Positions 1 to 61,832 of a DNA stretch of 61,832 nt are shown here, one piece after another. The position numbers and the translations under genes are program-made. The DNA comes from a virus. How positions within the stretch are numbered: position 1 is the stretch's first letter; each line of letters begins with the position of its first letter. Below the pieces are notes generated by a model that saw only the letters and a program-made list of their open reading frames with translations, searched no databases and was not told where the DNA came from. The stretch lies in the IMG/VR virus record IMGVR_UViG_3300031963_000148, positions 1 to 61,832 of that record. One strand, 5' to 3'.

Positions 1-167
1 GATTGGGCTTTGCTGGTCTTTACAATCATTCTTATGAACCAAATGCGGATTGGAAGAGAGACCATGTAAATATGATTATGGAGCATTTTGCTATTAAGGA
101 TATTGCTGCTGGAGAAGAGATAGTAATTAACTATGGTGAAGAAAATATTTGCTTTGATGTTAAATAG
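1..167 (+). CDS. SET-domain protein, C-terminal end only (5' cut by window edge)
   Basis: The open frame enters from the left edge (reading from base 3) and ends at TAG. The 54 visible residues carry both C-terminal SET signatures: NHSYEPNADW (the NHSxxPN motif of the AdoMet/lysine pocket) and, about 20 residues later, DIAAGEEIVINYGEE (the GEExxxxYG motif with the catalytic Tyr). SET proteins move a methyl group from AdoMet to protein lysines. The N-terminal half is outside the window, so length, start and target cannot be judged. SET domains are unusual in phages. The fold is well supported; the substrate (phage or host protein) is unknown. Confidence 0.8.
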   Translation, partial: LGFAGLYNHSYEPNADWKRDHVNMIMEHFAIKDIAAGEEIVINYGEENICFDVK

Positions 168-189
168 TAGTAGAATTAAATAAACCGCC

Positions 190-378
190 ATGGTTGCTCT
201 GTTTCTTACAACAACCATATCATGCTATGATGCATTTTCTATTATTGGTAGACTAAGTAGAGTAGTTGGTTTAACAAATCAACAAAGAATAGAAATCGTT
301 CAAGTTATTAAGCAATCAATTCCAACTTGTCCTCTAATCATAAAACCAAATGACACAAAAAGAACTTCAGGCACTTGA
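190..378 (+). CDS. small protein with hydrophobic N-terminus
   Basis: 62 residues. The start MVALFLTTTISC resembles a short signal or anchor segment, followed by an amphipathic part (QQRIEIVQVIKQ) and a short basic tail. I associate this layout with a small conserved cyanophage protein of unknown function. Its end overlaps the next gene by 29 nt in another frame. No Shine-Dalgarno sequence is evident. Function unknown. Confidence 0.55.
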   Translation: MVALFLTTTISCYDAFSIIGRLSRVVGLTNQQRIEIVQVIKQSIPTCPLIIKPNDTKRTSGT

Positions 379-520
379 TTTGATGTTGGAAGATTTGCAA
401 ACAAATCACCCAGAAATTAGGACGATTGCCAAAAAGTTACAATGTGAAAAAGAACTTGAAGCATTGAAAGTGAATATTCTCGAATATCTTTATGATTTGA
501 AAGCTTATCATAATCCATAA
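350..520 (+). CDS. small helical protein, unknown function
   Basis: 56 residues, MTQKELQALD at the start. Leu/Glu/Lys-rich with heptad-like spacing, so probably one long helix or coiled coil. It begins inside the end of the upstream gene and is followed after 1 nt by the next ATG, consistent with a translationally coupled operon. No known domain seen. Confidence 0.6.
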   Translation: MTQKELQALDLMLEDLQTNHPEIRTIAKKLQCEKELEALKVNILEYLYDLKAYHNP

Positions 521-521
521 A

Positions 522-761
522 ATGAATTCAACATACATTTACTTTATTATTTTCTTTTGTGTTGCTTATCTGATTATTACAGACCAATCAGTAGCAAGGG
601 CATTTTATATGCTTACTCAACTGGCAAGAGTACAATACGAAAAGACAAAGTGGTGGATTCTTCATAATCCTGCAAACCCTATTGTGAAGTATTTGATGTG
701 GAGACGCTCATATAAACTTGCAAAGGAATTGATGGATGAGTTAGAATCGAGAAATAAATAA
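522..761 (+). CDS. single-pass membrane protein
   Basis: 79 residues. Residues 5-20 (YIYFIIFFCVAYLII) form one transmembrane helix. The rest is a charged, Trp/Tyr-rich tail with basic clusters (MWRRSYK) and an acidic helical end. An N-terminal anchor with a soluble tail is likely. It starts 1 nt after the previous stop. Function unknown. Confidence 0.65.
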   Translation: MNSTYIYFIIFFCVAYLIITDQSVARAFYMLTQLARVQYEKTKWWILHNPANPIVKYLMWRRSYKLAKELMDELESRNK

Positions 762-781
762 TCATTATCTGAATAATACAT

Positions 782-1099
782 ATGCTCTCCACTCAGTACA
801 GACTTCGCGTTGAAGCAATCTGCGAAAAAATTGTAAAAGGAGAAACCGTAGAATTAAGTGAGATGATTTGGGTAGAAAAGTTGTCAAAAGCAAATCGTTC
901 TGCAGCAACACTTTTAAGGCAAGCAAGACGCCGTGCTGCTAATCCTAATATGCAGGAAGGTAGTCTAGACGATTTTATGAATGCTCTTGATTTGGGAGAT
1001 CCAGATCCATCAAATCATCGCACAGGATTTAATGGTGCTGATGATATTATTGATTTCTTTACAGGTGACAAACCAGATGACTGGAGACAACGTGACTAG
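782..1099 (+). CDS. conserved cyanophage-type protein, unknown function
   Basis: 105 residues: a helical N-terminal part with a basic patch (RQARRRA, about residues 46-52), then an acidic C-terminal part with short motifs (GDPDPSNHRTGF) and the end DDWRQRD. I associate this pattern with a protein found widely in T4-like cyanophages. Size and mixed charge would also suit a small transcription accessory factor such as gp33, but I see nothing decisive for that. Confidence 0.7.
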   Translation: MLSTQYRLRVEAICEKIVKGETVELSEMIWVEKLSKANRSAATLLRQARRRAANPNMQEGSLDDFMNALDLGDPDPSNHRTGFNGADDIIDFFTGDKPDDWRQRD

Positions 1100-1122
1100 A
1101 TAATGTAAGCCTCTTAAAAGGT

Positions 1123-1596
1123 ATGACTGGAATAAAAATCCAACCGAATACAATGGTTTTAGTATTAAATTCTTCTTTTGAACCACTCAATCTTACGAGT
1201 TGGAAAAGAGCAATCGTATTACTACTTAAAGAAAAAGCACAAGTTCTATCAAATCGGGTAATTCGCCTTCTTGATTATGTAAAGGTTCCTTTGTCCAAAA
1301 TTGTCGCTCAAAAACCATCAAGGGCAATGATTTATAAAAGAGATAATCATACCTGCCAATATTGTGGTTCAACAAAAAAACTTACAATCGACCACGTAAT
1401 TCCAAAATGTCGTGGCGGTCAAGACACTTGGGAAAATCTTGTAGTCGCTTGTAGTTCTTGTAATACTAAGAAAGGTCATACTTTGTTAGAGCAAACTGGT
1501 ATGAAACTTGCAAGAAAACCAAGACCTCCTTACAACAAAATGCAATTTATCTTGAGCAATACTTCCATTCAAGAGTGGAGAGAATATACATTCTAA
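1123..1596 (+). CDS. HNH endonuclease
   Basis: 157 residues. Residues 78-81 CxxC, 90-91 DH, 105 N and 110-113 CxxC give the HNH/zinc layout typical of McrA-like and cyanobacterial HNH proteins, which nick or cut DNA with one metal ion. The N-terminal part (VLNSSFEPLNLTSWKRA) is the usual companion segment of the cyanobacterial type. The start is preceded by AAAAGGT. It may be a free-standing homing nuclease or a packaging/replication nuclease; target unknown. A sigma70-like promoter follows the gene. Confidence 0.9.
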   Translation: MTGIKIQPNTMVLVLNSSFEPLNLTSWKRAIVLLLKEKAQVLSNRVIRLLDYVKVPLSKIVAQKPSRAMIYKRDNHTCQYCGSTKKLTIDHVIPKCRGGQDTWENLVVACSSCNTKKGHTLLEQTGMKLARKPRPPYNKMQFILSNTSIQEWREYTF

Positions 1597-1617
1597 GTAT
1601 AGTTATGTTAAGAATTC

Positions 1618-1646
1618 CTGACAAATCACATAGATAGTGGTAGAAT
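1618..1646 (+). promoter_or_regulatory. sigma70-like promoter
   Basis: CTGACA, 17-bp spacer, TAGAAT. It lies between the HNH gene and the next small gene, pointing rightward. Start of transcription is expected near 1653. Confidence 0.55.
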
Positions 1647-1710
1647 AGTAAGGTCATAAAAATGAACTGAAAATTATTTGTTATGATATTCTTTGTGCGT
1701 GGAGGACATT

Positions 1711-1884
1711 ATGCACAATTTAATTTCGTTTAATCAACTTTCGGGTTGGCAACATCTTGAAAAAACTATTGATGAGTTTAAAGAAAAACAAGATTTGATG
1801 AATGATTATTTTGAATGTCTAACTGAATGTGATGAAAATAGTCAAAGTTGTAGGCGAATATGTAGAAAACTTTTAACAACATAG
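1711..1884 (+). CDS. small conserved cyanophage-type protein
   Basis: 57 residues starting MHNLISFNQLSGW, with four Cys in the second half (FECLTECDENSQSCRRIC), possibly metal-binding or disulfide-forming. The start was chosen because a strong GGAGG lies 5 nt before the ATG; a longer frame from a TTG at 1693 would begin inside that leader. It is served by the promoter just upstream. Function unknown. Confidence 0.7.
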   Translation: MHNLISFNQLSGWQHLEKTIDEFKEKQDLMNDYFECLTECDENSQSCRRICRKLLTT

Positions 1885-1911
1885 ACCAGTTTAAAAACCG
1901 TCCACTCACCC

Positions 1912-1940
1912 TTGACTTTCGCGGTCAGGGGTTTTATAGT
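1912..1940 (+). promoter_or_regulatory. sigma70-like promoter
   Basis: TTGACT, 17-bp spacer, TATAGT. It follows a gene end and precedes the gene at 1963 by 22 nt, so transcription should start near 1947 and give a short leader. A TTG-started frame running through this sequence is therefore not the true start. Confidence 0.7.
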
Positions 1941-1962
1941 AGGCTCATACAAGTCAAGAGCA

Positions 1963-2529
1963 ATGACCTACAAAGCACGTCTCAAAGTTTCTTTCGACAC
2001 AGAATGGACTCCTAGTTATATTGGGTCTGGAATCTATGATGATGAAACTCTTCCTGAGGAACATTATACCTTTGAGATTCCTTGTGAAGATATTAACAGC
2101 ATTCAACTCTTTCGTTTCTTTGGAAATATTGCCCGCACGATGGGACATAATGAAATCGGTATTATGAAAGGTGCTTGTTCGCTTGCATTTAATGATATGC
2201 GTAGTGAAGAGGATATGCGTAAGGTTGCTGAAGAGTATGAGATGAAACTGTCAGAGGATTATGCAAAAGAGTTTCGTAAGTTGGGGGATGAGATTTATGA
2301 TCTGAAAGCAAAACTCTCACGCTGTCAGCAACCTGATAATCCAGACTATACTGAAGAAGAAATGGAAGCAATGACGGCAGAGCAGCATAAGGAATGGAAT
2401 GGTATTGTTCCTGGTAGTAATGCTGCTGTAATGATGGGTTGTAAGTGTCCTGTAATGGATAATGAAGATATGCCCGATGGCCGTAAGTGGGTAAATGGTG
2501 ATTGTCCTCTGCACGGTAAAGCAAAATGA
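1963..2529 (+). CDS. protein with C-terminal Cys/His cluster, unknown function
   Basis: 188 residues, starting MTYKARLKVSF just downstream of a good promoter. The N-terminal part is beta-like, the middle is a charged helix, and the last 30 residues carry GCKCPVMDN and GDCPLHG, a probable metal-binding cluster that I know from other phage hypothetical proteins. It heads a run of overlapping small genes (next ATG overlaps its stop as ATGA). Confidence 0.7.
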   Translation: MTYKARLKVSFDTEWTPSYIGSGIYDDETLPEEHYTFEIPCEDINSIQLFRFFGNIARTMGHNEIGIMKGACSLAFNDMRSEEDMRKVAEEYEMKLSEDYAKEFRKLGDEIYDLKAKLSRCQQPDNPDYTEEEMEAMTAEQHKEWNGIVPGSNAAVMMGCKCPVMDNEDMPDGRKWVNGDCPLHGKAK

Positions 2530-2720
2530 AACCAAATACCTATGTTATAATGGTACGAGCAGTGGAAGAGGGTGCCTTGATGGGTTATCGTATAGCATTC
2601 AAGCACACTGAAACACCCACAGAAGACGCAATAGTTCAATCAATCGTTGATAATGTAATGCTTTCTGTGAGTGAGGTTTTTGTATTTCAGGAACAATCTA
2701 CGGGGGATAGTTATAAATGA
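2526..2720 (+). CDS. small protein, unknown function
   Basis: 64 residues starting MKPNTYVIMVRAVEEG. Begins in an ATGA overlap with the previous stop and ends in another, so translation is coupled on both sides. Alternating beta and helix pattern; no motif recognised. Confidence 0.6.
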   Translation: MKPNTYVIMVRAVEEGALMGYRIAFKHTETPTEDAIVQSIVDNVMLSVSEVFVFQEQSTGDSYK

Positions 2721-2911
2721 CTACACGAGCACAAGAGTTTATGAATGCAGTATGGGAGCATCGGAATAATGGTGCTGATACTGAAGAGAAACTTGTAGCA
2801 GCAATTCTTTTTATTGCTGCAGAAAATATTCAGTTTTATAACGCACAAGATGGTAGAATTGTTTTGGATAAAAACGATATGATTCAACTTGCAGAGGAAT
2901 TAAATCAATGA
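2717..2911 (+). CDS. small protein, unknown function
   Basis: 64 residues starting MTTRAQEFMNAVWEHR, mostly helical and acidic. ATGA overlaps on both sides. No domain recognised. Confidence 0.6.
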   Translation: MTTRAQEFMNAVWEHRNNGADTEEKLVAAILFIAAENIQFYNAQDGRIVLDKNDMIQLAEELNQ

Positions 2912-3183
2912 AACTAATTCAGTTCGGTATAAGAAATGACTATGGTAAAGAGTATTATATGACTCTTCTTACCACAAAACGATACTCACTTCTTCAACTT
3001 GCTTTTGATTATGGTGAGTATGGTAACTGGATTGAATGGCCTTATTTTCAAATGAGTATGGGATATGGTAGGTTATTCTCCTTTCTATTCTCTATTGGAC
3101 GAGTAGGTTTTACTTTTGATATTGCTGGTCGTAACTGGCGTGATGAGTTGTTTTATGTTCAACCTGAAGAGGTAAAAAGTTGA
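2908..3183 (+). CDS. small aromatic-rich protein, unknown function
   Basis: 91 residues starting MKLIQFGIRNDYGKEYY. Rich in Phe, Tyr and Gly, with a beta-like pattern in the first 40 residues and a hydrophobic stretch (LFSFLFSIGRVGF, about 58-70) too short and polar at its ends to be a clear membrane helix. Coupled to both neighbours by overlaps. Confidence 0.6.
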   Translation: MKLIQFGIRNDYGKEYYMTLLTTKRYSLLQLAFDYGEYGNWIEWPYFQMSMGYGRLFSFLFSIGRVGFTFDIAGRNWRDELFYVQPEEVKS

Positions 3184-3428
3184 TGAAAATCCCACTCAAA
3201 GCAATCACAGTCACATACACAAGAACTCTCACAGTTACTCCTACAAAAGAAATGTTTGATGACTGGGAGGATTATCCAGACCAAGAAGCATTTGAGAGTT
3301 TAGTGCTTAATGAATTGTTTGATAAAATCCATTATGAGATGGGAGGACCAGCAAATCCTATGCCTTACACTAATGTAGAACAGTTTGAAGATGTTGAGAT
3401 TGACTGGGAGGGTGAAGAAGCACTATGA
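3183..3428 (+). CDS. small acidic protein, unknown function
   Basis: 81 residues starting MKIPLKAITVTYTR. The ATG shares one base with the previous TGA; an overlapping TTG one codon upstream is less likely. Beta-like N-terminus, then a strongly acidic part. Not recognised. Confidence 0.6.
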   Translation: MKIPLKAITVTYTRTLTVTPTKEMFDDWEDYPDQEAFESLVLNELFDKIHYEMGGPANPMPYTNVEQFEDVEIDWEGEEAL

Positions 3429-3547
3429 AACTTCCATATGTGCTAAAATCGTGGTATTATCATATCACAGGATACTGGGAGAAGAAACTACCACATCTTC
3501 CTGGTGCTAATTCTAAACAATTTTGGAACATCATTAACGGTAATTGA
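3425..3547 (+). CDS. very small aromatic protein
   Basis: 40 residues, MKLPYVLKSWYYHITGYW at the start, ending IINGN. Starts in an ATGA overlap. Rich in Tyr and Trp. Too short for domain assignment; kept because it fills the coupling between its neighbours exactly. Confidence 0.5.
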   Translation: MKLPYVLKSWYYHITGYWEKKLPHLPGANSKQFWNIINGN

Positions 3548-3549
3548 TT

Positions 3550-3657
3550 ATGATTGACCCAGAAAAACCAGAATGGCCACTACCAATAGGACTTGTTCTT
3601 ATTATGATTATTTCTCTTATTCTTGCTTTAACAGGAAATCTACCAGACGGAGTTTGA
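3550..3657 (+). CDS. 35-residue single-pass membrane peptide
   Basis: A short polar head (MIDPEKPEWPL), then one hydrophobic helix (IGLVLIMIISLILALTG), then a short tail. Starts 2 nt after the previous stop. Tiny membrane peptides of this kind are common in T4-like phages; function unknown. Confidence 0.55.
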   Translation: MIDPEKPEWPLPIGLVLIMIISLILALTGNLPDGV

Positions 3658-3659
3658 CT

Positions 3660-3845
3660 ATGGTTGAAAAAGTAAAGTTTGTATCAGTCACCCGTGTGAT
3701 TGATGACCGCAAAGGTATTCATTATCTTGATGCTGTTGATGTGGATGGACATCACTGGTATGCCGAGATGGATAACAAGCAAGAGAAATGGTTAGTGTAT
3801 TCTAAACTCTGGACCCGAGACCCTCAACAACCTTATGATATATGA
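3660..3845 (+). CDS. small protein, unknown function
   Basis: 61 residues starting MVEKVKFVSVTRVIDDR, with the beta-like sequence continuing through DAVDVDGHHWYAEMD. The ATG 2 nt after the previous stop was chosen over an upstream in-frame codon that would overlap the membrane peptide gene extensively. Confidence 0.55.
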   Translation: MVEKVKFVSVTRVIDDRKGIHYLDAVDVDGHHWYAEMDNKQEKWLVYSKLWTRDPQQPYDI

Positions 3846-4054
3846 AGAACTATCGCATCAAAAAAGTAACAGACGGACACTCAACCAGATACTACCCACA
3901 ACACAAAAGATTTGGATTGTTCTGGTATAATATATTTGTAGACGAATATAGGGATGGTGATTATTCTACATTTGAAGAAGCACAGTGGCACCTTTGTAAC
4001 TTTTTGAGAGAACCTGTGGTAGAATACCTTGACTTTGAATGTGGGGAAAACTGA
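3842..4054 (+). CDS. small protein, paralog of the gene at 4281
   Basis: 70 residues. Shares its layout with the 66-residue protein two genes on: a YRI start, an aromatic middle (FGLFWYNIFVDEY), then a helix with FEEAQ and an end of the form EPVVEYL. Probably one domain duplicated locally. ATGA overlap with the upstream gene; function unknown. Confidence 0.6.
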   Translation: MKNYRIKKVTDGHSTRYYPQHKRFGLFWYNIFVDEYRDGDYSTFEEAQWHLCNFLREPVVEYLDFECGEN

Positions 4055-4281
4055 TGACTGAACTTCTTTTATGTAAGGATTGTAAGTGGTATCGCAAGGA
4101 TTGGGTTTCCCATATTCTCAATGGAACTCATCATTATGATACTTGTGCCTCTCCAAATACAACACAAAATCCTGTGACTGGTAATGAAAATAGGTTTTGT
4201 GATATGTTGAGAGCAGAACGATGGAAAGAACTTGATTATTCTTGTGGTCCAGAGGGTCGTTATTGGGAGGCACGGAAATAA
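4054..4281 (+). CDS. small zinc-ribbon-like protein
   Basis: 75 residues with CKDCKW at residues 7-12 and further Cys at CASP, FCDM and SCGPEG, a spacing typical of small phage zinc-binding proteins that end in a GRYWEAR-like motif. Start chosen at the TGATG overlap with the previous stop. It sits between two paralogous small genes. Binding partner unknown. Confidence 0.65.
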   Translation: MTELLLCKDCKWYRKDWVSHILNGTHHYDTCASPNTTQNPVTGNENRFCDMLRAERWKELDYSCGPEGRYWEARK

Positions 4282-4481
4282 TGAAAGTTTATGATTACCG
4301 AATTGTAGAAGACCTCAATTTGAAAACTTTGAAACCTTATTTTTATATTCAATATTATCATCTTACTGAAAAAAAGTATTATCCCTACTCAAATGATACA
4401 TTCCAAACACTTGAAGAAGCACAAGAAGCAATACGACTACTGAGAAAATACAACGAACCTGTATATCATTATGTGGAGTGA
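4281..4481 (+). CDS. small protein, paralog of the gene at 3842
   Basis: 66 residues with YRIVEDLN, an aromatic beta segment, FQTLEEAQEAIRLL and an EPVYHYVE end, matching the protein at 3842 in order. TAATG overlap with the zinc-ribbon gene. Function unknown; a local duplication around a zinc-ribbon gene is the visible history. Confidence 0.6.
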   Translation: MKVYDYRIVEDLNLKTLKPYFYIQYYHLTEKKYYPYSNDTFQTLEEAQEAIRLLRKYNEPVYHYVE

Positions 4482-4484
4482 GAA

Positions 4485-4688
4485 ATGACTGAAGAATTGT
4501 ATAAAACACAATACCCAGCAGTTAAAATTGGCAATCCAAAATTATCTAACTGGACTTGCTATATGTTCGGCAATCGTCCTGGTGGTGTTGGAATAATGTA
4601 TACTCCAGAAGAAGGAAGAGTGCCTAATAGGTTTGTGAGGTTTATGATGAAGATTTGTTTTGATTGTAAATGGGTGAAGAATGACTGA
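4485..4688 (+). CDS. small protein, unknown function
   Basis: 67 residues starting MTEELYKTQYPAVKIG. Gly/Pro-rich middle and a CFDCKW motif near the end that echoes the CKDCKW of the gene at 4054, so a fragment of, or relative to, that zinc domain is possible. Overlaps the next start by 8 nt. Confidence 0.5.
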   Translation: MTEELYKTQYPAVKIGNPKLSNWTCYMFGNRPGGVGIMYTPEEGRVPNRFVRFMMKICFDCKWVKND

Positions 4689-5346
4689 AATTGAAGAAGT
4701 AAAAGCACAAATCAAAATGCTTGAAAAGAAACTCTCATTCTTGGAGGAACTGGAAAAAACAAAATCACCAGTAGAAGAAGCATTTAAGGATAATTATGGG
4801 GTTTATCCAAATGAACTGAAAACTACTGATGATTTCAATTGCTGGAAATCTTTTAAGAGAGGTTATAATGCTGCACAAGAGGATTATAAGGTAGGAGAGT
4901 ATCAAGAAGAACAAAAATGGGATGCTGTCCGTGAGAGTGTGAAATGGTGTGAGGAAAATCCCGATAAAGACCCATTAGATTGGTTGAAACCACAAACACC
5001 AGAAGAAACAGAAAGAGGAATGAGGACAGCATTTAGAGAGGCACAACAAACAGAAAAGTGGAAAGAACTTCAAAGAAAGATTGATGAAGAAGATAATGAT
5101 AAGAACTTCAAGAACTCTCTTGACCTTATCAAAGAATGGGGAGAGAAGAACAAACCACTCACTCTAAAAGAACTCCTGTGGGAATGGTGGGAGGACATTT
5201 TTACTGTTGATAGTGATTTAGATGCTGATGCTTCTATTGATGTTCTTGTAGATAGGATTGCTAAAGAGTTTATTCCACCTTCAAGTGATAGAAACAGTTA
5301 TGAGTGGGAAAAGTGTTTGAAAATGATGAGAGGTAATTTGAGGTAG
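4681..5346 (+). CDS. charged coiled-coil protein, unknown function
   Basis: 221 residues. The first 30 form a clear coiled coil (EVKAQIKMLEKKLSFLEE); the rest is acidic and Trp-rich with several helices and a DPLDWLKPQTPEE segment. Last gene before a terminator. No catalytic motif recognised. Confidence 0.6.
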   Translation: MTEIEEVKAQIKMLEKKLSFLEELEKTKSPVEEAFKDNYGVYPNELKTTDDFNCWKSFKRGYNAAQEDYKVGEYQEEQKWDAVRESVKWCEENPDKDPLDWLKPQTPEETERGMRTAFREAQQTEKWKELQRKIDEEDNDKNFKNSLDLIKEWGEKNKPLTLKELLWEWWEDIFTVDSDLDADASIDVLVDRIAKEFIPPSSDRNSYEWEKCLKMMRGNLR

Positions 5347-5353
5347 ATAAATA
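5346..5353 (+). promoter_or_regulatory. T4-type late promoter-like octamer
   Basis: GATAAATA at the very end of the preceding gene. One mismatch from the T4 late consensus TATAAATA. A terminator follows within 40 nt, so any transcript from here would be short; weak case. Confidence 0.25.
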
Positions 5354-5386
5354 ATAGTGCCTGTAGGTCGCATTATAGGTAGAGAG

Positions 5387-5406
5387 GGAGCAGAAATGCT
5401 CCTTTT
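5387..5406 (+). terminator. rho-independent terminator
   Basis: GGAGCA, GAAA loop, TGCTCC, then TTTTCTT. Ends the operon that starts near 1947. Confidence 0.8.
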
Positions 5407-5410
5407 CTTG

Positions 5411-5418
5411 TATAAATA
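5411..5418 (+). promoter_or_regulatory. T4-type late promoter
   Basis: TATAAATA, an exact match to the T4 late octamer, 25 nt before the nuclease gene and just after a terminator. Confidence 0.6.
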
Positions 5419-5443
5419 GTATTGCGACCTATAGAGTAGAACT

Positions 5444-6229
5444 ATGACTTCACAAAGTCCAAGAATATACTTGTATAAAATTACCTTTGAAGAAGTTCCA
5501 TATTACTATTATGGAATTCATAAGGAAAAAGCATTTGGTGAAGAGTATTGGGGTTCTCCAAAAACAAACAAGTGGTGTTGGGAACTTTATACTCCAAAGA
5601 AACAAATACTTCAACTTTTTGACTTTACAGATGAAGGGTGGTTGGAAGCAAAAAGAGTTGAGACAAAAGTAATAAAACCATTTCTCAATATGGATAAATG
5701 GTGTCTAAATGAAAATTGTGGTGGAATTGTTTCGTTAGAAGTTTTGAGAGGAAGTGGTAATAAATGTTATGAACTTGGATTGGGAGTTCATTCATTAACC
5801 AAAGAGCAAAGAAGTGAAAATGGTAAAAGAACTGGTAAAATTTATGGAAAAATTGGAGGTAGAAGAGCATATGAACTTGGAGTTGGTGCCCACGGAAGAA
5901 CAAGAGAAAAAATGAGTGAAGATGGTAAAATAGGTGGTAAAATTACATATGAAAATAAAATAGGAATACACGGAAGAACCAAAGAAGAAATGATTGAAAG
6001 TGGAAGGAAATGTGGATATAGAACTTATGAACTCGGTATTGGTATTCACGGGCAAAGTAAAGAACAAATGACTGAAAATGGTAGAAAGGGTGGTAAAATT
6101 GGAGGTAAAAATGTAGCATCACAAAAATGGTTGTGTTTAGAAACAGGTCATATTACTAATGCTGGGGCACTTACTAACTATCAAAGAAACAGAGGTATAG
6201 ACACTTCCAAGAGAAAAAGAATATCATAA
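5444..6229 (+). CDS. GIY-YIG-type homing endonuclease with NUMOD3-like repeats
   Basis: 261 residues. Residues 8-100 have the phage variant of the GIY-YIG nuclease core: YLYKITF, YYYGIH (21-26), YWGSPKTNKW (35-44) and an acidic EAKRVETK segment (68-75) holding the likely catalytic Glu. Residues 114-219 hold four copies of a Gly/His motif (GxHGxTKExxxExGRKGG) like NUMOD3 DNA-binding helices. A C-terminal module (KWLCLETGHITNAG, then YQRNRGIDTSKRKR) is another DNA-reading unit. Its own late promoter, upstream terminator and flanking inverted repeat mark it as an autonomous insertion. Target site unknown. Confidence 0.8.
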   Translation: MTSQSPRIYLYKITFEEVPYYYYGIHKEKAFGEEYWGSPKTNKWCWELYTPKKQILQLFDFTDEGWLEAKRVETKVIKPFLNMDKWCLNENCGGIVSLEVLRGSGNKCYELGLGVHSLTKEQRSENGKRTGKIYGKIGGRRAYELGVGAHGRTREKMSEDGKIGGKITYENKIGIHGRTKEEMIESGRKCGYRTYELGIGIHGQSKEQMTENGRKGGKIGGKNVASQKWLCLETGHITNAGALTNYQRNRGIDTSKRKRIS

Positions 6230-6258
6230 GGACACTTCGCAAACTGGAACAAGGGCAC

Positions 6259-6287
6259 TTGAACTCTGTGCCCTGATGCCTTATAAT
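6259..6287 (+). promoter_or_regulatory. strong sigma70-like promoter
   Basis: TTGAAC, 17-bp spacer, TATAAT, 24 nt before the next ATG. It restarts transcription after the nuclease gene. Confidence 0.75.
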
Positions 6288-6310
6288 ACTCTCATACACA
6301 CAGAAACCTG

Positions 6311-6634
6311 ATGACTGCCTTCACATACAAAGGATATGGTAGAATTTACACCAATCCCGAAAACATAGAAGAAGTTGAAACCATTATCAAAGAACTTAGT
6401 GAGTTTGAATGGAGTTATTATCCTGAAGGACTTGTAGTATCTTGGGACAGGTATCCAAATGTAGAGTATGTTGGGAAATTTGAACTTGATGAAAATAAGT
6501 TCAAAGAAATCTGTAAAGAACGAAACATTCCTGTTTTTGTCTTTGATGCTGGTGAGGATTATAATACTTTTGGGTATTGTAAAACTTTGAATAAAGAAGA
6601 AATCAAAGAACTTTCTTATGGGAACTTACGATAA
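6311..6634 (+). CDS. protein of unknown function, operon head
   Basis: 107 residues starting MTAFTYKGYGRIYTN, alpha/beta-like with acidic helices and the end SYGNLR. The gene at 4681 also ends in GNLR, which may be chance. First gene behind a strong promoter; its stop overlaps the next ATG (TAATG). Confidence 0.6.
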   Translation: MTAFTYKGYGRIYTNPENIEEVETIIKELSEFEWSYYPEGLVVSWDRYPNVEYVGKFELDENKFKEICKERNIPVFVFDAGEDYNTFGYCKTLNKEEIKELSYGNLR

Positions 6635-6828
6635 TGCCTTTCTTTCCTGACTGCTATGATGAGTGGGGACTTTATAAGTTTACCTATGATGGAGACCACA
6701 AGATGTATGAAATGCTATTTGAGGGTACTGAAGAAGAGTGTCGTCAATATGCTTATGAGAATTATACTGATAAACAGCAAACTGATATGTGTTTGATGGA
6801 TTGGGAAGCAAGGGAGTGGAGTGTATGA
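6634..6828 (+). CDS. small acidic protein, unknown function
   Basis: 64 residues, MPFFPDCYDEWGLYKF at the start. A motif DHKMYEMLFEGTEEEC suggests a small alpha/beta fold. Overlaps on both sides. Not recognised. Confidence 0.55.
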   Translation: MPFFPDCYDEWGLYKFTYDGDHKMYEMLFEGTEEECRQYAYENYTDKQQTDMCLMDWEAREWSV

Positions 6829-7007
6829 CTGAACGCAATTTTACCAAAGAACTCCTATACACATGCTATGCTGATATGGAGAATGGAGATGATGTTGAGA
6901 GTATTGACTATCGTTCTCTAATTCACATTATCACCGAATTGTGTGATAGAATAGAGCAGTTGGAAAAGGACAACGAACTCCTGAAATCTTATGCTTGGGA
7001 ACAATGA
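6825..7007 (+). CDS. small coiled-coil protein
   Basis: 60 residues starting MTERNFTKELLYTCYAD, ending in a heptad-rich helix (ITELCDRIEQLEKDNELL). ATGA start chosen over an upstream frame extension inside the previous gene. Resembles small phage dimeric helix proteins; function unknown. Confidence 0.6.
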   Translation: MTERNFTKELLYTCYADMENGDDVESIDYRSLIHIITELCDRIEQLEKDNELLKSYAWEQ

Positions 7008-7273
7008 CTCTTGAAGAAATCCTAGAAGAATACGGACAGGAAGTATTAGACATCTACTACGAACTCTTCCCAGATAAAGACATTACAAAGTTTGGTGATA
7101 GGTTCTGTGGACCTGTTGGTGAATATTCTGATTTTGTGTTAGACTGCTACTACTCAACTGGTAGTGATGAACTTGATGAAACAATTGAGTCATTTGAGAG
7201 TGGAGTCTTTCAAGAGTATTACTACTACGATCATAAAACCTCAACCGCATTCGTATTTTATAATGAACGATGA
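7004..7273 (+). CDS. small acidic protein, unknown function
   Basis: 89 residues starting MTLEEILEEYGQEVLD; aromatic and acidic, with a Tyr cluster (QEYYYYDHK). ATGA overlap upstream; the next gene begins inside its 3' end. Confidence 0.55.
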   Translation: MTLEEILEEYGQEVLDIYYELFPDKDITKFGDRFCGPVGEYSDFVLDCYYSTGSDELDETIESFESGVFQEYYYYDHKTSTAFVFYNER

Positions 7274-8156
7274 TATGCCTTGGGTGATTGGATTGACTGA
7301 TGAGGAAATTCAAGAACTCCGTAGTAAGAAACAAGAACTCACACAATATGGAAAGGAGAAAATCCGAGAACTTATGAATGATGGTAAGTTGAGGTTTTAT
7401 GATAAAGGAAAAGAAACTCTCACAATTGATGATAGTTCTTGGGGAAAAGTCCAAACACCAGAAACACAATTGCACATCAAAGAAATGACTCACGAAGAAA
7501 TGCTTGAAGAAGCAGCAAAACGAGAAGCAGAAAACAAAGCACTTGAAGCATTGGAAAAACTACAGAATGAAAATGGTGATGCTCTTCAACAACTCGCTGA
7601 CATTGAAAAAGAGGAAAGAATGACTGAAGACGAAAGAATCAAAGCAATGCAGATTGCTTGTGGTGCTGTAGGAAAGTATTCTGATGCTCTCAAAGAGCTT
7701 GCTAAAACTGAAAAGGAAGAGTTGAAAGCAGAGTTGGAGGCAAAGAAGAAAGAAAACTTCCAACTGGTTGCTGATGCTTGCATGAAAGAATACGAGCAAA
7801 AGTATGGTCGTGATGTATTCCCAGTGGATGAACATTGGGTGTATATGATTGCTGAATACTTTGGCACAGGTGAAGGTCAAACTACCTGTATCATGATGAC
7901 ACAGGCAAATGCAGGTGAAAAGGAAGATTTTGAAAAGGCCAAGAGCAAGTATGTTCCAGTCACAAGCAAACAATATCGTGCTGTAAGAAAGTTTCATAAA
8001 CAATTTGGCACTTGGATGCTGTATGGTCTAAAGTTTCTCAGTAAAGAAGATTTTCTAACTGAGTGTGCTTATTTCCTTCCTCCAGTGATGATGAAACTTT
8101 CTAATGCCAAGTGCTCCAAAGAGTTTTATACCGAAGTTCATTATAATTTCTCATAA
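7263..8156 (+). CDS. coiled-coil protein with conserved C-terminal domain, unknown function
   Basis: 297 residues. Residues about 60-185 are a long Glu/Lys/Ala coiled coil (KEEELKAELEAKKK-like heptads). The last 100 (from YEQKYGRDVFP) are a compact domain with DEHWVYMIAEYFG and FHKQFGTWMLYGLKFL. The ATG used overlaps the previous gene by 11 nt; an ATG four codons on, 1 nt past that stop, is an equal alternative. No enzyme motif seen. Confidence 0.6.
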   Translation: MNDDMPWVIGLTDEEIQELRSKKQELTQYGKEKIRELMNDGKLRFYDKGKETLTIDDSSWGKVQTPETQLHIKEMTHEEMLEEAAKREAENKALEALEKLQNENGDALQQLADIEKEERMTEDERIKAMQIACGAVGKYSDALKELAKTEKEELKAELEAKKKENFQLVADACMKEYEQKYGRDVFPVDEHWVYMIAEYFGTGEGQTTCIMMTQANAGEKEDFEKAKSKYVPVTSKQYRAVRKFHKQFGTWMLYGLKFLSKEDFLTECAYFLPPVMMKLSNAKCSKEFYTEVHYNFS

Positions 8157-8157
8157 T

Positions 8158-8472
8158 ATGGTAGAATCTTTAATTGCTGGACTTACTTGTGGAATTGCAA
8201 CTTTTTATGGGGTTGGTGACGGATTCCACGGTCAAATCACTGCAAATGGAGAAAGATTTGATGCTTATCGTTGGACTGCAGCTCACCCATATCTTCCGAT
8301 GGGAAGTAGGATTAGAGTTACAAATCAAGACAATGGAAAACAGGTAATCGTTCGCGTCAATGATAGGGGTCCATATTCTCATGCAGATATTGACTTAAGT
8401 TATTCTGCATTCGCTCACATTCAACCAACCCGTAAGGGTAATGCTACTGTTTGTTATCGTGTAATCGGATGA
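8158..8472 (+). CDS. RlpA-like double-psi beta-barrel protein
   Basis: 104 residues. Motifs in RlpA order: GIATFYG (12-18), TANGERFD (28-35), WTAAHPYLPMG (39-49), VTNQDNGKQVIVRVNDRGPY (54-73), DIDLSYSAF (about 76-84). His43 and Asp69 match the catalytic pair of RlpA lytic transglycosylases, which cut peptidoglycan strands lacking stem peptides. The N-terminal 16 residues are weakly hydrophobic, not a clear signal peptide. Followed in an ATGA overlap by a secreted protein, so the pair may act together in the periplasm, in lysis or envelope remodelling. Confidence 0.85.
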   Translation: MVESLIAGLTCGIATFYGVGDGFHGQITANGERFDAYRWTAAHPYLPMGSRIRVTNQDNGKQVIVRVNDRGPYSHADIDLSYSAFAHIQPTRKGNATVCYRVIG

Positions 8473-8840
8473 AAAAACTATTTGCTATTGTTTTTATTAT
8501 TTTCTCTTCTCCTGCTTTCGCACAAGAGACTAAAACTTATCGGCCATTCCGTTATGAAACTCCATGTTTGTTGGAGGCAGGTAATGAAACATATTCTGAC
8601 ACCTGTGTAGTGATTGAAACTCGCGAAACCGGTGGAGCACTTCGTACTCGTAACATTTTTTCTAATAAATTTGCTCTGACAATTAAGGGGCGATTTGATA
8701 GAGAAAGGGGTTATATGACCTGGGACAGTCATAACAAATATGAATATAAATGGAAATATAAAGTTGGTGGAGTTGGTGATGTAGGTGCATGGACTTATGT
8801 GATGCCTGGATTTCTTGTTCAAAATGTTTCTTGGGATTGA
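8469..8840 (+). CDS. exported protein with Sec signal peptide, unknown function
   Basis: 123 residues. MKKLFAIVFIIFSSPAFA is a textbook signal peptide, with cleavage expected after Ala18 (AFA then Q). The mature part has two Cys (CLLEAG, DTCVVIE), enough for one disulfide, and a beta-rich pattern. Start set by the ATGA overlap with the RlpA-like gene. A periplasmic partner of that enzyme is a reasonable inference from position alone. Confidence 0.7.
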   Translation: MKKLFAIVFIIFSSPAFAQETKTYRPFRYETPCLLEAGNETYSDTCVVIETRETGGALRTRNIFSNKFALTIKGRFDRERGYMTWDSHNKYEYKWKYKVGGVGDVGAWTYVMPGFLVQNVSWD

Positions 8841-8843
8841 TAA

Positions 8844-9398
8844 ATGAAAATAATTAAAAATCTCTTATCGAAAGAATTCTGTAATTACTACTTGTGGGAA
8901 ATCAAAAAAAAAGAACAAACTCCGGTTTGGCAGTCTAGTACTGTATTTTGGCCGGAGGGAATTAAAAATAATATTAATGGATCTTGTATTGTCACAAGCA
9001 CAGGTGAAGAAATTAAAAGTCAAATTGCCAATTTAATCGCTCCACATATTCCAGAGGTTGAATGTGATATCACTACTTGGTTTAATGTTTGGCAGTATAA
9101 TTCGGGTATTTCCAAACATACCGACCATGGATACGTTTTTGCAATGACAATTTACTTGAACGAATATTGGGATGTTGACTGGGGTGGAAATTTTCTTTAT
9201 TACGATAAAGAAATTGATTGGAATAATCGAGAAGAAAAATATTTGTCAGACCACAAAAATTGGAAAGTGGTAATACCCGAAATGGGAACCGCAGTTTTAA
9301 ATGATAACAGAACCTTACATTTAGTTACTCCACTTTCTCCCCAATCCCCGCAGTTGAGATATACTGTTCAGATATGGGCTCATGAGAAAAAAAAATGA
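8844..9398 (+). CDS. 2-oxoglutarate/Fe(II)-dependent oxygenase
   Basis: 184 residues. The iron triad is visible: His92-Thr-Asp94 (HTD) and His159 (TLHLVTP), with Arg172 (LRYTVQIWA) placed to bind 2-oxoglutarate. The core strands FAMTIYLN and WDVDWGGNFLYYD fit the prolyl-4-hydroxylase-like double-stranded beta-helix. Such enzymes hydroxylate proteins, nucleic acids or small molecules; many cyanophages carry several. Substrate unknown. Starts 3 nt after the previous stop. Confidence 0.88.
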   Translation: MKIIKNLLSKEFCNYYLWEIKKKEQTPVWQSSTVFWPEGIKNNINGSCIVTSTGEEIKSQIANLIAPHIPEVECDITTWFNVWQYNSGISKHTDHGYVFAMTIYLNEYWDVDWGGNFLYYDKEIDWNNREEKYLSDHKNWKVVIPEMGTAVLNDNRTLHLVTPLSPQSPQLRYTVQIWAHEKKK

Positions 9399-9574
9399 AT
9401 CAAAATGAAAAGACAAAAATATACTACAACGTCTGGTGCTGTGCTTACCAACGCAGAGGACTATATAGAGGAACAGACAGGGAACACAGAGAGCATGAAA
9501 CCGTGCGTATGTGCCTTGACATGAAAGACGTAAAATTCTATCATTTTGATACAGAAAAACCGCATTATCTCTAA
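9395..9574 (+). CDS. small basic protein, unknown function
   Basis: 59 residues starting MNQNEKTKIYYNVWCC; Arg/His-rich middle (QRRGLYRGTDREHREH). ATGA overlap with the oxygenase and TAATG overlap with the next gene. Could bind nucleic acid by charge; no motif. Confidence 0.55.
   Translation: MNQNEKTKIYYNVWCCAYQRRGLYRGTDREHREHETVRMCLDMKDVKFYHFDTEKPHYL
9516..9544 (+). promoter_or_regulatory. possible internal sigma70-like promoter
   Basis: TTGACA, 17-bp spacer, TATCAT inside the preceding small gene, 30 nt before the next ATG. Lying in coding sequence, it may be chance. Confidence 0.35.
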
Positions 9575-9939
9575 TGATATTCTCTAGACCAATCCTAGGA
9601 ACTAATACCAAGAAAACCAAACTATCTTGGTTTGAATACTACTGGCACTCTTGTTTCATTCAAGGATGGTACAATTGCTGGTATGCCTTTCAGAACTGGG
9701 CCGATTTAATATGCAATAACTATCAAGACTATGCACTTCTTGTCTCTGATGACCCATTAGAGCAGTGTATTCTTTATTTCTGGGACAGTCTTGAAGATGA
9801 GATTTATCCCAAACACTTCTTGGATAGTTTGCTCCAGATGGTGGATGATATTGAGACTGGTAAAGAAAAAGTATATCCTATGGATGAGGACTTTATGAAC
9901 CGATTGAAAGACCTTGTAGAAGATGTGGAGTTGGGTTAA
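9574..9939 (+). CDS. protein of unknown function
   Basis: 121 residues. A Trp/Cys-rich N-terminal half (FEYYWHSCFIQGWYNCWYAF) is followed by an acidic helical half. TAATG overlaps on both sides. Not recognised. Confidence 0.55.
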   Translation: MIFSRPILGTNTKKTKLSWFEYYWHSCFIQGWYNCWYAFQNWADLICNNYQDYALLVSDDPLEQCILYFWDSLEDEIYPKHFLDSLLQMVDDIETGKEKVYPMDEDFMNRLKDLVEDVELG

Positions 9940-10331
9940 TGGGATTATTTGACTACGTTCGTTCTTCATATAACCTTGGAGAACACTTCACAAATGTAGA
10001 GTGTCAAACCAAAGAGATTGAAGACTGTTATAGTGGTACGATGTCTCACTTCTGGATAGACCCTGCCGGTTATTTGTGGTGTGGTGATTATAAAGGAACA
10101 TCAACTTTTGAGACTATTGAGAAAGATGACCCACGACATAGCGATAAACATCTTTTCTTAAACTATGAATGGATTCCTACAGGACAGCACGGAAAGTATA
10201 GAGTTCATCCCATCACAAAATACGTGGAGATTTATCCAGCAGAATGGAACGGACACTATGATGATTGGCCACGTTGCAGAATCCACTTTAAGTGTGGTAG
10301 AGTGGTTGAGTACGAACACATCACCCGATGA
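9939..10331 (+). CDS. conserved phage protein of unknown function
   Basis: 130 residues beginning MGLFDYVRSSYNLGEHF, with QTKEIEDCYSGTMSHFWIDP. I associate this start and the QTK...YWIDP pattern with a family found across T4-like phages; role unknown. The C-terminal half has His/Trp/Tyr-rich strands. Starts in a TAATG overlap. Confidence 0.65.
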   Translation: MGLFDYVRSSYNLGEHFTNVECQTKEIEDCYSGTMSHFWIDPAGYLWCGDYKGTSTFETIEKDDPRHSDKHLFLNYEWIPTGQHGKYRVHPITKYVEIYPAEWNGHYDDWPRCRIHFKCGRVVEYEHITR

Positions 10332-10639
10332 TTTCCACTGAACTGTTTCCATATGAAACTTTTGGTGTAAGATTAGAACATATGAATGAAAAGAAAATCT
10401 GTTGGTTTAAGGACGACTATGACTTGCAAAAATACCTAGAAAGGTATAAACTAGATACTAGGAAAACAAAGATTGATTATCGTGATGCAAAACCCACTGA
10501 GCCCAATAAAAAACACAAGAGAAAAGTGGAGCAAAAACCTAAACCAAAAGGTGACGGAAGTGCAAGTCCAGTTCGCAAACGAAAATCCAGCGTGGATTCC
10601 ACTAGAAACACTACTCGCAATTCAAAATCTAAAAAATGA
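10328..10639 (+). CDS. small protein with strongly basic tail
   Basis: 103 residues. An ordered first half (MISTELFPYETFGVRLEHM) is followed by about 50 residues rich in Lys, Arg, Pro and Ser (KPKPKGDGSASPVRKRK), probably disordered and nucleic-acid-binding. ATGA overlaps at both ends. Confidence 0.55.
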   Translation: MISTELFPYETFGVRLEHMNEKKICWFKDDYDLQKYLERYKLDTRKTKIDYRDAKPTEPNKKHKRKVEQKPKPKGDGSASPVRKRKSSVDSTRNTTRNSKSKK

Positions 10640-10947
10640 CTAATCCACTGAAACTCAACGAAGAAGCACCTGCGTTTTCTTATACGCCAGAGGAACTATT
10701 CAACACTATTATGTGTATTGTGGCACACCCACATAAAACACTTACGGAGCACGATAAAGCACGAGCTATGGCAATCTTTGTCACATTCTCTGATTACCTT
10801 GACAACTATACTGAGAGCGACAATAATCATGGTCAAGTCATCTACGAATCAGACTCTACCGATTTTGAGGGATATGTGCTAGGATTGCTTGGCAAAAACA
10901 AACCGATGGACTTTTATCGAGTTGATGTCGATGAGTTGCTGAAATGA
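10636..10947 (+). CDS. protein of unknown function
   Basis: 103 residues starting MTNPLKLNEEAPAFSY, helical first half and acidic second half (YESDSTDFEGYVLG). Coupled by ATGA overlaps. Confidence 0.55.
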   Translation: MTNPLKLNEEAPAFSYTPEELFNTIMCIVAHPHKTLTEHDKARAMAIFVTFSDYLDNYTESDNNHGQVIYESDSTDFEGYVLGLLGKNKPMDFYRVDVDELLK

Positions 10948-11126
10948 GTAGATTCGTTAAAAACCCAGACGAGATTGTGCTGGAGGATGTTCGTATGGTA
11001 CACTATGAAACGATGGAAGAAGGTCGTGCAGTGTGGTTGGGAATCTATCTCAACAATGGTAAAATGTATCATCTAAACATTGGTGGGGACAATCTCTACG
11101 TTAATTATTCTGATGAAACAACTTAA
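10944..11126 (+). CDS. small protein, unknown function
   Basis: 60 residues, MSRFVKNPDEIVLEDV at the start, alternating beta strands (AVWLGIYLNNGKMYHLNI). The next gene starts inside its last 14 nt. Confidence 0.55.
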   Translation: MSRFVKNPDEIVLEDVRMVHYETMEEGRAVWLGIYLNNGKMYHLNIGGDNLYVNYSDETT

Positions 11127-11454
11127 AACTTGGTTTGAGAACTCTTGGTGGAATTGGGTCAATTCTATCAACTATAGGTTCGTACAATATAATGACAACA
11201 TTGACCGTTGTGCATTTTTTGAGGAACTAAATTATGGGTGGTATCAGATGTATATCTATCCTTATGATGATTGGTATAACCTCACTATTAGTGAAGAAAG
11301 ATTACTTCGTTTGGGTGAATTTCCGCAACAATATACATTTTATGTCTCAGAAGTAGATTATGATTATATTATGGAAAAAATTGAAAATCCAGACCCACCT
11401 ACAGATGCTCTAAAAAAGTTATTTGACCGCAAAATACCTTGGAGTGAATTGTGA
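11113..11454 (+). CDS. protein of unknown function
   Basis: 113 residues, MKQLKTWFENSWWNWVNSI at the start, very aromatic throughout. The chosen ATG gives a 14-nt overlap; an earlier in-frame codon would overlap far more. Stop overlaps a GTG start (GTGA). Confidence 0.55.
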   Translation: MKQLKTWFENSWWNWVNSINYRFVQYNDNIDRCAFFEELNYGWYQMYIYPYDDWYNLTISEERLLRLGEFPQQYTFYVSEVDYDYIMEKIENPDPPTDALKKLFDRKIPWSEL

Positions 11455-11702
11455 CACAAGATGATAAACAAGCACTAAAAGAATTTCTTCGTGGTGCTGC
11501 TGGCGTGATTAGTGCCGTTGTAGTTGTTATTATTTTTATTGGTTTTATCTCTTGGGGTGATAGTCCAACAGAACATTCGCAAGAAACAAAAGTTGTTGGC
11601 ACATATAAGGGATGTGATATAATCCAATGGCATTATGGAGCACTTGCCGAATACAAATACTTCTTACATTGTAACAACACAAGACCAGTTTATGAAAAAT
11701 GA
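11451..11702 (+). CDS. single-pass membrane protein (GTG start)
   Basis: 83 residues. A short charged head, then a transmembrane helix (about 17-34, AGVISAVVVVIIFIGFIS), then an exported or cytosolic tail with two Cys. Starts with GTG in a GTGA overlap. Function unknown. Confidence 0.65.
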   Translation: MTQDDKQALKEFLRGAAGVISAVVVVIIFIGFISWGDSPTEHSQETKVVGTYKGCDIIQWHYGALAEYKYFLHCNNTRPVYEK

Positions 11703-11857
11703 TACAAGTAACTGAAAATGAAGACAAATCATTCACCATCACCTGGGATGAAACTTCTCCTACGGAAAGTATTCTCAACACCTGGACTGAAGAAGACTTT
11801 ATCAAAGTCATTATGGACCGTGTGGAAGAACTGAAAAACAATGAACGACAAGACTAA
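11699..11857 (+). CDS. very small acidic protein
   Basis: 52 residues, MIQVTENEDKSFTITWDE at the start: two short strands, then an acidic helix (EEDFIKVIMDRVEEL). ATGA overlap with the membrane protein gene. Unknown. Confidence 0.55.
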   Translation: MIQVTENEDKSFTITWDETSPTESILNTWTEEDFIKVIMDRVEELKNNERQD

Positions 11858-11990
11858 ACTCATTCTTGCACTAATACAGATTGATAATCTTACCAGTCTT
11901 TTAGAAGGTAATGAATATCAAGACTTTCTATACAGCAAACTGATTTCGACACAAGTAGAACTGAAGAGGCAATTAAGTCATTATGAGTAA
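11841..11990 (+). CDS. very small helical protein
   Basis: 49 residues, MNDKTKLILALIQIDNLTSLL at its start (shown in part), Leu-rich helix throughout. Overlaps neighbours by 17 and 8 nt in other frames. Unknown. Confidence 0.5.
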   Translation: MNDKTKLILALIQIDNLTSLLEGNEYQDFLYSKLISTQVELKRQLSHYE

Positions 11991-12201
11991 ACAATTTTAT
12001 GACGACAATGCTTTCTATGTGGAGCAGAAAAAGTATGGATTATGGCAGTCACATTATCCTGACGGTGGTGGGATTATTACATCACTGACTGAAGAAGAAT
12101 GTGTGAGAGCAACCCGTTGGTATTTGAAAGCAAAGCAAGAGGGTGAGTTTGACAAATCACCCGATAAAACTTATGATTCAACTGTTGGAGGAAAACTATG
12201 A
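11983..12201 (+). CDS. small protein, unknown function
   Basis: 72 residues: beta-like start (NAFYVEQKKYGLWQSHY), then TEEECVRATRWYLKAKQ helix. The layout resembles other small cyanophage proteins. ATGA overlap downstream. Confidence 0.55.
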   Translation: MSKQFYDDNAFYVEQKKYGLWQSHYPDGGGIITSLTEEECVRATRWYLKAKQEGEFDKSPDKTYDSTVGGKL

Positions 12202-12365
12202 CTATTCGCAATTTTGTAGATAAAAATGGAAACTCTTGGGAGTGGGAAGAGACAGAAGAAACAGTAAAAGCAGTTCAAGAACTTGCAAAGTTTGCTGGCA
12301 ACTATCCTGGGCCTTTGTATGCACCACATCCCAATCTAAAGAATGATAATGCGTCTAACACCTAA
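12198..12365 (+). CDS. very small protein, unknown function
   Basis: 55 residues, MTIRNFVDKNGNSWEWEE at the start, then a short helix and a Pro/Asn-rich tail. Coupled by overlap on both sides. Confidence 0.5.
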   Translation: MTIRNFVDKNGNSWEWEETEETVKAVQELAKFAGNYPGPLYAPHPNLKNDNASNT

Positions 12366-12516
12366 TCAACAATTTTGGGCTAACATCTTTCGCTGTGCTG
12401 TTGAAAGGTCTAACATTTACTTCCAAGATAAAGACCTTGATAGACACGCACGAGAACACACAACTGTTGTATTAGCACTACAAAAAGGAGAGCAATTTTG
12501 GAAAGAACTACTGTAG
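12349..12516 (+). CDS. very small protein, unknown function
   Basis: 55 residues, MRLTPNQQFWANIFRCAVE at the start; helical with mixed charge. Overlaps the end of the previous gene by 17 nt. Its end carries AAGGAG, which can serve the next gene. Confidence 0.5.
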   Translation: MRLTPNQQFWANIFRCAVERSNIYFQDKDLDRHAREHTTVVLALQKGEQFWKELL

Positions 12517-12677
12517 AATATCCTTATCACGTTCTTGATAAAACTACTCCTTGGTATGAGTGGTTATGTTATTGTGAGATTTGTCACCAATTAAATGCTC
12601 CAGGACAACCATCTCTGGGGCGTTTTATGTCATATAGACGTTATTTGAAATCTGTTGGATTACTTGATAATGATTAA
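12498..12677 (+). CDS. small Cys-motif protein (TTG start)
   Basis: 59 residues from a TTG placed about 6 nt after AGGAG; no ATG is available upstream in frame. Contains LCYCEICHQLNAPGQPSLG, a likely half zinc site, and a basic YRRYLK segment. Overlaps the next start by 8 nt. Confidence 0.45.
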   Translation: MERTTVEYPYHVLDKTTPWYEWLCYCEICHQLNAPGQPSLGRFMSYRRYLKSVGLLDND

Positions 12678-12891
12678 AAAGTTTATTAAATGGTTCTTCT
12701 CTCCAAATGAGAGACCTATTCCCGATGATGTATATTCCAAACTGATTGAGTTGCAAGAACGTGTTGAATTACTTGAATTAGAAAATGTAGAAACCAGTAA
12801 TTGTCTCTATGAACTTTCGAATTCTATTGATGCAGTTGATGCTCGTATAGATATTCTGACTCTTGATAACTGGAAAAATGGGGATGTATGA
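12670..12891 (+). CDS. small coiled-coil protein
   Basis: 73 residues: basic aromatic start (MIKKFIKWFFSP), then a long heptad helix (KLIELQERVELLELENVE). Could associate with membranes through the start. The chosen ATG overlaps the previous gene by 8 nt. Confidence 0.55.
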   Translation: MIKKFIKWFFSPNERPIPDDVYSKLIELQERVELLELENVETSNCLYELSNSIDAVDARIDILTLDNWKNGDV

Positions 12892-13063
12892 ATTAGATTC
12901 ATTTGAAACTGCTCTTGCACATTTTGGAACGAGAGTGGATATTATTATAGCAATGGAAATGGGAGGCAAATTAGATGCTGACGCTGCTTACAAAAATATT
13001 AAAATGGAACTCAAAGAACTCAAGCGAGTTCGAAAGTCCATCAAGAAAGACAAGGATATGTGA
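12884..13063 (+). CDS. small helical protein
   Basis: 59 residues, MYELDSFETALAHFG at the start, ending in a basic helix (KELKRVRKSIKKDKDM). The ATG gives an 8-nt overlap; another ATG two codons earlier is possible. Its last 89 nt are shared with the next gene in another frame. Confidence 0.5.
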   Translation: MYELDSFETALAHFGTRVDIIIAMEMGGKLDADAAYKNIKMELKELKRVRKSIKKDKDM

Positions 13064-13178
13064 TAAGTGTGGAGTGGAAAAACCACTTGACAAGGACCAC
13101 TATCAAGTTGTAAAATACTTTCGTGATGGTTTCTCTTACTACTGCCACGAGTGCTCTAAACCCAAACCCAAAGATTGA
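12975..13178 (+). CDS. small zinc-finger protein
   Basis: 67 residues. ICDKCGVEKPLDKDHY then YYCHECSKPKPKD gives two CxxC pairs about 22 residues apart, as in zinc fingers of the HNH-associated type without the nuclease residues. The only in-frame ATG makes an unusually long 89-nt overlap with the previous gene; a later non-ATG start would be needed to avoid it. Confidence 0.55.
   Translation: MLTLLTKILKWNSKNSSEFESPSRKTRICDKCGVEKPLDKDHYQVVKYFRDGFSYYCHECSKPKPKD
13087..13116 (+). promoter_or_regulatory. possible internal sigma70-like promoter
   Basis: TTGACA, 18-bp spacer, TAAAAT within the zinc-finger gene, 64 nt before the gene at 13181. Good hexamers, but in coding sequence. Confidence 0.4.
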
Positions 13179-13180
13179 TT

Positions 13181-13726
13181 ATGGATTATAAAAAGTATTC
13201 ATTGGAGCAATTATCTAACTGGGTTCACGATGCAATGTCTGCAAGTGAAGCAACACCACAGGAGATTTATGATGTGATTGTTGGTGTAGTAAAAGAAAAC
13301 TATTACACTTACAAGCATCAAACATCTCAAGCATATGAACTTCTTGCACTTTTGAATAGTGGTGTTGACAATAACAAATATCAGGATTATCTAAATGAAA
13401 TTTTGAGTTGTGATAAAGATGACCCTTCACCAGAATGTAAGGGTGCTTGGAGGGATTTTTGGGAAGATGTTAATAATTTGTCAGAAGAATCCAAACTTCA
13501 TATAACTGAAGACGGAGACATTTATCCAGTAAAAGATAAAGTAGTAAAGTGGCAACTCCCTGTTCAGGTTGATGGTCTTACTGGCGATTGTTTCGTGCAG
13601 TTTCCTGATGATTTACTTGAGAGAGCTGAACTTAAGGAAGGTGATATAGTAGAATGGATTGACCGTGGTGATGGTAGTTTTGAATTAAGAAAAGTAACTA
13701 AACCTTTAGGAATGGATGAGTGTTAA
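13181..13726 (+). CDS. protein with C-terminal AbrB/SpoVT-like domain
   Basis: 181 residues. The C-terminal part (about 124-172) reads WQLPVQVD, FVQFPDDLLERAELKEGD, IVEWIDRGDGSFELRKV, the swapped-hairpin beta pattern of AbrB/MazE-type DNA-binding domains. The N-terminal 95 residues are a separate helical domain with CDKDDPSPECKG. In cyanophages I know the AbrB-like part as a common small unit; here it is fused. It probably binds DNA as a dimer, as a regulator or antitoxin-like protein. Start ATG chosen over a TTG two codons earlier. Confidence 0.65.
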   Translation: MDYKKYSLEQLSNWVHDAMSASEATPQEIYDVIVGVVKENYYTYKHQTSQAYELLALLNSGVDNNKYQDYLNEILSCDKDDPSPECKGAWRDFWEDVNNLSEESKLHITEDGDIYPVKDKVVKWQLPVQVDGLTGDCFVQFPDDLLERAELKEGDIVEWIDRGDGSFELRKVTKPLGMDEC

Positions 13727-13728
13727 TT

Positions 13729-13953
13729 ATGGCATTAAGTAAGCAAACTTTAGAACATATTTTGGAAGCAGAATCACATCTTCGTGCTGCTATTCGTGTT
13801 GCATCGACATCAGAAAAACCATTAGTTGTGAAACAATTATCACAACTTCTCCTTGACATGGAGAATTGTAAAAAAATTGAAGAACTGATGGATATGCTGG
13901 AAGATAGAAAACCTGGGAGTCGCGGTAATTTTGGTACATTCTTTAATGATTAA
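13729..13953 (+). CDS. small helical protein
   Basis: 74 residues, MALSKQTLEHILEAESHLR at its start, two or three amphipathic helices, a GSRGNFGTFFND end. Starts 2 nt after the previous stop. I have the impression it is conserved in cyanophages; function unknown. It closes the long left-hand operon. Confidence 0.6.
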   Translation: MALSKQTLEHILEAESHLRAAIRVASTSEKPLVVKQLSQLLLDMENCKKIEELMDMLEDRKPGSRGNFGTFFND

Positions 13954-14009
13954 GAAGAGTTACAACACTCTTAAGACAACATTAAGAAATCGCATATCTC
14001 TCTTAAATA
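13949..14009 (+). promoter_or_regulatory. phased TTAAG-type repeats (Pho-box-like) upstream of the gene at 14046
   Basis: Four copies of YTTAAR-like octamers begin at 13949 (ATTAAGAA), 13970 (CTTAAGAC), 13981 (ATTAAGAA) and 14002 (CTTAAATA), spaced 21, 11 and 21 bp. Cyanobacterial PhoB boxes are tandem 8-mers of CTTAACCT type at 11-bp steps, so the phase fits though the last bases do not. No convincing -35 or -10 pair was found downstream. Confidence 0.35.
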
Positions 14010-14045
14010 CTGTTAGGATATGAACATAATCGCGGGAGCAAAAGT

Positions 14046-14210
14046 ATGACCCTTTCATCAGGAAAACAAGCAAAACTTACTGATGAAGAATGGAAAGAAA
14101 TGGCAGCACTTAAAAATGCCATCAATGAAAGACCTCAGGCAGTTCATCCAGAGAAGATGGAACAGTTTACTGAGTATCTTGTGCGAAGTATGAGAGAGAT
14201 GGGTGGTTGA
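14046..14210 (+). CDS. small conserved cyanophage-type protein
   Basis: 54 residues: MTLSSGKQAKLTDEEWKEM, then a helix with NERPQAVHPEKMEQFTEYLV. I associate this sequence type with a short protein present in many cyanophages. Preceded by GGGAGCA, a fair ribosome site, and by phased TTAAG repeats; first copy of the 30-bp element follows. Confidence 0.65.
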   Translation: MTLSSGKQAKLTDEEWKEMAALKNAINERPQAVHPEKMEQFTEYLVRSMREMGG

Positions 14211-14218
14211 TGGTTATT

Positions 14219-14248
14219 GGGCCCCTGAGAGTGTCCTAGTAATGTAAG
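14219..14248 (+). promoter_or_regulatory. 30-bp repeated element, copy 1 of 14
   Basis: Consensus over the 14 copies: GGGCCCYTGAGATTGTCC, three variable bases, then TARTRTRAG. Here the middle reads GAGAGTG, the spacer is TAG and the end TAATGTAAG. It starts 8 nt after a stop codon and 43 nt before the next ATG. Bases T, A and final T of TARTRT are invariant, as in a -10 box, but no -35 lies at the right distance. It could be a promoter with an upstream activator box or a leader-RNA element. Confidence 0.7.
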
Positions 14249-14261
14249 CAACAACTCTCAA

Positions 14262-14675
14262 ATGAGCACCCGAGCACGAATCGGTATTGAACTTAAGAAT
14301 GGTTCTATCCTCTCTGTGTATCACCACTGGGACGGTTATGAGTCCTGGTTGGGTCGTATTCTCAAGACTCACTACAATACCAGACAACTTGCTGCCGAAC
14401 TGATTGACGGTGGTGATATGTCTTGTGCTTGGACTGATGAGCGTTGGAATGATAGTGGTGTGAAGGGTTCTTATGGTCCCAACTATTATTCCTATCGCGG
14501 TGAAGATTCTCCCCCTCGTCTTGATGCTGACCTGTGTGAGTATTTGCTGCCTGATGGTGCAGAAGAGTATCACTATCTCTTCACAAATGGTGAGTGGGTG
14601 TGCTATAGTATGAACGCCTTTGAAGAGAAACTCCCTGAAGTTGTTGAAATCCCCTCTGCTGCTCTTCACGTTTGA
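14262..14675 (+). CDS. conserved cyanophage-type protein, unknown function
   Basis: 137 residues with MSTRARIGIELKNGSILSVY, HHWDGYESWLGR, ELIDGGDMSCAWTDE and YYSYRGEDSPPR. I recognise this as a widespread family in cyanophages and other T4-like phages without known function; the conserved acidic and His residues suggest an enzyme-like pocket. First gene behind repeat element copy 1. Confidence 0.75.
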   Translation: MSTRARIGIELKNGSILSVYHHWDGYESWLGRILKTHYNTRQLAAELIDGGDMSCAWTDERWNDSGVKGSYGPNYYSYRGEDSPPRLDADLCEYLLPDGAEEYHYLFTNGEWVCYSMNAFEEKLPEVVEIPSAALHV

Positions 14676-14678
14676 CCT

Positions 14679-14870
14679 ATGAAAACTTCTACTACTCTTG
14701 CTGCTGCCTTTGTTGTTATTGTCCTTGCTACTGCTGGACTTCTCTTTGAAGCGTGGTTGCTTGGACTCATTCTGTCTTGGTTCAATGTATCTTTGACCTT
14801 CTGGCAGAACTTTGCTATCATTGCTCTTGCTAATTTGATTTTTAAAAATACTGGAGTTTCTTCTAAATGA
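14679..14870 (+). CDS. two-helix membrane protein
   Basis: 63 residues, about two thirds hydrophobic: helix 1 near 7-33 (LAAAFVVIVLATAGLLFEAW), helix 2 near 38-56 (WQNFAIIALANLIF). Overlaps the next start (ATGA). Function unknown; neighbours are also membrane proteins. Confidence 0.7.
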   Translation: MKTSTTLAAAFVVIVLATAGLLFEAWLLGLILSWFNVSLTFWQNFAIIALANLIFKNTGVSSK

Positions 14871-15286
14871 ACAAACAAAGCGGATTTATTGACCCTCCTG
14901 CTGTTCTTTTTATTGCTGGTGTGTTCTTAGTTGGTGGTCTCATCTTTATTGGTGGTCCCCAATATAATGTGTGGCAACAATCTCTTGCTGGTAAAGCAGA
15001 ACTACAAAAGGCAGAATATACCCGACAGGTAGCAGTTCTGGAAGCACAAGCAAAGAAAGATTCGGCACAACAACTCGCTGATGCTGAAATTATCCGTGCT
15101 CAAGGTGTCGCAAAAGCAAACTCCATTATTGGGGATAGTTTGAAAGGTAATCCTGCTTATCTTCAGTATCTTTGGATTACTCAAGGTGAAGAGAACACCA
15201 GTCGAACTGTTTATATGGTTCCCAGTAATGGTGGCGCTCCTGTTCCTACTTTTGACATTCAACAAGCACCTGCTGTTAAAAAATGA
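14867..15286 (+). CDS. membrane protein with SPFH/prohibitin-like C-terminal helix
   Basis: 139 residues. One N-terminal membrane helix (about 11-30, PAVLFIAGVFLVGGLIFIGG), then a long Ala/Gln/Lys helix (KAELQKAEYTRQVAVLEAQ) ending GVAKANSIIGDSLKGNPAYL, the pattern that follows the core domain in stomatin/prohibitin family proteins. The SPFH core itself is missing. Similar proteins occur in cyanophages; they may organise membrane complexes or modulate FtsH-type proteases. Confidence 0.7.
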   Translation: MNKQSGFIDPPAVLFIAGVFLVGGLIFIGGPQYNVWQQSLAGKAELQKAEYTRQVAVLEAQAKKDSAQQLADAEIIRAQGVAKANSIIGDSLKGNPAYLQYLWITQGEENTSRTVYMVPSNGGAPVPTFDIQQAPAVKK

Positions 15287-15456
15287 ACCGCAAGTACGTC
15301 GTCGCTGGATTGATTGGTTTTGCAGTCATTCTTGGTTGGAATGTCTTTCTAATCCAGCGTGATGAAAAACTATTCAAAGCATACTATAAAGAGACTGCTA
15401 AGCAAGAATATTGTAAGCAACAAGCAGGATGGCATCCAGATTGTAACGTAGAATGA
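15283..15456 (+). CDS. small single-pass membrane protein
   Basis: 57 residues: helix near 5-23 (YVVAGLIGFAVILGWNVFL), then a charged tail with two Cys (YCKQQAGWHPDC) that could form a disulfide or bind metal. ATGA overlaps on both sides in a run of four tiny genes. Confidence 0.6.
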   Translation: MNRKYVVAGLIGFAVILGWNVFLIQRDEKLFKAYYKETAKQEYCKQQAGWHPDCNVE

Positions 15457-15578
15457 GTATTGGACTTGGTATAGCAATCTATGCAGCACTGGTTGCATTT
15501 GTATCGTCGATTATGATATATTACTATAAGGTAATGTATCCTACTGAAGAAGCACAACTTAAGGAGAAATCCAAATGA
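15453..15578 (+). CDS. 41-residue membrane peptide
   Basis: Hydrophobic helix LGIAIYAALVAFVSSIMIYY followed by a charged tail. Starts in an ATGA overlap; AAGGAG near its end can serve the next gene. Unknown function. Confidence 0.55.
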   Translation: MSIGLGIAIYAALVAFVSSIMIYYYKVMYPTEEAQLKEKSK

Positions 15579-15712
15579 TTCCTAAACGACTCCGCGACCT
15601 TATTAAACAAGCAGAAATGGACAAAGTAGCAGAAGAGTTCTGGAAAGAAGTTGAGATTGAAGCAGCAAAACTTGAGGTAACCGTTGACTACTATCTCGCG
15701 GAGTTTTATTGA
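15575..15712 (+). CDS. 45-residue helical peptide
   Basis: MIPKRLRDLIKQAEMDKVAE at the start, one charged amphipathic helix. Preceded by AAGGAG 8 nt before the ATG. ATGA and TGATG overlaps with its neighbours. Unknown. Confidence 0.5.
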   Translation: MIPKRLRDLIKQAEMDKVAEEFWKEVEIEAAKLEVTVDYYLAEFY

Positions 15713-15804
15713 TGACTTTTATTCTTGGTATGGGACTTGGTATCCTTTTGACTATTGGAACTTCACTTATTGTCGCTGCAGATGTTGACAACGACGACAA
15801 CTAA
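15712..15804 (+). CDS. 30-residue membrane peptide
   Basis: FILGMGLGILLTIGTSLIVAA forms one helix (stated in part) with an acidic tail DVDNDDN. Starts one base inside the previous stop. Its 3' end overlaps a promoter. Too short for certainty. Confidence 0.45.
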   Translation: MTFILGMGLGILLTIGTSLIVAADVDNDDN

Positions 15805-15813
15805 TCCTAAACT
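15785..15813 (+). promoter_or_regulatory. sigma70-like promoter
   Basis: TTGACA, 17-bp spacer, TAAACT. Transcription would start near 15820, 17 nt before the ATG at 15837. Confidence 0.6.
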
Positions 15814-15836
15814 TAAGAGGTAATTTACACAAACAA

Positions 15837-16076
15837 ATGGCACAAAAGTTTCTTTACATTCTTGACTACTTCGTACCAGTTTGGCAATCGGAGTACGGTG
15901 GTTTGCTTAATGTTATTGCAGAAAATGACGATGAATGTTTTGATATTGTTGTAGAATGGGATAACGAATGTTGGACAGAACATTATAGTAAACTGCGCGA
16001 GAATGTGATTAAGGCACCACGATTCGCTCTCGTAGAAAATGAACAATCTCGAATGGTGGAGGCATTTACAACCTGA
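15837..16076 (+). CDS. small protein, unknown function
   Basis: 79 residues: MAQKFLYILDYFVPVWQSEY, then NVIAENDDECFDIVVEW and a C-terminal helix. Alpha/beta, acidic. First gene behind the promoter at 15785; TGATG overlap with the next gene. Confidence 0.6.
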   Translation: MAQKFLYILDYFVPVWQSEYGGLLNVIAENDDECFDIVVEWDNECWTEHYSKLRENVIKAPRFALVENEQSRMVEAFTT

Positions 16077-16243
16077 TGACTCACCACGTTGCTCACACTA
16101 ATAAAATGGTGTTTGATTTGAAGACACAGTATCAAGAACGTATTGAACAACTGCAAAATAAAATTGTAGAACAAGAACACGAAATCTCACAACTGCAGAA
16201 GCAAATTGAGTATATGTCGCGAGACAAGTTCTATGATTGTTGA
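16076..16243 (+). CDS. small coiled-coil protein
   Basis: 55 residues, nearly all one heptad helix (RIEQLQNKIVEQEHEISQL), with a His-rich start. Probably a dimeric coiled coil. Overlaps neighbours. Confidence 0.6.
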   Translation: MTHHVAHTNKMVFDLKTQYQERIEQLQNKIVEQEHEISQLQKQIEYMSRDKFYDC

Positions 16244-16526
16244 ACTTCCAACATCTTTCTTTCATTCTCCACCAAACGGATACTATTATGAGTGTGAAGA
16301 CTTCAAGCGAAATGTGGTTAGTATTTGGTTATGCAACACTTACAAGTTTGTCTATAATGGCGGTGTTCCAACTAGGACTATTCACTCCTTCTACAACACC
16401 AAGACCAGAGAATACTTCGCCCCCATCAATAGTAAAACCATCGGTGCTTGTGTAAATATCAAGGAAACGCGAAACTATACCGCGATGCCAATTAAACAAT
16501 CTCCACTAGATGCGTTCTTTGTATGA
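16233..16526 (+). CDS. protein of unknown function
   Basis: 97 residues, MIVELPTSFFHSPPNGYYYE at its start, beta-rich with Tyr clusters and NTKTREYFAPINSKT. The ATG chosen overlaps the coiled-coil gene by 11 nt. ATGA overlap downstream. Confidence 0.55.
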   Translation: MIVELPTSFFHSPPNGYYYECEDFKRNVVSIWLCNTYKFVYNGGVPTRTIHSFYNTKTREYFAPINSKTIGACVNIKETRNYTAMPIKQSPLDAFFV

Positions 16527-16792
16527 CCTATGAACCACAAGTCAATGATTATGTTGTGTGGAATAATGGAAAAGATGTAGAAGGTTGGGTGTACTTCAAG
16601 TGTGATGAATATATCACGATTGAGCGCAGTGTTCGTCCAAAAGATGAAGTCAATCTTGTATGCTGCCCTATTCACAGAAATGAAAGATTACTTGTGATTT
16701 GTTATAATAACCAGTGGGAACAACTTGAATACATTCAATCGCGCACATCAATCTATGAAGAAGAGCAAAACCTTTTGGCGGTTGCTAGCTAA
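16523..16792 (+). CDS. conserved cyanophage-type protein, unknown function
   Basis: 89 residues with MTYEPQVNDYVVWNNGKDVE, GWVYFKCDEYITIE and a CCPIHRNERLLVICY segment with three Cys and one His. Strand-rich, SH3-like spacing. I associate this pattern with cyanophages; role unknown. The next gene starts within its 3' end. Confidence 0.6.
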   Translation: MTYEPQVNDYVVWNNGKDVEGWVYFKCDEYITIERSVRPKDEVNLVCCPIHRNERLLVICYNNQWEQLEYIQSRTSIYEEEQNLLAVAS

Positions 16793-17021
16793 ATCACTAG
16801 GAGAAAAGGCAAGTAAATGTGATAAGGAGGCGGATAAGGTAGCACTTATTCGCCTTGTGATGTTTCTGTCTATTTTTATTACTAACTGCTTTATTGTAGC
16901 AAATGCTGTGAGGCATTGGAATGATAAAACAACAGTGCAGGTTGTGATTGATGGTTCTATGTTGCCTGATTACCAAACACCACCCCCCAGACCACTTAAC
17001 AAACCACTTGAGTTTGAATAA
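16755..17021 (+). CDS. single-pass membrane protein
   Basis: 88 residues: basic start (MKKSKTFWRLLAKSLGEK), membrane helix near 35-54 (RLVMFLSIFITNCFIVANAV), then an external or cytosolic tail ending in Pro-rich YQTPPPRPLNKP. The ATG chosen overlaps the previous gene by 38 nt. Followed directly by a late promoter. Confidence 0.6.
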   Translation: MKKSKTFWRLLAKSLGEKASKCDKEADKVALIRLVMFLSIFITNCFIVANAVRHWNDKTTVQVVIDGSMLPDYQTPPPRPLNKPLEFE

Positions 17022-17022
17022 T

Positions 17023-17030
17023 ACTAAATA
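17023..17030 (+). promoter_or_regulatory. T4-type late promoter
   Basis: ACTAAATA followed by CCTAAAAAAGTA, 21 nt before the next ATG. The promoter at 18316 has almost the same sequence (CTAAATACTAAAAAGTA), so this CTAAATA form is likely functional here. Confidence 0.6.
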
Positions 17031-17051
17031 CCTAAAAAAGTATTTGTAACA

Positions 17052-17486
17052 ATGGACTCCCAAGAACTTCGAAATCTTCAAGAAGCATATAACCAAGTTC
17101 ATCAAGTTGAAGAAAATAATGATTTGTTTGACCACATTCTTGAATATCTGGTTGCAGAAGGATATGCTGACACAAATGAAGCAGCAATTGCTATTATGGC
17201 AAATATGAGTGAAGAGTGGAGAGATAGTATTGTTGAGTCGCCAAGATCTGTGGTTGGATCTACACCATCAGATGTTGTTAGAGATAGATTGGATGATAGA
17301 AGAGCATATCGTTCAAGAGTAACAGATGCTATGGCACAAGGAACGAGTCCAGTTGGATTGAGAAGGAGAGAACTTGCTCAACAAAGAGAAAAAGAATTTA
17401 ATACGTATAGAAAGAAGCAGGACCAAGACCCTTACTACAAAATAAAAACATTTAAAGATATTCCTGGAACATTCCCTAAAAAATGA
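17052..17486 (+). CDS. late protein of unknown function (cyanophage type)
   Basis: 144 residues. Residues 1-60 contain LQEAYNQVH, LYVAEGYAD-like LVAEGYADTNEAA and IMANMSEEWRDSIVE, a module I associate with cyanophage late proteins; residues 80-144 are charged and Arg-rich (RRRELAQQREKEFNTYRKK), probably disordered. A late promoter precedes it. Its neighbours look like internal head proteins, so a virion role is likely. Confidence 0.6.
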   Translation: MDSQELRNLQEAYNQVHQVEENNDLFDHILEYLVAEGYADTNEAAIAIMANMSEEWRDSIVESPRSVVGSTPSDVVRDRLDDRRAYRSRVTDAMAQGTSPVGLRRRELAQQREKEFNTYRKKQDQDPYYKIKTFKDIPGTFPKK

Positions 17487-17493
17487 GTAATCT

Positions 17494-17874
17494 ATGAAAA
17501 CCTTTAAACAGTTTATAGAACAAACGCAAAAACCATCTCTTGTCCAGGCATTTTATTCGCTTGGAAAAGATCCTGGTGTTCCTGATAATCGTCAACCAAG
17601 GTTCAATCCTGGATTTAAGACTATAGATAAGGGTTCATATAAAGAACGCATGAATATGCCTTTAAAAAAGATAAGAGAGGCTGTTGGTGATCCAATCAGT
17701 CCTAATAGTGTGTTTAAGTTGAGTGATCCTGTTCATCAGAAAAACCTTAAATCTGCAGCAACTCCAGCTGGTCCTTCTCCAATGAAGCCAACAGCACCAA
17801 AACCGAAACATCAGAGTAATACTGATAGATTTGTGAAGAGAATGGTTGGAAGTACGATGCTATCTCCTCTTTGA
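17494..17874 (+). CDS. probable internal head protein with capsid-targeting start
   Basis: 126 residues starting MKTFKQFIEQ, very close to the capsid-targeting sequence MKTYQEFI of T4 internal proteins (IPI-III, Alt), which sends proteins into the prohead core before it is trimmed by the gp21 protease. A consensus cleavage site (I/L-x-E then A/G) is visible at Ile60-Arg-Glu62/Ala63. The rest is basic, Pro-rich and low in order. Expressed with the late gene before it (7-nt gap). Likely injected with or packed around the DNA. Confidence 0.6.
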   Translation: MKTFKQFIEQTQKPSLVQAFYSLGKDPGVPDNRQPRFNPGFKTIDKGSYKERMNMPLKKIREAVGDPISPNSVFKLSDPVHQKNLKSAATPAGPSPMKPTAPKPKHQSNTDRFVKRMVGSTMLSPL

Positions 17875-17882
17875 TTTTAATT

Positions 17883-17912
17883 GGGCCCCTGGGATTGTCT
17901 CTATAGTGTAAT
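17883..17912 (+). promoter_or_regulatory. 30-bp repeated element, copy 2 of 14
   Basis: GGGCCCCTGGGATTGTCT, spacer CTA, TAGTGTAAT. Lies 8 nt after a stop and 12 nt before the next ATG. Two changes in the first block and one in the last relative to consensus, so this is one of the more divergent copies. Confidence 0.65.
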
Positions 17913-17924
17913 CACCCAAGCATT

Positions 17925-18059
17925 ATGGACTGGTTCGACGACAATCAAATTGAGGAACTTGAAAATTTTGATTTTATTGAAGAGGATCTCTCCGAATTGA
18001 TTGAAGAGAAAAACAACTTTAATATGAATGAGTATCTTAACTCTAACATTGACTACTGA
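17925..18059 (+). CDS. very small acidic protein
   Basis: 44 residues, MDWFDDNQIEELENFDFIEE at the start; almost half Asp/Glu. Behind element copy 2, inside a late-gene block. Such acidic peptides may mimic nucleic acid, but nothing proves it. Confidence 0.5.
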   Translation: MDWFDDNQIEELENFDFIEEDLSELIEEKNNFNMNEYLNSNIDY

Positions 18060-18087
18060 CAGATTTTAAACTGTCCACCAAATATCC

Positions 18088-18116
18088 CATACTGACCCTT
18101 CATTCTTTATTATACT
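18088..18116 (+). promoter_or_regulatory. possible promoter, same form as the one at 28546
   Basis: CATACTGA, 13 bp, ATTATACT. The same two blocks with the same 13-bp gap occur before the gene at 28585. The TATACT lies only 4 nt before the ATG here, so a transcript would be leaderless or nearly so. Weak -35. Confidence 0.3.
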
Positions 18117-18119
18117 CAA

Positions 18120-18320
18120 ATGACTGAACACATCCCTAACGTGCTTCCCCACATCCAAGAACTGAAAGATACTTGGAGGCGGCAAGATTTCACGTTCACT
18201 AAGCAACAACAAGAAGAATATGATTTGCTTCTTGCTACTCGCCGCGAACGTGTGAAGCAATTCTATGCAGAAGGACGTGTATTCAAAGGTTCATATAAAG
18301 CAAAGGAAGTGGAGTTCTAA
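18120..18320 (+). CDS. small protein, unknown function
   Basis: 66 residues: MTEHIPNVLPHIQELKDTWR, then a helix (QQQEEYDLLLATRRERVKQF) and a basic end. I have the impression of conservation in cyanophages. Its last bases form a late promoter for the next gene. Confidence 0.6.
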   Translation: MTEHIPNVLPHIQELKDTWRRQDFTFTKQQQEEYDLLLATRRERVKQFYAEGRVFKGSYKAKEVEF

Positions 18321-18323
18321 ATA
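18316..18323 (+). promoter_or_regulatory. T4-type late promoter
   Basis: TCTAAATA then CTAAAAAGTA, overlapping the previous stop codon, 25 nt before the internal-protein gene. Matches the promoter at 17023 over about 15 bases. Confidence 0.6.
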
Positions 18324-18347
18324 CTAAAAAGTAGTGTTTAGATAGCA

Positions 18348-18974
18348 ATGAAAACCTTTCAGGAGTTTATGTCTATTTGCGAAGCAACTGGTGACACCTA
18401 TGATGCAGAGTTTCGCTCTGGTGCTCAAGTCATTAAGACTGGAGAAGGTGGAAGAACTGGAAGACTTCGCAGAAAGACAACTCCTGAGATTCGTAGAACA
18501 AAGAGAGTTGGTGGTGGAAAGACTGCACCTGTAGTTCAGAAACCACGCAAAGATATTGGCAAGAAGCGTGAGTCTACGATTGAAGCACCAAAGCAAGAAC
18601 GTGGGTCCGCAAGAGAAGCACAACTAGCAGCTGCAAAGGAAGAGAGAAGAAAAGCTGCACAGGCAAGAATTGCTGCGAAAAAGGCAGGAGCAAAACCAGA
18701 AGCAGCAAAACCAAAAGAGAAAGAATTAAAAGCAAAAGCAACTGAACTGCTGAGAAAGAAAGCAGCACCTAAATCATCGGCAGCACCCAAAGATTCTAGA
18801 TTCTCAAGCTCAAGAAAACCTGAAGAGCACATGATTAAAGGCAAATATACCAAAGCAGAAAAGAAACAAATGGTAAGAGCAGGTAAGCAAAAACTGCGCG
18901 ATTTGGTTCTCAAAGCGACAGGTAAGAAGAAGGAAAGTGAATTGAAGCACAAGTACACTGGTCCTGATACTTGA
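18348..18974 (+). CDS. probable internal head protein, Lys/Ala-rich, capsid-targeted
   Basis: 208 residues starting MKTFQEFMSICE. This matches the T4 capsid-targeting sequence (MKTYQEFIAE) and is followed exactly by a gp21-type cleavage site (Ile10-Cys-Glu12/Ala13). The rest is strongly basic, histone-like (Lys, Ala, Arg-rich with KAKATELLRKKAAPK), suited to packing DNA in the head. Behind its own late promoter. Prediction: cleaved in the prohead, packaged, perhaps ejected into the host. Confidence 0.65.
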   Translation: MKTFQEFMSICEATGDTYDAEFRSGAQVIKTGEGGRTGRLRRKTTPEIRRTKRVGGGKTAPVVQKPRKDIGKKRESTIEAPKQERGSAREAQLAAAKEERRKAAQARIAAKKAGAKPEAAKPKEKELKAKATELLRKKAAPKSSAAPKDSRFSSSRKPEEHMIKGKYTKAEKKQMVRAGKQKLRDLVLKATGKKKESELKHKYTGPDT

Positions 18975-18977
18975 ATC

Positions 18978-19007
18978 GGGCCCCTGAGATTGTCCTTGTA
19001 ATATAAG
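18978..19007 (+). promoter_or_regulatory. 30-bp repeated element, copy 3 of 14
   Basis: GGGCCCCTGAGATTGTCC, spacer TTG, TAATATAAG. Starts 3 nt after a stop, 20 nt before the next ATG. Here TTGTCCTT and AAGGACAA form an 8-bp inverted repeat around the TAATAT core, found in full only in this copy. Confidence 0.7.
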
Positions 19008-19027
19008 GACAACACTCAAACGACACT

Positions 19028-19183
19028 ATGCTCTGGCAAGACCGCAACGGTAACTGGTTCAGCACCAAATCTACCCTCGATATTCAAATCGAACGGGCAA
19101 TGATTGAAGCAAACGCTAACAAAGTCTGGGAAGAAAAAGAACGTTCTGGTGATTGGTTGTTTGATGAAATGTTTGGTGGTTGA
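19028..19183 (+). CDS. very small protein, unknown function
   Basis: 51 residues, MLWQDRNGNWFSTKSTLD at the start, helix in the second half (ERAMIEANANKVWEEKE), DEMFGG end. Monocistronic between element copy 3 and the palindromic promoter. Confidence 0.55.
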   Translation: MLWQDRNGNWFSTKSTLDIQIERAMIEANANKVWEEKERSGDWLFDEMFGG

Positions 19184-19195
19184 TTAACTGCCATC

Positions 19196-19231
19196 AGCAC
19201 CCTTCACAAGCGTCAGGAAGGGTGCTATAAT
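19196..19231 (+). promoter_or_regulatory. sigma70-like promoter overlapped by a perfect palindrome
   Basis: AGCACCCTTC (19196-19205) and GAAGGGTGCT (19217-19226) are exact 10-bp inverted arms. TTCACA (19203-19208), 17-bp spacer and TATAAT (19226-19231, with TG before it) form a promoter whose -35 and -10 touch both arms. TTTTT follows at 19234, so the hairpin could also be a terminator for the gene before. Likely an operator-controlled promoter for the helicase gene. Confidence 0.6.
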
Positions 19232-19272
19232 GCTTTTTAGATACCAAACCACCCGAAACTCTGTAATTCGTA

Positions 19273-20520
19273 ATGATTCCTCATCTGATCAATCTTCGCC
19301 CTCATCAAGAACGTGGTGTTGCTGCTATGCAGAAGCACGACAAAGGGCAAATCATTGTTCCTACTGGCGGTGGTAAGACTCTCAAAATGATTTACGATTG
19401 TCTGCGTGAGTTGCAGTCTGAAACTCCCCAGACCATTGTTGTTGTTGCTCCCCGCATCTTGCTTGCTGAGCAACTCTCTGCTGAGTTTCTGGAGTTTATC
19501 ACCAACGCTGAAGTTCTTCACGTTCACAGTGGCGAGACTCATCACGTTAGCACTACCAAACCTGCTGACATTCTTGTTCATGCTGGTATGTGTGCTGCTG
19601 CTAATCGTCACCAACTGATCTTCACTACCTACAACTCTCTGTCGCGTCTTCAAGTGGCAGGAATTGATGTGGATACGATCTACTTTGATGAGGCACATAA
19701 TTCTGTTCAGCGTCACTTCTTTCCTGCAACTGAGCACTTTGCTGCTAATGCACGTCGTTGCTACTTCTTCACTGCAACTCCCAAACATTCTCTGGCAGTT
19801 GGCAAACCTGGCATGAATGATGCTGCTGTTTATGGTCAGGTAATCTGCAAAGTTCCTGCTCCTGAGTTGGTTGAAGGTGGTTACATTGTGCCTCCCAAAG
19901 TTATTGTCAAGCAACTGGCTATGGTGACTGGCAAGCAGACCAACTTCGACCGCGATTCGGAGAATCTGCTGGAAACGATTGATGAGAACAAGGTTGGTAA
20001 GATTCTGATTTGTGCTAAGGCAACCAAGCAAATCGTGTCTCTGGTGACTGAAACTGATTTCTGCTTCCAGTTGGAGTGTCGCGGTTATTCCTGGATGTAT
20101 ATTACTGCTAAGACTGGCGCAGTTATTGACGGCAAGAAGGTCAATCGTGAGGTGTTCTTTGACACTCTGAGCGCATGGGGTAAGGATAACGATAAGAAGT
20201 TTGTTGTTCTGCACCATAGCATCCTAGCTGAAGGCATCAATGTCTCTGGACTTGAGGCAGTTCTGTTCCTTCGCAACATGGACTTTATCGGTATCAGCCA
20301 AACTATTGGTCGCTGCATCCGTCTACATCATGACGATGCAAAAGGTCTCCGTGATGGTAGCATCCAACCTGGCAACCTGTCGCAATACACCAAGAGCTTT
20401 GGTCTTGTGTGTATTCCTGTCTACAGCAAGGTTGGTATCAGCACTGCCAAAGCTGTGCAGTCGGTTGTTGATACCATCTTTGAAAAAGGTGAACCTGCCG
20501 TGTCGGTGGTGAGGCGGTGA
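19273..20520 (+). CDS. SF2 DEAH-type helicase
   Basis: 415 residues. Walker A PTGGGKT (30-36), motif Ia-like VVVAPRILLAEQL (56-68), Walker B DEAH (139-142), motif III FTATP (166-170) and motif VI SQTIGRCIRL (about 342-351) are all in place, as in type III restriction / UvsW-like superfamily 2 helicases. Residues 1-12 (LRPHQERGV) form the Q-type start motif. It hydrolyses ATP to move on or remodel DNA; a UvsW-like role in recombination or replication start is possible. Has its own palindrome-overlapped promoter and a terminator after it. Confidence 0.88.
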   Translation: MIPHLINLRPHQERGVAAMQKHDKGQIIVPTGGGKTLKMIYDCLRELQSETPQTIVVVAPRILLAEQLSAEFLEFITNAEVLHVHSGETHHVSTTKPADILVHAGMCAAANRHQLIFTTYNSLSRLQVAGIDVDTIYFDEAHNSVQRHFFPATEHFAANARRCYFFTATPKHSLAVGKPGMNDAAVYGQVICKVPAPELVEGGYIVPPKVIVKQLAMVTGKQTNFDRDSENLLETIDENKVGKILICAKATKQIVSLVTETDFCFQLECRGYSWMYITAKTGAVIDGKKVNREVFFDTLSAWGKDNDKKFVVLHHSILAEGINVSGLEAVLFLRNMDFIGISQTIGRCIRLHHDDAKGLRDGSIQPGNLSQYTKSFGLVCIPVYSKVGISTAKAVQSVVDTIFEKGEPAVSVVRR

Positions 20521-20544
20521 GTCTCACTCAAGACTCAAGTGGCC

Positions 20545-20568
20545 ATCAGGTGTAAAAACCTGATTTTT
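20545..20568 (+). terminator. rho-independent terminator
   Basis: ATCAGGT, loop GTAAAA, ACCTGAT, then TTTTCT. Ends the helicase transcript. Confidence 0.75.
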
Positions 20569-20633
20569 CTGCAATTTCACTGCAACCGACCTAGAACCCA
20601 TCAACCGCAACAAAATCACCGATTTTTCTCAAA

Positions 20634-21164
20634 ATGAACCCGAAGAACTGGAAAGCCTACTGCAAAACAACATTCAACTCATTGCAGGCAAATGTAGACA
20701 ACTGGGGTGAACCTGATTTCTTCCGACCCATCACACGCATTTACTACATTGGTGTGTTTGATTGTGCTCAGGTAAATCATCTTGGATTGATAAGTGAAGG
20801 AGCGAAGAATAATCGAAAAGAGCGAACTTATGACCACTGTTTGTCACCACAATTCATTGGTCGAATGATTATGGATAACCCAGACAAATACCTGACAGAT
20901 TATGATATATTTGAGAACCTGTTTTGGTTATCTTGCTCCACAATCACAGTCACAAAGGATGAGAACAAGCGGTTGAGTATGCTCACAGAGAATAATGGTA
21001 TCGACTATAAAGTACACGTTCCAACTAATCTCAAGTACCAGCATCTTGACATCAAGTTGTATCGAAAGAGTGGTGCAAGATGGGAAAATGCTGTAGAATA
21101 TGATGACAACATTATTCCAGCTCCATCAGATTTGTTGGAGTATGAAAAGAAATTTCTTGTCTGA
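20634..21164 (+). CDS. protein of unknown function next to the Dam-like methylase
   Basis: 176 residues: MNPKNWKAYCKTTFNSLQ, RTYDHCLSPQFIGRMI, LTDYDIFENLFWLSCSTITVT and NNGIDYKVHVPTNLKY. Mixed alpha/beta; the acid-rich middle could be an enzyme core but no nuclease motif is clear. Six nt before the methylase gene, so perhaps functionally linked with DNA modification. Confidence 0.6.
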   Translation: MNPKNWKAYCKTTFNSLQANVDNWGEPDFFRPITRIYYIGVFDCAQVNHLGLISEGAKNNRKERTYDHCLSPQFIGRMIMDNPDKYLTDYDIFENLFWLSCSTITVTKDENKRLSMLTENNGIDYKVHVPTNLKYQHLDIKLYRKSGARWENAVEYDDNIIPAPSDLLEYEKKFLV

Positions 21165-21170
21165 GGTTAA

Positions 21171-21989
21171 ATGAACAAAACTTTTCTGAAATGGGCAGGA
21201 AACAAAACGAGAGTTCTGCCACATCTTATTCCTCACATCGGAAGTCCAAAGCGTTATTGTGAACCATTTGGTGGTAGTCTTGCTGTTGCTTTAAATACAC
21301 CAGCAGAACAATACATTCTCAACGATGTGAATAAAGATTTGGTAGCAATCTATCAGAATCTGGTGAATCCAAATGATGATAACTTCATCAAGTATTGTGA
21401 GGAACTATTCACTTCAGAGAATAACACCAAAGAAGCATATCTAGAGTTGCGAGAGCATTTTAATCAAGCAACAGATACTGTAGAGAGAGCACGACTGTTC
21501 ATTTACTTGAATCGTCACTGCTTTAATGGTTTGTCAAGATATAATAGTAAAGGTGGATTTAATGTCCCCTTTGGTAAGTATGACAAACCATCTTGTCCAT
21601 CGGAGGAAATGATGAACTTCAGGATGTATTTCTTATCCAAACAACTTGTGAGATTCACATCACTTTCTTTTGAAGATTCATCTCTCTATGAAGACTTGGA
21701 AGCAGGTGATGTTGTCTACTTCGACCCACCATATGTTCCTGCATCAGCCACTGCAAACTTCACAAGTTATGCTACTGATGGATTCACCTCCGACCAGCAG
21801 GTTCAATTAGCACAACTTACAGAATCTCTTGCAGCGAAGGGTATCAAAGTGATTGTGTCTAATCATGATGTTCCTATCACACGAGAACTCTACAAAAATG
21901 CTACAATCTACCCGATTCAAGTAACAAGAACTATTGCTGCAAAAAGTGGCAGTAGGAAGAAAGCAAGCGAACTCATTGCGGTGTATTGA
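21171..21989 (+). CDS. dam: Dam-like DNA adenine-N6 methyltransferase
   Basis: 272 residues, the usual size for the D12/Dam class. FLKWAGNK (5-12) is the Dam form of motif X, EPFGGS (31-36) is motif I for AdoMet, and VVYFDPPY (181-188) holds the catalytic DPPY. The family methylates adenine, mostly in GATC. Likely role: protection of phage DNA or marking strands. A MutH/Sau3AI-like gene lies 4 kb downstream. Confidence 0.9.
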   Translation: MNKTFLKWAGNKTRVLPHLIPHIGSPKRYCEPFGGSLAVALNTPAEQYILNDVNKDLVAIYQNLVNPNDDNFIKYCEELFTSENNTKEAYLELREHFNQATDTVERARLFIYLNRHCFNGLSRYNSKGGFNVPFGKYDKPSCPSEEMMNFRMYFLSKQLVRFTSLSFEDSSLYEDLEAGDVVYFDPPYVPASATANFTSYATDGFTSDQQVQLAQLTESLAAKGIKVIVSNHDVPITRELYKNATIYPIQVTRTIAAKSGSRKKASELIAVY

Positions 21990-22169
21990 ATGAAAGAAGG
22001 ATTTACGATGTTCAACGATACTTATGCTGCTATTCCTTATGGCAAGCAGTATCTTATCATTCATAATGGCCAACAACTTGAGAAAGTCTGTAGAACAGAA
22101 GCTTCTGCGCGAAAATACATTACAGACCATAAGAGGGGTAAAAGTGTGGCACAACTACCAATAGACTAA
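21990..22169 (+). CDS. small protein, unknown function
   Basis: 59 residues, MKEGFTMFNDTYAAIPYGK at the start; a strand-turn-helix pattern (YLIIHNGQQLEKVCRTEASA) and a basic end. Starts directly after the methylase stop. Could be a small partner of the methylase; no motif. Confidence 0.55.
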   Translation: MKEGFTMFNDTYAAIPYGKQYLIIHNGQQLEKVCRTEASARKYITDHKRGKSVAQLPID

Positions 22170-22172
22170 ATT

Positions 22173-22202
22173 GGGCCCTTGGGATTGTCCTAGTAGTATG
22201 AG
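22173..22202 (+). promoter_or_regulatory. 30-bp repeated element, copy 4 of 14
   Basis: GGGCCCTTGGGATTGTCC, spacer TAG, TAGTATGAG. Starts 4 nt after a stop. The ATG inside its last block is in frame with the next gene; another in-frame ATG lies 15 nt on. Confidence 0.7.
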
Positions 22203-23115
22203 TAAGCAACCAATGCAAAACAAGCACCTAGAGCATCCTGAAGACGAAATCCTAACGGGTAATCTATCTGTTCTTGACTGGTTTTCTGAGGTAGATTCTA
22301 CCATCAGCACCAAGATGGATGGTGCTCCTGCTATTGTTTGGGGCACTAATCCTGAGAATGGTAAGTTCTTTGTCTGCACCAAAGCAGCATTTAACAAGAA
22401 AAAGATTCGCCTTTGCTATACCGAAGACGACATCTTTACGCACTTTGGTGGTCAACCTCGCGTAACGCAAATTCTTATCTTCTGCCTGGATTTTCTTCCT
22501 CGCACTAAGAACGTGTATCAGGGGGATTGGATTGGTTTTGGTAGTGGATTGGATACATTCAAACCCAATACAATTACCTATCGCTTCCCTGAGATTGTTC
22601 GTCAGGAGATTATCATTGCCCCTCACACATATTACACTGGTGAGCGTCTGCCTGAGATGGTAGCTCATCCTATCGTGGGTAAGTTTGCAAGCACTAAAAA
22701 ATGCTTGTTTGTGCAACCTAGTGTGTCTATTTGTCCCTTCCGTGATGATATTGAAGACTTCTGCAAGTTTGCCAAGCAAATGAGCACACTTTGTGAGTTC
22801 GTGAATGTAAAGCAAGCAGCAGAACTCAAAAAAATCATCAATTCCTACGTTCGTGAGGGTAAGGAGGTGGATGAGCATGAAATTGCAGAAAATTATGATG
22901 TTGACATCAACCTGATGCGGCTTTGGAAGTTGGTTGAGTCTATCAAGATGGATTTGTTCTGCTTCATTGAGTCTGACACTGACATTACTTGTGAGATTGA
23001 TGGTGAACTCAGCGATCACGAAGGATTCGTAATGCACAACAAGTTTGGGTCTTACAAGATTGTGAATCGTGAAGAGTTTAGCAGGTTGAACTTCACTCTT
23101 GCAAAGAGTTGGTAA
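22198..23115 (+). CDS. ligase/nucleotidyltransferase-fold protein with KxDG motif
   Basis: 305 residues. STKMDGAPAIVWG (37-49) is motif I of the DNA/RNA ligase and capping-enzyme superfamily, with Lys39 as the expected nucleotide-accepting residue. Near the C-terminus EGFVMHNKFGSYKIVNREEF supplies motif IV (EGFV) and V (YKIV) equivalents. I know similar cyanophage proteins of about 300 residues that have no proven activity (a DUF6267-like family). Could seal RNA or DNA ends. The start uses the ATG inside repeat element 4; residue 6 is the other in-frame ATG. Confidence 0.75.
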   Translation: MSKQPMQNKHLEHPEDEILTGNLSVLDWFSEVDSTISTKMDGAPAIVWGTNPENGKFFVCTKAAFNKKKIRLCYTEDDIFTHFGGQPRVTQILIFCLDFLPRTKNVYQGDWIGFGSGLDTFKPNTITYRFPEIVRQEIIIAPHTYYTGERLPEMVAHPIVGKFASTKKCLFVQPSVSICPFRDDIEDFCKFAKQMSTLCEFVNVKQAAELKKIINSYVREGKEVDEHEIAENYDVDINLMRLWKLVESIKMDLFCFIESDTDITCEIDGELSDHEGFVMHNKFGSYKIVNREEFSRLNFTLAKSW

Positions 23116-23117
23116 CT

Positions 23118-23147
23118 GGGCCCTTGAGATTGTCCCTATAGTATGAG
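23118..23147 (+). promoter_or_regulatory. 30-bp repeated element, copy 5 of 14
   Basis: GGGCCCTTGAGATTGTCC, spacer CTA, TAGTATGAG. Starts 3 nt after a stop. Its ATG is in frame with the next gene; the alternative ATG is 15 nt on. Confidence 0.7.
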
Positions 23148-23574
23148 CACTCCTACGATGCAAGCACAAGCACAACAAACTATCGCAGAAAGCGTCCTTA
23201 AGAATACTCTGCTGCTGATTGAAGCACTGAAAGACAATTATCGTCAGTACGCTATTCGTGGGCATCAGCGTTCTGCGGAGCGTGGTGAAAGTGTAGAGTA
23301 TCATCTGCGCTGTATTGATGAACTCAAGAGTGGATTTTGTCCTATTGAGTATGAGATTGAAACTGGTAAAAAGTATCATAAAGTGATTATGATTACCAGT
23401 GGTATGTCTCGCTCTGTTCATTGCTTCATTGATAAGAACACTGGTGAAATGTATAAGTCTGCCTCCTGGAAATCTCCTGCGAAAGGTGTTCGTTATGATT
23501 TGCGATTGATAAAGGATCGTGAATATCTGCTGGAAAATGCTGATTGGTCTGGTGGTTATCTGTACGCAAAATGA
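23143..23574 (+). CDS. protein of unknown function
   Basis: 143 residues. Helical first 60 (QAQAQQTIAESVLKNTLLL), then a beta-rich half with HKVIMITSGMSRSVHCFIDK and GEMYKSASWKSPAKGVRYDL. The latter looks like a small nucleic-acid- or ligand-binding fold. Start inside element 5; the second ATG (MQAQAQ) at 23158 may be the real one. ATGA overlap downstream. Confidence 0.6.
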   Translation: MSTPTMQAQAQQTIAESVLKNTLLLIEALKDNYRQYAIRGHQRSAERGESVEYHLRCIDELKSGFCPIEYEIETGKKYHKVIMITSGMSRSVHCFIDKNTGEMYKSASWKSPAKGVRYDLRLIKDREYLLENADWSGGYLYAK

Positions 23575-23753
23575 GTAACATGAATTACCTTTGTTTTGTT
23601 GATGGTCTGCTAGAGTTTGCTAGTTCTGACCCTTCTTCTTTCGCACATTATCAGTTGGTGTATGCTGAAGAGCACAAAAATGCTAACGTTCAGTATCTTA
23701 CTCTCACAGACGAAGAGTATGACGAAATGTTCCCTTATGAGGAAGATGAATGA
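23571..23753 (+). CDS. small acidic protein, unknown function
   Basis: 60 residues, MSNMNYLCFVDGLLEFASS at the start; very acidic end (TDEEYDEMFPYEEDE). ATGA overlaps on both sides. A second ATG three codons in is also possible. Confidence 0.55.
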   Translation: MSNMNYLCFVDGLLEFASSDPSSFAHYQLVYAEEHKNANVQYLTLTDEEYDEMFPYEEDE

Positions 23754-24004
23754 CTTACTCTAACCTCTCAAAGATTCGTCCCAAACTGAGGACATCTGGC
23801 AACGTCACAGGTAACTTTGGACGCCCCAAAGCTAAAGCAGGTTCATCACTCAATGAGATTGGTGGTGATGGTAACATAGGTCTTACGCAGAATGAGTATC
23901 TGAATCGACTGTATTATGCTCTTGATAACACCACAGACGCTAAACTTCGTCAGTTCATTTATACTGAGATAAAAAAGATTCTCATTCAACAAGGCCGCTG
24001 GTGA
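23750..24004 (+). CDS. small protein, unknown function
   Basis: 84 residues: a basic, Gly-rich first half (SKIRPKLRTSGNVTGNFGRPK) and a helical second half (TDAKLRQFIYTEIKKILIQ). Starts in an ATGA overlap; element copy 6 follows. Confidence 0.55.
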   Translation: MTYSNLSKIRPKLRTSGNVTGNFGRPKAKAGSSLNEIGGDGNIGLTQNEYLNRLYYALDNTTDAKLRQFIYTEIKKILIQQGRW

Positions 24005-24012
24005 TTGAAACT

Positions 24013-24042
24013 GGGCCCTTGAGATTGTCCCTATAGTATGAG
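24013..24042 (+). promoter_or_regulatory. 30-bp repeated element, copy 6 of 14
   Basis: GGGCCCTTGAGATTGTCC, spacer CTA, TAGTATGAG, identical to copy 5 over all 30 bases. Starts 9 nt after a stop. The ATG in its last block is the only plausible start for the next gene. Confidence 0.7.
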
Positions 24043-24277
24043 CAACACCATCGTTTCCGAAGTCTACTCCTACCACACAAATTGGAAGGAAGGTAAAGTC
24101 AATCAAATGTGGATTGAGCAAATCACTGATAAAGAGTGCGACAATCTCTATGTCGCTGTTGCATACAATCCTAGCAACGGTTCCAAGATGGAGATGAGCA
24201 ATCCTCGCACATCTTACCATGAAACTCTAAACTGGGTTCGCGGTTGGTGTGGCACTTTCTGTATCCTTCCTGCTTGA
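24038..24277 (+). CDS. small protein, unknown function; start lies inside the repeated element
   Basis: 79 residues, MSNTIVSEVYSYHTNWKEG at the start. Beta-like middle (LYVAVAYNPSNGSKMEM) and a C-terminal WVRGWCGTFCILPA with two Cys. No other ATG, GTG or TTG lies near the start, so translation must begin within the 30-bp element. Unknown function. Confidence 0.6.
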   Translation: MSNTIVSEVYSYHTNWKEGKVNQMWIEQITDKECDNLYVAVAYNPSNGSKMEMSNPRTSYHETLNWVRGWCGTFCILPA

Positions 24278-24279
24278 TT

Positions 24280-24444
24280 ATGCTTTACAACATTCGCGTT
24301 GAGTTTAGAGATGGAACTGTTGAGAAGTTCCAACGCAAAAGTAACATCAAACCTCTCAACTGTGTCAAACTGAACGAAAAAATTGCCAACGAAATCTTCC
24401 CACGAGAGTGGAAAGAAATCACCTCTATTCCTGTTTATTCCTGA
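24280..24444 (+). CDS. small protein, unknown function
   Basis: 54 residues, MLYNIRVEFRDGTVEKFQR at the start, three or four strands and a helix. Begins 2 nt after the previous stop. Not recognised. Confidence 0.55.
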   Translation: MLYNIRVEFRDGTVEKFQRKSNIKPLNCVKLNEKIANEIFPREWKEITSIPVYS

Positions 24445-24446
24445 TT

Positions 24447-24722
24447 ATGTTCCGCACACTTTCCCAACTCCGTGATTCAATCAACCAACTGATTGAGCAA
24501 CAAGGTGAAGACGCAGGTTGTGCTGCGTTTATATACACTCAAGAGGATGTCTTTGAGTTTGATGCTAATGATAAGGAAGTGCGTTTCTCTAAACAACTCA
24601 CTGAAGATGTGCTCTGTGATGTAGGAGGTTCTTCCTACGTTTATGAACAGATTGGTGAGATGATTGATGACTACATTTCTATGCGTAAGGGTATGTCAAT
24701 CTACCAAGAATCGGTGAACTGA
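24447..24722 (+). CDS. small protein, unknown function
   Basis: 91 residues: helix (LSQLRDSINQLIEQQ), a strand with GCAAFIYTQEDVFEF, then acidic helices (YVYEQIGEMIDDYIS). ATG 2 nt after the previous stop chosen over extensions into it. Unknown. Confidence 0.55.
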   Translation: MFRTLSQLRDSINQLIEQQGEDAGCAAFIYTQEDVFEFDANDKEVRFSKQLTEDVLCDVGGSSYVYEQIGEMIDDYISMRKGMSIYQESVN

Positions 24723-24724
24723 TT

Positions 24725-24919
24725 ATGACTGACGGTTACACTTTCAATCGCGTTGAGTTCACTGCTAATGAGGAAACTTGCATCTTAAAGTTTCTCAATC
24801 AAGCACGAGAATGTGGATACCCAAGTGGTAACGAAGAATGGTATCCTGTGATTGATTCCATCTTCCAAAAGTTTTTCAATTCTAACATCAAAGAAGCACA
24901 GGAGTTTCAAACACTATGA
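24725..24919 (+). CDS. small protein, unknown function
   Basis: 64 residues, MTDGYTFNRVEFTANEETC at its start, mostly helical, aromatic end. Starts 2 nt after the previous stop; ATGA overlap follows. Confidence 0.55.
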   Translation: MTDGYTFNRVEFTANEETCILKFLNQARECGYPSGNEEWYPVIDSIFQKFFNSNIKEAQEFQTL

Positions 24920-25059
24920 AATACGAAGTTCAACTCTACGTTGGTGGTAAAGTCTTCAAAGAGGAAGTGTATGCTAACTCCCCAAAAGATGCCCGCGAAA
25001 CAGCAACAGCACGAAATCCTACAGCAAAGGTGATTGGTGTCAATGCAACGTTTAAGTAA
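24916..25059 (+). CDS. very small conserved cyanophage-type protein
   Basis: 47 residues: KYEVQLYVGGKVFKEEVY, a helix (PKDARETATARNP), and AKVIGVNATF. A complete tiny beta-beta-alpha-beta fold. I associate near-identical short proteins with many cyanophages; function unknown. Confidence 0.65.
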   Translation: MKYEVQLYVGGKVFKEEVYANSPKDARETATARNPTAKVIGVNATFK

Positions 25060-25061
25060 TT

Positions 25062-25091
25062 GGGCCCTTGAGATTGTCCCTATAGTATGAA
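25062..25091 (+). promoter_or_regulatory. 30-bp repeated element, copy 7 of 14
   Basis: GGGCCCTTGAGATTGTCC, spacer CTA, TAGTATGAA. Starts 3 nt after a stop. Its ATG is the only plausible start of the next gene. Confidence 0.7.
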
Positions 25092-25260
25092 CACTAACTA
25101 CAACGCCAATCCTTACAAGCAACAGGTTCTCGATAAGTGTCGTGACCTGCCTAAAGCTTCTGCTTCAAAGCGTACCTTTCCTTGCACGATTGGTTATCGT
25201 ACCTTTGAGACTGAAGCTGAGTATCAGGAAGCACTTGCTGACTTTCTGAACGGTTATTGA
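25087..25260 (+). CDS. small protein; start lies inside the repeated element
   Basis: 57 residues: Asn/Tyr-rich start (MNTNYNANPYKQQVL), a basic turn, then TIGYRTFETEAEYQEALADF. No other start codon lies in the first 20 codons. Ends directly before element copy 8, so the gene is framed by two copies. Unknown function. Confidence 0.6.
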   Translation: MNTNYNANPYKQQVLDKCRDLPKASASKRTFPCTIGYRTFETEAEYQEALADFLNGY

Positions 25261-25264
25261 AACT

Positions 25265-25294
25265 GGGCCCCTGAGATTGTCCCTGTAGTATGAC
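25265..25294 (+). promoter_or_regulatory. 30-bp repeated element, copy 8 of 14
   Basis: GGGCCCCTGAGATTGTCC, spacer CTG, TAGTATGAC. Starts 5 nt after a stop. Its ATG is the only plausible start of the next gene. Confidence 0.7.
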
Positions 25295-25463
25295 ACAAAC
25301 CACTTTCACAGTTCGATTCGATTCCAATGCACTCAATTCTCCTGAGTATGTTGGACCTTTCTACAGTGAAGATGATGCCCAAGAGTATTGCGACGACCGC
25401 AACGGTTCTTTAGCACTTTCGGGTATTCCTTCCTGGGTTGCCTGTTACTCTGTTGTTGATTGA
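25290..25463 (+). CDS. small protein; start lies inside the repeated element
   Basis: 57 residues: FTVRFDSNALNSPEYVG, FYSEDDAQEYCDDRNGS and an IPSWVACYSVVD end. Alpha/beta with SEDDAQEY, the same helix form (EEAQ/DEAQ) seen in other small genes here. Start depends on the ATG in element copy 8. Confidence 0.6.
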   Translation: MTQTTFTVRFDSNALNSPEYVGPFYSEDDAQEYCDDRNGSLALSGIPSWVACYSVVD

Positions 25464-25465
25464 TT

Positions 25466-25687
25466 ATGACTTTTACTGACGCACTGATTGCATCTGGTTA
25501 TGTATTTGATGATGAAAATTATGATGGTTGTTATGTAAAACAAGATGATGACGGTTTCATTCACCTTTATCAGGAAAATGTGGATGATGAGACTGACACT
25601 CTCTGGAATTATGTCAAGATGAGTGATGATTTTGATGTGCTCCATGAGGTTACTTTCAATCCTGATGTGAACACTGTTATTCAATGA
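25466..25687 (+). CDS. small acidic protein, unknown function
   Basis: 73 residues, MTFTDALIASGYVFDDENY at its start, over a quarter Asp/Glu, strand-rich. Begins 2 nt after the previous stop; ATGA overlap downstream. Confidence 0.55.
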   Translation: MTFTDALIASGYVFDDENYDGCYVKQDDDGFIHLYQENVDDETDTLWNYVKMSDDFDVLHEVTFNPDVNTVIQ

Positions 25688-25923
25688 TTTCCCTTCCTAA
25701 TCCCACAAACAAAATGACTGAAATGACTCCTGATTTTAGCACTGTTGTTGAGAACTATGCTCAGATGATTTTGGATGGTATGGATTACAAATCTCTCGAA
25801 CAGTTTGCACTTGATACTCTCATTGATAACCTCACGAAACAGTTTGAAACTGTAGATGAGTTGATTGAAGAAATCCGCGAAATCTATGATGATGAAGTTG
25901 CAAACGATCTTGTTGGGCAATAG
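25684..25923 (+). CDS. small acidic helical protein (cyanophage type)
   Basis: 79 residues. YAQMILDGMDYKSLEQFALD then DELIEEIREIYDDEVANDL, a pattern I associate with a conserved short cyanophage protein. An ATG eleven codons on (MTEMTPDF) is a possible later start. Unknown function. Confidence 0.6.
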   Translation: MISLPNPTNKMTEMTPDFSTVVENYAQMILDGMDYKSLEQFALDTLIDNLTKQFETVDELIEEIREIYDDEVANDLVGQ

Positions 25924-25928
25924 AAACT

Positions 25929-25958
25929 GGGCCCCTGAGATTGTCCTTGTAGTATAAG
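25929..25958 (+). promoter_or_regulatory. 30-bp repeated element, copy 9 of 14
   Basis: GGGCCCCTGAGATTGTCC, spacer TTG, TAGTATAAG. Starts 6 nt after a stop and 13 nt before the ATG of the MutH-like gene. No ATG in this copy. Confidence 0.7.
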
Positions 25959-25970
25959 AGCACAACCACG

Positions 25971-26561
25971 ATGCCAAAACTGACAACGAACGAAGTATTT
26001 GCGAAACTGAATGTTACTGACTTCAGTGCATTTGATAAACCAGGAAAGAACAAAGGTGCTCGTGGGCAACTGTTAGAAATTGCACTGGGAGTTCCTAACT
26101 CTTCTGACCTGCAAGATCTGGAAGATGGGGAAATTAAGACTTTCACAGTTGGAGAGTCGATTGCTGCCACACAGTTGAAGCATTGTCTATCTGAAATCAT
26201 CGAAGATTCTGTCTCGTTTGATGATAGCAAAGTCGGGCAGAAACTAAAGCAAACTCTGTATGTTGGATTCACTCGTGAGAACGATTATATGGGTTCCGCT
26301 ATTCTGAATGAGGAAACTCATGCGGAGCACTATCAAGAATTGCGTGAGGATTATGAGTTCATTTGTAACAGCATTCGCACACTTTTCGATGCTGGTAAAC
26401 AACTAGGAACCATCACTGGACCTAACGGATTGCTGCAGATTCGCACGAAAGCATCTAAAACCAACGGCCGCTATGTACCTCTGACATTTGCAGGTGTGAC
26501 GCTTAAGGATAAGGGAATGGCGTTTTATTTGTGTGGATCTTTTGGTCGCAATCTGTTCTGA
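25971..26561 (+). CDS. MutH/Sau3AI-like endonuclease candidate
   Basis: 196 residues. KNKGARGQLLEIALGV (26-41) matches the start of the MutH/Sau3AI nuclease core, with Glu36 as first acid; SSDLQDLEDGEIKTFTV (44-60) supplies a further acid and the Glu54-x-Lys56 pair; TQLKHCLSEII continues as in that fold. MutH nicks and Sau3AI cuts at GATC depending on adenine methylation. A Dam-like methylase is encoded 4 kb upstream. Activity and site are inferred, and the second acid is not placed with certainty. Confidence 0.6.
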   Translation: MPKLTTNEVFAKLNVTDFSAFDKPGKNKGARGQLLEIALGVPNSSDLQDLEDGEIKTFTVGESIAATQLKHCLSEIIEDSVSFDDSKVGQKLKQTLYVGFTRENDYMGSAILNEETHAEHYQELREDYEFICNSIRTLFDAGKQLGTITGPNGLLQIRTKASKTNGRYVPLTFAGVTLKDKGMAFYLCGSFGRNLF

Positions 26562-26569
26562 TAGAAACT

Positions 26570-26599
26570 GGGCCCCTGAGATTGTCCTAGTAGTATAAG
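26570..26599 (+). promoter_or_regulatory. 30-bp repeated element, copy 10 of 14
   Basis: GGGCCCCTGAGATTGTCC, spacer TAG, TAGTATAAG. Starts 9 nt after a stop and 15 nt before the next ATG. No ATG in this copy. Confidence 0.7.
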
Positions 26600-26614
26600 C
26601 ACTGAGAAACCACA

Positions 26615-26812
26615 ATGAACTTCTACAAAGTAACTGAAATTGAGTTTGATTTTGACTACGAAGATCTCACTGAAGAAGAGAAAGATGAGATTGTAAATGA
26701 TGCAAAGAATTGTCTGTGGGATTCACCTGATGGTGAGGATTGTCTTGCAGATGTTATCACAAACAATACAGGATGGTGCATAAAATCACTTCGCTACGAC
26801 GTAGTAAATTGA
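26615..26812 (+). CDS. small acidic protein, unknown function
   Basis: 65 residues, MNFYKVTEIEFDFDYEDLTE at the start; a ferredoxin-like beta-alpha-beta size with three Cys (NCLW, DCLA, WCIK). Behind element copy 10. A TTG start overlaps its stop. Confidence 0.55.
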   Translation: MNFYKVTEIEFDFDYEDLTEEEKDEIVNDAKNCLWDSPDGEDCLADVITNNTGWCIKSLRYDVVN

Positions 26813-26919
26813 AGACAATTCTGTTAATCTTCATCGTTGCGAGTATTTTATCACCTGGAGTTCGCAACACTACTGCAAGCGCATTGCACACTGTAGCAGA
26901 CATTATTTCGCCACAATGA
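26809..26919 (+). CDS. 36-residue exported or membrane peptide (TTG start)
   Basis: Begins with TTG in a TTGA overlap with the previous stop: MKTILLIFIVASILSPGVR (first residue from TTG), then TTASALHTVADIISPQ. I associate HTVAD-type peptides of this size with other cyanophages, which supports the non-ATG start. Single hydrophobic helix; function unknown. Confidence 0.5.
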   Translation: MKTILLIFIVASILSPGVRNTTASALHTVADIISPQ

Positions 26920-27065
26920 TTGAACTTCTGATTGCATCAACCATTATCGGAGCGACTGAAATTGCACCGAATGTTTTACAAGTTCAGTATCTTACCCCAA
27001 ACAATTCTATCGTCACTATTCTTGAAAATGTTGAAATCAAAGGAGGAGAAATTGACCATGATTGA
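26916..27065 (+). CDS. very small protein, unknown function
   Basis: 49 residues, MIELLIASTIIGATEIAPNV at the start, hydrophobic first third that could be a signal or anchor, then beta-like. ATGA overlap upstream; its 3' part holds the GGAGGAG used by the next gene. Confidence 0.5.
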   Translation: MIELLIASTIIGATEIAPNVLQVQYLTPNNSIVTILENVEIKGGEIDHD

Positions 27066-27183
27066 GACTGAATATCATACAATTCCTGAAAACATTTACG
27101 AGGAAATCAAAGACGAAGCAATCGAACTTGGCATCAGTATTGATTACTATTTGATGGAGTTTTGTCATATATCTGAAGAATAA
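27058..27183 (+). CDS. 41-residue protein
   Basis: MIETEYHTIPENIYEEIKDE at the start, an acidic helix, then SIDYYLMEFCHISEE; resembles a short ribbon-helix-helix unit (strand, helix, helix) but is unproven. Strong AAAGGAGGAG lies 7 nt before the ATG, which fixes the start against longer frames. Confidence 0.55.
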   Translation: MIETEYHTIPENIYEEIKDEAIELGISIDYYLMEFCHISEE

Positions 27184-27203
27184 ATCAAAAGTTGATAAAA
27201 ACT

Positions 27204-27233
27204 GGGCCCCTGAGATTGTCCCTATAGTATGAA
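27204..27233 (+). promoter_or_regulatory. 30-bp repeated element, copy 11 of 14
   Basis: GGGCCCCTGAGATTGTCC, spacer CTA, TAGTATGAA. Starts 21 nt after a stop. Its ATG is in frame with the next gene; a second in-frame ATG is 21 nt on. Confidence 0.7.
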
Positions 27234-27429
27234 CACCAACGCTTTCCAAATGTCTAAAGTTTATGCTGTAATTGGTGGCATTGATTATGAAGGTGAAGAC
27301 TTCAAATCTCTCCGCTTGTTTGATTGCTTCTCCGCTGCAGATGCTTACCTGAAGCAGTTAGAATCTGAGTTCGATTATGTACTTCTCGAAACCCGTGAGG
27401 TATGTCTGGAGTCTGCAATCGCTGCCTGA
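27229..27429 (+). CDS. small conserved cyanophage-type protein
   Basis: 66 residues from the element ATG, or 59 from the ATG at 27250, where the sequence reads MSKVYAVIGGIDYEGEDFKS. As I remember cyanophage relatives, they begin at that second Met, so the later start is quite likely. Further SAADAYLKQLESEFDYVLLE. Compact alpha/beta; function unknown. Confidence 0.65.
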   Translation: MNTNAFQMSKVYAVIGGIDYEGEDFKSLRLFDCFSAADAYLKQLESEFDYVLLETREVCLESAIAA

Positions 27430-27437
27430 TAGAAACT

Positions 27438-27467
27438 GGGCCCCTGAGATTGTCCCTGTAGTATAAC
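27438..27467 (+). promoter_or_regulatory. 30-bp repeated element, copy 12 of 14
   Basis: GGGCCCCTGAGATTGTCC, spacer CTG, TAGTATAAC. Starts 9 nt after a stop and 17 nt before the next ATG. No ATG in this copy. Confidence 0.7.
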
Positions 27468-27483
27468 CACTGAACTTCCAACC

Positions 27484-27801
27484 ATGCGTAAGATTGAACT
27501 CCAAATGAACAAAGCAATCTGTGATTGCAAAGACTGGAAAAATGACAACACTGAGGTAACTTATTCGCCCGAACGTGATGCTTCATATGTTATGCTTCAT
27601 GGCAATCATATCGCAACGATTGGTGATACCTTCCTTGAACTTTACACCTGTGGGTATAAGACTGTTACCACCAAATCACGTCTCAATGCTATTCTGAAAG
27701 TTCACGGAAATGATGCCCGTATCTTTCAACGTGACTTTGAATGGTTTGTGATTGATAATGGCAACACAGTTCCTTTCACTGAAGGTATGGTGCTTAACTA
27801 A
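27484..27801 (+). CDS. conserved cyanophage-type protein, unknown function
   Basis: 105 residues: MRKIELQMNKAICDCKDWK, NTEVTYSPERDASYVMLHGN, HIATIGDTFLELYTCGYKT, VTTKSRLNAIL and a FEWFVIDNG strand. I recognise the KIE.QM...DW...NTEV pattern from cyanophages. Probably a small beta-barrel-like fold; role unknown. TAATG overlap downstream. Confidence 0.7.
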   Translation: MRKIELQMNKAICDCKDWKNDNTEVTYSPERDASYVMLHGNHIATIGDTFLELYTCGYKTVTTKSRLNAILKVHGNDARIFQRDFEWFVIDNGNTVPFTEGMVLN

Positions 27802-27974
27802 TGACTGAAGCACAAAAGATTGAAGCACTGACTGATCTTCTAGAAAGCGTTATTCATCGTCTTAATATGAAACAATATGAGATTGAAGATGCAAACGAAT
27901 CTCATCAATGTGAGGTAGAAGCAGACAACTATTACCAAAAGATGATCTCCATTCTTCACACTTCAAACGACTGA
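27801..27974 (+). CDS. small helical protein
   Basis: 57 residues, MTEAQKIEALTDLLESVIHR at the start, acidic coiled-coil-like helix. Resembles the protein at 11841 in size and helix type. Starts one base inside the previous stop. Confidence 0.55.
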   Translation: MTEAQKIEALTDLLESVIHRLNMKQYEIEDANESHQCEVEADNYYQKMISILHTSND

Positions 27975-27987
27975 CCTAACAAATACT

Positions 27988-28017
27988 GGGCCCCTGAGAT
28001 TGTCCTAGTAGTATGAG
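27988..28017 (+). promoter_or_regulatory. 30-bp repeated element, copy 13 of 14
   Basis: GGGCCCCTGAGATTGTCC, spacer TAG, TAGTATGAG. Starts 14 nt after a stop. Its ATG is in frame with the next gene; the alternative ATG is 15 nt on. Confidence 0.7.
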
Positions 28018-28285
28018 CACTTCCCAAATGTCTTTCCCTTATCTCCACATCGACAATAGCACTCTTGCTAATCACACTTCGATCTTTTTTAAGGTCAGTG
28101 CTGATACTCAAGATTCCTGGATTAACAACATTTTCCATAACTCACGATATGGAATCTTCTGTCTTGCTGATGGCAAACTGGAACTGATTTCAAAAGGTTT
28201 GAATACAACCAAGTTCCGCAAGTGTAAGTGCAATGATGAGCCAACTGCACTGCAAAAGATTCAACAATGGATGGATAAGTTCTGA
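28013..28285 (+). CDS. small protein, unknown function
   Basis: 90 residues from the element ATG or 85 from the ATG at 28028 (MSFPYLHIDNSTLANH). Middle WINNIFHNSRYGIFCLADGK and a Lys/Cys turn (FRKCKCNDEP), then a helix. TGATG overlap with the first of two paralogous small genes. Confidence 0.6.
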   Translation: MSTSQMSFPYLHIDNSTLANHTSIFFKVSADTQDSWINNIFHNSRYGIFCLADGKLELISKGLNTTKFRKCKCNDEPTALQKIQQWMDKF

Positions 28286-28419
28286 TGTTCACCATTCGCT
28301 ACTTTACGCCTTATCAACAACAATGGAGAACGCAATCATTCTCTACACTTGATGAAGCACAACGCATGATAGAGTTCTATAAATCGTGTGGTAGTCCTGC
28401 TGAATTAGTAACACAATGA
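28285..28419 (+). CDS. small protein, tandem paralog 1
   Basis: 44 residues: MFTIRYFTPYQQQWRTQS, then FSTLDEAQRMIEFYKSCGSP. The next gene has the same plan (strand, FST-x-x-EA-x-RM helix, Gly turn), so a local tandem duplication is evident. Overlaps on both sides. Confidence 0.6.
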   Translation: MFTIRYFTPYQQQWRTQSFSTLDEAQRMIEFYKSCGSPAELVTQ

Positions 28420-28553
28420 GAACAACGATTCGCTGGTTTTGTCCTTACTCTCAAGGATGGAAGTTTCAAGGTTTCAGTACCTACAATGAAGCAGAAAGAA
28501 TGGTTGATTTCTATACACGAGCAGGAACGATTGCAACCATTATGACATACTGA
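28416..28553 (+). CDS. small protein, tandem paralog 2
   Basis: 45 residues: MRTTIRWFCPYSQGWKFQG, then FSTYNEAERMVDFYTRAGTI. Aligns with the previous 44-residue protein along its whole length. ATGA overlap. Unknown function. Confidence 0.6.
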   Translation: MRTTIRWFCPYSQGWKFQGFSTYNEAERMVDFYTRAGTIATIMTY

Positions 28554-28574
28554 TTCACTCCAGTTCATTATACT
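28546..28574 (+). promoter_or_regulatory. possible promoter, same form as the one at 18088
   Basis: CATACTGA, 13 bp, ATTATACT, 11 nt before the gene at 28585. Shares block sequence and spacing with 18088. Weak -35. Confidence 0.3.
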
Positions 28575-28584
28575 TTTTTCCAAA

Positions 28585-28821
28585 ATGTTACTCTCCAAAG
28601 CATCATTCAACGATCAACAAGTTCTCCCCTTCATTGTAAAGAAAGAGAAGGAAAGAAGTGAGGATGGTAGTTACTCACTGCACCTATTCTCCCGAATTGT
28701 TATGACGAAGGAAGGCAAGAAGTATAGGTATTTGCCTCTACGATTTGAAGGTGAAGAAGCACGATTCCGCAAACGTAGCGATGCAGAGGATTATGCTCGT
28801 TACCGATTAGCACTTGATTGA
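28585..28821 (+). CDS. small basic protein, unknown function
   Basis: 78 residues, MLLSKASFNDQQVLPFIVKK at its start, strand-rich with KEGKKYRYLPLRF and a helix (RKRSDAEDYARYRLALD). Last gene before a strong terminator and the gene-free stretch. Confidence 0.6.
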   Translation: MLLSKASFNDQQVLPFIVKKEKERSEDGSYSLHLFSRIVMTKEGKKYRYLPLRFEGEEARFRKRSDAEDYARYRLALD

Positions 28822-28831
28822 ATACACATAG

Positions 28832-28856
28832 AGAGGGGATCTAACCCCTCTTTTTT
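28832..28856 (+). terminator. strong rho-independent terminator
   Basis: AGAGGGG, loop ATCTAA, CCCCTCT, then six T. Closes the element-rich gene block. Confidence 0.88.
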
Positions 28857-28930
28857 AATGCCTAAAAACGTGATTTAGTGTCAAAAATGTATTAAAACGT
28901 TTAATAAAGCCTTTTTTAAATATAGCTGAG

Positions 28931-28973
28931 TTTTCAACAGCCTTGTGGAAAAGCTTGTGGAATCTGTGGAATA
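28931..28973. repeat. cluster of DnaA-box-like 9-mers
   Basis: TGTGGAAAA (28944-28952) is the exact complement of the cyanobacterial DnaA box TTTTCCACA. TGTGGAATC (28956) and TGTGGAATA (28965) differ in one or two bases, and TTTTCAACA (28931) is a one-mismatch box on the other strand. Three same-direction copies lie within 30 bp. Confidence 0.5.
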
Positions 28974-28977
28974 AAGC

Positions 28978-29028
28978 CCTTTTAAATCCTTCTAGACCCC
29001 GTAACTTATGCCTTTTAAATCCTTCTAG
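28978..29028 (+). repeat. 18-bp direct repeat, two exact copies
   Basis: CCTTTTAAATCCTTCTAG at 28978-28995 and again at 29011-29028, 33 bp apart. A looser relative (CCTTTTTTAAAT) lies near 28911. Confidence 0.75.
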
Positions 29029-29151
29029 GTCTTGTGATCTTTGCGTGCAAGCTATCACACACTCTCCAAAATGTCAAGCACCCCGACGTTTCCAAATCCC
29101 CACAATCACCCTCATAAAATATCAACACCCCTCATAAATACACCCAAGGTC

Positions 29152-29180
29152 TTGACACATTGCCCCCAGCATCTTATAGT
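29152..29180 (+). promoter_or_regulatory. strong sigma70-like promoter
   Basis: TTGACA (perfect), 17-bp spacer, TATAGT. Transcription should start near 29187, 23 nt before the ATG at 29210. Confidence 0.8.
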
Positions 29181-29209
29181 AGCCACAGTAACACTCACGG
29201 AGCACACTT

Positions 29210-29383
29210 ATGTCGGTTGCGTATCGCCAAGCCCAGAAGCAGCGTTATAGGGTCACTCTAGAGCTTGAGGTCTTCGAAGACTTCGACCCGCATCAACTTG
29301 ACTGGGATAAAGTATTCAAATTGGAACCAGCTGAGCGTGTGTCAGCTTATGTGGAAGACCTCAGCCGTCCTGATAAGTGGTAA
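29210..29383 (+). CDS. small conserved cyanophage-type protein
   Basis: 57 residues: MSVAYRQAQKQRYRVTLELE, VFEDFDPHQLDWDKVF, LEPAERVSAYVEDLSRPDKW. I recall close relatives in many cyanophages, always this short. Directly behind the best sigma70-like promoter in the window, so probably expressed early and strongly. Function unknown. Confidence 0.7.
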   Translation: MSVAYRQAQKQRYRVTLELEVFEDFDPHQLDWDKVFKLEPAERVSAYVEDLSRPDKW

Positions 29384-29409
29384 CTCATACCGACTGAGTG
29401 AGTATTATT

Positions 29410-29439
29410 GGGCCCCTGAGATTGTCCCCATAGTGTAAG
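29410..29439 (+). promoter_or_regulatory. 30-bp repeated element, copy 14 of 14
   Basis: GGGCCCCTGAGATTGTCC, spacer CCA, TAGTGTAAG. Starts 27 nt after a stop and 16 nt before the next ATG. TTGTCC and GGACAA form a 6-bp inverted repeat here. Rightmost copy; none seen in the virion module. Confidence 0.7.
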
Positions 29440-29454
29440 GACAACCACTCACAG

Positions 29455-29712
29455 ATGACTACCACTTATCAACGCAACATTCTCTCCACTGAGTATAATG
29501 GTTGGGAGAATTATGAGACCTGGAATGTTGCTCTCTGGATTAACAATGATGAGGGTTTGTATCACCTTGCGATGGAAGCAGGTAACTATGAAGACTTCGT
29601 AGATGCACTAGAGGCGTGTTCTTTCAACTCACTAAAGACGCCTGATGGAGTATCATTCAAGGACCCGAAAGTTAACGTGATTCAGATTAACTCTGACGTG
29701 TTTGATTTCTAG
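29455..29712 (+). CDS. conserved cyanophage-type protein, unknown function
   Basis: 85 residues with NGWENYETWNVALWINNDEG, then helices around YHLAMEAGNYEDFVDAL. The ENYETWNVALWI motif is one I know from many phages of cyanobacteria and other hosts, without function. Single gene between element copy 14 and the next promoter region. Confidence 0.7.
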   Translation: MTTTYQRNILSTEYNGWENYETWNVALWINNDEGLYHLAMEAGNYEDFVDALEACSFNSLKTPDGVSFKDPKVNVIQINSDVFDF

Positions 29713-29758
29713 TCTTAAGTAACACTCACTCCTGTCGCATGAGTATAAACTAGGCACG

Positions 29759-29786
29759 TTCCAGGAAGTAGCACAACTGCTACAAT
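29759..29786 (+). promoter_or_regulatory. possible promoter overlapped by a hairpin
   Basis: TTCCAG, 16-bp spacer, TACAAT. GTAGCA (29768-29773) and TGCTAC (29778-29783) form a 6-bp hairpin that overlaps the -10. No T-run follows. Would give a leader of about 50 nt for the gene at 29845. Confidence 0.35.
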
Positions 29787-29844
29787 GAGAGGACTAGGGA
29801 CACTCTCACCCAACACACAGTTCACAACACTTTTCTTCTTTATT

Positions 29845-30015
29845 ATGTCCAAGCAAGTTCTTCTTTCTCTGCTGGCACAAGGTAACACTGGCAGCGAGAT
29901 TCTGTCCATTCTGGATGCACTCACTGCTGATAATGTGAGTGGTTTTGATTATATCGAGTCGCCGCAACTTGAGTCTGCTCTGGGTATTCCTACTCTGGAG
30001 GAAATCGCGTTCTGA
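29845..30015 (+). CDS. small conserved cyanophage-type protein
   Basis: 56 residues: MSKQVLLSLLAQGNTGSEIL, SILDALTADNVSGFDYIE and a LGIPTLEEIAF end. I recognise the SLLAQGNTGxEILxILD start from many cyanophages. The start was taken at this Met instead of a longer frame through the leader. Function unknown. Confidence 0.7.
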   Translation: MSKQVLLSLLAQGNTGSEILSILDALTADNVSGFDYIESPQLESALGIPTLEEIAF

Positions 30016-30029
30016 TATAGTCTAACTGT

Positions 30030-30069
30030 GTGCCCCTTGGTTGACACTGAGGGGCACTTATGTTATGCT
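30030..30069 (+). promoter_or_regulatory. sigma70-like promoter overlapped by a perfect palindrome
   Basis: GTGCCCCT (30030-30037) and AGGGGCAC (30050-30057) are exact 8-bp arms. TTGACA (30041-30046) lies between them; 17-bp spacer; TATGCT (30064-30069). The arms flank the -35, as an operator would. Start of transcription would be about 30075. Confidence 0.6.
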
Positions 30070-30074
30070 TGGTG

Positions 30075-30140
30075 ATGACAGTGGTTCGGCAGTGTTTTGC
30101 GCCGTTCGTTTATATCGTCGCGGCGGCGTTGCGGTTATAA
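30075..30140 (+). CDS. possible 21-residue hydrophobic peptide
   Basis: MTVVRQCFAPFVYIVAAALRL, one short hydrophobic helix (20 residues plus the final Leu). The ATG coincides with the expected transcription start of the promoter upstream, so the mRNA would be leaderless. GC-rich for this genome. Real only if conserved elsewhere. Confidence 0.3.
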   Translation: MTVVRQCFAPFVYIVAAALRL

Positions 30141-30200
30141 AAAACCCAAACTACCCTAACCTACAGAGGTGACAAATCGACCGAGCTATATCAATCTCTT

Positions 30201-30383
30201 AAAAATTTTCCGGAAGGTATGAGAAGACAAAAAACCCCCTATTGGAATTTTTGGAAGGTTGTCTTTGAGGGGTGGTTAATACGGTATCCGGGGAAGGTAT
30301 TCCGAATCATTGGAGTGCCCCTTGGAGTACTGATAGTAATGATATATAATGCGATGGTTAAATAAAAATTCCGGAAAATTTTT
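30201..30383. repeat. 15-bp inverted repeat around a small gene
   Basis: AAAAATTTTCCGGAA at 30201-30215 is exactly complementary to TTCCGGAAAATTTTT at 30369-30383. Each arm contains the palindrome TTCCGGAA and lies just before a start codon (30219 and 30386). Confidence 0.65.
30219..30365 (+). CDS. 48-residue membrane protein
   Basis: Starts after GGAAGG (MRRQKTPYWNFWKVVFEGW), then RYPGKVFRIIGVPLGVLIV and MIYNAMVK. One clear membrane helix (about 29-45) preceded by a Trp/Arg-rich interface segment, a plan I associate with short cyanophage proteins at this spot before the structural genes. Function unknown. Confidence 0.6.
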   Translation: MRRQKTPYWNFWKVVFEGWLIRYPGKVFRIIGVPLGVLIVMIYNAMVK

Positions 30384-30385
30384 TT

Positions 30386-30586
30386 ATGAGAAAAGAAGAG
30401 AAGGTATATCACATATATGCAAAGGACAGGTGCATCTATCACAGTTTATCAGAGGAAAAATTTTCTGAGACCTGGGAGATGTTGCACAGAATGGTTGAGT
30501 TTCTTGATATGAATATTTGTAGGGAAGATTTGCAGTATGAAGAGCTAGTTCTGAGCAAAGAAGTTGTATTGAATTCTTCGCATTAG
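30386..30586 (+). CDS. small conserved cyanophage-type protein
   Basis: 66 residues: MRKEEKVYHIYAKDRCIYHS, then LSEEKFSETWEMLHRMVEFL and a LNSSH end. I recall a family with the same HIYAKD.CIYHSLSEEEF pattern in cyanophages, near the virion genes. Function unknown. Confidence 0.72.
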   Translation: MRKEEKVYHIYAKDRCIYHSLSEEKFSETWEMLHRMVEFLDMNICREDLQYEELVLSKEVVLNSSH

Positions 30587-30591
30587 GTAAA

Positions 30592-30621
30592 TTGACAAAA
30601 GCATATATAGACTGTTAAAAT
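30592..30621 (+). promoter_or_regulatory. sigma70-like promoter
   Basis: TTGACA (perfect), 18-bp spacer, TAAAAT. Transcription should start near 30628, about 18 nt before the next ATG. Confidence 0.7.
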
Positions 30622-30645
30622 TGATGTTGAAGGTTATTTTAACTT

Positions 30646-31413
30646 ATGGCAAAAGGATTCACTGTTAAAGCTACTGCACCTAAACCCAAAGAACAAGAAT
30701 GGGATTATGATGCAATTAAAGAACGAATGAAAGGTAAATCAATTGTCTTCTGTCTACCTGGACGAGGATGTTCATTTATTTTTCTCAAAGCATTTGTACA
30801 ACTTTGCTTTGATTTAGTACAAAATGGAATGAGTATTCAAATTTCTCAAGATTACTCATCAATGGTAAACTTTGCACGTTGTAAGGTACTTGGAGCAAAT
30901 GTTCTAAGGGGACCAAAGCAAATTCCTTGGGATGGAAAACTACAATATGATTATCAACTATGGATTGATAGTGATATTGTTTTTACAACTGAAAAATTCT
31001 GGCAACTCTGTGATGTTGCTCTTCCTGCTGAAGGAGAAGAGCGTGAAATTGTCGCTGGTTGGTATGCAACTGAAGATGGTCACACAACTTCTGTCGCACA
31101 CTGGTTAGAGGAAGATGATTTCCGTAAGAATGGTGGAGTGATGAATCATGAAACTGTAGAATCTATCAGCAAGCGTCGTAAGCCATTCACTGTTGATTAT
31201 ACAGGTTTTGGATGGGTTATGATTAAGAATGGTGTCTTTGAAAATCTAGAATATCCTTGGTTTGCACCTAAGATGCAAGTCTTTGAATCTGGAGCAGTTC
31301 AAGATATGTGTGGAGAAGATGTTTCATTCTGTCTTGATGCAAAGGAAGAGGGATTTGAAATCTGGTGCGATCCTCGTATTAGAGTTGGACACGAAAAAAC
31401 TCGCGTAATCTAA
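30646..31413 (+). CDS. glycosyltransferase-like protein (GT-A fold)
   Basis: 255 residues. KSIVFCLPGRGCSFIFL (31-47) is the nucleotide-binding first strand region, LWIDSDIVF (105-113) carries the DxD motif that holds the metal and sugar nucleotide, GFGWVMIKNGVFE and a C-terminal GEDVSFCLDAKEEG complete the pattern of family-2-like glycosyltransferases seen before the structural genes in cyanophages. Could modify virion proteins, phage DNA or host surface sugars. Behind its own sigma70-like promoter. Confidence 0.78.
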   Translation: MAKGFTVKATAPKPKEQEWDYDAIKERMKGKSIVFCLPGRGCSFIFLKAFVQLCFDLVQNGMSIQISQDYSSMVNFARCKVLGANVLRGPKQIPWDGKLQYDYQLWIDSDIVFTTEKFWQLCDVALPAEGEEREIVAGWYATEDGHTTSVAHWLEEDDFRKNGGVMNHETVESISKRRKPFTVDYTGFGWVMIKNGVFENLEYPWFAPKMQVFESGAVQDMCGEDVSFCLDAKEEGFEIWCDPRIRVGHEKTRVI

Positions 31414-31568
31414 TGAAATACAACGTACTTTACAAAGGACGTAAAATTTATACAGACCTCAGTGCAGAAGAATGTACTGAGGTTATTCAAGACTTATCTG
31501 AGCGTTTTTACTCGGATGAAGATGTTGATCCTAATTTAATTGAACTGGAGGAAATTAACGATGGCTAA
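31413..31568 (+). CDS. 51-residue acidic protein
   Basis: MKYNVLYKGRKIYTDLSAEE at its start, CTEVIQDLSERFYSDED and an acidic end. Beta-beta-alpha plan. TAATG overlap with the glycosyltransferase gene; its last codons carry GGAGG for the next gene. Confidence 0.6.
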   Translation: MKYNVLYKGRKIYTDLSAEECTEVIQDLSERFYSDEDVDPNLIELEEINDG

Positions 31569-31701
31569 AGGTGGAAGTAATAAGACTGTGTTCGAAGCCG
31601 GAGCACCGAAGAAGACTCGTCAAGGTCGTTCTTCTCGTACACTACTCAGTGCAACCTCTCGTAATGGACGTAAGAAAAGGTATCGCGGACAAGGAAAATA
31701 A
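31561..31701 (+). CDS. 46-residue basic protein, conserved cyanophage type
   Basis: MAKGGSNKTVFEAGAPKKTR, QGRSSRTLLSATSRNGRKKR, YRGQGK. About one third Lys/Arg, no hydrophobic core, so probably disordered and nucleic-acid-binding. I recall nearly invariant relatives in cyanophages. GGAGG 9 nt before the ATG; terminator right after. Confidence 0.75.
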   Translation: MAKGGSNKTVFEAGAPKKTRQGRSSRTLLSATSRNGRKKRYRGQGK

Positions 31702-31710
31702 TATAGATAG

Positions 31711-31735
31711 AGCAGGAAGAAATTCCTGCTTTTTT
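31711..31735 (+). terminator. rho-independent terminator
   Basis: AGCAGGAA, loop GAAA, TTCCTGCT, then five more T. Separates the early-type genes from the virion module. Confidence 0.88.
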
Positions 31736-31746
31736 ATTATAAATTT

Positions 31747-32430
31747 ATGGCATATTTAAATCACAATCTTCCCACAATTACTTGTTACATTCGTAATGAA
31801 TTTCTTTATAATCATAAAAAAGGTTATGGGGAGGTAACTTTATGCGACATGCATTCCGTAGCGTCCTTAGAGAAGCACGTACCCCTCTTTGAGGCATTTT
31901 TAGAGAATGGGGTGAACTGGACTCGAAGACCTATTCATGCATTTTGTTGGAAGCCAGACGCACCAGTTCCAAAATTGGAAGAATGTATGTGGTGGGATTG
32001 CTTTTCTCCTTATATTGATGTTCAAGTACGTTCAAGACTTGCTAACTTACGTGCGGAACTTATTAATTATAGAGGAGAAAAGAATGAAGGAACGTATATG
32101 TTCACTCTTGATTGGTCATGGGAATCAAAATCAACTCTGAACACTAACTTTAGTGAGACTCCAGAGCATAAATGCGCTCATTTTTTTAAGATGGACGATG
32201 GTAATTTTTATGCATACCCAAATAATAAAATTTTATGGTATGATGATGCATGGACTAAGAACAGAATTACCAAAAATCCAGGATACGAAATTGATTTAAC
32301 CGAATATTCAGTCGAAAATCGTCGCAAAATTGAAACTTCAGACGATTTTATGTACGAAATTACAAAAATTCGGGATAGCAACCCCGTAAAAAGTTCTGAT
32401 TTTAACGAATCAGGAGCAAAAAATGACTAA
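31747..32430 (+). CDS. conserved protein at the head of the virion module
   Basis: 227 residues: MAYLNHNLPTITCYIRNEFL, YGEVTLCDMHSVASLEKHVP, ECMWWDCFSPYIDVQ and YMFTLDWSWESKSTLN. I associate this protein with the position just before gp25 in cyanophages; function unproven. A TATAAATT lies 2 nt before the ATG. Next gene overlaps by 8 nt. Confidence 0.7.
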   Translation: MAYLNHNLPTITCYIRNEFLYNHKKGYGEVTLCDMHSVASLEKHVPLFEAFLENGVNWTRRPIHAFCWKPDAPVPKLEECMWWDCFSPYIDVQVRSRLANLRAELINYRGEKNEGTYMFTLDWSWESKSTLNTNFSETPEHKCAHFFKMDDGNFYAYPNNKILWYDDAWTKNRITKNPGYEIDLTEYSVENRRKIETSDDFMYEITKIRDSNPVKSSDFNESGAKND

Positions 32431-32674
32431 AAAAGTTGATAAAGACCAAAATTTCATGAAAAATGAGTGGGGAACTCAATTTTTAGCTAGTGAATATGGT
32501 TGGGAGACCAAAATAGAGAAGCAAAAAATGCTTCGTGAGATTGCAAACGACGAAATAACTCCCAAAAAGCATGATTTTTTCTACCAAAATGAAATTCACT
32601 CAAAAATACGAAATGATGAAGATTATGATGACTGGAGTTATGGTACAGAACCCGTATATGAAGTAAAACCTTAA
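32423..32674 (+). CDS. small protein before gp25, unknown function
   Basis: 83 residues, MTKKVDKDQNFMKNEWGTQF at the start, charged helix in the middle, YDDWSYGTEPVYEVKP end. Always-paired appearance with the previous gene is suggested by the overlap. Possibly baseplate-related. Confidence 0.6.
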   Translation: MTKKVDKDQNFMKNEWGTQFLASEYGWETKIEKQKMLREIANDEITPKKHDFFYQNEIHSKIRNDEDYDDWSYGTEPVYEVKP

Positions 32675-32680
32675 TAAATA
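32673..32680 (+). promoter_or_regulatory. T4-type late promoter
   Basis: AATAAATA overlapping the previous stop codon, 23 nt before gp25. Confidence 0.6.
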
Positions 32681-32703
32681 AGATAGATTTATTTTTTATT
32701 CTT

Positions 32704-33105
32704 ATGCCTTTAGAAAGGACAAGTCAAGGCTTTAAGGATTTGAGTATGTCTTTTCTTACAAATCCATTGAATTATGATCTAATTGCACTTAATAATGAAA
32801 CAGCGATTTCTCGTTCCATAAGAAATTTGATTTTTACAGTAAATGGAGAGAGAATTTATAATCAAAATCTTGGTTCCAGAGTATCTAGATTTTTATTTGA
32901 AAATATTGATGAAAATACTGCAATTGCATTGAAGGATGAAATTGAATACACTATCGTAAACTTTGAACCAAGAGTTGAGTTGCTCGATACCATTATTGTT
33001 CCCAATTATGACAATAATGAATTCAATGTCACTATTATATACAACATTATAGGCATTGATGTGCCATCACAACAACTAACGTTCGCTCTAGAACCTACAC
33101 GATAA
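32704..33105 (+). CDS. 25: baseplate wedge subunit gp25
   Basis: 133 residues (T4 gp25 has 132). GPW/gp25 family: LERTSQGFKDLSMSF, ISRSIRNLIFTVNGERIYNQ, LGSRVSRFLFENID and the C-terminal VTIIYNI strand. gp25 joins gp6, gp7 and gp53 in the baseplate wedge and resembles sheath-initiating proteins of contractile tails. Late promoter upstream; ends in TAATG with gp6. Confidence 0.92.
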   Translation: MPLERTSQGFKDLSMSFLTNPLNYDLIALNNETAISRSIRNLIFTVNGERIYNQNLGSRVSRFLFENIDENTAIALKDEIEYTIVNFEPRVELLDTIIVPNYDNNEFNVTIIYNIIGIDVPSQQLTFALEPTR

Positions 33106-35012
33106 TGCCATTAGCAAACTTTACAAATTTAGATTTTGATCAGATAAAAACTTCGATTAAAGATTATCTAAGATCGAACTCAAATTTTACTGATTATAAT
33201 TTTGAGGGTTCAAATTTATCAGTATTAATTGATACTTTAGCATATAATACATACATATCCTCATATAATGCTAACATGCTTAGCAATGAGGTTTTTATTG
33301 ATAGTGCAACATTAAGAGAAAATGTTGTTTCTCTTGCAAGAAACGTTGGTTATGTGCCAAAGTCAAGAACTGCTTCTAGAGCTAATATTTCATTTTTCGT
33401 AGATACCACGGATTTTAACACAAATCCTCTAACATTAACTTTAAAAAAAGGGGTAGTTGCAACTACTCCAACAATAGGAGACCAAGGATACTCTTTTTGT
33501 ATTTTAAATGATGTTACAGTCCCTGTGATAAATGGGATTGCTTTATTTGAAGATATTGAAATTTATGAAGGGAATTATGTAGTAGATACATTTACGGTTT
33601 CGGCCGACATTGCAAATCAAAGATTTATCTTGTCAAACCCAAATGTTGATACATCTTTAATATCAGTATCAGTAAGAAATAATCAAACTAGCACCGTCTC
33701 AAGAAAATTTGTCCAATCCAATAATTTATTTTCAGTTTCTTCATCATCAAGAATATTCTTTGTTCAAGAAGTTGAAGATGAGAGATATGAACTAATTTTT
33801 GGTGATGGAATTTTTGGCGAAAAATTAGAAAATTCAAATTATATTGAAGTTTCTTGCATAATAACTAATGCAGAATCTGCAAATGGGGTATCTTCATTTA
33901 CATTTAATGGAAGAATACTCGATAATTCTGGGTTATCCGTTACTTCAGGAATTTCTTTAATAACCACTAACACCGCATCTAGTGGTGGGCAAGAAATAGA
34001 ATCAGTAAACTCAATTAAAAAATATGCATCTCGATTTTATGCATCGCAAAATAGAGCTGTTACTGCATCTGATTATGAGGTTATAGTTCCAAGATTATAT
34101 CCAGAAACTCAATCAATATCAGTGTATGGTGGAGAAACCTTAGACCCTCCAGAATTTGGAAAAATATTTATTAGCATAAAACCATATAATGGTACTTTTG
34201 TACCACAATCTATAAAAAATAATTTAAAGGTGAAATTACGCGATTATAGTGTTGCTGGAATTGTTGTTGAATTTATAGATTTAAAATACGTTTATGTTGA
34301 AGCAGATATTACAGCAAATTACAATGCAAACTTAGCACCCGATGCAAATTTTGTTAGTTCTATTATATCAAACAATATAAATTTATATGCAAATTCAACA
34401 GAATTAAATAGGTATGGTGCCAAGTTCAAATACAGTAAATTTCAAAAAATTATAGATGATAGTCACCAGTCAATAACCTCAAACATTACTCTAATTAATA
34501 TTAGAAGAGATTTGAATGTTCTCACAAACCAGTTAGCTGAGTATGAAATTTGTTTTGGTAATAGTTTTTACATAAAAAATCCACAAGGATATAACATTAA
34601 GTCTTCGGGATTTAATGTTTTGGGAATTCAAGATTTAGTTTATCTTGGAGATTTTCCAAATGCGGACAATCAAACTGGTACTATTTTTCTTTTTGCTACT
34701 ATAAATGGAACAGATTCTATCATTGCAAAAAGATCTGTTGGTACGATTGATTATGTCAAAGGAGAAATTAATTTATCACCAATAAACATACTATCTACTG
34801 CAAAAAAAGTAAATCAAAAACCAGTAATTGAAATTTCTGCAATACCTCTTTCAAATGATGTTATTGGAAAACAGGATCTTTATTTGCAACTAGATATTAG
34901 TAAGGTAAACTTAAAAATGAAGTTGGATGAAATTGAAACTGGATATGATAGTTCTGCTTCTTTATACACCCCATCTACAAGTTACACTAACGGAAGTCTC
35001 ATAAGAAAATAA
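33105..35012 (+). CDS. 6: baseplate wedge subunit gp6
   Basis: 635 residues, close to T4 gp6 (660). ANFTNLDFDQIKTSIKDYL, YNTYISSYNANMLSNEVFID, LRENVVSLARNVGYVPKSR, then the GGQEIESVNSIKKYA and NRAVTASDYEVIVPRLYPE segment typical of J-type/gp6 baseplate proteins. gp6 dimers form the ring that ties the six wedges together and opens on contraction. Overlaps gp25; next start is 1 nt after its stop. Confidence 0.92.
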   Translation: MPLANFTNLDFDQIKTSIKDYLRSNSNFTDYNFEGSNLSVLIDTLAYNTYISSYNANMLSNEVFIDSATLRENVVSLARNVGYVPKSRTASRANISFFVDTTDFNTNPLTLTLKKGVVATTPTIGDQGYSFCILNDVTVPVINGIALFEDIEIYEGNYVVDTFTVSADIANQRFILSNPNVDTSLISVSVRNNQTSTVSRKFVQSNNLFSVSSSSRIFFVQEVEDERYELIFGDGIFGEKLENSNYIEVSCIITNAESANGVSSFTFNGRILDNSGLSVTSGISLITTNTASSGGQEIESVNSIKKYASRFYASQNRAVTASDYEVIVPRLYPETQSISVYGGETLDPPEFGKIFISIKPYNGTFVPQSIKNNLKVKLRDYSVAGIVVEFIDLKYVYVEADITANYNANLAPDANFVSSIISNNINLYANSTELNRYGAKFKYSKFQKIIDDSHQSITSNITLINIRRDLNVLTNQLAEYEICFGNSFYIKNPQGYNIKSSGFNVLGIQDLVYLGDFPNADNQTGTIFLFATINGTDSIIAKRSVGTIDYVKGEINLSPINILSTAKKVNQKPVIEISAIPLSNDVIGKQDLYLQLDISKVNLKMKLDEIETGYDSSASLYTPSTSYTNGSLIRK

Positions 35013-35013
35013 A

Positions 35014-38000
35014 ATGGTAAAGACAAGAGTTAAAATTAGTTCTGTAATCGAAAATCAATTACCAGATTTTATTAAGGAAGAATTTCCTCTGGTTGAAGAG
35101 TTTTTATCTACATATTACCTTTCACAAGAAAATAAAGGTGAGGCATTTGACATACTTAATAATATAGATCAATATATAAAACTTGATAATTTAACTAATT
35201 TAACAACAAGTACCGTTACAACATCAAAAACCACTCTGATTGATACTAGTATCGAAGTTGTATCAACCAAAGGATTTCCGGATTCGTATGGACTTTTAAA
35301 AATTGATGACGAAATAATCACATATAAGTCAAAAACTAATACAACTTTTGAAGAGTGTGTCAGAGGATTTAGTGGAGTTTCATCTTATGATTCAGGAAAT
35401 CTAATTTTTTCATCAACAAATATAACTGAGCATTTAGAGCAATCTAAAGTTGTAAATCTCAGTTCTTTACTTTTGGGTGAATTTTTTAATAAGGTAAAAT
35501 CTCAATTCACACCAGGATTTGAAAATAGAACTTTATATTCGGGTTTAAATGAAAATCTTTTCATTAAACAAGCCAAAGATTTCTATTCATCGAAAGGAAC
35601 AGACCAGTCTTTTAAAATTTTATTTAAAGCACTTTATGGCGACGAAATAAAAGTAATTAAGCCAAGAGACTATCTTTTTATACCATCAAACTCTGATTAT
35701 AGAGTTGTAAAAAGATTAGTTGTTGAGGTATTAGAAAATGAGGAATTTGTCAATGATGTTTTAAATAGAACAATATATCAAGATGAAACTCAAACATCCC
35801 AAAAAGCATTTGGTTCAATAAACAATATTGAAAAAATTCTTCGTGGTGAAAAAGAATACTATTCTATTAGTTTAGACTATACTCCAGATTCAGAAACATC
35901 TGAACAAGGAGAATTTTCAATACACCCAATAACAAAAGTAACCTCCCAAGTATCTATAGGTTCAAGCGTAATAGATGTCGATTCCACTATAGGATTTCCT
36001 GATCAAGGAACTTTAGTTGCAAAATTAAAAAATGGTAGTTCTCTAGTTATCACTTATAAATCAAAATCTCTTACTCAATTCTATGAATGTAGTGGAATTT
36101 CGCAAACTATTCCACCAAAACAGGATATAAGAATAGATTCTTATGCATATTCCTATGCAGGTGTTGGGACGAGTAATATCGTAAAATTTAGAGTAACTGG
36201 TGTTTTATCTGATTTAAATATTAACTCAAACACAAAACTTTTTTCCGAAAATGACATTATAAAAATAGATACTCTCGGTGAAGATGAAACCCAATTTGCT
36301 GCAAATAATTGGTTTTTTAATATTCCAATAAATTATGATGTGGAATCAGTATCTTTAGTTGATATTTCTTCATTTTCTTATACATTTAAGACTTTTGAAG
36401 ATAATTTTTTAAGAATAGGGGATAAAATTGTCATACATTTAACGAATGGTCCTTCTATAAATTCTTCAGTTATATCGATTATAAATTCAAAATCATTTAA
36501 CGTGAGTGGTCAGGGGCAAATAGATGCTTCTAGAGTATACAGTGTCGAAAAGATTTTATCTAAAAGTAAATTTAAAAATTTTCCAAATTCTAAAATTTAC
36601 ACTTCAGATGTTCAAAATGTTTATGGAGACAGAAAAGGTACATATTTAATATCTGCATCATCTCTTCCAAATTACTTTGATTTGGATTTAGAAACAACTA
36701 ATGGAAAAAATGTTTTCAGTGGAAGTTACAAACAACAAGAAGAATTGGAAATAGGAACACATTATTTTTTAACAGGAAATTCTGTTATATATGTCCCAAA
36801 TTCAGAGCTTATCGAAAATAATTTATTTGATGCAGACTTTAATAAAGAACTGGAAGAAAGAATTTATTTTGTAAGAAAGATTAGTTCTACAAAAATAAAA
36901 TTAGCGAGAAGTAGAGAAAATTTATATAAAAATAGTTATATAAAAGTTTCTGGTACAGCGATAGATAATGTAATTATAGATTCTGAGTTTTATAATAAAG
37001 ATTTACAATCTCAGAAGTTATTAAAAACTATTAAAGAACCACAAGATACTGTAGAAAAATATGAAACTAAACCAGGAACTACAGGAATACTGATAAATGG
37101 TGTTGAAATTTTAAATTACAAATCAAAAAATAATATTTTTTATGGACCTATAGAAAAAATAAACGTATTGTCATCAGAAAATGATTACGATATTATTTCT
37201 CCACCAGTTCTGTCCATTGAGGATTCGGTTGGAGTGGGTGCTAATGGTTATTGTGGTATTGAGGGGGATTTAGATAGTATTCAGATTATTAATGGTGGAT
37301 TTAATTATTTACAACCACCAACAATAACAATATCTGGTGGCGGAGGAAGTGGAGCAAAAGTAGAATCTGAATTAATTTCTTACGAATATAAAATACCTTT
37401 TGATTCTACCGATTTTTCAGGTTTAGTCAACTTAACTAATAATACCATAGGATTTTCAACATTCCACAATTTCCAAGATTCTGAAGCGATTGTTTATAAA
37501 ACAAAAAATCAACAGGCAATAGGTGGACTAACTACAGAATCAACATATTATGCTTCTATCTTAGATGACAGTACAATAAAGTTACATACCACCTCAGATG
37601 ATGCTTTTGCGGGGATTAATACGGTTACTTTAACTTCTTATGGAGTAGGTATTCATGAATTCTCTTCAGCAATCTTCAAGAAAAAAATAGGTCTGGTAAA
37701 AGTTATTGATAAAGGAACTGGATATAAGAATAGAAAAATTTCTGTATTCCCAACAGGTATTATTACTAGTTCCAACACGGTTTATGCACCAGAGCATGGA
37801 TATAAAACTGGGGAGATTGTAGTATATAACGCAACAGAACAAGAGATAGTAGGTCTTTCCTCAGGAAAATCATATTACGTTACAGAAGTAGATGAAAATT
37901 CTTTTAAGTTATCTAGAGTTGGAACTTCTTCAACTATAGGTATAGGATCAGCTGTAGTTGGATTATCTACAAATAATGACTTTTATTTTGCTACTAATCA

Positions 38001-41000
38001 GTATGAAAATTTCAAAACAACTGGGTCTGGAAAACATACTTTTAATTATGAACCAATTACAGTAAACATAACTGGAGTTATTGGAGTATCGACATTAACT
38101 TCGCACAAATTAGATGCCACTTTACAACCAATTTTTAAAGGAGAAATTAAGTCAGTATTCATAGAAACTGGAGGATTTAATTATGGTTCAGAAGATATTA
38201 TAAACTTTAATAGGCAACCCAATTTTACTTTAAAAACTGGAAAAAATGCACAGTTATTCCCTATTGTTTCTTCTGGTAAAATTAGCCAGGTTCTAGTTTT
38301 TAACGGAGGCACAGAATACAATTCTCCACCTTCATTGGAAATTGTAAGTGATGGAAAAGGATCTGGAGCAATATTAACCCCTATTGTTTCTGATGGCCAA
38401 ATTAAGGAAGTAAAAGTTATTGATGGAGGAACAGGATTTTCGACTTCAATAACAATAAATGTTATTCCATCTGGTTCTGGATGTAACCTACAATCTGTTA
38501 CCAAAACTTGGAAAATAAATTTAGTAGAAAGAGATATTACTTTAAATTCTATCTCAGATGATGACGGTATTATTATTGATTCGGATAATGGATTGCAGTA
38601 TACTCACACATATCCGCCAAGGAGTTTGAGAAGAATTGTTGGAAGAGGAAGTAATATAAACTCGGTAGAATCCTTTATCCCAGACCTAATATTAAATTCT
38701 GGACAAGAAATATTATCAAATATACACTCTCCAATAATAGGATGGGCTTATGATGGAAATCCAATTTATGGCCCATATGGTTACTCTTCGAATGAGGGTG
38801 GTCCAATAAAGTTATTAAAATCTGGATATTCACTGATAGAAAAATCTAATAGACCCAATAAATCAGATTATCCGCTTGGATTTTTCTGCGAAGATTATGA
38901 GTATACAAACTCAGGAGATTTGGATCAATTCAATGGTAGATTCTGTATTACTCCAGAATATCCTAATGGAGTTTATGCATATTTTTCAACTATAAATGAT
39001 TCTTCTATTGAATTTTTTGACAATTTACGAAATTATAGAAAACCAATTTTCCCATATTTTATTGGAAATGAGTTCAAATCATTACCAATAGAAGATAATT
39101 TCTCCAAAAAAATAAATCAAGATACTTTTGATTTAAATACTGGGAAATATTTAAGAAATACTTACCCATATAAGTTGAAAAGTTCTCGCAGTAGATACGA
39201 TTTCATATTAGATAGTAATAAAATAAAACCCCAAAATTCTTCAGTAAAAAGAATAAAGAGGGGAGAGATAGATTTTATTGGAATTAACTCTTCAGGAATT
39301 GACTATAGAGTAGGTGATAGAATAATCTTTGATAACACACTAACTGGAGGTGGGCAAGGGGCATCTTATGAAGTTTCATTATTAAAAGGAAAAGAAATTA
39401 ATCAAGTTTCTTCCAGTACAACTTCAATTACAAATGTAGAATTTATTCCCAGCAATTTTATAGAGAGAGGTTTGATTGTAGGATTTTCTGAAAATCCACA
39501 TGGTCTTTCCGATTTTGACATAATTAACGTTACGGGTATAAACACTTTCGGTAGTTTTTTAAATGGTTCATATCGAGTAGGAGTGAGAACTGATATTCTA
39601 ACTCTTATTTCTTCAGTTGATACTCCATCTTCTACCGGAATAGTAACTTATTTTGATGTTGGTGGAGCTATATTCTACCCATATCTAAGAGAAAATGATA
39701 TTTTAGGAATTGGTTCCGAAAAAGTAAAGGTATTGAATATAGAACCAGAATTAACTAGAATAAGAGTTCTTAGGGAATATGACAATTCTGTTGGTTCTGC
39801 TCATACAATATCTTCTCTTATCAAGCAAGAATCTAGAAAATTCGAATTCCGAGTTGGAATAATATCTTCCATATACAGTCCATCATATAACAGACAAATT
39901 TATTTTAACCCCAATGATTCCATAGGATTGGGGACAGTTGCCGGAGTTGGTATAGGTTATACATTATCTTTTAGTAATCCGGGAACAGGAAGAACATCAC
40001 TCTTTATTCCAACAAAAACAATTTTTCTCCCAGACCACAATTTATATACAGGAGATTCTCTAATATATTCTAATGGTGGTGATACATCTATTTCAATTTC
40101 AACAGATGGTACATCTTCATTTCAATTAGAAAATAATCAAGTAGTATATGCAGCCGTAGTGAATGATAATTTAATAGGTATTGCAACTAATCCTATTGGT
40201 ATTGGTTCTAATGGAAATTTTGTAGGAATAAACAGTGAAGTTACAACAAGTACTTTATATTTTACTGGAATTGGAACCGGAGTATTACATAGTTTTAAAA
40301 CAAATTATAATGATATTATTTTGGGTAAGATTGAAAAAAATTTAGTAACAGTATCAACTTCATCCACTCATGGGCTAGAAACTAATAATAGTATTTCGCT
40401 AACATGTCTTTCCAAAAATACAGTAACTCATATTATAAAATATAATTCTTACAATAAGAGATTAGTTGCAAATCCTAAGGAATTTTTGTCTTCTGATGTA
40501 GATATAGCAACAGATACGATTACAATTCTATCCCATGGATACGAAAACGGCCAGAAACTTATTTACACTTCAAATGCACCTGTTGGTGGTTTGGTGGATA
40601 ATGAAATATATTATGCGGTTGTTATTGATGGTAATAATATCAAATTATCAAAAACGTTTTACGATTCCAAACTATCGGAACCTATTTGTATAGACTTAAC
40701 GAGTCAAAGTTTTGGTGTTTTGTCGGCAGTAAATCCCAAAATTTCCGTATTTAGAAATCAAGTAGTTGAATTCGATCTTTCTGACAGTTCTTTAAGCCAT
40801 TTAATCAATTCAATCCCCTCATCTTCATTTGACTTTGATTTCTATACAGATTCTGATTTTAAAAATATTTTCAATACCTCAAAATTTACAAATTCATTTG
40901 AAATTAAAAAAAGTGGAAGAATTGGAATATCCACAGATGCAAAAGTCACTTTATATGTTTCTGACAACATTCCAAAATCATTATATTATACACTAAAACC

Positions 41001-44000
41001 AGTATCATCGAATACGAACATTGAAAATAATATAAAAATTATAGCAGATTCGGTAAATATATTATCAAATAATCATATTTCAGTTGAAGAAAGCGGTTTT
41101 TCTGGAAATAATATTATTTCAGGAATAACTTCTACCACTTTCTCATTCAATATAGCAAAAAGACCAGAAGTTTCGTCCTATCTATCTTCAGAAGCAGTAT
41201 TATCATATGTAACTAATTCTTTTACAGCAAAAGGTCCAATAGATTCTTTTAGAGCATTGTCCAGAGGAAGTCAGTATAAAAGTCTGCCAAAAATAGTTTC
41301 AATTTCATCATCAGAGGGTAAGCAGGCAATTATAAGTCCATATTCGGATAATATTGGAAAAATAGTTGTTTCTGAAATTGAAGATGTTGGTTTTGATTAT
41401 TCTGCGGATAAAACAATAAGACCCACTGTAAAACTACCTCAAGTTTTAAAAGTAGATACTTTACTTTCGTTTAATTTTATAGGCATATCTTCTTTTGGAA
41501 AGAATTATACAAAGTCTCCAGACTTAATAGTAATAGATTCTGTTAGAGGTGAAGTAATAGATGATGTAGATTTGAGATATAATTTAGAAGATAAGAGTAT
41601 CACCGTAGTTAGAGATACTGCAAAATTAAGCGATAGTTACCCAATAATATTGCCAATTAATAATTCAAATGGAATAGGGATTAATTCAATAACATTTAAC
41701 GAGACTACTAAGGATGTCACCGTTTCTTTGGCAACAACTTATACTAGTTTATCAGATTATCCATTTGAAGTTGGCGATGAAGTTTTAATAGAAGGTACTA
41801 ATGTAGGAACCGCATCGACATTAAAGGGCTATAATTCGTCGGCATATAACTATTCATTATTTAAGTTGACTTCAGTTAATCCAAATCTAGGAGGAACTTC
41901 GACGGTAACTTACAATTTGGCAGATAAGTTATCTTCAAATGAATTGCCCGGAATTTTTGATGCATCGACTTCTTATGGAAATATCGTTCCTAAAAAGTTT
42001 TTCCCAACCTTTAATATGGATTTACTATATAATAATTTCTTCACTAATGAAGAAATAACATCGGATAGTGTAAAGGCTACTATTTTTGATTGGAATTTTA
42101 GTTCTAAAATTTTAAAAGTTTATGGGAATGGAAATTTTAAAGTTGGGGATATTATAAAAGGATCTTCATCAAATACGCATGGAATTATTAAATCAGTAGA
42201 CAATTATGTTGGCGACTACACTATAGGAGCATCATCAATAGTAAAAGAAGGTTCTAAAAATGAAACTGGATTCTTAAATAATAATTATCAAAAAATACAT
42301 GATAGTGACTATTATCAATTTTTCTCATATTCAATTAAAACAAAAATTGACTATAACCAATGGGATGACGTAGTAACTAGTCAAAATCACACTTTAGGAT
42401 TTAAAAAATTTGGAGATTTGATAGTAGAATCTTCAACAGATTCTTTTTCTGGGATTTCTACAGAACAAGATTTTGGAGACTTTGTAGGTATTTCTGATTA
42501 TAGTGAAACAATAGATTTTGAAACTGTTAATGACTTTGATTTTGCTAAGGAAAAAACTATAAAAATAAATTCACAAGTTCTATCGAGTGAATTGATATTG
42601 AAAAATGTTGAAGCTTCAAATTATCTTCAATCAGTTAATAATAGAGTATTGGCGGTTGATAATATTAGCGATCAATTCAATAGTGAAGAAAGAAGTACTG
42701 TCTTCTCTGTAACAAATACTTTTAAAAGGAACTCAAATAGAAGTAAAAAATATATTGTTAATGCATATGATAGGAGATTTTCTGGAGAAAAGCAAACTTC
42801 ATTGGTAACAATTTTGCATGATGATAATTTTGCACTGTTAAATCAATATGCAAAAGTTGCAACGGTGAGTGACTTGGGTTCTTTTGATATCTCTTTTATA
42901 GGTGACGAGGCGAATCTACTATTTTACCCAAATCAATATCAAACGAATGATTTTAATATAAACTTTGTTTCTTACGATCTAATTGATTCGTCATTAGGCA
43001 TCTCAACACTTTCTTTTGGAGATTCTGTTAAGATTGAATCGGTAGAATCGACTATTTTACCAACTACAATTGGAGAAACTGAAATAGTATCTATTTCAAC
43101 CTCATATTCTTTTGCAAAAATTCTGCTGCAAATCTCATCAAAGACTGATAATTACTACGAATACAATGAAATAAGTTTAATAAACAATGGCAATCAATTT
43201 GAATTCTTAGAATATGGTCAATTTAATAATAGTGCAGAAGCAGAGTCTTCTGTTGGATTAGGAACTTATGGAATTTCATATTCTGGTTCTACTTTAATAT
43301 TATCATTTACGCCAAATAATGATTTAAATTCCGAGTATATCACAAATGCTTTGGTATTTTCATTGTCGGATTCTGTTACTAGTACTGATTCTATAAAATT
43401 AAATACAAATCTACTTAAATCATCATCAGTTTCAATTGCATCCACCCCTTCGCCTCAAGAAAAAGTAGTTTCTAGTTACGACAAAAGAGATTTTGATTCA
43501 TCATATTATATCGTTTGCGTTTCTGATAGAAATAATAATAGAAAGCAGATGTCTGAAGTTATTGTAGTAAGTAACACTACAGATTCTCATATTCTAGAAT
43601 ATGGAAGAATTATAACTGATGAAAATTTATGTCAAATAAGTAGCAAAATTACTGGAGATAATGTTGAACTTTGTGCAACTCCATTAGCAAATACTTCTTT
43701 AGAAATAAGAGTTTTTGAAACTACTTTGGGTTTGGGAATTACGAACCCAGGAAGTTCTTCTCCAATAAATCTCGGTGCTGCTTCACTAAATGTAGGAAGT
43801 TCAATATATAATTCGACATCATCTACTGTAAAAAGACAATTTAACCTCGAATACAATCGTCTACCAATATTCCAAAGAGAGTTTGAAGCGGATAACCCAA
43901 ATATAGTAAATTTATTAGATAATACAATTAAAATACCAAATCACTTTTTTGTTACTGGCGAAAAAGTCAATTATACCTACGAAGGAGAATTATCAAGTCC

Positions 44001-47000
44001 CATAGGAATAGCAGAAACTTCTTTTGTTGGTGTTGGAGCTACAGATAAACTAAGTACCGAACTTTATATCATAAAAATTAATGATTCTACAATTAAATTA
44101 GCGTCTTCAGCAGAGAATGCATTAAAAGAAGTTCCAAATCCAATAAACATATTATCAGTTGGAGTTGGTTCTGCACACAAATTGACTTCTACAAATCAAA
44201 ATACAAAATCTCTAATAACTTTAGATAATGTCATCCAATCTCCGGTTGTTTCTACTGCAATTACTGCAAGTACTACTGCACAGATATTAATATCCGATGA
44301 TATTATTAGACTTTCTGGGGTATCTTCAATATTTGCAGGGGACATTCTAAAAATAGATAATGAAATAGTAAAGATTAAAACCGTTGGATATGGACAAACA
44401 AACTCTGTTCTAGTAAACAGAGCTTGGATGGGTACGGGCATTTCATCCCACTCACAAGGAACTCTGGCAACTAAACTTTTTGGTTCTTATAATATAGTTA
44501 ATAATACTATTAATTTTATAGATCCTCCATTTGGCCCAACACCTTTTACTAGCAATAAACCAAATGAAGTTGATTGGGTTGGTATAACAACATATTCTTC
44601 TTTCGGTGGAAGAATATTCCTCAGGTCTGGGTTCCAAGGAACATCTGAGGAAGCATATTCTACTAACTATATTTTGGATGACATCTCAAGTGGATTTAAT
44701 GGGATTAAAACTGATTTTATTTTAAAATCCAATGGAAATGATGTATCGGGAATTGTTACAAGTAATGGAATTTTATTAATTAACCAAGTTTTCCAAACTC
44801 CACAAAGATTAACATTCCCAAATCCAATAGTCGGAAACTATTTGTTGGAAGAGAGTGCTGGAATAACTACCATTAAATTTAATGATGGAGAACTCAATTC
44901 AACTTATGATATTAACTCATCAAATGTTCCCAAAGGTGGAATAATAGTTTCTGTAGGCTCAACCAAAGGATTTGGTTATCAACCTCTAGTTTCTGCAGGA
45001 GGAACACCTATAATTTCTGTGGGAGGAACTATACAATCTATATCAATCGGAAATTCTGGTTCGGGTTATAGAGCAAAATCTTATTACAATATAGAATCCT
45101 TTACTAATTCAAATATTAGTATTGGAAGTACATTGATTTATATTGAAAATAAAAATAGCATATTTAAAATCCTTGAAAAGTTAAGCAATCAATCAAATTT
45201 TGAGATAGGGATTGGAACATATATTACAAATGCAAATATAGTTTCTATAGGTTCTTCTTTTGTTACTATAGGTATTGGCAGCACCTCACAATATCAAATA
45301 CCACAAGAAACCCAAGTATCAATAAAAGTTAATAATCCATCTATTGGGTTTGTTAATGTTGGAATTGCAAGCAGTTCTAGTGGAATTTCTACAGTTACAC
45401 ATATTGGATTTGCAACTATAAGTAATGGAAGTATTGTTGGTCCAATAGAGATAACAAATGTGGGATTTGGATATACCACATCAAACTTACCTACTGTCAT
45501 TTTTGATAATCCTATTTCATATTCAAACATTCCATTAGTTTACAGTAACGCATCATCTCTAGGATTTGGCACTGGAGCAACGATTGATATTGTTGTAGGT
45601 CAGGGTTCAAGTATAATAGATTTTGAAATCAAAAACTTTGGTTATGGATATGGTCAAGGAGAAATTTTAACTGTAGATACAAATAACATTACAGGTATAC
45701 CCACAAGTAATCAATTTTCAGAATTTAATATCACAATTGAAAAAACACTTTCTGACACTTTTTCTGGATGGAGTTTTGGAGATTTAAAACTTTTTGATTC
45801 TATAGATGATTTATTTAATGGTAGCAGAAGAATTTTCTCTCTAAAAGTTAACAATTCTATTGTTTCTATAAAATCAAAACTAGGTTCTCCTATTGACATT
45901 CAATCATGCCTATTGGTATTTTTAAATAATGTCTTACAAGTTCCAGGAAATAGTTATACATTTGATGGAGGAAGTTCAATTTCTTTCAGTGAGCCCCCTA
46001 AAGTTGGCGACATTTGTACCATACTATTCTACGAAGGAACCTCTAGTGTTGATGTTGTCCCAGTGACTCCGATACAAAAAATAAAGATTGGAGATTCTGT
46101 TCAAATAAATGATGATACTTTTAATTTCTTATCTCAAGATTCAAGAACCGTAACTGACATATTATCAGTAGATTCGATAAGAACAAATAATTATGGTGGA
46201 CCCGGAATAACTGAAAATGAGTCTTTATTAAGACCAATGACGTTATATAGGCAGAGGGAGGATATATTTGTCAATGGAAAAGAGGTTACAAAAGATAGAA
46301 TTCAAATTGAACCGTTAATACAACCAACTACAAATATAATTCAAACCGTCAGTTTAGCATCTACAGAAATACATGTAGAATCTGTAAGGACATTTTTTGA
46401 TAGCAAAAAAGAATATATAACTGGTTCTGAACCACAAAATAAAATTATAATAGTATCTCAAGACAATATAATTTCTGCTGCCGCCACAGCTATTATTTCT
46501 CCAGTTGGTATTGTTTCTTCAATATTAATAACTGAGGGTGGTTCTGGATATGATCCACAAGCAGTTCCTGATATCACAATTCAAAATCCAATAGGTTTTG
46601 GTTCTGAATTTGCACCAAGAGTCAGAACTATTGTTTCTGCCGCAGGAACTGTTTCTTCAGTAAATATTGATTTTGTTGGTAGTGGGTATACGACCACAAA
46701 ACCTCCAATAGTTTTAATTGAACCACCATCACCAGTAACAGAGGTTATTGATAACATCACATATAAAGGAGATTTTGGAACTATTGTTGGATATGGACAA
46801 ACTATGGTTGGTATTCAAAAGTATAAAATATTTGATTTGTATATCCCAGATGATTCCACTTTACGAGACCAATCAATTGTAGGAATAGCAATAACAATCA
46901 GTCAAATTGAAGTTGGAGATTATTTTGTAATAAAAGACTCTGTTGTGAGTATTTCCACAGATTCTTATCCATCTTACAGGAATGATGGTTCTTTAATTGG

Positions 47001-47382
47001 CATTTCAACTCAATTTATAGATTCAATATATCAAGTTAGCAACATTCAAATACTAAATTCAAATATTATTGGAATTGGAACAACATATATTAAGAGAGTC
47101 TTTGTAAAATCAGATGATTCATCTAGTGTAGGATTGAGTACAATTGGATTAGGTTCTTCAACTATAACATTTGATTCCACATATTATACTTGGGACTATT
47201 TTGACACTAGTTCATTAACTTCGTATAGTACAATATATTATGGTGGCGAATACACTTGGGGTAAACTGACAGATATTAATAGAATAAATCCAAAGCAGTT
47301 TAATTCTTATGGAATTAATGGAATCACCACATCCGCGAGTGTTATTAGAGTTAATCCATTAAAATATAATAACTATAGTTAG
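35014..47382 (+). CDS. giant (4122-residue) virion protein in the gp7 position, with YHYH domain
   Basis: Follows gp6 and precedes gp8 as T4 gene 7 does (1032 residues there), but about four times longer. The first 250 residues (FPLVEEFLSTYYLSQENKG, YSSKGTDQSFKILFKALYGD) form the domain I know at the start of this protein in cyanophages. Residues about 1242-1330 are a YHYH-type domain (GWAYDGNPIYGPYGY). The rest is built of repeats: at least ten of the form IxxGGxGY-xxPxI (near 755, 892, 1045, 1091, 1130, 3342, 3478, 3537, 3835, 3882) and five of HGYxTGExVxY...YYVxxIDxxTIKL (near 815, 924, 1672, 1839, 2976). Probably a wedge protein with long fibrous arms. One unbroken frame of 12.4 kb. Confidence 0.8.
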   Translation: MVKTRVKISSVIENQLPDFIKEEFPLVEEFLSTYYLSQENKGEAFDILNNIDQYIKLDNLTNLTTSTVTTSKTTLIDTSIEVVSTKGFPDSYGLLKIDDEIITYKSKTNTTFEECVRGFSGVSSYDSGNLIFSSTNITEHLEQSKVVNLSSLLLGEFFNKVKSQFTPGFENRTLYSGLNENLFIKQAKDFYSSKGTDQSFKILFKALYGDEIKVIKPRDYLFIPSNSDYRVVKRLVVEVLENEEFVNDVLNRTIYQDETQTSQKAFGSINNIEKILRGEKEYYSISLDYTPDSETSEQGEFSIHPITKVTSQVSIGSSVIDVDSTIGFPDQGTLVAKLKNGSSLVITYKSKSLTQFYECSGISQTIPPKQDIRIDSYAYSYAGVGTSNIVKFRVTGVLSDLNINSNTKLFSENDIIKIDTLGEDETQFAANNWFFNIPINYDVESVSLVDISSFSYTFKTFEDNFLRIGDKIVIHLTNGPSINSSVISIINSKSFNVSGQGQIDASRVYSVEKILSKSKFKNFPNSKIYTSDVQNVYGDRKGTYLISASSLPNYFDLDLETTNGKNVFSGSYKQQEELEIGTHYFLTGNSVIYVPNSELIENNLFDADFNKELEERIYFVRKISSTKIKLARSRENLYKNSYIKVSGTAIDNVIIDSEFYNKDLQSQKLLKTIKEPQDTVEKYETKPGTTGILINGVEILNYKSKNNIFYGPIEKINVLSSENDYDIISPPVLSIEDSVGVGANGYCGIEGDLDSIQIINGGFNYLQPPTITISGGGGSGAKVESELISYEYKIPFDSTDFSGLVNLTNNTIGFSTFHNFQDSEAIVYKTKNQQAIGGLTTESTYYASILDDSTIKLHTTSDDAFAGINTVTLTSYGVGIHEFSSAIFKKKIGLVKVIDKGTGYKNRKISVFPTGIITSSNTVYAPEHGYKTGEIVVYNATEQEIVGLSSGKSYYVTEVDENSFKLSRVGTSSTIGIGSAVVGLSTNNDFYFATNQYENFKTTGSGKHTFNYEPITVNITGVIGVSTLTSHKLDATLQPIFKGEIKSVFIETGGFNYGSEDIINFNRQPNFTLKTGKNAQLFPIVSSGKISQVLVFNGGTEYNSPPSLEIVSDGKGSGAILTPIVSDGQIKEVKVIDGGTGFSTSITINVIPSGSGCNLQSVTKTWKINLVERDITLNSISDDDGIIIDSDNGLQYTHTYPPRSLRRIVGRGSNINSVESFIPDLILNSGQEILSNIHSPIIGWAYDGNPIYGPYGYSSNEGGPIKLLKSGYSLIEKSNRPNKSDYPLGFFCEDYEYTNSGDLDQFNGRFCITPEYPNGVYAYFSTINDSSIEFFDNLRNYRKPIFPYFIGNEFKSLPIEDNFSKKINQDTFDLNTGKYLRNTYPYKLKSSRSRYDFILDSNKIKPQNSSVKRIKRGEIDFIGINSSGIDYRVGDRIIFDNTLTGGGQGASYEVSLLKGKEINQVSSSTTSITNVEFIPSNFIERGLIVGFSENPHGLSDFDIINVTGINTFGSFLNGSYRVGVRTDILTLISSVDTPSSTGIVTYFDVGGAIFYPYLRENDILGIGSEKVKVLNIEPELTRIRVLREYDNSVGSAHTISSLIKQESRKFEFRVGIISSIYSPSYNRQIYFNPNDSIGLGTVAGVGIGYTLSFSNPGTGRTSLFIPTKTIFLPDHNLYTGDSLIYSNGGDTSISISTDGTSSFQLENNQVVYAAVVNDNLIGIATNPIGIGSNGNFVGINSEVTTSTLYFTGIGTGVLHSFKTNYNDIILGKIEKNLVTVSTSSTHGLETNNSISLTCLSKNTVTHIIKYNSYNKRLVANPKEFLSSDVDIATDTITILSHGYENGQKLIYTSNAPVGGLVDNEIYYAVVIDGNNIKLSKTFYDSKLSEPICIDLTSQSFGVLSAVNPKISVFRNQVVEFDLSDSSLSHLINSIPSSSFDFDFYTDSDFKNIFNTSKFTNSFEIKKSGRIGISTDAKVTLYVSDNIPKSLYYTLKPVSSNTNIENNIKIIADSVNILSNNHISVEESGFSGNNIISGITSTTFSFNIAKRPEVSSYLSSEAVLSYVTNSFTAKGPIDSFRALSRGSQYKSLPKIVSISSSEGKQAIISPYSDNIGKIVVSEIEDVGFDYSADKTIRPTVKLPQVLKVDTLLSFNFIGISSFGKNYTKSPDLIVIDSVRGEVIDDVDLRYNLEDKSITVVRDTAKLSDSYPIILPINNSNGIGINSITFNETTKDVTVSLATTYTSLSDYPFEVGDEVLIEGTNVGTASTLKGYNSSAYNYSLFKLTSVNPNLGGTSTVTYNLADKLSSNELPGIFDASTSYGNIVPKKFFPTFNMDLLYNNFFTNEEITSDSVKATIFDWNFSSKILKVYGNGNFKVGDIIKGSSSNTHGIIKSVDNYVGDYTIGASSIVKEGSKNETGFLNNNYQKIHDSDYYQFFSYSIKTKIDYNQWDDVVTSQNHTLGFKKFGDLIVESSTDSFSGISTEQDFGDFVGISDYSETIDFETVNDFDFAKEKTIKINSQVLSSELILKNVEASNYLQSVNNRVLAVDNISDQFNSEERSTVFSVTNTFKRNSNRSKKYIVNAYDRRFSGEKQTSLVTILHDDNFALLNQYAKVATVSDLGSFDISFIGDEANLLFYPNQYQTNDFNINFVSYDLIDSSLGISTLSFGDSVKIESVESTILPTTIGETEIVSISTSYSFAKILLQISSKTDNYYEYNEISLINNGNQFEFLEYGQFNNSAEAESSVGLGTYGISYSGSTLILSFTPNNDLNSEYITNALVFSLSDSVTSTDSIKLNTNLLKSSSVSIASTPSPQEKVVSSYDKRDFDSSYYIVCVSDRNNNRKQMSEVIVVSNTTDSHILEYGRIITDENLCQISSKITGDNVELCATPLANTSLEIRVFETTLGLGITNPGSSSPINLGAASLNVGSSIYNSTSSTVKRQFNLEYNRLPIFQREFEADNPNIVNLLDNTIKIPNHFFVTGEKVNYTYEGELSSPIGIAETSFVGVGATDKLSTELYIIKINDSTIKLASSAENALKEVPNPINILSVGVGSAHKLTSTNQNTKSLITLDNVIQSPVVSTAITASTTAQILISDDIIRLSGVSSIFAGDILKIDNEIVKIKTVGYGQTNSVLVNRAWMGTGISSHSQGTLATKLFGSYNIVNNTINFIDPPFGPTPFTSNKPNEVDWVGITTYSSFGGRIFLRSGFQGTSEEAYSTNYILDDISSGFNGIKTDFILKSNGNDVSGIVTSNGILLINQVFQTPQRLTFPNPIVGNYLLEESAGITTIKFNDGELNSTYDINSSNVPKGGIIVSVGSTKGFGYQPLVSAGGTPIISVGGTIQSISIGNSGSGYRAKSYYNIESFTNSNISIGSTLIYIENKNSIFKILEKLSNQSNFEIGIGTYITNANIVSIGSSFVTIGIGSTSQYQIPQETQVSIKVNNPSIGFVNVGIASSSSGISTVTHIGFATISNGSIVGPIEITNVGFGYTTSNLPTVIFDNPISYSNIPLVYSNASSLGFGTGATIDIVVGQGSSIIDFEIKNFGYGYGQGEILTVDTNNITGIPTSNQFSEFNITIEKTLSDTFSGWSFGDLKLFDSIDDLFNGSRRIFSLKVNNSIVSIKSKLGSPIDIQSCLLVFLNNVLQVPGNSYTFDGGSSISFSEPPKVGDICTILFYEGTSSVDVVPVTPIQKIKIGDSVQINDDTFNFLSQDSRTVTDILSVDSIRTNNYGGPGITENESLLRPMTLYRQREDIFVNGKEVTKDRIQIEPLIQPTTNIIQTVSLASTEIHVESVRTFFDSKKEYITGSEPQNKIIIVSQDNIISAAATAIISPVGIVSSILITEGGSGYDPQAVPDITIQNPIGFGSEFAPRVRTIVSAAGTVSSVNIDFVGSGYTTTKPPIVLIEPPSPVTEVIDNITYKGDFGTIVGYGQTMVGIQKYKIFDLYIPDDSTLRDQSIVGIAITISQIEVGDYFVIKDSVVSISTDSYPSYRNDGSLIGISTQFIDSIYQVSNIQILNSNIIGIGTTYIKRVFVKSDDSSSVGLSTIGLGSSTITFDSTYYTWDYFDTSSLTSYSTIYYGGEYTWGKLTDINRINPKQFNSYGINGITTSASVIRVNPLKYNNYS

Positions 47383-47384
47383 TT

Positions 47385-47392
47385 CATAAATA
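47385..47392 (+). promoter_or_regulatory. T4-type late promoter
   Basis: CATAAATA directly after the giant gene's stop, 22 nt before the next ATG. Confidence 0.6.
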
Positions 47393-47414
47393 TGTAAAAA
47401 GGTAATATCTATCA

Positions 47415-49253
47415 ATGTCTAAATTAGGAATAAATACTGGTTCAACTCCTAATGCCGGTGATGGCGATACATTGCTGGTTGGTGCAATTAAAATTAATGA
47501 AAACTTTGATGAAATATATAACTTTTTGGGTGATGGCGTAAATCTTGATGTTGCAATATGGGATAAACGTAGTACTGGAATTACTACAACGTTAAGTGTT
47601 GGTATAGGTACAACAAATGTAACTAGCAGACTTACTGTTTCTGGGGATGGCAAATTTACAGGAATAGTCACAGCTACAACTTTTAATGGCCAGATTAATT
47701 CTGGTTTTGGTACAATAAGTGATTTTACAAATACTAATAGTAATATTACAAATTTGACTGGTACTGCAGCAACAATTACAACTTATTTTGGAACAGATCT
47801 AACGGTAACAAATACAACTACAACGAATTTAAATGCAATTTCTATCATAGGTTCTGCCAGTACTATTACAAATTCAAATAATACAAATTCCAATATTACT
47901 AATGCAAATATTACTAATATTGTGGGTTCTTCTGCAACTATTAGTTCAGTATCTTCTAATATTATCACTACAGATACTTTAACTGGCACATCTTGCACAA
48001 TAACAAATTTAACTGTAACAAATTCGAATGTTAATGATTTAATTTCATCAAATATTAATTGCTCCGGAATTTCAACTCTCCCCAATATTATTAATGATAA
48101 TATTTTCTCTACGGGGATTATAACTGCAACAAGTTTCTCTACAGGAGCAACAGGAACCGCAATTAATATTACTGCAAATTCTATTACAGGTCCATCAACA
48201 ATTATTATTGATCCAGAAACTATAGGTGATAATGTTGGAATTATAAGAATAAAAGGAGATTTATATGTTGATGGAGATCAATTTATTGTCAGTTCATCAA
48301 ATATTGAGTTAGCGGATTTTAATGTCGGAATAGCAACTTCAGTTGGTACTAACTTATTACTAGACGGTGCTGGTATTGGCATAGGTTCGACAAATATTAC
48401 AAAAACAATACTTTATCATTTTTCAAGCGATTCTTGGAAATTGAGTGAGAATCTGAATTTAAACTCAGGTAAAAGTTATAAAATTGGTGATTCTGAAATA
48501 TTAAGTTCGGACCAATTGACGATTACAAATATTTCATCTATTGGAATTGGTACAATTTCAACACTAAACAGCACAGATTTAACTACTCAAAATGCAAATA
48601 TTGCAAGTCTTACAGGAACATCTTCAACCATAACATCTTTAAATTGTTCAAGTGTAACGACAGATAATTTAGTAGGTACTCTAAGCACAATCACTACCCT
48701 AAACTCGACAGATTGTATAGTTTCTACTTTAAATTCAAATTCATTAAATGTAATTGGTGTTTCTACTTTAAGTGGTATTACTACAGTGAGTAATGGAACA
48801 TTATTTGCACAAGAAGTTAGTATATCCGGTATTTCTACATTTGAAAGTACTGTAACTTTTAAAGATAATATAAATTTTGATGATGATAAGTATATTAATT
48901 TAGGTTCTCCAAATTCATTCAGAGTTTATCACGCATCTAGTGAATTTGCTGGAGGCCAAAGTAGTCAAGTTAGAGATATTTCTGGTAGTTTCCCATTAAT
49001 TCTTGGGGCTAAAGAAGTTAAGTTGACTGATGAAACTGGACTAATAGAGTACTCTGTTGCAAGCACTGGGGGGTTATCAGTTAGTGGAACTGTATCTTCA
49101 AATCAGTTAAATGTCTCAGGAATTTCAACATATTCGAGTGATGTAAATGTTGGTGTAGACACCTCTGTTGGTATAATTTTAAGTTCTCCCAATGGAACTA
49201 GATATAGAATAATCGTTATGGATGATGGAACTCTAGATACAATTGCAATTTAA
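47415..49253 (+). CDS. fibre-like virion structural protein
   Basis: 612 residues. Start MSKLGINTGSTPNAGDGDTL then GAIKINENFDEIYNFLGDG, the entry domain I know from cyanophage tail structural proteins. Residues about 75-410 are Thr/Asn/Ile-rich short repeats (TSTITNSNNTNSNITN-like), a beta-helical fibre shaft. Near 490 a globular part (INLGSPNSFRVYHASSEFAG) begins. Its place between the gp7- and gp8-position genes suggests a baseplate-attached fibre. No enzyme motif. Confidence 0.7.
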   Translation: MSKLGINTGSTPNAGDGDTLLVGAIKINENFDEIYNFLGDGVNLDVAIWDKRSTGITTTLSVGIGTTNVTSRLTVSGDGKFTGIVTATTFNGQINSGFGTISDFTNTNSNITNLTGTAATITTYFGTDLTVTNTTTTNLNAISIIGSASTITNSNNTNSNITNANITNIVGSSATISSVSSNIITTDTLTGTSCTITNLTVTNSNVNDLISSNINCSGISTLPNIINDNIFSTGIITATSFSTGATGTAINITANSITGPSTIIIDPETIGDNVGIIRIKGDLYVDGDQFIVSSSNIELADFNVGIATSVGTNLLLDGAGIGIGSTNITKTILYHFSSDSWKLSENLNLNSGKSYKIGDSEILSSDQLTITNISSIGIGTISTLNSTDLTTQNANIASLTGTSSTITSLNCSSVTTDNLVGTLSTITTLNSTDCIVSTLNSNSLNVIGVSTLSGITTVSNGTLFAQEVSISGISTFESTVTFKDNINFDDDKYINLGSPNSFRVYHASSEFAGGQSSQVRDISGSFPLILGAKEVKLTDETGLIEYSVASTGGLSVSGTVSSNQLNVSGISTYSSDVNVGVDTSVGIILSSPNGTRYRIIVMDDGTLDTIAI

Positions 49254-49255
49254 CA

Positions 49256-49263
49256 GATAAATA
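49256..49263 (+). promoter_or_regulatory. T4-type late promoter
   Basis: GATAAATA, with a second overlapping AATAAATA, 17 nt before gp8. Confidence 0.6.
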
Positions 49264-49280
49264 AATAAAAAACTATAAAA

Positions 49281-50837
49281 ATGTCTGCAATTATAACTAA
49301 TCAATTCAGAATTTTAAATGCTAACTCCTTTATATCTGATGTAGAATCGGAAGAAAATAGTTATTATGCTTTTGTTGGCCTACCAAATCCTACAAATTAT
49401 AATGAAAATTGGGATTTTAGTCCTCCATCTCCAAAAGATAGTTTTGAGCAAGAAGATGATTATTGGGACACAATGATAGCATTAAAAAGAATTTTTAGTG
49501 ATGATGTTAGGCAAGTCATAAAAAGAAATACTTGGACCTCCGGCACTACTTATGACATGTATAGGCATGATATAAGTAGGACAAATTTATCAAAACCATC
49601 AGAAGCTACAAATTTATATAATGCAAATTACTACGTAGTAAATGATGATTATAAAGTTTATATTTGCTTATACAATGGTGTTGACCCAGAAAATCCTGTA
49701 GGAAAACCATCTATTGACCAACCAATTTTTACTGATTTAGAACCAAGAACTGCGGGAGATAGTGGAGATGGATATATATGGAAATATTTGTTTACTATTA
49801 AACCAAGTGATATTATAAAATTCGAATCTACTAATTATATACCTGTTCCAAAAAACTGGTTAACAAACACAGAAAATTCTGCAGTAAGAAATAATGCAGC
49901 AACAAGTGGACAAATAAAGATTGCAACAATAAAAAATAGGGGAGTGGGGGTTGGAACTGCAAATGCAGTTTACTCAAATGTACCAATTAAAGGAGATGGT
50001 AGTGATGCAAAGGCTACTATTGTTATTAATGGAGACTCAAAGGTTTCTTCAATAACCATATCTAACGGTGGTTCTGGATATACTTATGGTACGGTGGATT
50101 TAAAATCCGGAGGTGTTCCTGATGCTACGATTTCACCAACGTTTGATGTCATTATTCCTCCCGATGGTGGTCATGGAGCAAATGTTTATAAAGAACTTGG
50201 AGCAACTAACGTATTACTTTACTCTAGGTTAGAAAATAGTATTCAAAACACAATTTTTACTACAGGAAATCAAATTGCTAGAGTTGGGATAGTTAGAAAT
50301 CCAAAAAATGCAAATTCAGATACAAATTTAATTGTAGACAAGGCCAGCGCAGTATACGCATTAAAATTAGTTGGGGTTGGATATAGTAACGCAATTTTTC
50401 TTCCAGATTCTACAATTAAACAGACAGTTGGTTTAGGATCAACTGCAGTTGGTAGAGTTGTTTCCTATGATAAAATAACAGGTGTTTTAAAGTATTGGCA
50501 GGATAAATCTTTAGTTGGGTTTAATTCGGACGGAACTTCAAATCCATCATCTGCCATATATGGATTTGGAATGAATAGGTTTACGTCAAACCCATCAAGT
50601 GGTGGTTCTTTACTCATCGAAGGTGGAAACACAAATTTGGGTATAGACACAAGTTTTAGCGGTATTTCCACTATCCTAAATAGTAAGACATATTATCTTG
50701 GTCAAGTTTTTGTCAATGGAGTATCAAATCCAGACGTTAAAAAATACTCTGGAGATATACTTTATGTTGACAATAGACCCTCAATAACGAGGTCATCTAA
50801 TCAAAAAGAAGACATTAAGATTATTTTGCAGTTTTAA
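49281..50837 (+). CDS. 8: baseplate wedge subunit gp8 (extended)
   Basis: 518 residues; T4 gp8 has 334. SAIITNQFRILNANSFISDV, YYAFVGLPNPTNYNENWDFS, ALKRIFSDDVRQVIKRNTW, TSGTTYDMYRHDISRTN and GDGYIWKYLFTIKPSDIIKF match the gp8 protein as I know it in cyanophages. The extra length lies in the C-terminal half, where an ITISNGGSGYTYGTVDL repeat like those of the giant protein appears. gp8 sits on the wedge as a dimer linking gp7 and gp10. Six nt before the next gene. Confidence 0.82.
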   Translation: MSAIITNQFRILNANSFISDVESEENSYYAFVGLPNPTNYNENWDFSPPSPKDSFEQEDDYWDTMIALKRIFSDDVRQVIKRNTWTSGTTYDMYRHDISRTNLSKPSEATNLYNANYYVVNDDYKVYICLYNGVDPENPVGKPSIDQPIFTDLEPRTAGDSGDGYIWKYLFTIKPSDIIKFESTNYIPVPKNWLTNTENSAVRNNAATSGQIKIATIKNRGVGVGTANAVYSNVPIKGDGSDAKATIVINGDSKVSSITISNGGSGYTYGTVDLKSGGVPDATISPTFDVIIPPDGGHGANVYKELGATNVLLYSRLENSIQNTIFTTGNQIARVGIVRNPKNANSDTNLIVDKASAVYALKLVGVGYSNAIFLPDSTIKQTVGLGSTAVGRVVSYDKITGVLKYWQDKSLVGFNSDGTSNPSSAIYGFGMNRFTSNPSSGGSLLIEGGNTNLGIDTSFSGISTILNSKTYYLGQVFVNGVSNPDVKKYSGDILYVDNRPSITRSSNQKEDIKIILQF

Positions 50838-50843
50838 AGAATT

Positions 50844-53800
50844 ATGGCACAAGAACTTAATCTCAATATATCCCCATATTATGATGACTATGACCGAGAT
50901 AAAAACTTTTTCAGAGTACTGTTTAAACCAGGATTTCCGGTACAAGCTAGGGAATTAACTACTTTGCAGTCTATGCTGCAAAATCAAATTGAGCAGTTTG
51001 GAAATCATTTTTTTAAAGAGGGTTCTGTAGTAATCCCAGGCAACTTAACATATAAAAATGATTTAAATGCCGTAATCTTAGAAAATCAATTTCAAGGCAA
51101 ACCATCATCATATTACTTAGATACTCTAATTGGTTCGGAGATAAAAGGACAAACCAGTGGAGTAACTGCAACTATTCAAGCATTCTTACCTCAGGGTAGC
51201 GGCGTAGAGAATACTACATTATATGTAAAATATTTGGCTTCTGGTACAGGCAATGAGCAGTTAACATTTTTAAACGGAGAAACTTTACTAGTAAATGATG
51301 ACGATACTATTGTTGTAGACAAACAATCTCTAGAGTCAGCTGGAGAAGATAATGATGATGATATTAAAGAATTGAGTTTGTTGCGAGGTCAGTCTTTTGC
51401 AACAACAATAACAGGAAAAAGCACTTTTAAAGGTTCTGCAGTATATTTGGAAGAGGGAGTATATTTTATAAGAGGATTTTTTGTAACAGTTCCTACAAGT
51501 GTTTTATATCTTTCGCCATATTCAGCAACACCAAGTGCAAAAGTTGGTCTTAGAATATTTGAAAGAATAGTAGATTCTTTTGATGACGAAACTCTAAACG
51601 ATAATTCTCAGGGATTTAATAATTTTGCCGCACCTGGAGCAGATAGATTATCTATTTTTGCAAAACTAGACCAAATTCCATTAGACGCTACTGATTTAGA
51701 TAATTTTGTCGTTTTGATGGAAATAGAAGATGGTGTATTAAGAAAGTTTAATAAAAAACCAGAATATAATGTATTTGCCCAAGAACTGGCAAGAAGAACT
51801 TACGATGAATCTGGAGATTATTACGTCAATTCTCCCGTTATTACTGCTAGAGAAACTTTAAATAATCTAAAGGGAAATAATGGTATTTTTACAGAAGAGC
51901 AGTTAACTTATGATAACAATCAACCAAGCGAAGATTTAGGAACTTATAGCATTTCTCCAACTAAAGCATATGTAAAGGGGTTTGAAATTGAATCTATTAG
52001 TCCAGGATTTTTTGATTTTCAAAAGCCAAGAACAACAAAAACACTAGCAGACCAAAGTGTAAATTACACTACTGGGTATTCTCTTTCTCTGAATAGAGTT
52101 TATGGTTCGCCAATAATTGGATTTGGCACTAGTTATTATGTAACTCTTAGAGATTCTAGAGTAGGAACTTCTTCCCTAGTCCCTGCAGGAAATGAAATTG
52201 GAGTTGCAAGAGTATATGACTTTGCTTTAGAATCTGGTTCCTATACAACTTCATCTCCACAAGAAAATGTATGGGATATTTCTTTATATGACATACAAAC
52301 ATATACAAATTTAACCCTTAACACACCAATAACACTAAATACCCCAACTCACATTAAGGGTAGACAAAGTGGTGCTTCTGGATTCTTGAGATATCCAGTT
52401 TCTGCAGGAGTTGCTTTAACTGTTTATGATGTACAGGGGGCATTTTCTTTAGGTGAAAAATTAATTTTTGATGGTGTAGATAATAACAGAATTGTTAAAA
52501 AAACACGTCAATACTCAATGAGTGACGTTGAATCTTTATATGGAATTGTAGGAACCGCCTTCACTTTTTCTGCAGACACTATACAGTCAGTTTCTGTTCC
52601 AATAGGTCAGGTAACAATTGGTGCTAGAAGTGGAAATATTTCGGTTGTTACTTCTGTTGAGAATTTCTTTACCGGAGTTGTAACTACCGGGAATTTAGTT
52701 GCATTTACCAATCCAGGAGTTTCTACGGTTACTTTCGCATCTGTTGAGTCAGTTTCTGGAAAAACTTTAACTATCAGCGGAGTAACAACCGTCCATGGAA
52801 TATGTGATGGAGCTTTGCCCACATCATCAATAAATCCAACTGACTTTAGGATTCTATCAACTCCTGTACCAACTTCTTCAGATAATACTTTATACACAGT
52901 ATTGCCCAAGAGAAACTTAGAAAGTGTAGATTTAAATGAAACAAATTTAACAATAAAAAAACAATATGATGTAACAATTGTATTGGGTTCAACCGAAATT
53001 ATAAGTGCGGGTGCAAATGAGACGTTTTTACCCTATGATGAAGAAAGATATACTTTAATAACTGAAGACGGTAACACTCAACCATTAAGTTCAAATAATT
53101 TAGTATTTTCAAATGGTTCGTTATCATTACAGATAAAAGGATTGTCTGGAAGTGGTAGAGCAAAATTAATAACCACATTAAGAAAAATAAATATAAAATC
53201 TAAAATAAAAACAAAGAATAGGGCAAATGTATTAATAGTAAATAAATCATCTTTACCCTCCTCAGGAATTGGTGGAACCACTCTTAATGATGGTTTAGTA
53301 TATGGAAATTATCCATATGGCACCAGAGTTCAAGATGAAGAAATTTGCTTATTGGAACCAGAAGTAACAAGAGTTTATGGAATTTTTGAATCTAATGATA
53401 TAAATGATCCAGACCTACCATCTCTAGTTCTCACATCTCTAAGTGGCCCAACAAATAGAGTTGGCGACTTATTGATTGGCGAAGAATTTGTTGGAAGAAC
53501 TAGTAAAGCAATAGGATTATACTCTGAAAAAATTAACGACCTAAAGATAGGGTTTGTATATGTAAATTCAAATAAATTTATCGAGGGGGAGGAAATAGTA
53601 TTCAAAGAAAGTGGTATAACTGCAAACATTTCTTTGGTTGACGTTGGAGATAGGGACGTAACATCTTTGTTCCTATTAGATACAAATCAAAAATCAACAA
53701 TTTATGACTATTCGAAAATAATAAAACAAAGTAAAGCAAAAACTTTATCGAGAAAATTAAAAATAGTTTACGAATCGGCAAGTTTCTTACCGTCAGATAC

Positions 53801-55511
53801 CGGGGATATAACTACAGTAAATTCATATGAACAATTCGATTATTGTGAAGTAGATGCCGTTGATGACGATGTTCGTTCTACAGATATTATTGATATTAGA
53901 CCTAGAGTTTCTTCAATAGAAGTTACTGCCGGTTCAAGATCTCCTTTTGAATTTTTTGGTAGAAACTTTACTTCAGCAGGAAATTCTGCACCTAATATTT
54001 TAGCTTCAGATGAGTCTATTATCTTAACATATTCCTTCTATTTACCTAGAATAGATAAAATTTTGTTGGATAAAACTGGTTTATTTTACATTAAGTACGG
54101 TATTTCTGCAGAAATACCACAGGTTCCACTCACAAATGATGATGCTATAGAACTAGCAACTGTATATCTCCCCCCATATCTTTGCAATATTGATGATGCT
54201 GAGATTGAAATTAAAGAGCACAGAAGATATACTATGGCAGATATTGGCAGACTTGAAGATAGGATAGAAAACTTAGAATACTACACTTCTCTCTCTGCTT
54301 TAGAAATTGATACTTCTAATTTCACTGTAACTGATGAAAATGGACTGAATCGTTTTAAATCTGGATTTTTTGTCGATAATTTTTCTACAACAATTGCACA
54401 AAATAAATCAACTACTGTTAAAAATAGTATTGATACCCAAAATTTAGAACTAAGACCAACCCACTATACAACATCATTAGATTTACAATTAGGAACAACC
54501 TCTAAAATAAGTCTATCAAGAAATTCTGGACCATTAAGACCAAACGCAGATTCTAGAGTTGATAGATCATTGATAGGAAGTGGAGTAAGAAGAACTGGCC
54601 AACTTATTACTTTAGACTACAATGAAGTAAGATTAATTAATCAACCATATGCAACTAGATCTGTTAATGTCAATCCATTTGCAGAAGAGTTCTATACAGG
54701 AACTATAGAACTATATCCATCATCTGATGTTTGGGTCGATCAGGTAAGAGTAAAACCAAACACTGTAGAAATTGGAGATGCATTTACTGAGACAAGTTTA
54801 CAAACAAGAACTACTCAAAATGATCAACAGACAGGTTTAGCGCCAGTGACATGGAATTCTCATGAAACTTGGTCTCCACCTACAACAAATGCACCAAAAG
54901 CAGAAACTAAACCCACTGCAACAACCACTTCAACACCTAATGCAGCTCAAACTGCCGCTAGTTCTGCTCCACCAAAAACTGTTCCAAAAGTTAATAAACC
55001 TAAAGTATCAAGTCCAGGTGTTTCAGCTTGCGCTCTTCCTTCAAAACTTAAAGGTGGTATCAACGCCAACATGGGTGGCGGTGGCGGCGGTGGTGGAATG
55101 GGCGGTGGCGGCGGTGGTGGAATGGGCGGTGGTGGAATGGGCATGGGTTCACACTCCGTTGCTCCAAGAATACCAAAAGATGGGGCAAATAGTTCTTTTG
55201 TAATGCCACCGATGAAAACATTGCCAGCAACCAGACCAGAAGATAGAACTAAAAAAGAAGGTCAACTAATAAAAGACAATAACAAATATGTTAAGCAGGT
55301 CCTTAAAGGTAAAATGGGAACTGTTGATAAACTCTTAGATATTAGGACAGGTCAGGTAAAACGAGATGACAAGGGTAAACCAAGAATTAAAGATCCAAAT
55401 ATCTTAAGTAAACCCACAAATAATACAGGCTCTATTATGGGGGCAGGTATGGGTCAAAATAGGGCTCCAAAAATACCAGGAACTAATTTAAGGATGGGAA
55501 AACGTTCTTAA
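50844..55511 (+). CDS. large virion protein with DUF4815 N-terminal domain and Gly-rich tail
   Basis: 1555 residues. The start (YYDDYDRDKNFFRVLFKPGF, PVQARELTTLQSMLQNQIEQ, FGNHFFKEGSVVIPGN) is the DUF4815 domain of phage tail/baseplate proteins. A long beta-rich middle follows, then a helical stretch near 1130-1160 (RLEDRIENLEYYTSLSALEI). Residues about 1345-1380 are Thr/Pro/Ala-rich and 1410-1435 a Gly-Met tract. The C-terminal 110 residues are basic. It takes the gp9-gp12 position of T4, so a baseplate or fibre-attachment role is likely. Confidence 0.75.
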   Translation: MAQELNLNISPYYDDYDRDKNFFRVLFKPGFPVQARELTTLQSMLQNQIEQFGNHFFKEGSVVIPGNLTYKNDLNAVILENQFQGKPSSYYLDTLIGSEIKGQTSGVTATIQAFLPQGSGVENTTLYVKYLASGTGNEQLTFLNGETLLVNDDDTIVVDKQSLESAGEDNDDDIKELSLLRGQSFATTITGKSTFKGSAVYLEEGVYFIRGFFVTVPTSVLYLSPYSATPSAKVGLRIFERIVDSFDDETLNDNSQGFNNFAAPGADRLSIFAKLDQIPLDATDLDNFVVLMEIEDGVLRKFNKKPEYNVFAQELARRTYDESGDYYVNSPVITARETLNNLKGNNGIFTEEQLTYDNNQPSEDLGTYSISPTKAYVKGFEIESISPGFFDFQKPRTTKTLADQSVNYTTGYSLSLNRVYGSPIIGFGTSYYVTLRDSRVGTSSLVPAGNEIGVARVYDFALESGSYTTSSPQENVWDISLYDIQTYTNLTLNTPITLNTPTHIKGRQSGASGFLRYPVSAGVALTVYDVQGAFSLGEKLIFDGVDNNRIVKKTRQYSMSDVESLYGIVGTAFTFSADTIQSVSVPIGQVTIGARSGNISVVTSVENFFTGVVTTGNLVAFTNPGVSTVTFASVESVSGKTLTISGVTTVHGICDGALPTSSINPTDFRILSTPVPTSSDNTLYTVLPKRNLESVDLNETNLTIKKQYDVTIVLGSTEIISAGANETFLPYDEERYTLITEDGNTQPLSSNNLVFSNGSLSLQIKGLSGSGRAKLITTLRKINIKSKIKTKNRANVLIVNKSSLPSSGIGGTTLNDGLVYGNYPYGTRVQDEEICLLEPEVTRVYGIFESNDINDPDLPSLVLTSLSGPTNRVGDLLIGEEFVGRTSKAIGLYSEKINDLKIGFVYVNSNKFIEGEEIVFKESGITANISLVDVGDRDVTSLFLLDTNQKSTIYDYSKIIKQSKAKTLSRKLKIVYESASFLPSDTGDITTVNSYEQFDYCEVDAVDDDVRSTDIIDIRPRVSSIEVTAGSRSPFEFFGRNFTSAGNSAPNILASDESIILTYSFYLPRIDKILLDKTGLFYIKYGISAEIPQVPLTNDDAIELATVYLPPYLCNIDDAEIEIKEHRRYTMADIGRLEDRIENLEYYTSLSALEIDTSNFTVTDENGLNRFKSGFFVDNFSTTIAQNKSTTVKNSIDTQNLELRPTHYTTSLDLQLGTTSKISLSRNSGPLRPNADSRVDRSLIGSGVRRTGQLITLDYNEVRLINQPYATRSVNVNPFAEEFYTGTIELYPSSDVWVDQVRVKPNTVEIGDAFTETSLQTRTTQNDQQTGLAPVTWNSHETWSPPTTNAPKAETKPTATTTSTPNAAQTAASSAPPKTVPKVNKPKVSSPGVSACALPSKLKGGINANMGGGGGGGGMGGGGGGGMGGGGMGMGSHSVAPRIPKDGANSSFVMPPMKTLPATRPEDRTKKEGQLIKDNNKYVKQVLKGKMGTVDKLLDIRTGQVKRDDKGKPRIKDPNILSKPTNNTGSIMGAGMGQNRAPKIPGTNLRMGKRS
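55071..55147 (+). repeat. Gly-rich GGN microsatellite (coding)
   Basis: Runs of GGT/GGC codons broken by ATG, giving G(8)MG-like blocks in the protein. The same pattern recurs, much longer, in the next gene. Confidence 0.85.
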
Positions 55512-55524
55512 CATTGATGCAGTT

Positions 55525-55554
55525 TTGTCCTAAATAATAACTTAGATAGGACAA
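55525..55554 (+). promoter_or_regulatory. late promoter inside an inverted repeat
   Basis: CCTAAATA (55529-55536) is the late octamer; TTGTCCTA (55525-55532) and TAGGACAA (55547-55554) are exact 8-bp arms around it. Located 57 nt before the next ATG, which is preceded by AAGGA. The hairpin could lie in the promoter or in a leader. Confidence 0.5.
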
Positions 55555-55592
55555 TTCAATAAAAATATCAACAATATAAAATAAGGAAAAAA

Positions 55593-57296
55593 ATGACTAC
55601 TTTAGCTCCACCATCAATGACCGCACCAAAAGAACCGCAGTCAAAAACGGTATCTTTTGGCGATAGAGTTCTAGCATCTAAAGTATTACCTTATATGAGG
55701 TCTAGAAACATTGAATTTACTGCAAAAAGGATGAAACCTCTTACTAGAGTTTATCCTTTTTTTGGTGGAGTTGATGTTAGCAAATTTGTTGTTCCAAAAC
55801 TAATTGAGATTAGAATGACATCTGGAGTTTTCCAGGTCGGAGAAACTGTTGTTGGTTCTTTTGATAATCCACAATTACCAAGTTGCAGATTTAGAGTTGC
55901 TGTACAAAATCATAAGTATGGCGATTATACAAATCCAGAAGATATTTTTGATATTAATCCATACAATCAAAATCAAACAATTCCTGTTAACTATTCAGCA
56001 ACTTCAACCATTTTGAATGTTGACACATATAGTTTATCCGATAAGGCGTCGGATTTTTTAGGTTATATTGCTGTTGGAATGAAACTTAGGGGGTCAACAA
56101 CCAAAGCGGAGGCAACAGTCACCGATTTAAGACTAGTGACAAATGATGATGGGGTTGTTATTGGATCATTTTTTATTCCAAACCCAAATGTAGATGCAAA
56201 TCCCACATTTGAAGCGGGTGTTAGAGCTTTCAGACTTACAAGTAGTAGAGTCAATTCTCTAGTTGTTGGAACTTTTACAACGGCAGCAGAAGAAAATTAT
56301 CATGCCGAAGGTAAAATAAATACCGTACAAGAAAATGTCATAGTCACTAGACCAGTTCGAGTAGAAACCAATATTACTCAAGTAATCAATGTCATAGGTG
56401 GACCTGGAAACGAAGATGTATTTATTGATTTCCCAATAGATTACCCAACACCAGTTCCAACACCGGGACCAGGACCAACACCAGGACCAACACCAGGACC
56501 AACACCAGGACCAACACCAACACCAACACCAACACCAACACCAACACCAACACCAACACCCAAACCAGCACCAACAACAATTTACTACAACTATGGCACA
56601 AAGCAACTTTATGATGGTGGTGCTGGTAGATTGAAAGAATTAGCTAAGGATGCAGGACTTTCTAAGAAGGAAATTAAAAATATTGATAAAGATATGAGCG
56701 CAAAGGCTCAAAATAGAATTGTTAACAAGATAAACAACAGTGATTTTGCATCGGCGGCAAATATACAAGTTGGAACTGGCAATATTAAGCATGGACAAAA
56801 AACAGTAACAAATCCAGGAAATAATTTGGCAAAAGTGGCAGTTGAAGGAAGTAGAGTTGGTGGAGGAACTGCAGGCCAAATGGGCGGCGGCGGTGGTGGC
56901 GGCGGCGGCGGTGGTGGCGGCGGTGGTGGCGGTAGTGCCCCAATGGGCGGTGGTGGCGGTGGCGCTCCCTCTGGCGGCGGTGGTGGCGGCGGTGGAATGG
57001 GTGGCGGCGGTGGTGGCGGCGGCGGCGGTGGTGGCGGCGGTGGTGGCGGCGGTGGTGGCGGTGGCGGTGGCGGCGGTGGTGGCGGCGGTGGTGGTGGTGG
57101 TGGAATGGGCGGCGGCGGTGGTGGCGGCGGTGGTGGCGGTGGCGGCGGCGGTGGTGGTGGTGGTGGAATGGGCGGCGGCGGTGGTGGCGGCGGTGGTGGC
57201 GGTGGCGGCGGCGGAAAAATGAGCGATATACGCCTTAAGAAGAATATTATTTCTATAAATAATGCATTACAAAGATTAATGAATATAAACTTTTAA
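55593..57296 (+). CDS. virion protein with Pro-Thr and poly-Gly tracts and an interrupted S74 chaperone domain
   Basis: 567 residues. Residues 1-285 form a folded domain ([40 protein letters not shown]). Residues about 286-327 are a (PTPGP/TP)n linker; about 328-425 a Lys/Asn-rich domain; about 430-540 almost pure Gly with a few Met, Ser and Ala. The end [19 protein letters not shown] is the start of a peptidase-S74 intramolecular chaperone domain (Ser of SDIRLK is the cleavage residue). A TAA stops it there and the rest of the domain continues in the same frame in the next gene. Fibre or adhesin role likely. Confidence 0.75.
56443..56574 (+). repeat. Pro-Thr coding tandem repeat
   Basis: Units CCAACACCAGGA and CCAACA repeated without interruption, encoding TPGP and TP units. 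A stiff, extended linker in the protein. Confidence 0.85.
56882..57214 (+). repeat. poly-Gly GGN tract (coding)
   Basis: About 330 bp of GGC/GGT codons with scattered ATG, one of the longest low-complexity tracts I can see here. GC-rich island in an AT-rich region. Codons alternate GGC and GGT, which limits slippage to 3-bp units. Confidence 0.9.
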
Positions 57297-57299
57297 AAA

Positions 57300-57554
57300 A
57301 TGAAATATCTTGATAGATTATCAAATATAAATGGAAAATATTATGAGTGGAACGATAAAATGAAAGATTTGAGTGGAAAAAGTGGATTTGACTATGGAGT
57401 AATAGCTCAGGAAATTCAAAGAGAATTTCCTGAGATGGTAATGGTGGATGACTCTGGATATTTTTCCGTGGACTATATACAGTTAATCCCGGTTTTAATA
57501 GAAGCTGTTAAAGAGTTAAAATTAGAAATAGATCTATTAAAGGAAAATAAATAG
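57300..57554 (+). CDS. C-terminal part of the S74 chaperone domain, separate frame segment
   Basis: 84 residues: KYLDRLSNINGKYYEWNDKM, GFDYGVIAQEIQREFPEMVM, GYFSVDYIQLIPVLIEAVKE, LKLEIDLL. This is the body of the peptidase-S74 (intramolecular chaperone) domain that trimerises fibre ends. It starts 3 nt after the TAA of the previous gene and in the same frame. Its LDRLSNIN repeats the LQRLMNIN that ends the previous gene. It may be translated on its own, by readthrough, or be half of a broken gene. Confidence 0.75.
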   Translation: MKYLDRLSNINGKYYEWNDKMKDLSGKSGFDYGVIAQEIQREFPEMVMVDDSGYFSVDYIQLIPVLIEAVKELKLEIDLLKENK

Positions 57555-57571
57555 TAAAAAGTCTCAATAAA

Positions 57572-60079
57572 ATGAAAGTTGTAAATCCATTAGCTCAATC
57601 CTTTTATATTGATAACGACTCTGGAGTTTTTATAACTTCGGTAGATTTATATTTTTCAGCAAAAGATAAGTCTTTGCCAGTAGCAGTTCAACTGAGACCA
57701 ATGGAATTGGGAGTTCCTACCCCAAAAGTATATCCATTCAGTGAGGTTGTATTAAATCCAAAACAAATACAAGTATCGGATGATGCATCTTTACCGACGA
57801 GGGTTGTTTTTCCATCTCCAGTATACTTAAGTGGTAAAAAATTTCATGCCATAGTTGTTATGGCAAACTTACCAACATATAGTCTTTGGGTTTCTAGATT
57901 AAATGAAGTAGATGTTACCACACTTGCTGGGTTAGAATCAAAGCAATTATTGGTAACAAAGCAACCACTATCTGGTGGATTATTTAAATCTCAAAATGGA
58001 GAAACTTGGACAGAAAGTGGATTTGAAGATTTAAAGTTTACACTTTACAGAGCAAACTTTACATCTTCTTTTGGTGATTTTAATTTTTATAATCCAGATT
58101 TAACCGTAGCGAATAATCAGATTGCAGAATTAGTACCCAATCCCTTAGAATTTAATTCTAAGAGAATTCGTGTTGGTTTAGGTACAACAATTCAAGACAA
58201 TATTTTAAAATTAGGAAATACAATAGTACAGCAGGGAAGTAATGCTTCTGGCAATTATGTTGATTCTGCGGGTATTGCTACAGGTAGTTTAACAATCGTA
58301 AATCCCGGAATAGGATACACACCATCATCGGGTAGTCTAACATATACGGGAATAGCATTAACCAGTATCACCGGTGAGGGTAAGAATGGGACAGTTGATG
58401 TAACAATTACTGATGGGGTTGCAGTAGCAGCAACAATAAACAGTGGCGGAACTGGTTATAGTGATGGAGATATTGTCACAATATCGCAGTTAGGTAATGA
58501 TGATATTGGTATTAATTTACTAATGTCTGTACAAAATCTTTTTGGAATAAATGAATTAATTTTAGATAATGTTCAGGGAGACTTTGTAACTGGAATTGGA
58601 AATACTCTACAGTATATCAATAGTTCAGGTATCCGAACAGATATAAATGGCGGAGGTGTTTTGATTGTAGATGGAGAAATTGATACTGAAACTGATGGAT
58701 TGCATATAAAGGTAAACCACAGGAACCATGCAATGCACGCCGAAGAAAATAATGTCGTAATAAGAGATGTATTGCCGGATATCAAACCAGTTAAGTTAAC
58801 TCAAAATTATAGTGCATCATCAACGGGAAATATTGTTGTTGATTCTGTAGCAAAATTTGATACATTTGAAAACGTAGGAATTAGTAGCACTAATCCGGGT
58901 TATATACGAATTGGTAGAGAAATTATTGCATATCAGGGGATTTCAGGAAACACTCTTACAGGAATAACAAGACAAATAGATCAAACTAGAAATTTCACAT
59001 ATTCTGCAGGAGCTCCCGTTTATAAGTATGAACTCAATGGAATTTCTTTAAGAAGAATCAATAAAACACATACTCTACAGGATTCTACAATTACAGATTC
59101 CATAGACTTTGATTATTATCATATTAAAGTTGACACTTCATCGGGAGGAAATACGAGTCCATTACCTCAAGGACAAGTAGATAGAAGTGTTGGTACATCC
59201 TTTCCAAAGTTATACATTAATGAAACAAAAATAACCGGTGGAGATAAAATTACAGCGACTCAAAATATACAATTTGAATCAGCAAAACCAGTTATTCAGA
59301 CATTAACACTCAACGGAACTGATATTTCTGCAAGAGTAAGAACTGTATCTGGAACAAGTGTAGATGGTTTGGAATTTTCTTTTTATGATCAGGGATTTGA
59401 CGAAATAAACTTAAATAAAACTAACTATTTTGAATCTCCAAGATTGATATGCTCAAAAGAAAATGAGCAGCAATTTTTATCATCCAATAATGAATTCTTT
59501 GGCAATAAATCATTAACAGTGAACATGTTTTTGGAAACTACTAATAGGTTTATTTCGCCGGTAGTTGACTTAGATAGGGCATCGATGATTTTTGTTACCA
59601 ACAGAATTAATAATCCCATCCAAAATTATGCCGCAGATGATAGAGTTTCCACTTTAAAAGATGACCCATCATCCTTTGTTTATGCAACAAACCCAATACA
59701 ATTAGAAATTCCAGCAACCTCTATAAAGGTAATTGTAGCTGCATATATTAATGAATATAGTGATTTAAGATGCTTATATGCAATAAAAAATGATCCAAAT
59801 CAAGAATTGATTTACTATCCTTTCCCTGGTTATTCGAATGAATCCAGTGCAGATGACCCAGATTTGTATAGAGCATTAAGTGATGGAACTTCCGATAATA
59901 AGATAGAAAAAAGTAAATCTTTAGCATTCAAAAGTAATGAACTGTCTTTTACAGATCATGAATTTACTATTTCAAATCTTCCAGCATTTAAATATCTTAG
60001 TATTAAATTAATTGGTGCGGGAACAAATCAGGCGTATCCACCAAGATTAAAAGACTTAAGAGTTATTTGTTTAGCATGA
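57572..60079 (+). CDS. large virion structural protein
   Basis: 835 residues. NPLAQSFYIDNDSGVFITSV, DLYFSAKDKSLPVAVQLRP, TPKVYPFSEVVLNPKQIQV and SGGLFKSQNGETWTESGFED are a domain I know as the C-terminal continuation of DUF4815-type proteins in other cyanophages, so the two parts seem to be separate genes here. Contains two IxxxGxGY-type repeats (SLTIVNPGIGYTPSSG, ATINSGGTGYSDGD). Baseplate or fibre role. Next gene starts 1 nt after its stop. Confidence 0.7.
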   Translation: MKVVNPLAQSFYIDNDSGVFITSVDLYFSAKDKSLPVAVQLRPMELGVPTPKVYPFSEVVLNPKQIQVSDDASLPTRVVFPSPVYLSGKKFHAIVVMANLPTYSLWVSRLNEVDVTTLAGLESKQLLVTKQPLSGGLFKSQNGETWTESGFEDLKFTLYRANFTSSFGDFNFYNPDLTVANNQIAELVPNPLEFNSKRIRVGLGTTIQDNILKLGNTIVQQGSNASGNYVDSAGIATGSLTIVNPGIGYTPSSGSLTYTGIALTSITGEGKNGTVDVTITDGVAVAATINSGGTGYSDGDIVTISQLGNDDIGINLLMSVQNLFGINELILDNVQGDFVTGIGNTLQYINSSGIRTDINGGGVLIVDGEIDTETDGLHIKVNHRNHAMHAEENNVVIRDVLPDIKPVKLTQNYSASSTGNIVVDSVAKFDTFENVGISSTNPGYIRIGREIIAYQGISGNTLTGITRQIDQTRNFTYSAGAPVYKYELNGISLRRINKTHTLQDSTITDSIDFDYYHIKVDTSSGGNTSPLPQGQVDRSVGTSFPKLYINETKITGGDKITATQNIQFESAKPVIQTLTLNGTDISARVRTVSGTSVDGLEFSFYDQGFDEINLNKTNYFESPRLICSKENEQQFLSSNNEFFGNKSLTVNMFLETTNRFISPVVDLDRASMIFVTNRINNPIQNYAADDRVSTLKDDPSSFVYATNPIQLEIPATSIKVIVAAYINEYSDLRCLYAIKNDPNQELIYYPFPGYSNESSADDPDLYRALSDGTSDNKIEKSKSLAFKSNELSFTDHEFTISNLPAFKYLSIKLIGAGTNQAYPPRLKDLRVICLA

Positions 60080-60080
60080 T

Positions 60081-60308
60081 ATGGATTACATAAAAGTAAA
60101 GGATCATAACAATTTAATAAGGGATCCAAACAGCCAAGCTATTTTAAATTTAGATATGAATGAATATAATAACTACATGAAATTAAAAAAGATAAAAGAA
60201 AATGAATCAAATAGAGTAAAAAAATTAGAAAATGATGTTGGAGATATAAAAAATGATTTAGATGATATCAAAAATTTACTTAGGAGTTTGATTGATGGAT
60301 CCAAATAA
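60081..60308 (+). CDS. small coiled-coil virion-module protein
   Basis: 75 residues: MDYIKVKDHNNLIRDPNSQA, ILNLDMNEYNNYMKLKK, then a heptad helix (LENDVGDIKNDLDDIKNLLR). I know this plan (VRDxxSxAIxNxD then coiled coil) just before gp13 in cyanophages, function unknown. The next gene begins in its last 14 nt. Confidence 0.7.
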   Translation: MDYIKVKDHNNLIRDPNSQAILNLDMNEYNNYMKLKKIKENESNRVKKLENDVGDIKNDLDDIKNLLRSLIDGSK

Positions 60309-60462
60309 AATAGTTTTAGACGATATTAACAAGATGTTTGAATATGAAAAGTTGGCAAGGGATATTGATACTATTCAAGATTTAGAAACCCTAAGACAAT
60401 ACTCAAAAGCGTACATAAAATTATATTTGAAACAACAAGAAGTTGTATCTAAGTGGGGTTAA
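60295..60462 (+). CDS. small helical protein before gp13
   Basis: 55 residues, MDPNKIVLDDINKMFEYEKL at the start, TLRQYSKAYIKLYLKQQEVV helix. Conserved position between the coiled-coil gene and gp13. Function unknown. Confidence 0.6.
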   Translation: MDPNKIVLDDINKMFEYEKLARDIDTIQDLETLRQYSKAYIKLYLKQQEVVSKWG

Positions 60463-60468
60463 GACATT

Positions 60469-60476
60469 CATAAATA
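60469..60476 (+). promoter_or_regulatory. T4-type late promoter
   Basis: CATAAATA, 18 nt before gp13, immediately after the previous gene. Confidence 0.6.
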
Positions 60477-60494
60477 TTTAAAAAAGATTGAATA

Positions 60495-61349
60495 ATGGCG
60501 CAACCATCTACCAGACAAGAATTGATAGATTATTGTAAAAGAAAACTGGGAGCGCCAGTTTTAGAGATTAATGTTGCTGATGAGCAAATTGAAGATTTAG
60601 TTGATGATGCAATTCAGTTTTTTCAAGAAAGACATTTTGATGGAGTATATCCAACTTTTTACAAATACAAATTAACTCAAAATGACATAGATAGAGGAAG
60701 GGCAGGTCACTCTGGTGGAATAGAAAATGGTGTTGGTATAGCAAGCACTAGTGTAACAACAAATATTTCGGGAACTTCAGCAACTTTCAATTATTATGAA
60801 AATAGCAATTATCTTCAAGTTCCACCCAATGTAATTGGTATTAATAAAATTTTTACTTTTGATGGTGCAAACACTATAACTAACAATATGTTTAGTGTGA
60901 AATATCAATTATTTTTAAACGATGTTTATTATTGGGGTGCAGTTGAGTTATTAAGTTATGCAATGGTTAAAACTTACTTGGAAGACTTGGATTTTTTACT
61001 AAACACTCAGAAGCAAATAAGATTCAACAAAAGGCAAGATAGATTATATTTAGATATTGATTGGTCATCGGTTAGAGAAGGTGAGTTTATCATTATTGAT
61101 TGTTACTCAACTTTAGATCCAAATGATTATTCAAGAGTTTGGAATGATTCTTTCTTAAAACCATACCTAACCTCATTAATTAAAAAACAGTGGGGTCAAA
61201 ATATGATGAAATTTACTGGCGTTAAGCTCCCAGGTGGAGTCGAATTGAATGGAAGACAGATGTATGAAGATGCCCAAAGAGAAATTGATATTTTGATGGA
61301 AAAAATGTCGAATACATACGAACTTCCCCCATTTGATATGATTGGATAA
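60495..61349 (+). CDS. 13: neck protein gp13
   Basis: 284 residues (T4 gp13: 309). TRQELIDYCKRKLGAPVLEI, NVADEQIEDLVDDAIQFFQE, RHFDGVYPTFYKYKLTQND and the C-terminal PYLTSLIKKQWGQNMMKFTG, VKLPGGVELNGRQMYEDAQR are typical of gp13, which with gp14 seals the filled head and forms the tail-binding neck. The insert near 75-110 is Ser/Thr-rich. Late promoter upstream; gp14 starts 3 nt after. Confidence 0.92.
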   Translation: MAQPSTRQELIDYCKRKLGAPVLEINVADEQIEDLVDDAIQFFQERHFDGVYPTFYKYKLTQNDIDRGRAGHSGGIENGVGIASTSVTTNISGTSATFNYYENSNYLQVPPNVIGINKIFTFDGANTITNNMFSVKYQLFLNDVYYWGAVELLSYAMVKTYLEDLDFLLNTQKQIRFNKRQDRLYLDIDWSSVREGEFIIIDCYSTLDPNDYSRVWNDSFLKPYLTSLIKKQWGQNMMKFTGVKLPGGVELNGRQMYEDAQREIDILMEKMSNTYELPPFDMIG

Positions 61350-61352
61350 GAT

Positions 61353-61832
61353 ATGTTAAACCCATTTTTTCAACAAGGCTCAAAATCGGAGCAAGGACTT
61401 ATTCAAGATTTGATTAACGAACAACTTAGAATGTATGGAATTGACGTTCACTATATTCCAAGAAGTTTTATCACAGAAAAAACTGTCATTAGAGAAGTTA
61501 TAGAATCAGAATTTAATAATGCATATCCAATAGAGGCTTACATAGACAACTATGAAGGATATGGTGATAATACGACTATTCTTTCAAAGTTTGGAATTCA
61601 ATCTCTAAACGAGATTAATTTAATTATATCTAGAGAAAGATTTAAAAACTATATTTCGCCACTTATTCAAAACCAAACAAATATCAAATTATCATCAAGA
61701 CCAAAAGAGGGTGATTTAATTTATTTTCCTCTTGGTAATAGATTATTTGAAATTAAATTTGTAGAGCACGAAAAACCATTTTATCAACTTCAAGGTCTTT
61801 ATACATATCAACTTAAGTGCGAACTGTTTAGA
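61353..61832 (+). CDS. 14: neck protein gp14 (3' cut by window edge)
   Basis: 160 visible residues, about 60 percent of the usual length (T4 gp14: 256). MLNPFFQQGSKSEQGLIQDL, INEQLRMYGIDVHYIPRSFI, TEKTVIREVIESEFNNAYPI, YIDNYEGYGDNTTILSKFGI are characteristic of gp14. It partners gp13 in the neck. The frame is open to the right edge. Confidence 0.92.
   Translation, partial: MLNPFFQQGSKSEQGLIQDLINEQLRMYGIDVHYIPRSFITEKTVIREVIESEFNNAYPIEAYIDNYEGYGDNTTILSKFGIQSLNEINLIISRERFKNYISPLIQNQTNIKLSSRPKEGDLIYFPLGNRLFEIKFVEHEKPFYQLQGLYTYQLKCELFR

Follow-up and report, generated by a model that had tools for sequence, protein, structure and literature searches.

Background

Cyanomyoviruses are without motA and asiA, and the control of early and middle genes in T4-like cyanophages without MotA and AsiA has been described as unknown (PMC2984593). 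Several known promoter classes offer a standard for comparison. Sigma70-type promoters have a TATAAT-like -10 hexamer 6 nt before +1 and a TTGACA-like -35 hexamer 17 nt further up; T4 middle promoters have a MotA box centred at -30 and a sigma70 -10, with motA and asiA encoded; T4 late promoters have TATAAATA about 10 nt before +1, with gp55. Phage sigma promoters of phiEco32 and 7-11 (TAATGTATA) are short, phage-specific and serve a temporal gene class (PMC4331800), and leaderless mRNAs require AUG (PMC4611024).

Here a repeated intergenic element is described from the window, by which we mean the whole stretch of viral DNA analysed (IMG/VR record IMGVR_UViG_3300031963_000148; 61,832 nt). Judged from its letters and those of its relatives, the element is with a probability of about 70% a non-sigma70 phage promoter, with initiation at the purine after TAGT and with ATG as a leaderless or a leadered start.

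Copies of the element in the window

Fourteen copies are present, all on the + strand, from 14218 to 29438, which is wider than the span of 22198–28017 given by the sequence-only reading. Seven copies (all ATGA at the predicted start) end in TAGTATGA, with matches at 22194, 23139, 24034, 25083, 25286, 27225, and 28009. An eighth match in the window, at 14606, is unrelated to the element. As first claimed, and as checked against the ORFs, the in-element ATG is in frame with a long ORF in 7/7 copies (chance p ~4.6e-4).

In these seven the predicted transcription start site (TSS) coincides with the start codon. A second ATG follows at +15 in copy 4 (22172–22201; TSS/start 22198; second ATG in frame; DUF6267/phrog_455 gene), copy 5 (23117–23146; TSS/start 23143; DUF7717/phrog_818 gene), and copy 13 (27987–28016; TSS/start 28013), and at +21 in copy 11 (27203–27232; TSS/start 27229). 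The genes of copy 6 (24012–24041; TSS/start 24038), copy 7 (25061–25090; TSS/start 25087; phrog_649), and copy 8 (25264–25293; TSS/start 25290; phrog_28075) have no second ATG within 30 nt, in agreement with the earlier statement that no alternative start lies near.

In the other seven copies the gene's ATG lies 17–25 nt past the same point, and two of the seven are in frame with it; downstream ATGs had been reported for these copies and for four of the ATG copies, and both sets were recovered. Three read GTAA: copy 1 (14218–14247; predicted TSS 14244; ATG 18 nt on), copy 2 (17882–17911; predicted TSS 17908; 17 nt), and copy 14 (29409–29438; predicted TSS 29435; 20 nt; phrog_871). Four read ATAA: copy 3 (18977–19006; predicted TSS 19003; 25 nt), copy 9 (25928–25957; predicted TSS 25954; 17 nt; phrog_15364), copy 10 (26569–26598; predicted TSS 26595; 20 nt), and copy 12 (27437–27466; predicted TSS 27463; 21 nt; phrog_554). 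From the shared predicted start these copies would give leaders of ordinary kind, about 20 nt long. S-CAM7 orthologues of the genes at copies 8, 9, 12, and 14 have a TACAAT promoter, of sigma70 type at copy 8. These ordinary leaders from a common start, and the placement of the element where relatives have ordinary promoters, had escaped the sequence-only reading.

Anatomy and carriers

The element is a family of predicted promoters of T4-like cyanophages (Kyanoviridae). Numbered from the predicted +1, a lineage-specific box occupies about -33 to -17, the common core AAAGTGTCC -16 to -8, and TAGT -4 to -1; the near-universal core is AAAGTGTCCYNNTAGT-R-T-R-A. The 5' box is the same within one phage and different between phages. 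Carriers include the cultured S-SM2 and SynMITS9220M01; P-TIM68 has a variant, and Syn9 gave no match. That the element is widespread and lineage-specific was likewise missed at first. A same-strand gene ends beside the element in 550 of 570 copies, so that read-through RNA is likely in any case.

RNA structure was not detected (mean folding z +0.22, best mean pair probability 0.30; 197 loci), and an Rfam search of the element returned no match. A hairpin common to all copies was considered and rejected: S-SM2 can form GGG-U-CGC-CUAAA-GCG-U-CCC, other lineages cannot.

Use of the in-element ATG as start codon

The larger set, drawn from related viral contigs, comprised 605 element copies with a gene, in 104 gene families. 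The gene shares its frame with the in-element ATG in 327 copies and does not in 15–18, counts which overstate the number of independent events since the copies are related; per gene family, 48 are mostly in frame and 5 mostly out. In the control, non-ATG copies, the three frames are evenly filled (96/84/83). The in-frame ATG is not due to chance, and the earlier claim that it is a real start codon is supported. No other nearby start is available for 129 copies in 21 families; examples of genes without one are those at 53466 in S-SM2 and at 48601 in SynMITS9220M01. GTG stands at the ATG site in 11 copies and is used as start in 0/11, against 327 in-frame ATGs, which is the pattern of leaderless mRNAs (AUG required, GUG not used). 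Among orthologues, some start at the element ATG and others at one further downstream.

Where transcription probably starts

The sequence-only reading was right that TARTRT taken as a -10 conflicts with a start at the in-element ATG. Of the two ways out that it offered, that the transcript starts unusually close is the better supported, given the sigma70 RNA starts of relatives, the purine statistics and the start distances set out below; that the element lies inside the mRNA is less so.

Among loci found without seeding on the ATG letter, the base after TAGT, itself preceded by a pyrimidine, is a purine in 98% of copies. The sigma70 +1 is a purine in 89%, and the +1 predicted from a TARTRT -10 in only 32–40%. 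The start codon lies at distance 0 from the purine in 109 copies, at 2 in one, at 3–14 in none and at 15 or more in about 135. The median leader of non-ATG copies, 21 nt, equals that of sigma70 promoters (21 nt).

The initial sequence is also that of sigma70 transcripts. RTA is at +1 in 27 of 58 strong sigma70 promoters from the same contigs, with at most 6 at any other offset, and peaks at the same place in S-SRM01 and S-CAM7 (21 and 28 matches), for example in TATAAT-N6-ATAAGCAACCAAACCGATG and TATAAT-N6-GTAATCAAGGGAACC; the corresponding element sequence is ATAAGCAC..., and the P-TIM68 variant reads ...TTATTAAT-GTAATCAAGGAA...ATG. On orthologous genes the relatives' sigma70 promoters, canonically spaced, give RNA that begins with the element's sequence (ATAAGCA, GTAATCAAGG). 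For seven gene families with the element, the S-SRM01 or S-CAM7 orthologues have a promoter in the corresponding position; in 6/7 a clear -10 hexamer stands at the canonical distance from an RTA start. TARTRT is thus not likely to be a -10, and RNA probably starts at the purine after TAGT; if so, the mRNA of ATG copies would begin at the ATG itself.

Proposed mechanism and alternative readings

We propose that the lineage box and the common core direct initiation at the purine directly 3' of TAGT. If transcription opens with AUG, the message would have no leader; if it opens with GUA or AUA, the AUG would come about 15–26 nt further on, behind a leader rich in A and C. Placing +1 at the purine puts TGTCCY at -12 to -7, which no sigma70 holoenzyme should be able to open, and another recognising factor would be required. 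Scored as a sigma70-type promoter from this +1, TGTCCY as -10 matches in 2–3/6 positions and the -35 in 0–3/6.

Besides TGTCCY and the likely read-through, TARTRT counts against this explanation: it has the T, A, and T that matter most in a -10 (T-12, A-11, T-7) and matches in 4/6 positions in most copies. TARTRT could then be the -10 and the lineage box a MotA-like activator site, with RNA starting 7–9 nt after the purine and the in-element ATGs serving only on transcripts that read through from promoters further upstream. In favour of this, a co-directional gene lies directly upstream of most copies, and many ATG copies retain another ATG in the same frame, +15 being its commonest position. 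We nevertheless hold it unlikely: TARTRT scores 3–4/6 as a sigma70 -10 but places +1 for the most part at a base other than a purine, 129 genes could not be expressed from their own promoter, the sequence that it places at -8 to -1 is the RNA start in relatives, and one ATG-only gene (L039 2876) is preceded by a reverse-oriented HNH-like gene.

The 0 or ≥15 nt spacing would also be explained by a 5' end made at that base by processing, if a phage nuclease cut read-through mRNA at TAGT^R to give leaderless or short-leader messages, and the element does stand between packed co-directional genes. Yet the same genes in relatives have sigma70 promoters with the same 5' sequence rather than processing sites, no RNA structure was detected, and a small number of copies lie behind a gene in reverse orientation or a hairpin resembling a terminator; we think cleavage very improbable. 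Least credible of all is that the element acts within the mRNA, as a translation signal or leader of some other kind unrelated to transcription start: every window copy holds the start codon or directly precedes it, and the A/C-rich leaders have no clear Shine-Dalgarno site, but the strict purine, the 3–14 nt gap and the sigma70 initial-sequence match would be left unexplained, the box differs between phages while the ribosome does not, and neither a folding signal nor an Rfam family was found.

Candidate factor and wider implications

A 208-aa basic protein is encoded at 18348–18974 (+), with a T4-like capsid-targeting N-terminus (MKTFQEFMSICEA...). Its sequence is of low complexity. In the carriers examined, its homologues occur together with the element or with a diverged version, and a link to the element is possible, as a lead only; the basic protein of S-SM2 is encoded at 49522–50103. 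On the doubtful reading given below, the protein could be the factor, and if packaged in the virion it would enter the cell with the DNA. A gp55-size Sigma70_r2 protein was rejected for this role; S-SRM01, a non-carrier, has it just as carriers do, and it is most likely gp55. For a T7-type RNA polymerase, no PF00940 match was obtained in six records, in which the control was also silent. The CCCTATAGTG string resembles the reverse complement of a T7 promoter by coincidence.

More broadly, and as a quite doubtful proposal, the element may represent a previously undescribed class of cyanophage promoter. The factor that reads it would be specified by the phage, and the DNA box of this factor would have diversified from phage to phage, like the promoter boxes of T7-like polymerases. 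Such a promoter would control about ten transcripts of small variable genes as one regulon, and, with start site and start codon fused, leaderless mRNAs would be a routine product.

The element offers a concrete, testable answer to the question of early and middle control, in a clade with cultured members (S-SM2, SynMITS9220M01 and, with a variant, P-TIM68) and with about ten promoters per phage, each with one precise predicted start site. Predicted leaderless genes next to sister genes with leaders, all under one promoter type, would amount to a natural experiment, in cyanobacteria, on translation without a leader, and the element is also relevant to how the starts of many small phage genes are annotated. 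If the model is true, many viral genes would be read from leaderless messages, with a recognition box that varies by virus.

Comparison with known systems

Host-type sigma70 early promoters (S-SRM01, S-CAM7) resemble the element in their site before orthologous genes, in the initial RTA(A/C)GCA or GTAATCA and in the leader of about 21 nt. The element differs in having no TTGACA/TATAAT at canonical spacing, in its lineage box and fixed core, and in that its start codon can be +1. T4 middle promoters likewise place a phage-specific box ahead of the start, in genes of prereplicative type; unlike these, the element has no MotA box (no TTTGCTTTA-like box in its consensus), and its predicted +1 does not fit a -10 at TARTRT. 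It is not a T4 late promoter either, being without TATAAATA; two such sites occur in the window, none at a copy. Promoter-early stem-loop (PeSL) cassettes of T4-type phages are likewise repeated intergenic promoter cassettes among small variable genes, but the element has neither stem-loop (by the folding values given above) nor early sigma70 promoter; S-CAM7 has a PeSL-like stem-loop with TACAAT. Known structured RNA leaders were rejected, there being no Rfam family and no conserved structure.

With the phiEco32 and 7-11 promoters the element shares a short phage-specific promoter for a temporal gene class; its sequence is another, it has an extra box that varies between phages, and a matching sigma gene was not identified. 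Leaderless mRNAs of phages and bacteria (e.g., lambda cI) have a 5'-end AUG and cannot use GUG, as in the model for the element. What would set the element apart is that a recurrent promoter family itself produces the leaderless messages, and that sister copies within one phage give leadered ones. Phage-specific promoters and leaderless mRNAs are both known kinds, and the combination proposed for the element appears to be a variant of both.

Distribution and anatomy of the element

Synechococcus phages as the nearest phage records, together with baseplate wedge genes, identify the window as a fragment (61.8 kb) of a T4-like cyanophage. The element, TGGGCCCYTGRGATTGTCCNNNTARTRTRA, has 14 copies there, all on the + strand and each immediately 5' of a gene. 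A pattern lacking the ATG recovered it in 16 viral-contig stretches, one of them near-identical to the window; it is present in many environmental contigs, and its core, TGTCCCTATAGTATGA or a close form, in cultured marine phages too. The form is AAAGGGGGGTCGCCTAAAGCGTCCCTATAGT-ATG in S-SM2 and TTACTCACCTCTAAAGTGTCCCTATAGT-ATG in SynMITS9220M01, annotated genes starting at that ATG in both, and copies are restricted to a single small-gene cluster 5' of the baseplate genes (S-SM2, 42.7–57.1 kb; SynMITS9220M01, 36.3–50.0 kb). Sequence identity is 90% within contigs vs 47% between contigs for the 5' part (-28 to -17), and 94% vs 88% for the core (-16 to -1).

Diverged forms occur in P-TIM68 (GTTAGTTACCTCTAAATTGANNNATTAAT-GTAATCAAGG, 13 copies, L343 14066–22967; none with an in-element ATG, several leaders with an SD-like AAGGAA) and in ten places in S-B05 (TCACCTCTAAAGGTCACCTATAGTACGATACC; L344, record 31.7–40.3 kb and 156–157 kb). 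The element was not matched in Syn9, S-PM2, P-SSM2, S-CRM01, Bellamy, or DSL-LC02; a single stray match was seen in each of S-SRM01 and S-CAM7, not within the small-gene cluster 5' of the baseplate genes. No published description was found in the open-licence literature; Sullivan et al. (PMC3037559) searched S-SM2 for sigma70, T4-late, Pho, and NtcA sites only.

Adjoining the baseplate wedge genes of the window is a 4122-codon ORF (35014–47382), its N-terminal part only weakly matching a Pfam baseplate wedge model. A long glycine-rich repeat tract of GGTGGCGGC units (56853–57254) lies inside a 567-aa ORF (55593–57296).

The in-element ATG as probable start codon

The in-element ATG is very probably a start codon. 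The sequence-only reading had described seven window copies ending TAGTATGA with an in-frame ATG, and all seven are indeed in frame; the genes at 24038, 25087, and 25290, said to have no other start nearby, lack a second ATG within 30 nt, and the downstream ATG reported for the other copies was found 17–25 nt beyond the same point in the seven non-ATG copies. Among 605 copies with a gene (104 families), the ATG is in frame in 327 vs out of frame in 15–18. Fixed spacing is not the cause of this excess, because non-ATG copies spread 96/84/83 over the three frames. No in-frame ATG other than the element's lies within 45 nt in 129 copies (21 families), and in a DUF6267-type family the element ATG is itself the gene start in 41 of 67 copies, which have no second ATG close by.

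Orthologues exchange starts: L004 has an element ATA and a downstream ACC-ATG-ATC where the window has an element ATG and ACC-ATC, and in L005 an element precedes a gene in which the original ATG (window 23750) has turned into ATA. Roughly half of the out-of-frame ATGs open a short upstream frame that stops on or beside the true start codon, an arrangement like translational coupling; the stop is often part of a TAATG or ATGA that overlaps this start (L052_m_10459, L056_p_13852, L115_p_10797, L167_p_3822, L039_p_4234). At loci not selected for ATG, the element's two purine positions give ATG 115, ATA 50, GTG 6, and GTA 77 times (Fisher p = 1e-22, indicative only, since copies share descent). 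GTG stands at the start position 11 times in the full set and is never used as a start, as leaderless initiation predicts (PMC4611024).

Predicted RNA start

Taking the TARTRT block as a -10 would set the RNA start ~8 nt beyond the purine that follows TAGT, and in-element ATGs would therefore lie outside the transcript. Base preference, initial sequence, and distances speak instead for a predicted start at the purine itself. A purine follows TAGT at 98% of unseeded loci, for which the search put no constraint on this base, vs 32–40% of copies 8 nt further on; for the +1 of sigma70 promoters on these contigs the figure is 89%. RTA stands at +1 in 27 of 58 strong sigma70 promoters of these phages and peaks at the same offset in S-SRM01 and S-CAM7 (starts such as ATAAGCAACCAAACCGATG, GTAATCAAGGGAACCAGCAATG, and ATAAGCAACGGACACCAATG), whose sigma70 starts match, from the purine onward, the element (ATAAGCAC...) and the P-TIM68 variant (AAATTGACTTATTAAT-GTAATCAAGGAATGAAATTATG). 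The distance from the purine to the first long ORF is 0 in 109 copies, 2 in one, and at least 15 in ~135, with none at 3–14; its median in non-ATG copies is 21 nt, as in sigma70 leaders. We infer that translation can begin on an AUG at the very 5' end or on one preceded by a sufficient leader, and hardly on any in between.

Inside the window's element cluster a canonical sigma70 promoter (TTGACA-N17-TATAGT, ~29144–29175) precedes the gene at 29210, whose leader has a GGAG Shine-Dalgarno-like site; element leaders have no such site.

Proposed promoter function and recognition

Read-through RNA across the element is also likely, because a same-strand stop codon lies immediately before 550 of the 570 copies. 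It is less likely at an ATG-only gene in L039, since the preceding HNH-like endonuclease gene, inserted directly 5' of the element copy, is reverse-oriented (2289–2828, -). A search for an RNA fold common to element copies found none. With +1 at the purine, TGTCCY occupies the -10 position, which would require recognition by something other than sigma70 holoenzyme; the recognising factor is the model's main gap.

One candidate, offered as a lead and not a claim, is a highly basic, lysine/arginine-rich protein encoded by an S-SM2 ORF (L248 9522–10100, also an annotated gene), present in SynMITS9220M01, in contig G003, and in the window's relative. The window itself has a homologue at 18348–18974; others occur in many element-bearing contigs and none in six non-carriers. 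Among 50,697 phage records it was found in just ten. Of those examined, which leave aside RN05-S and RB11-B, S-SM2, SynMITS9220M01, and AG-345-O18 have the element, P-TIM68 and S-B05 diverged forms, and AG-345-E15 two weak matches. Linkage alone could explain this co-occurrence, because the gene lies within the element cluster. Its N-terminus, MKTFQEF...EA, resembles the T4 capsid-targeting sequence.

Most genes of the orthologous cluster in S-CAM7 (L245 ~12000–16000) are preceded by a PeSL-like series, a variable stem-loop followed by TGCTACAATTGATTC-ATACCAAACAAAGGAACC-ATG.

The element occupies sites where orthologous genes of relatives have promoters: upstream promoters stand before orthologues of three element-driven families in S-SRM01, one with less regular spacing, and of four in S-CAM7, among them the families to which window genes 25290, 25971, 27484, and 29455 belong.
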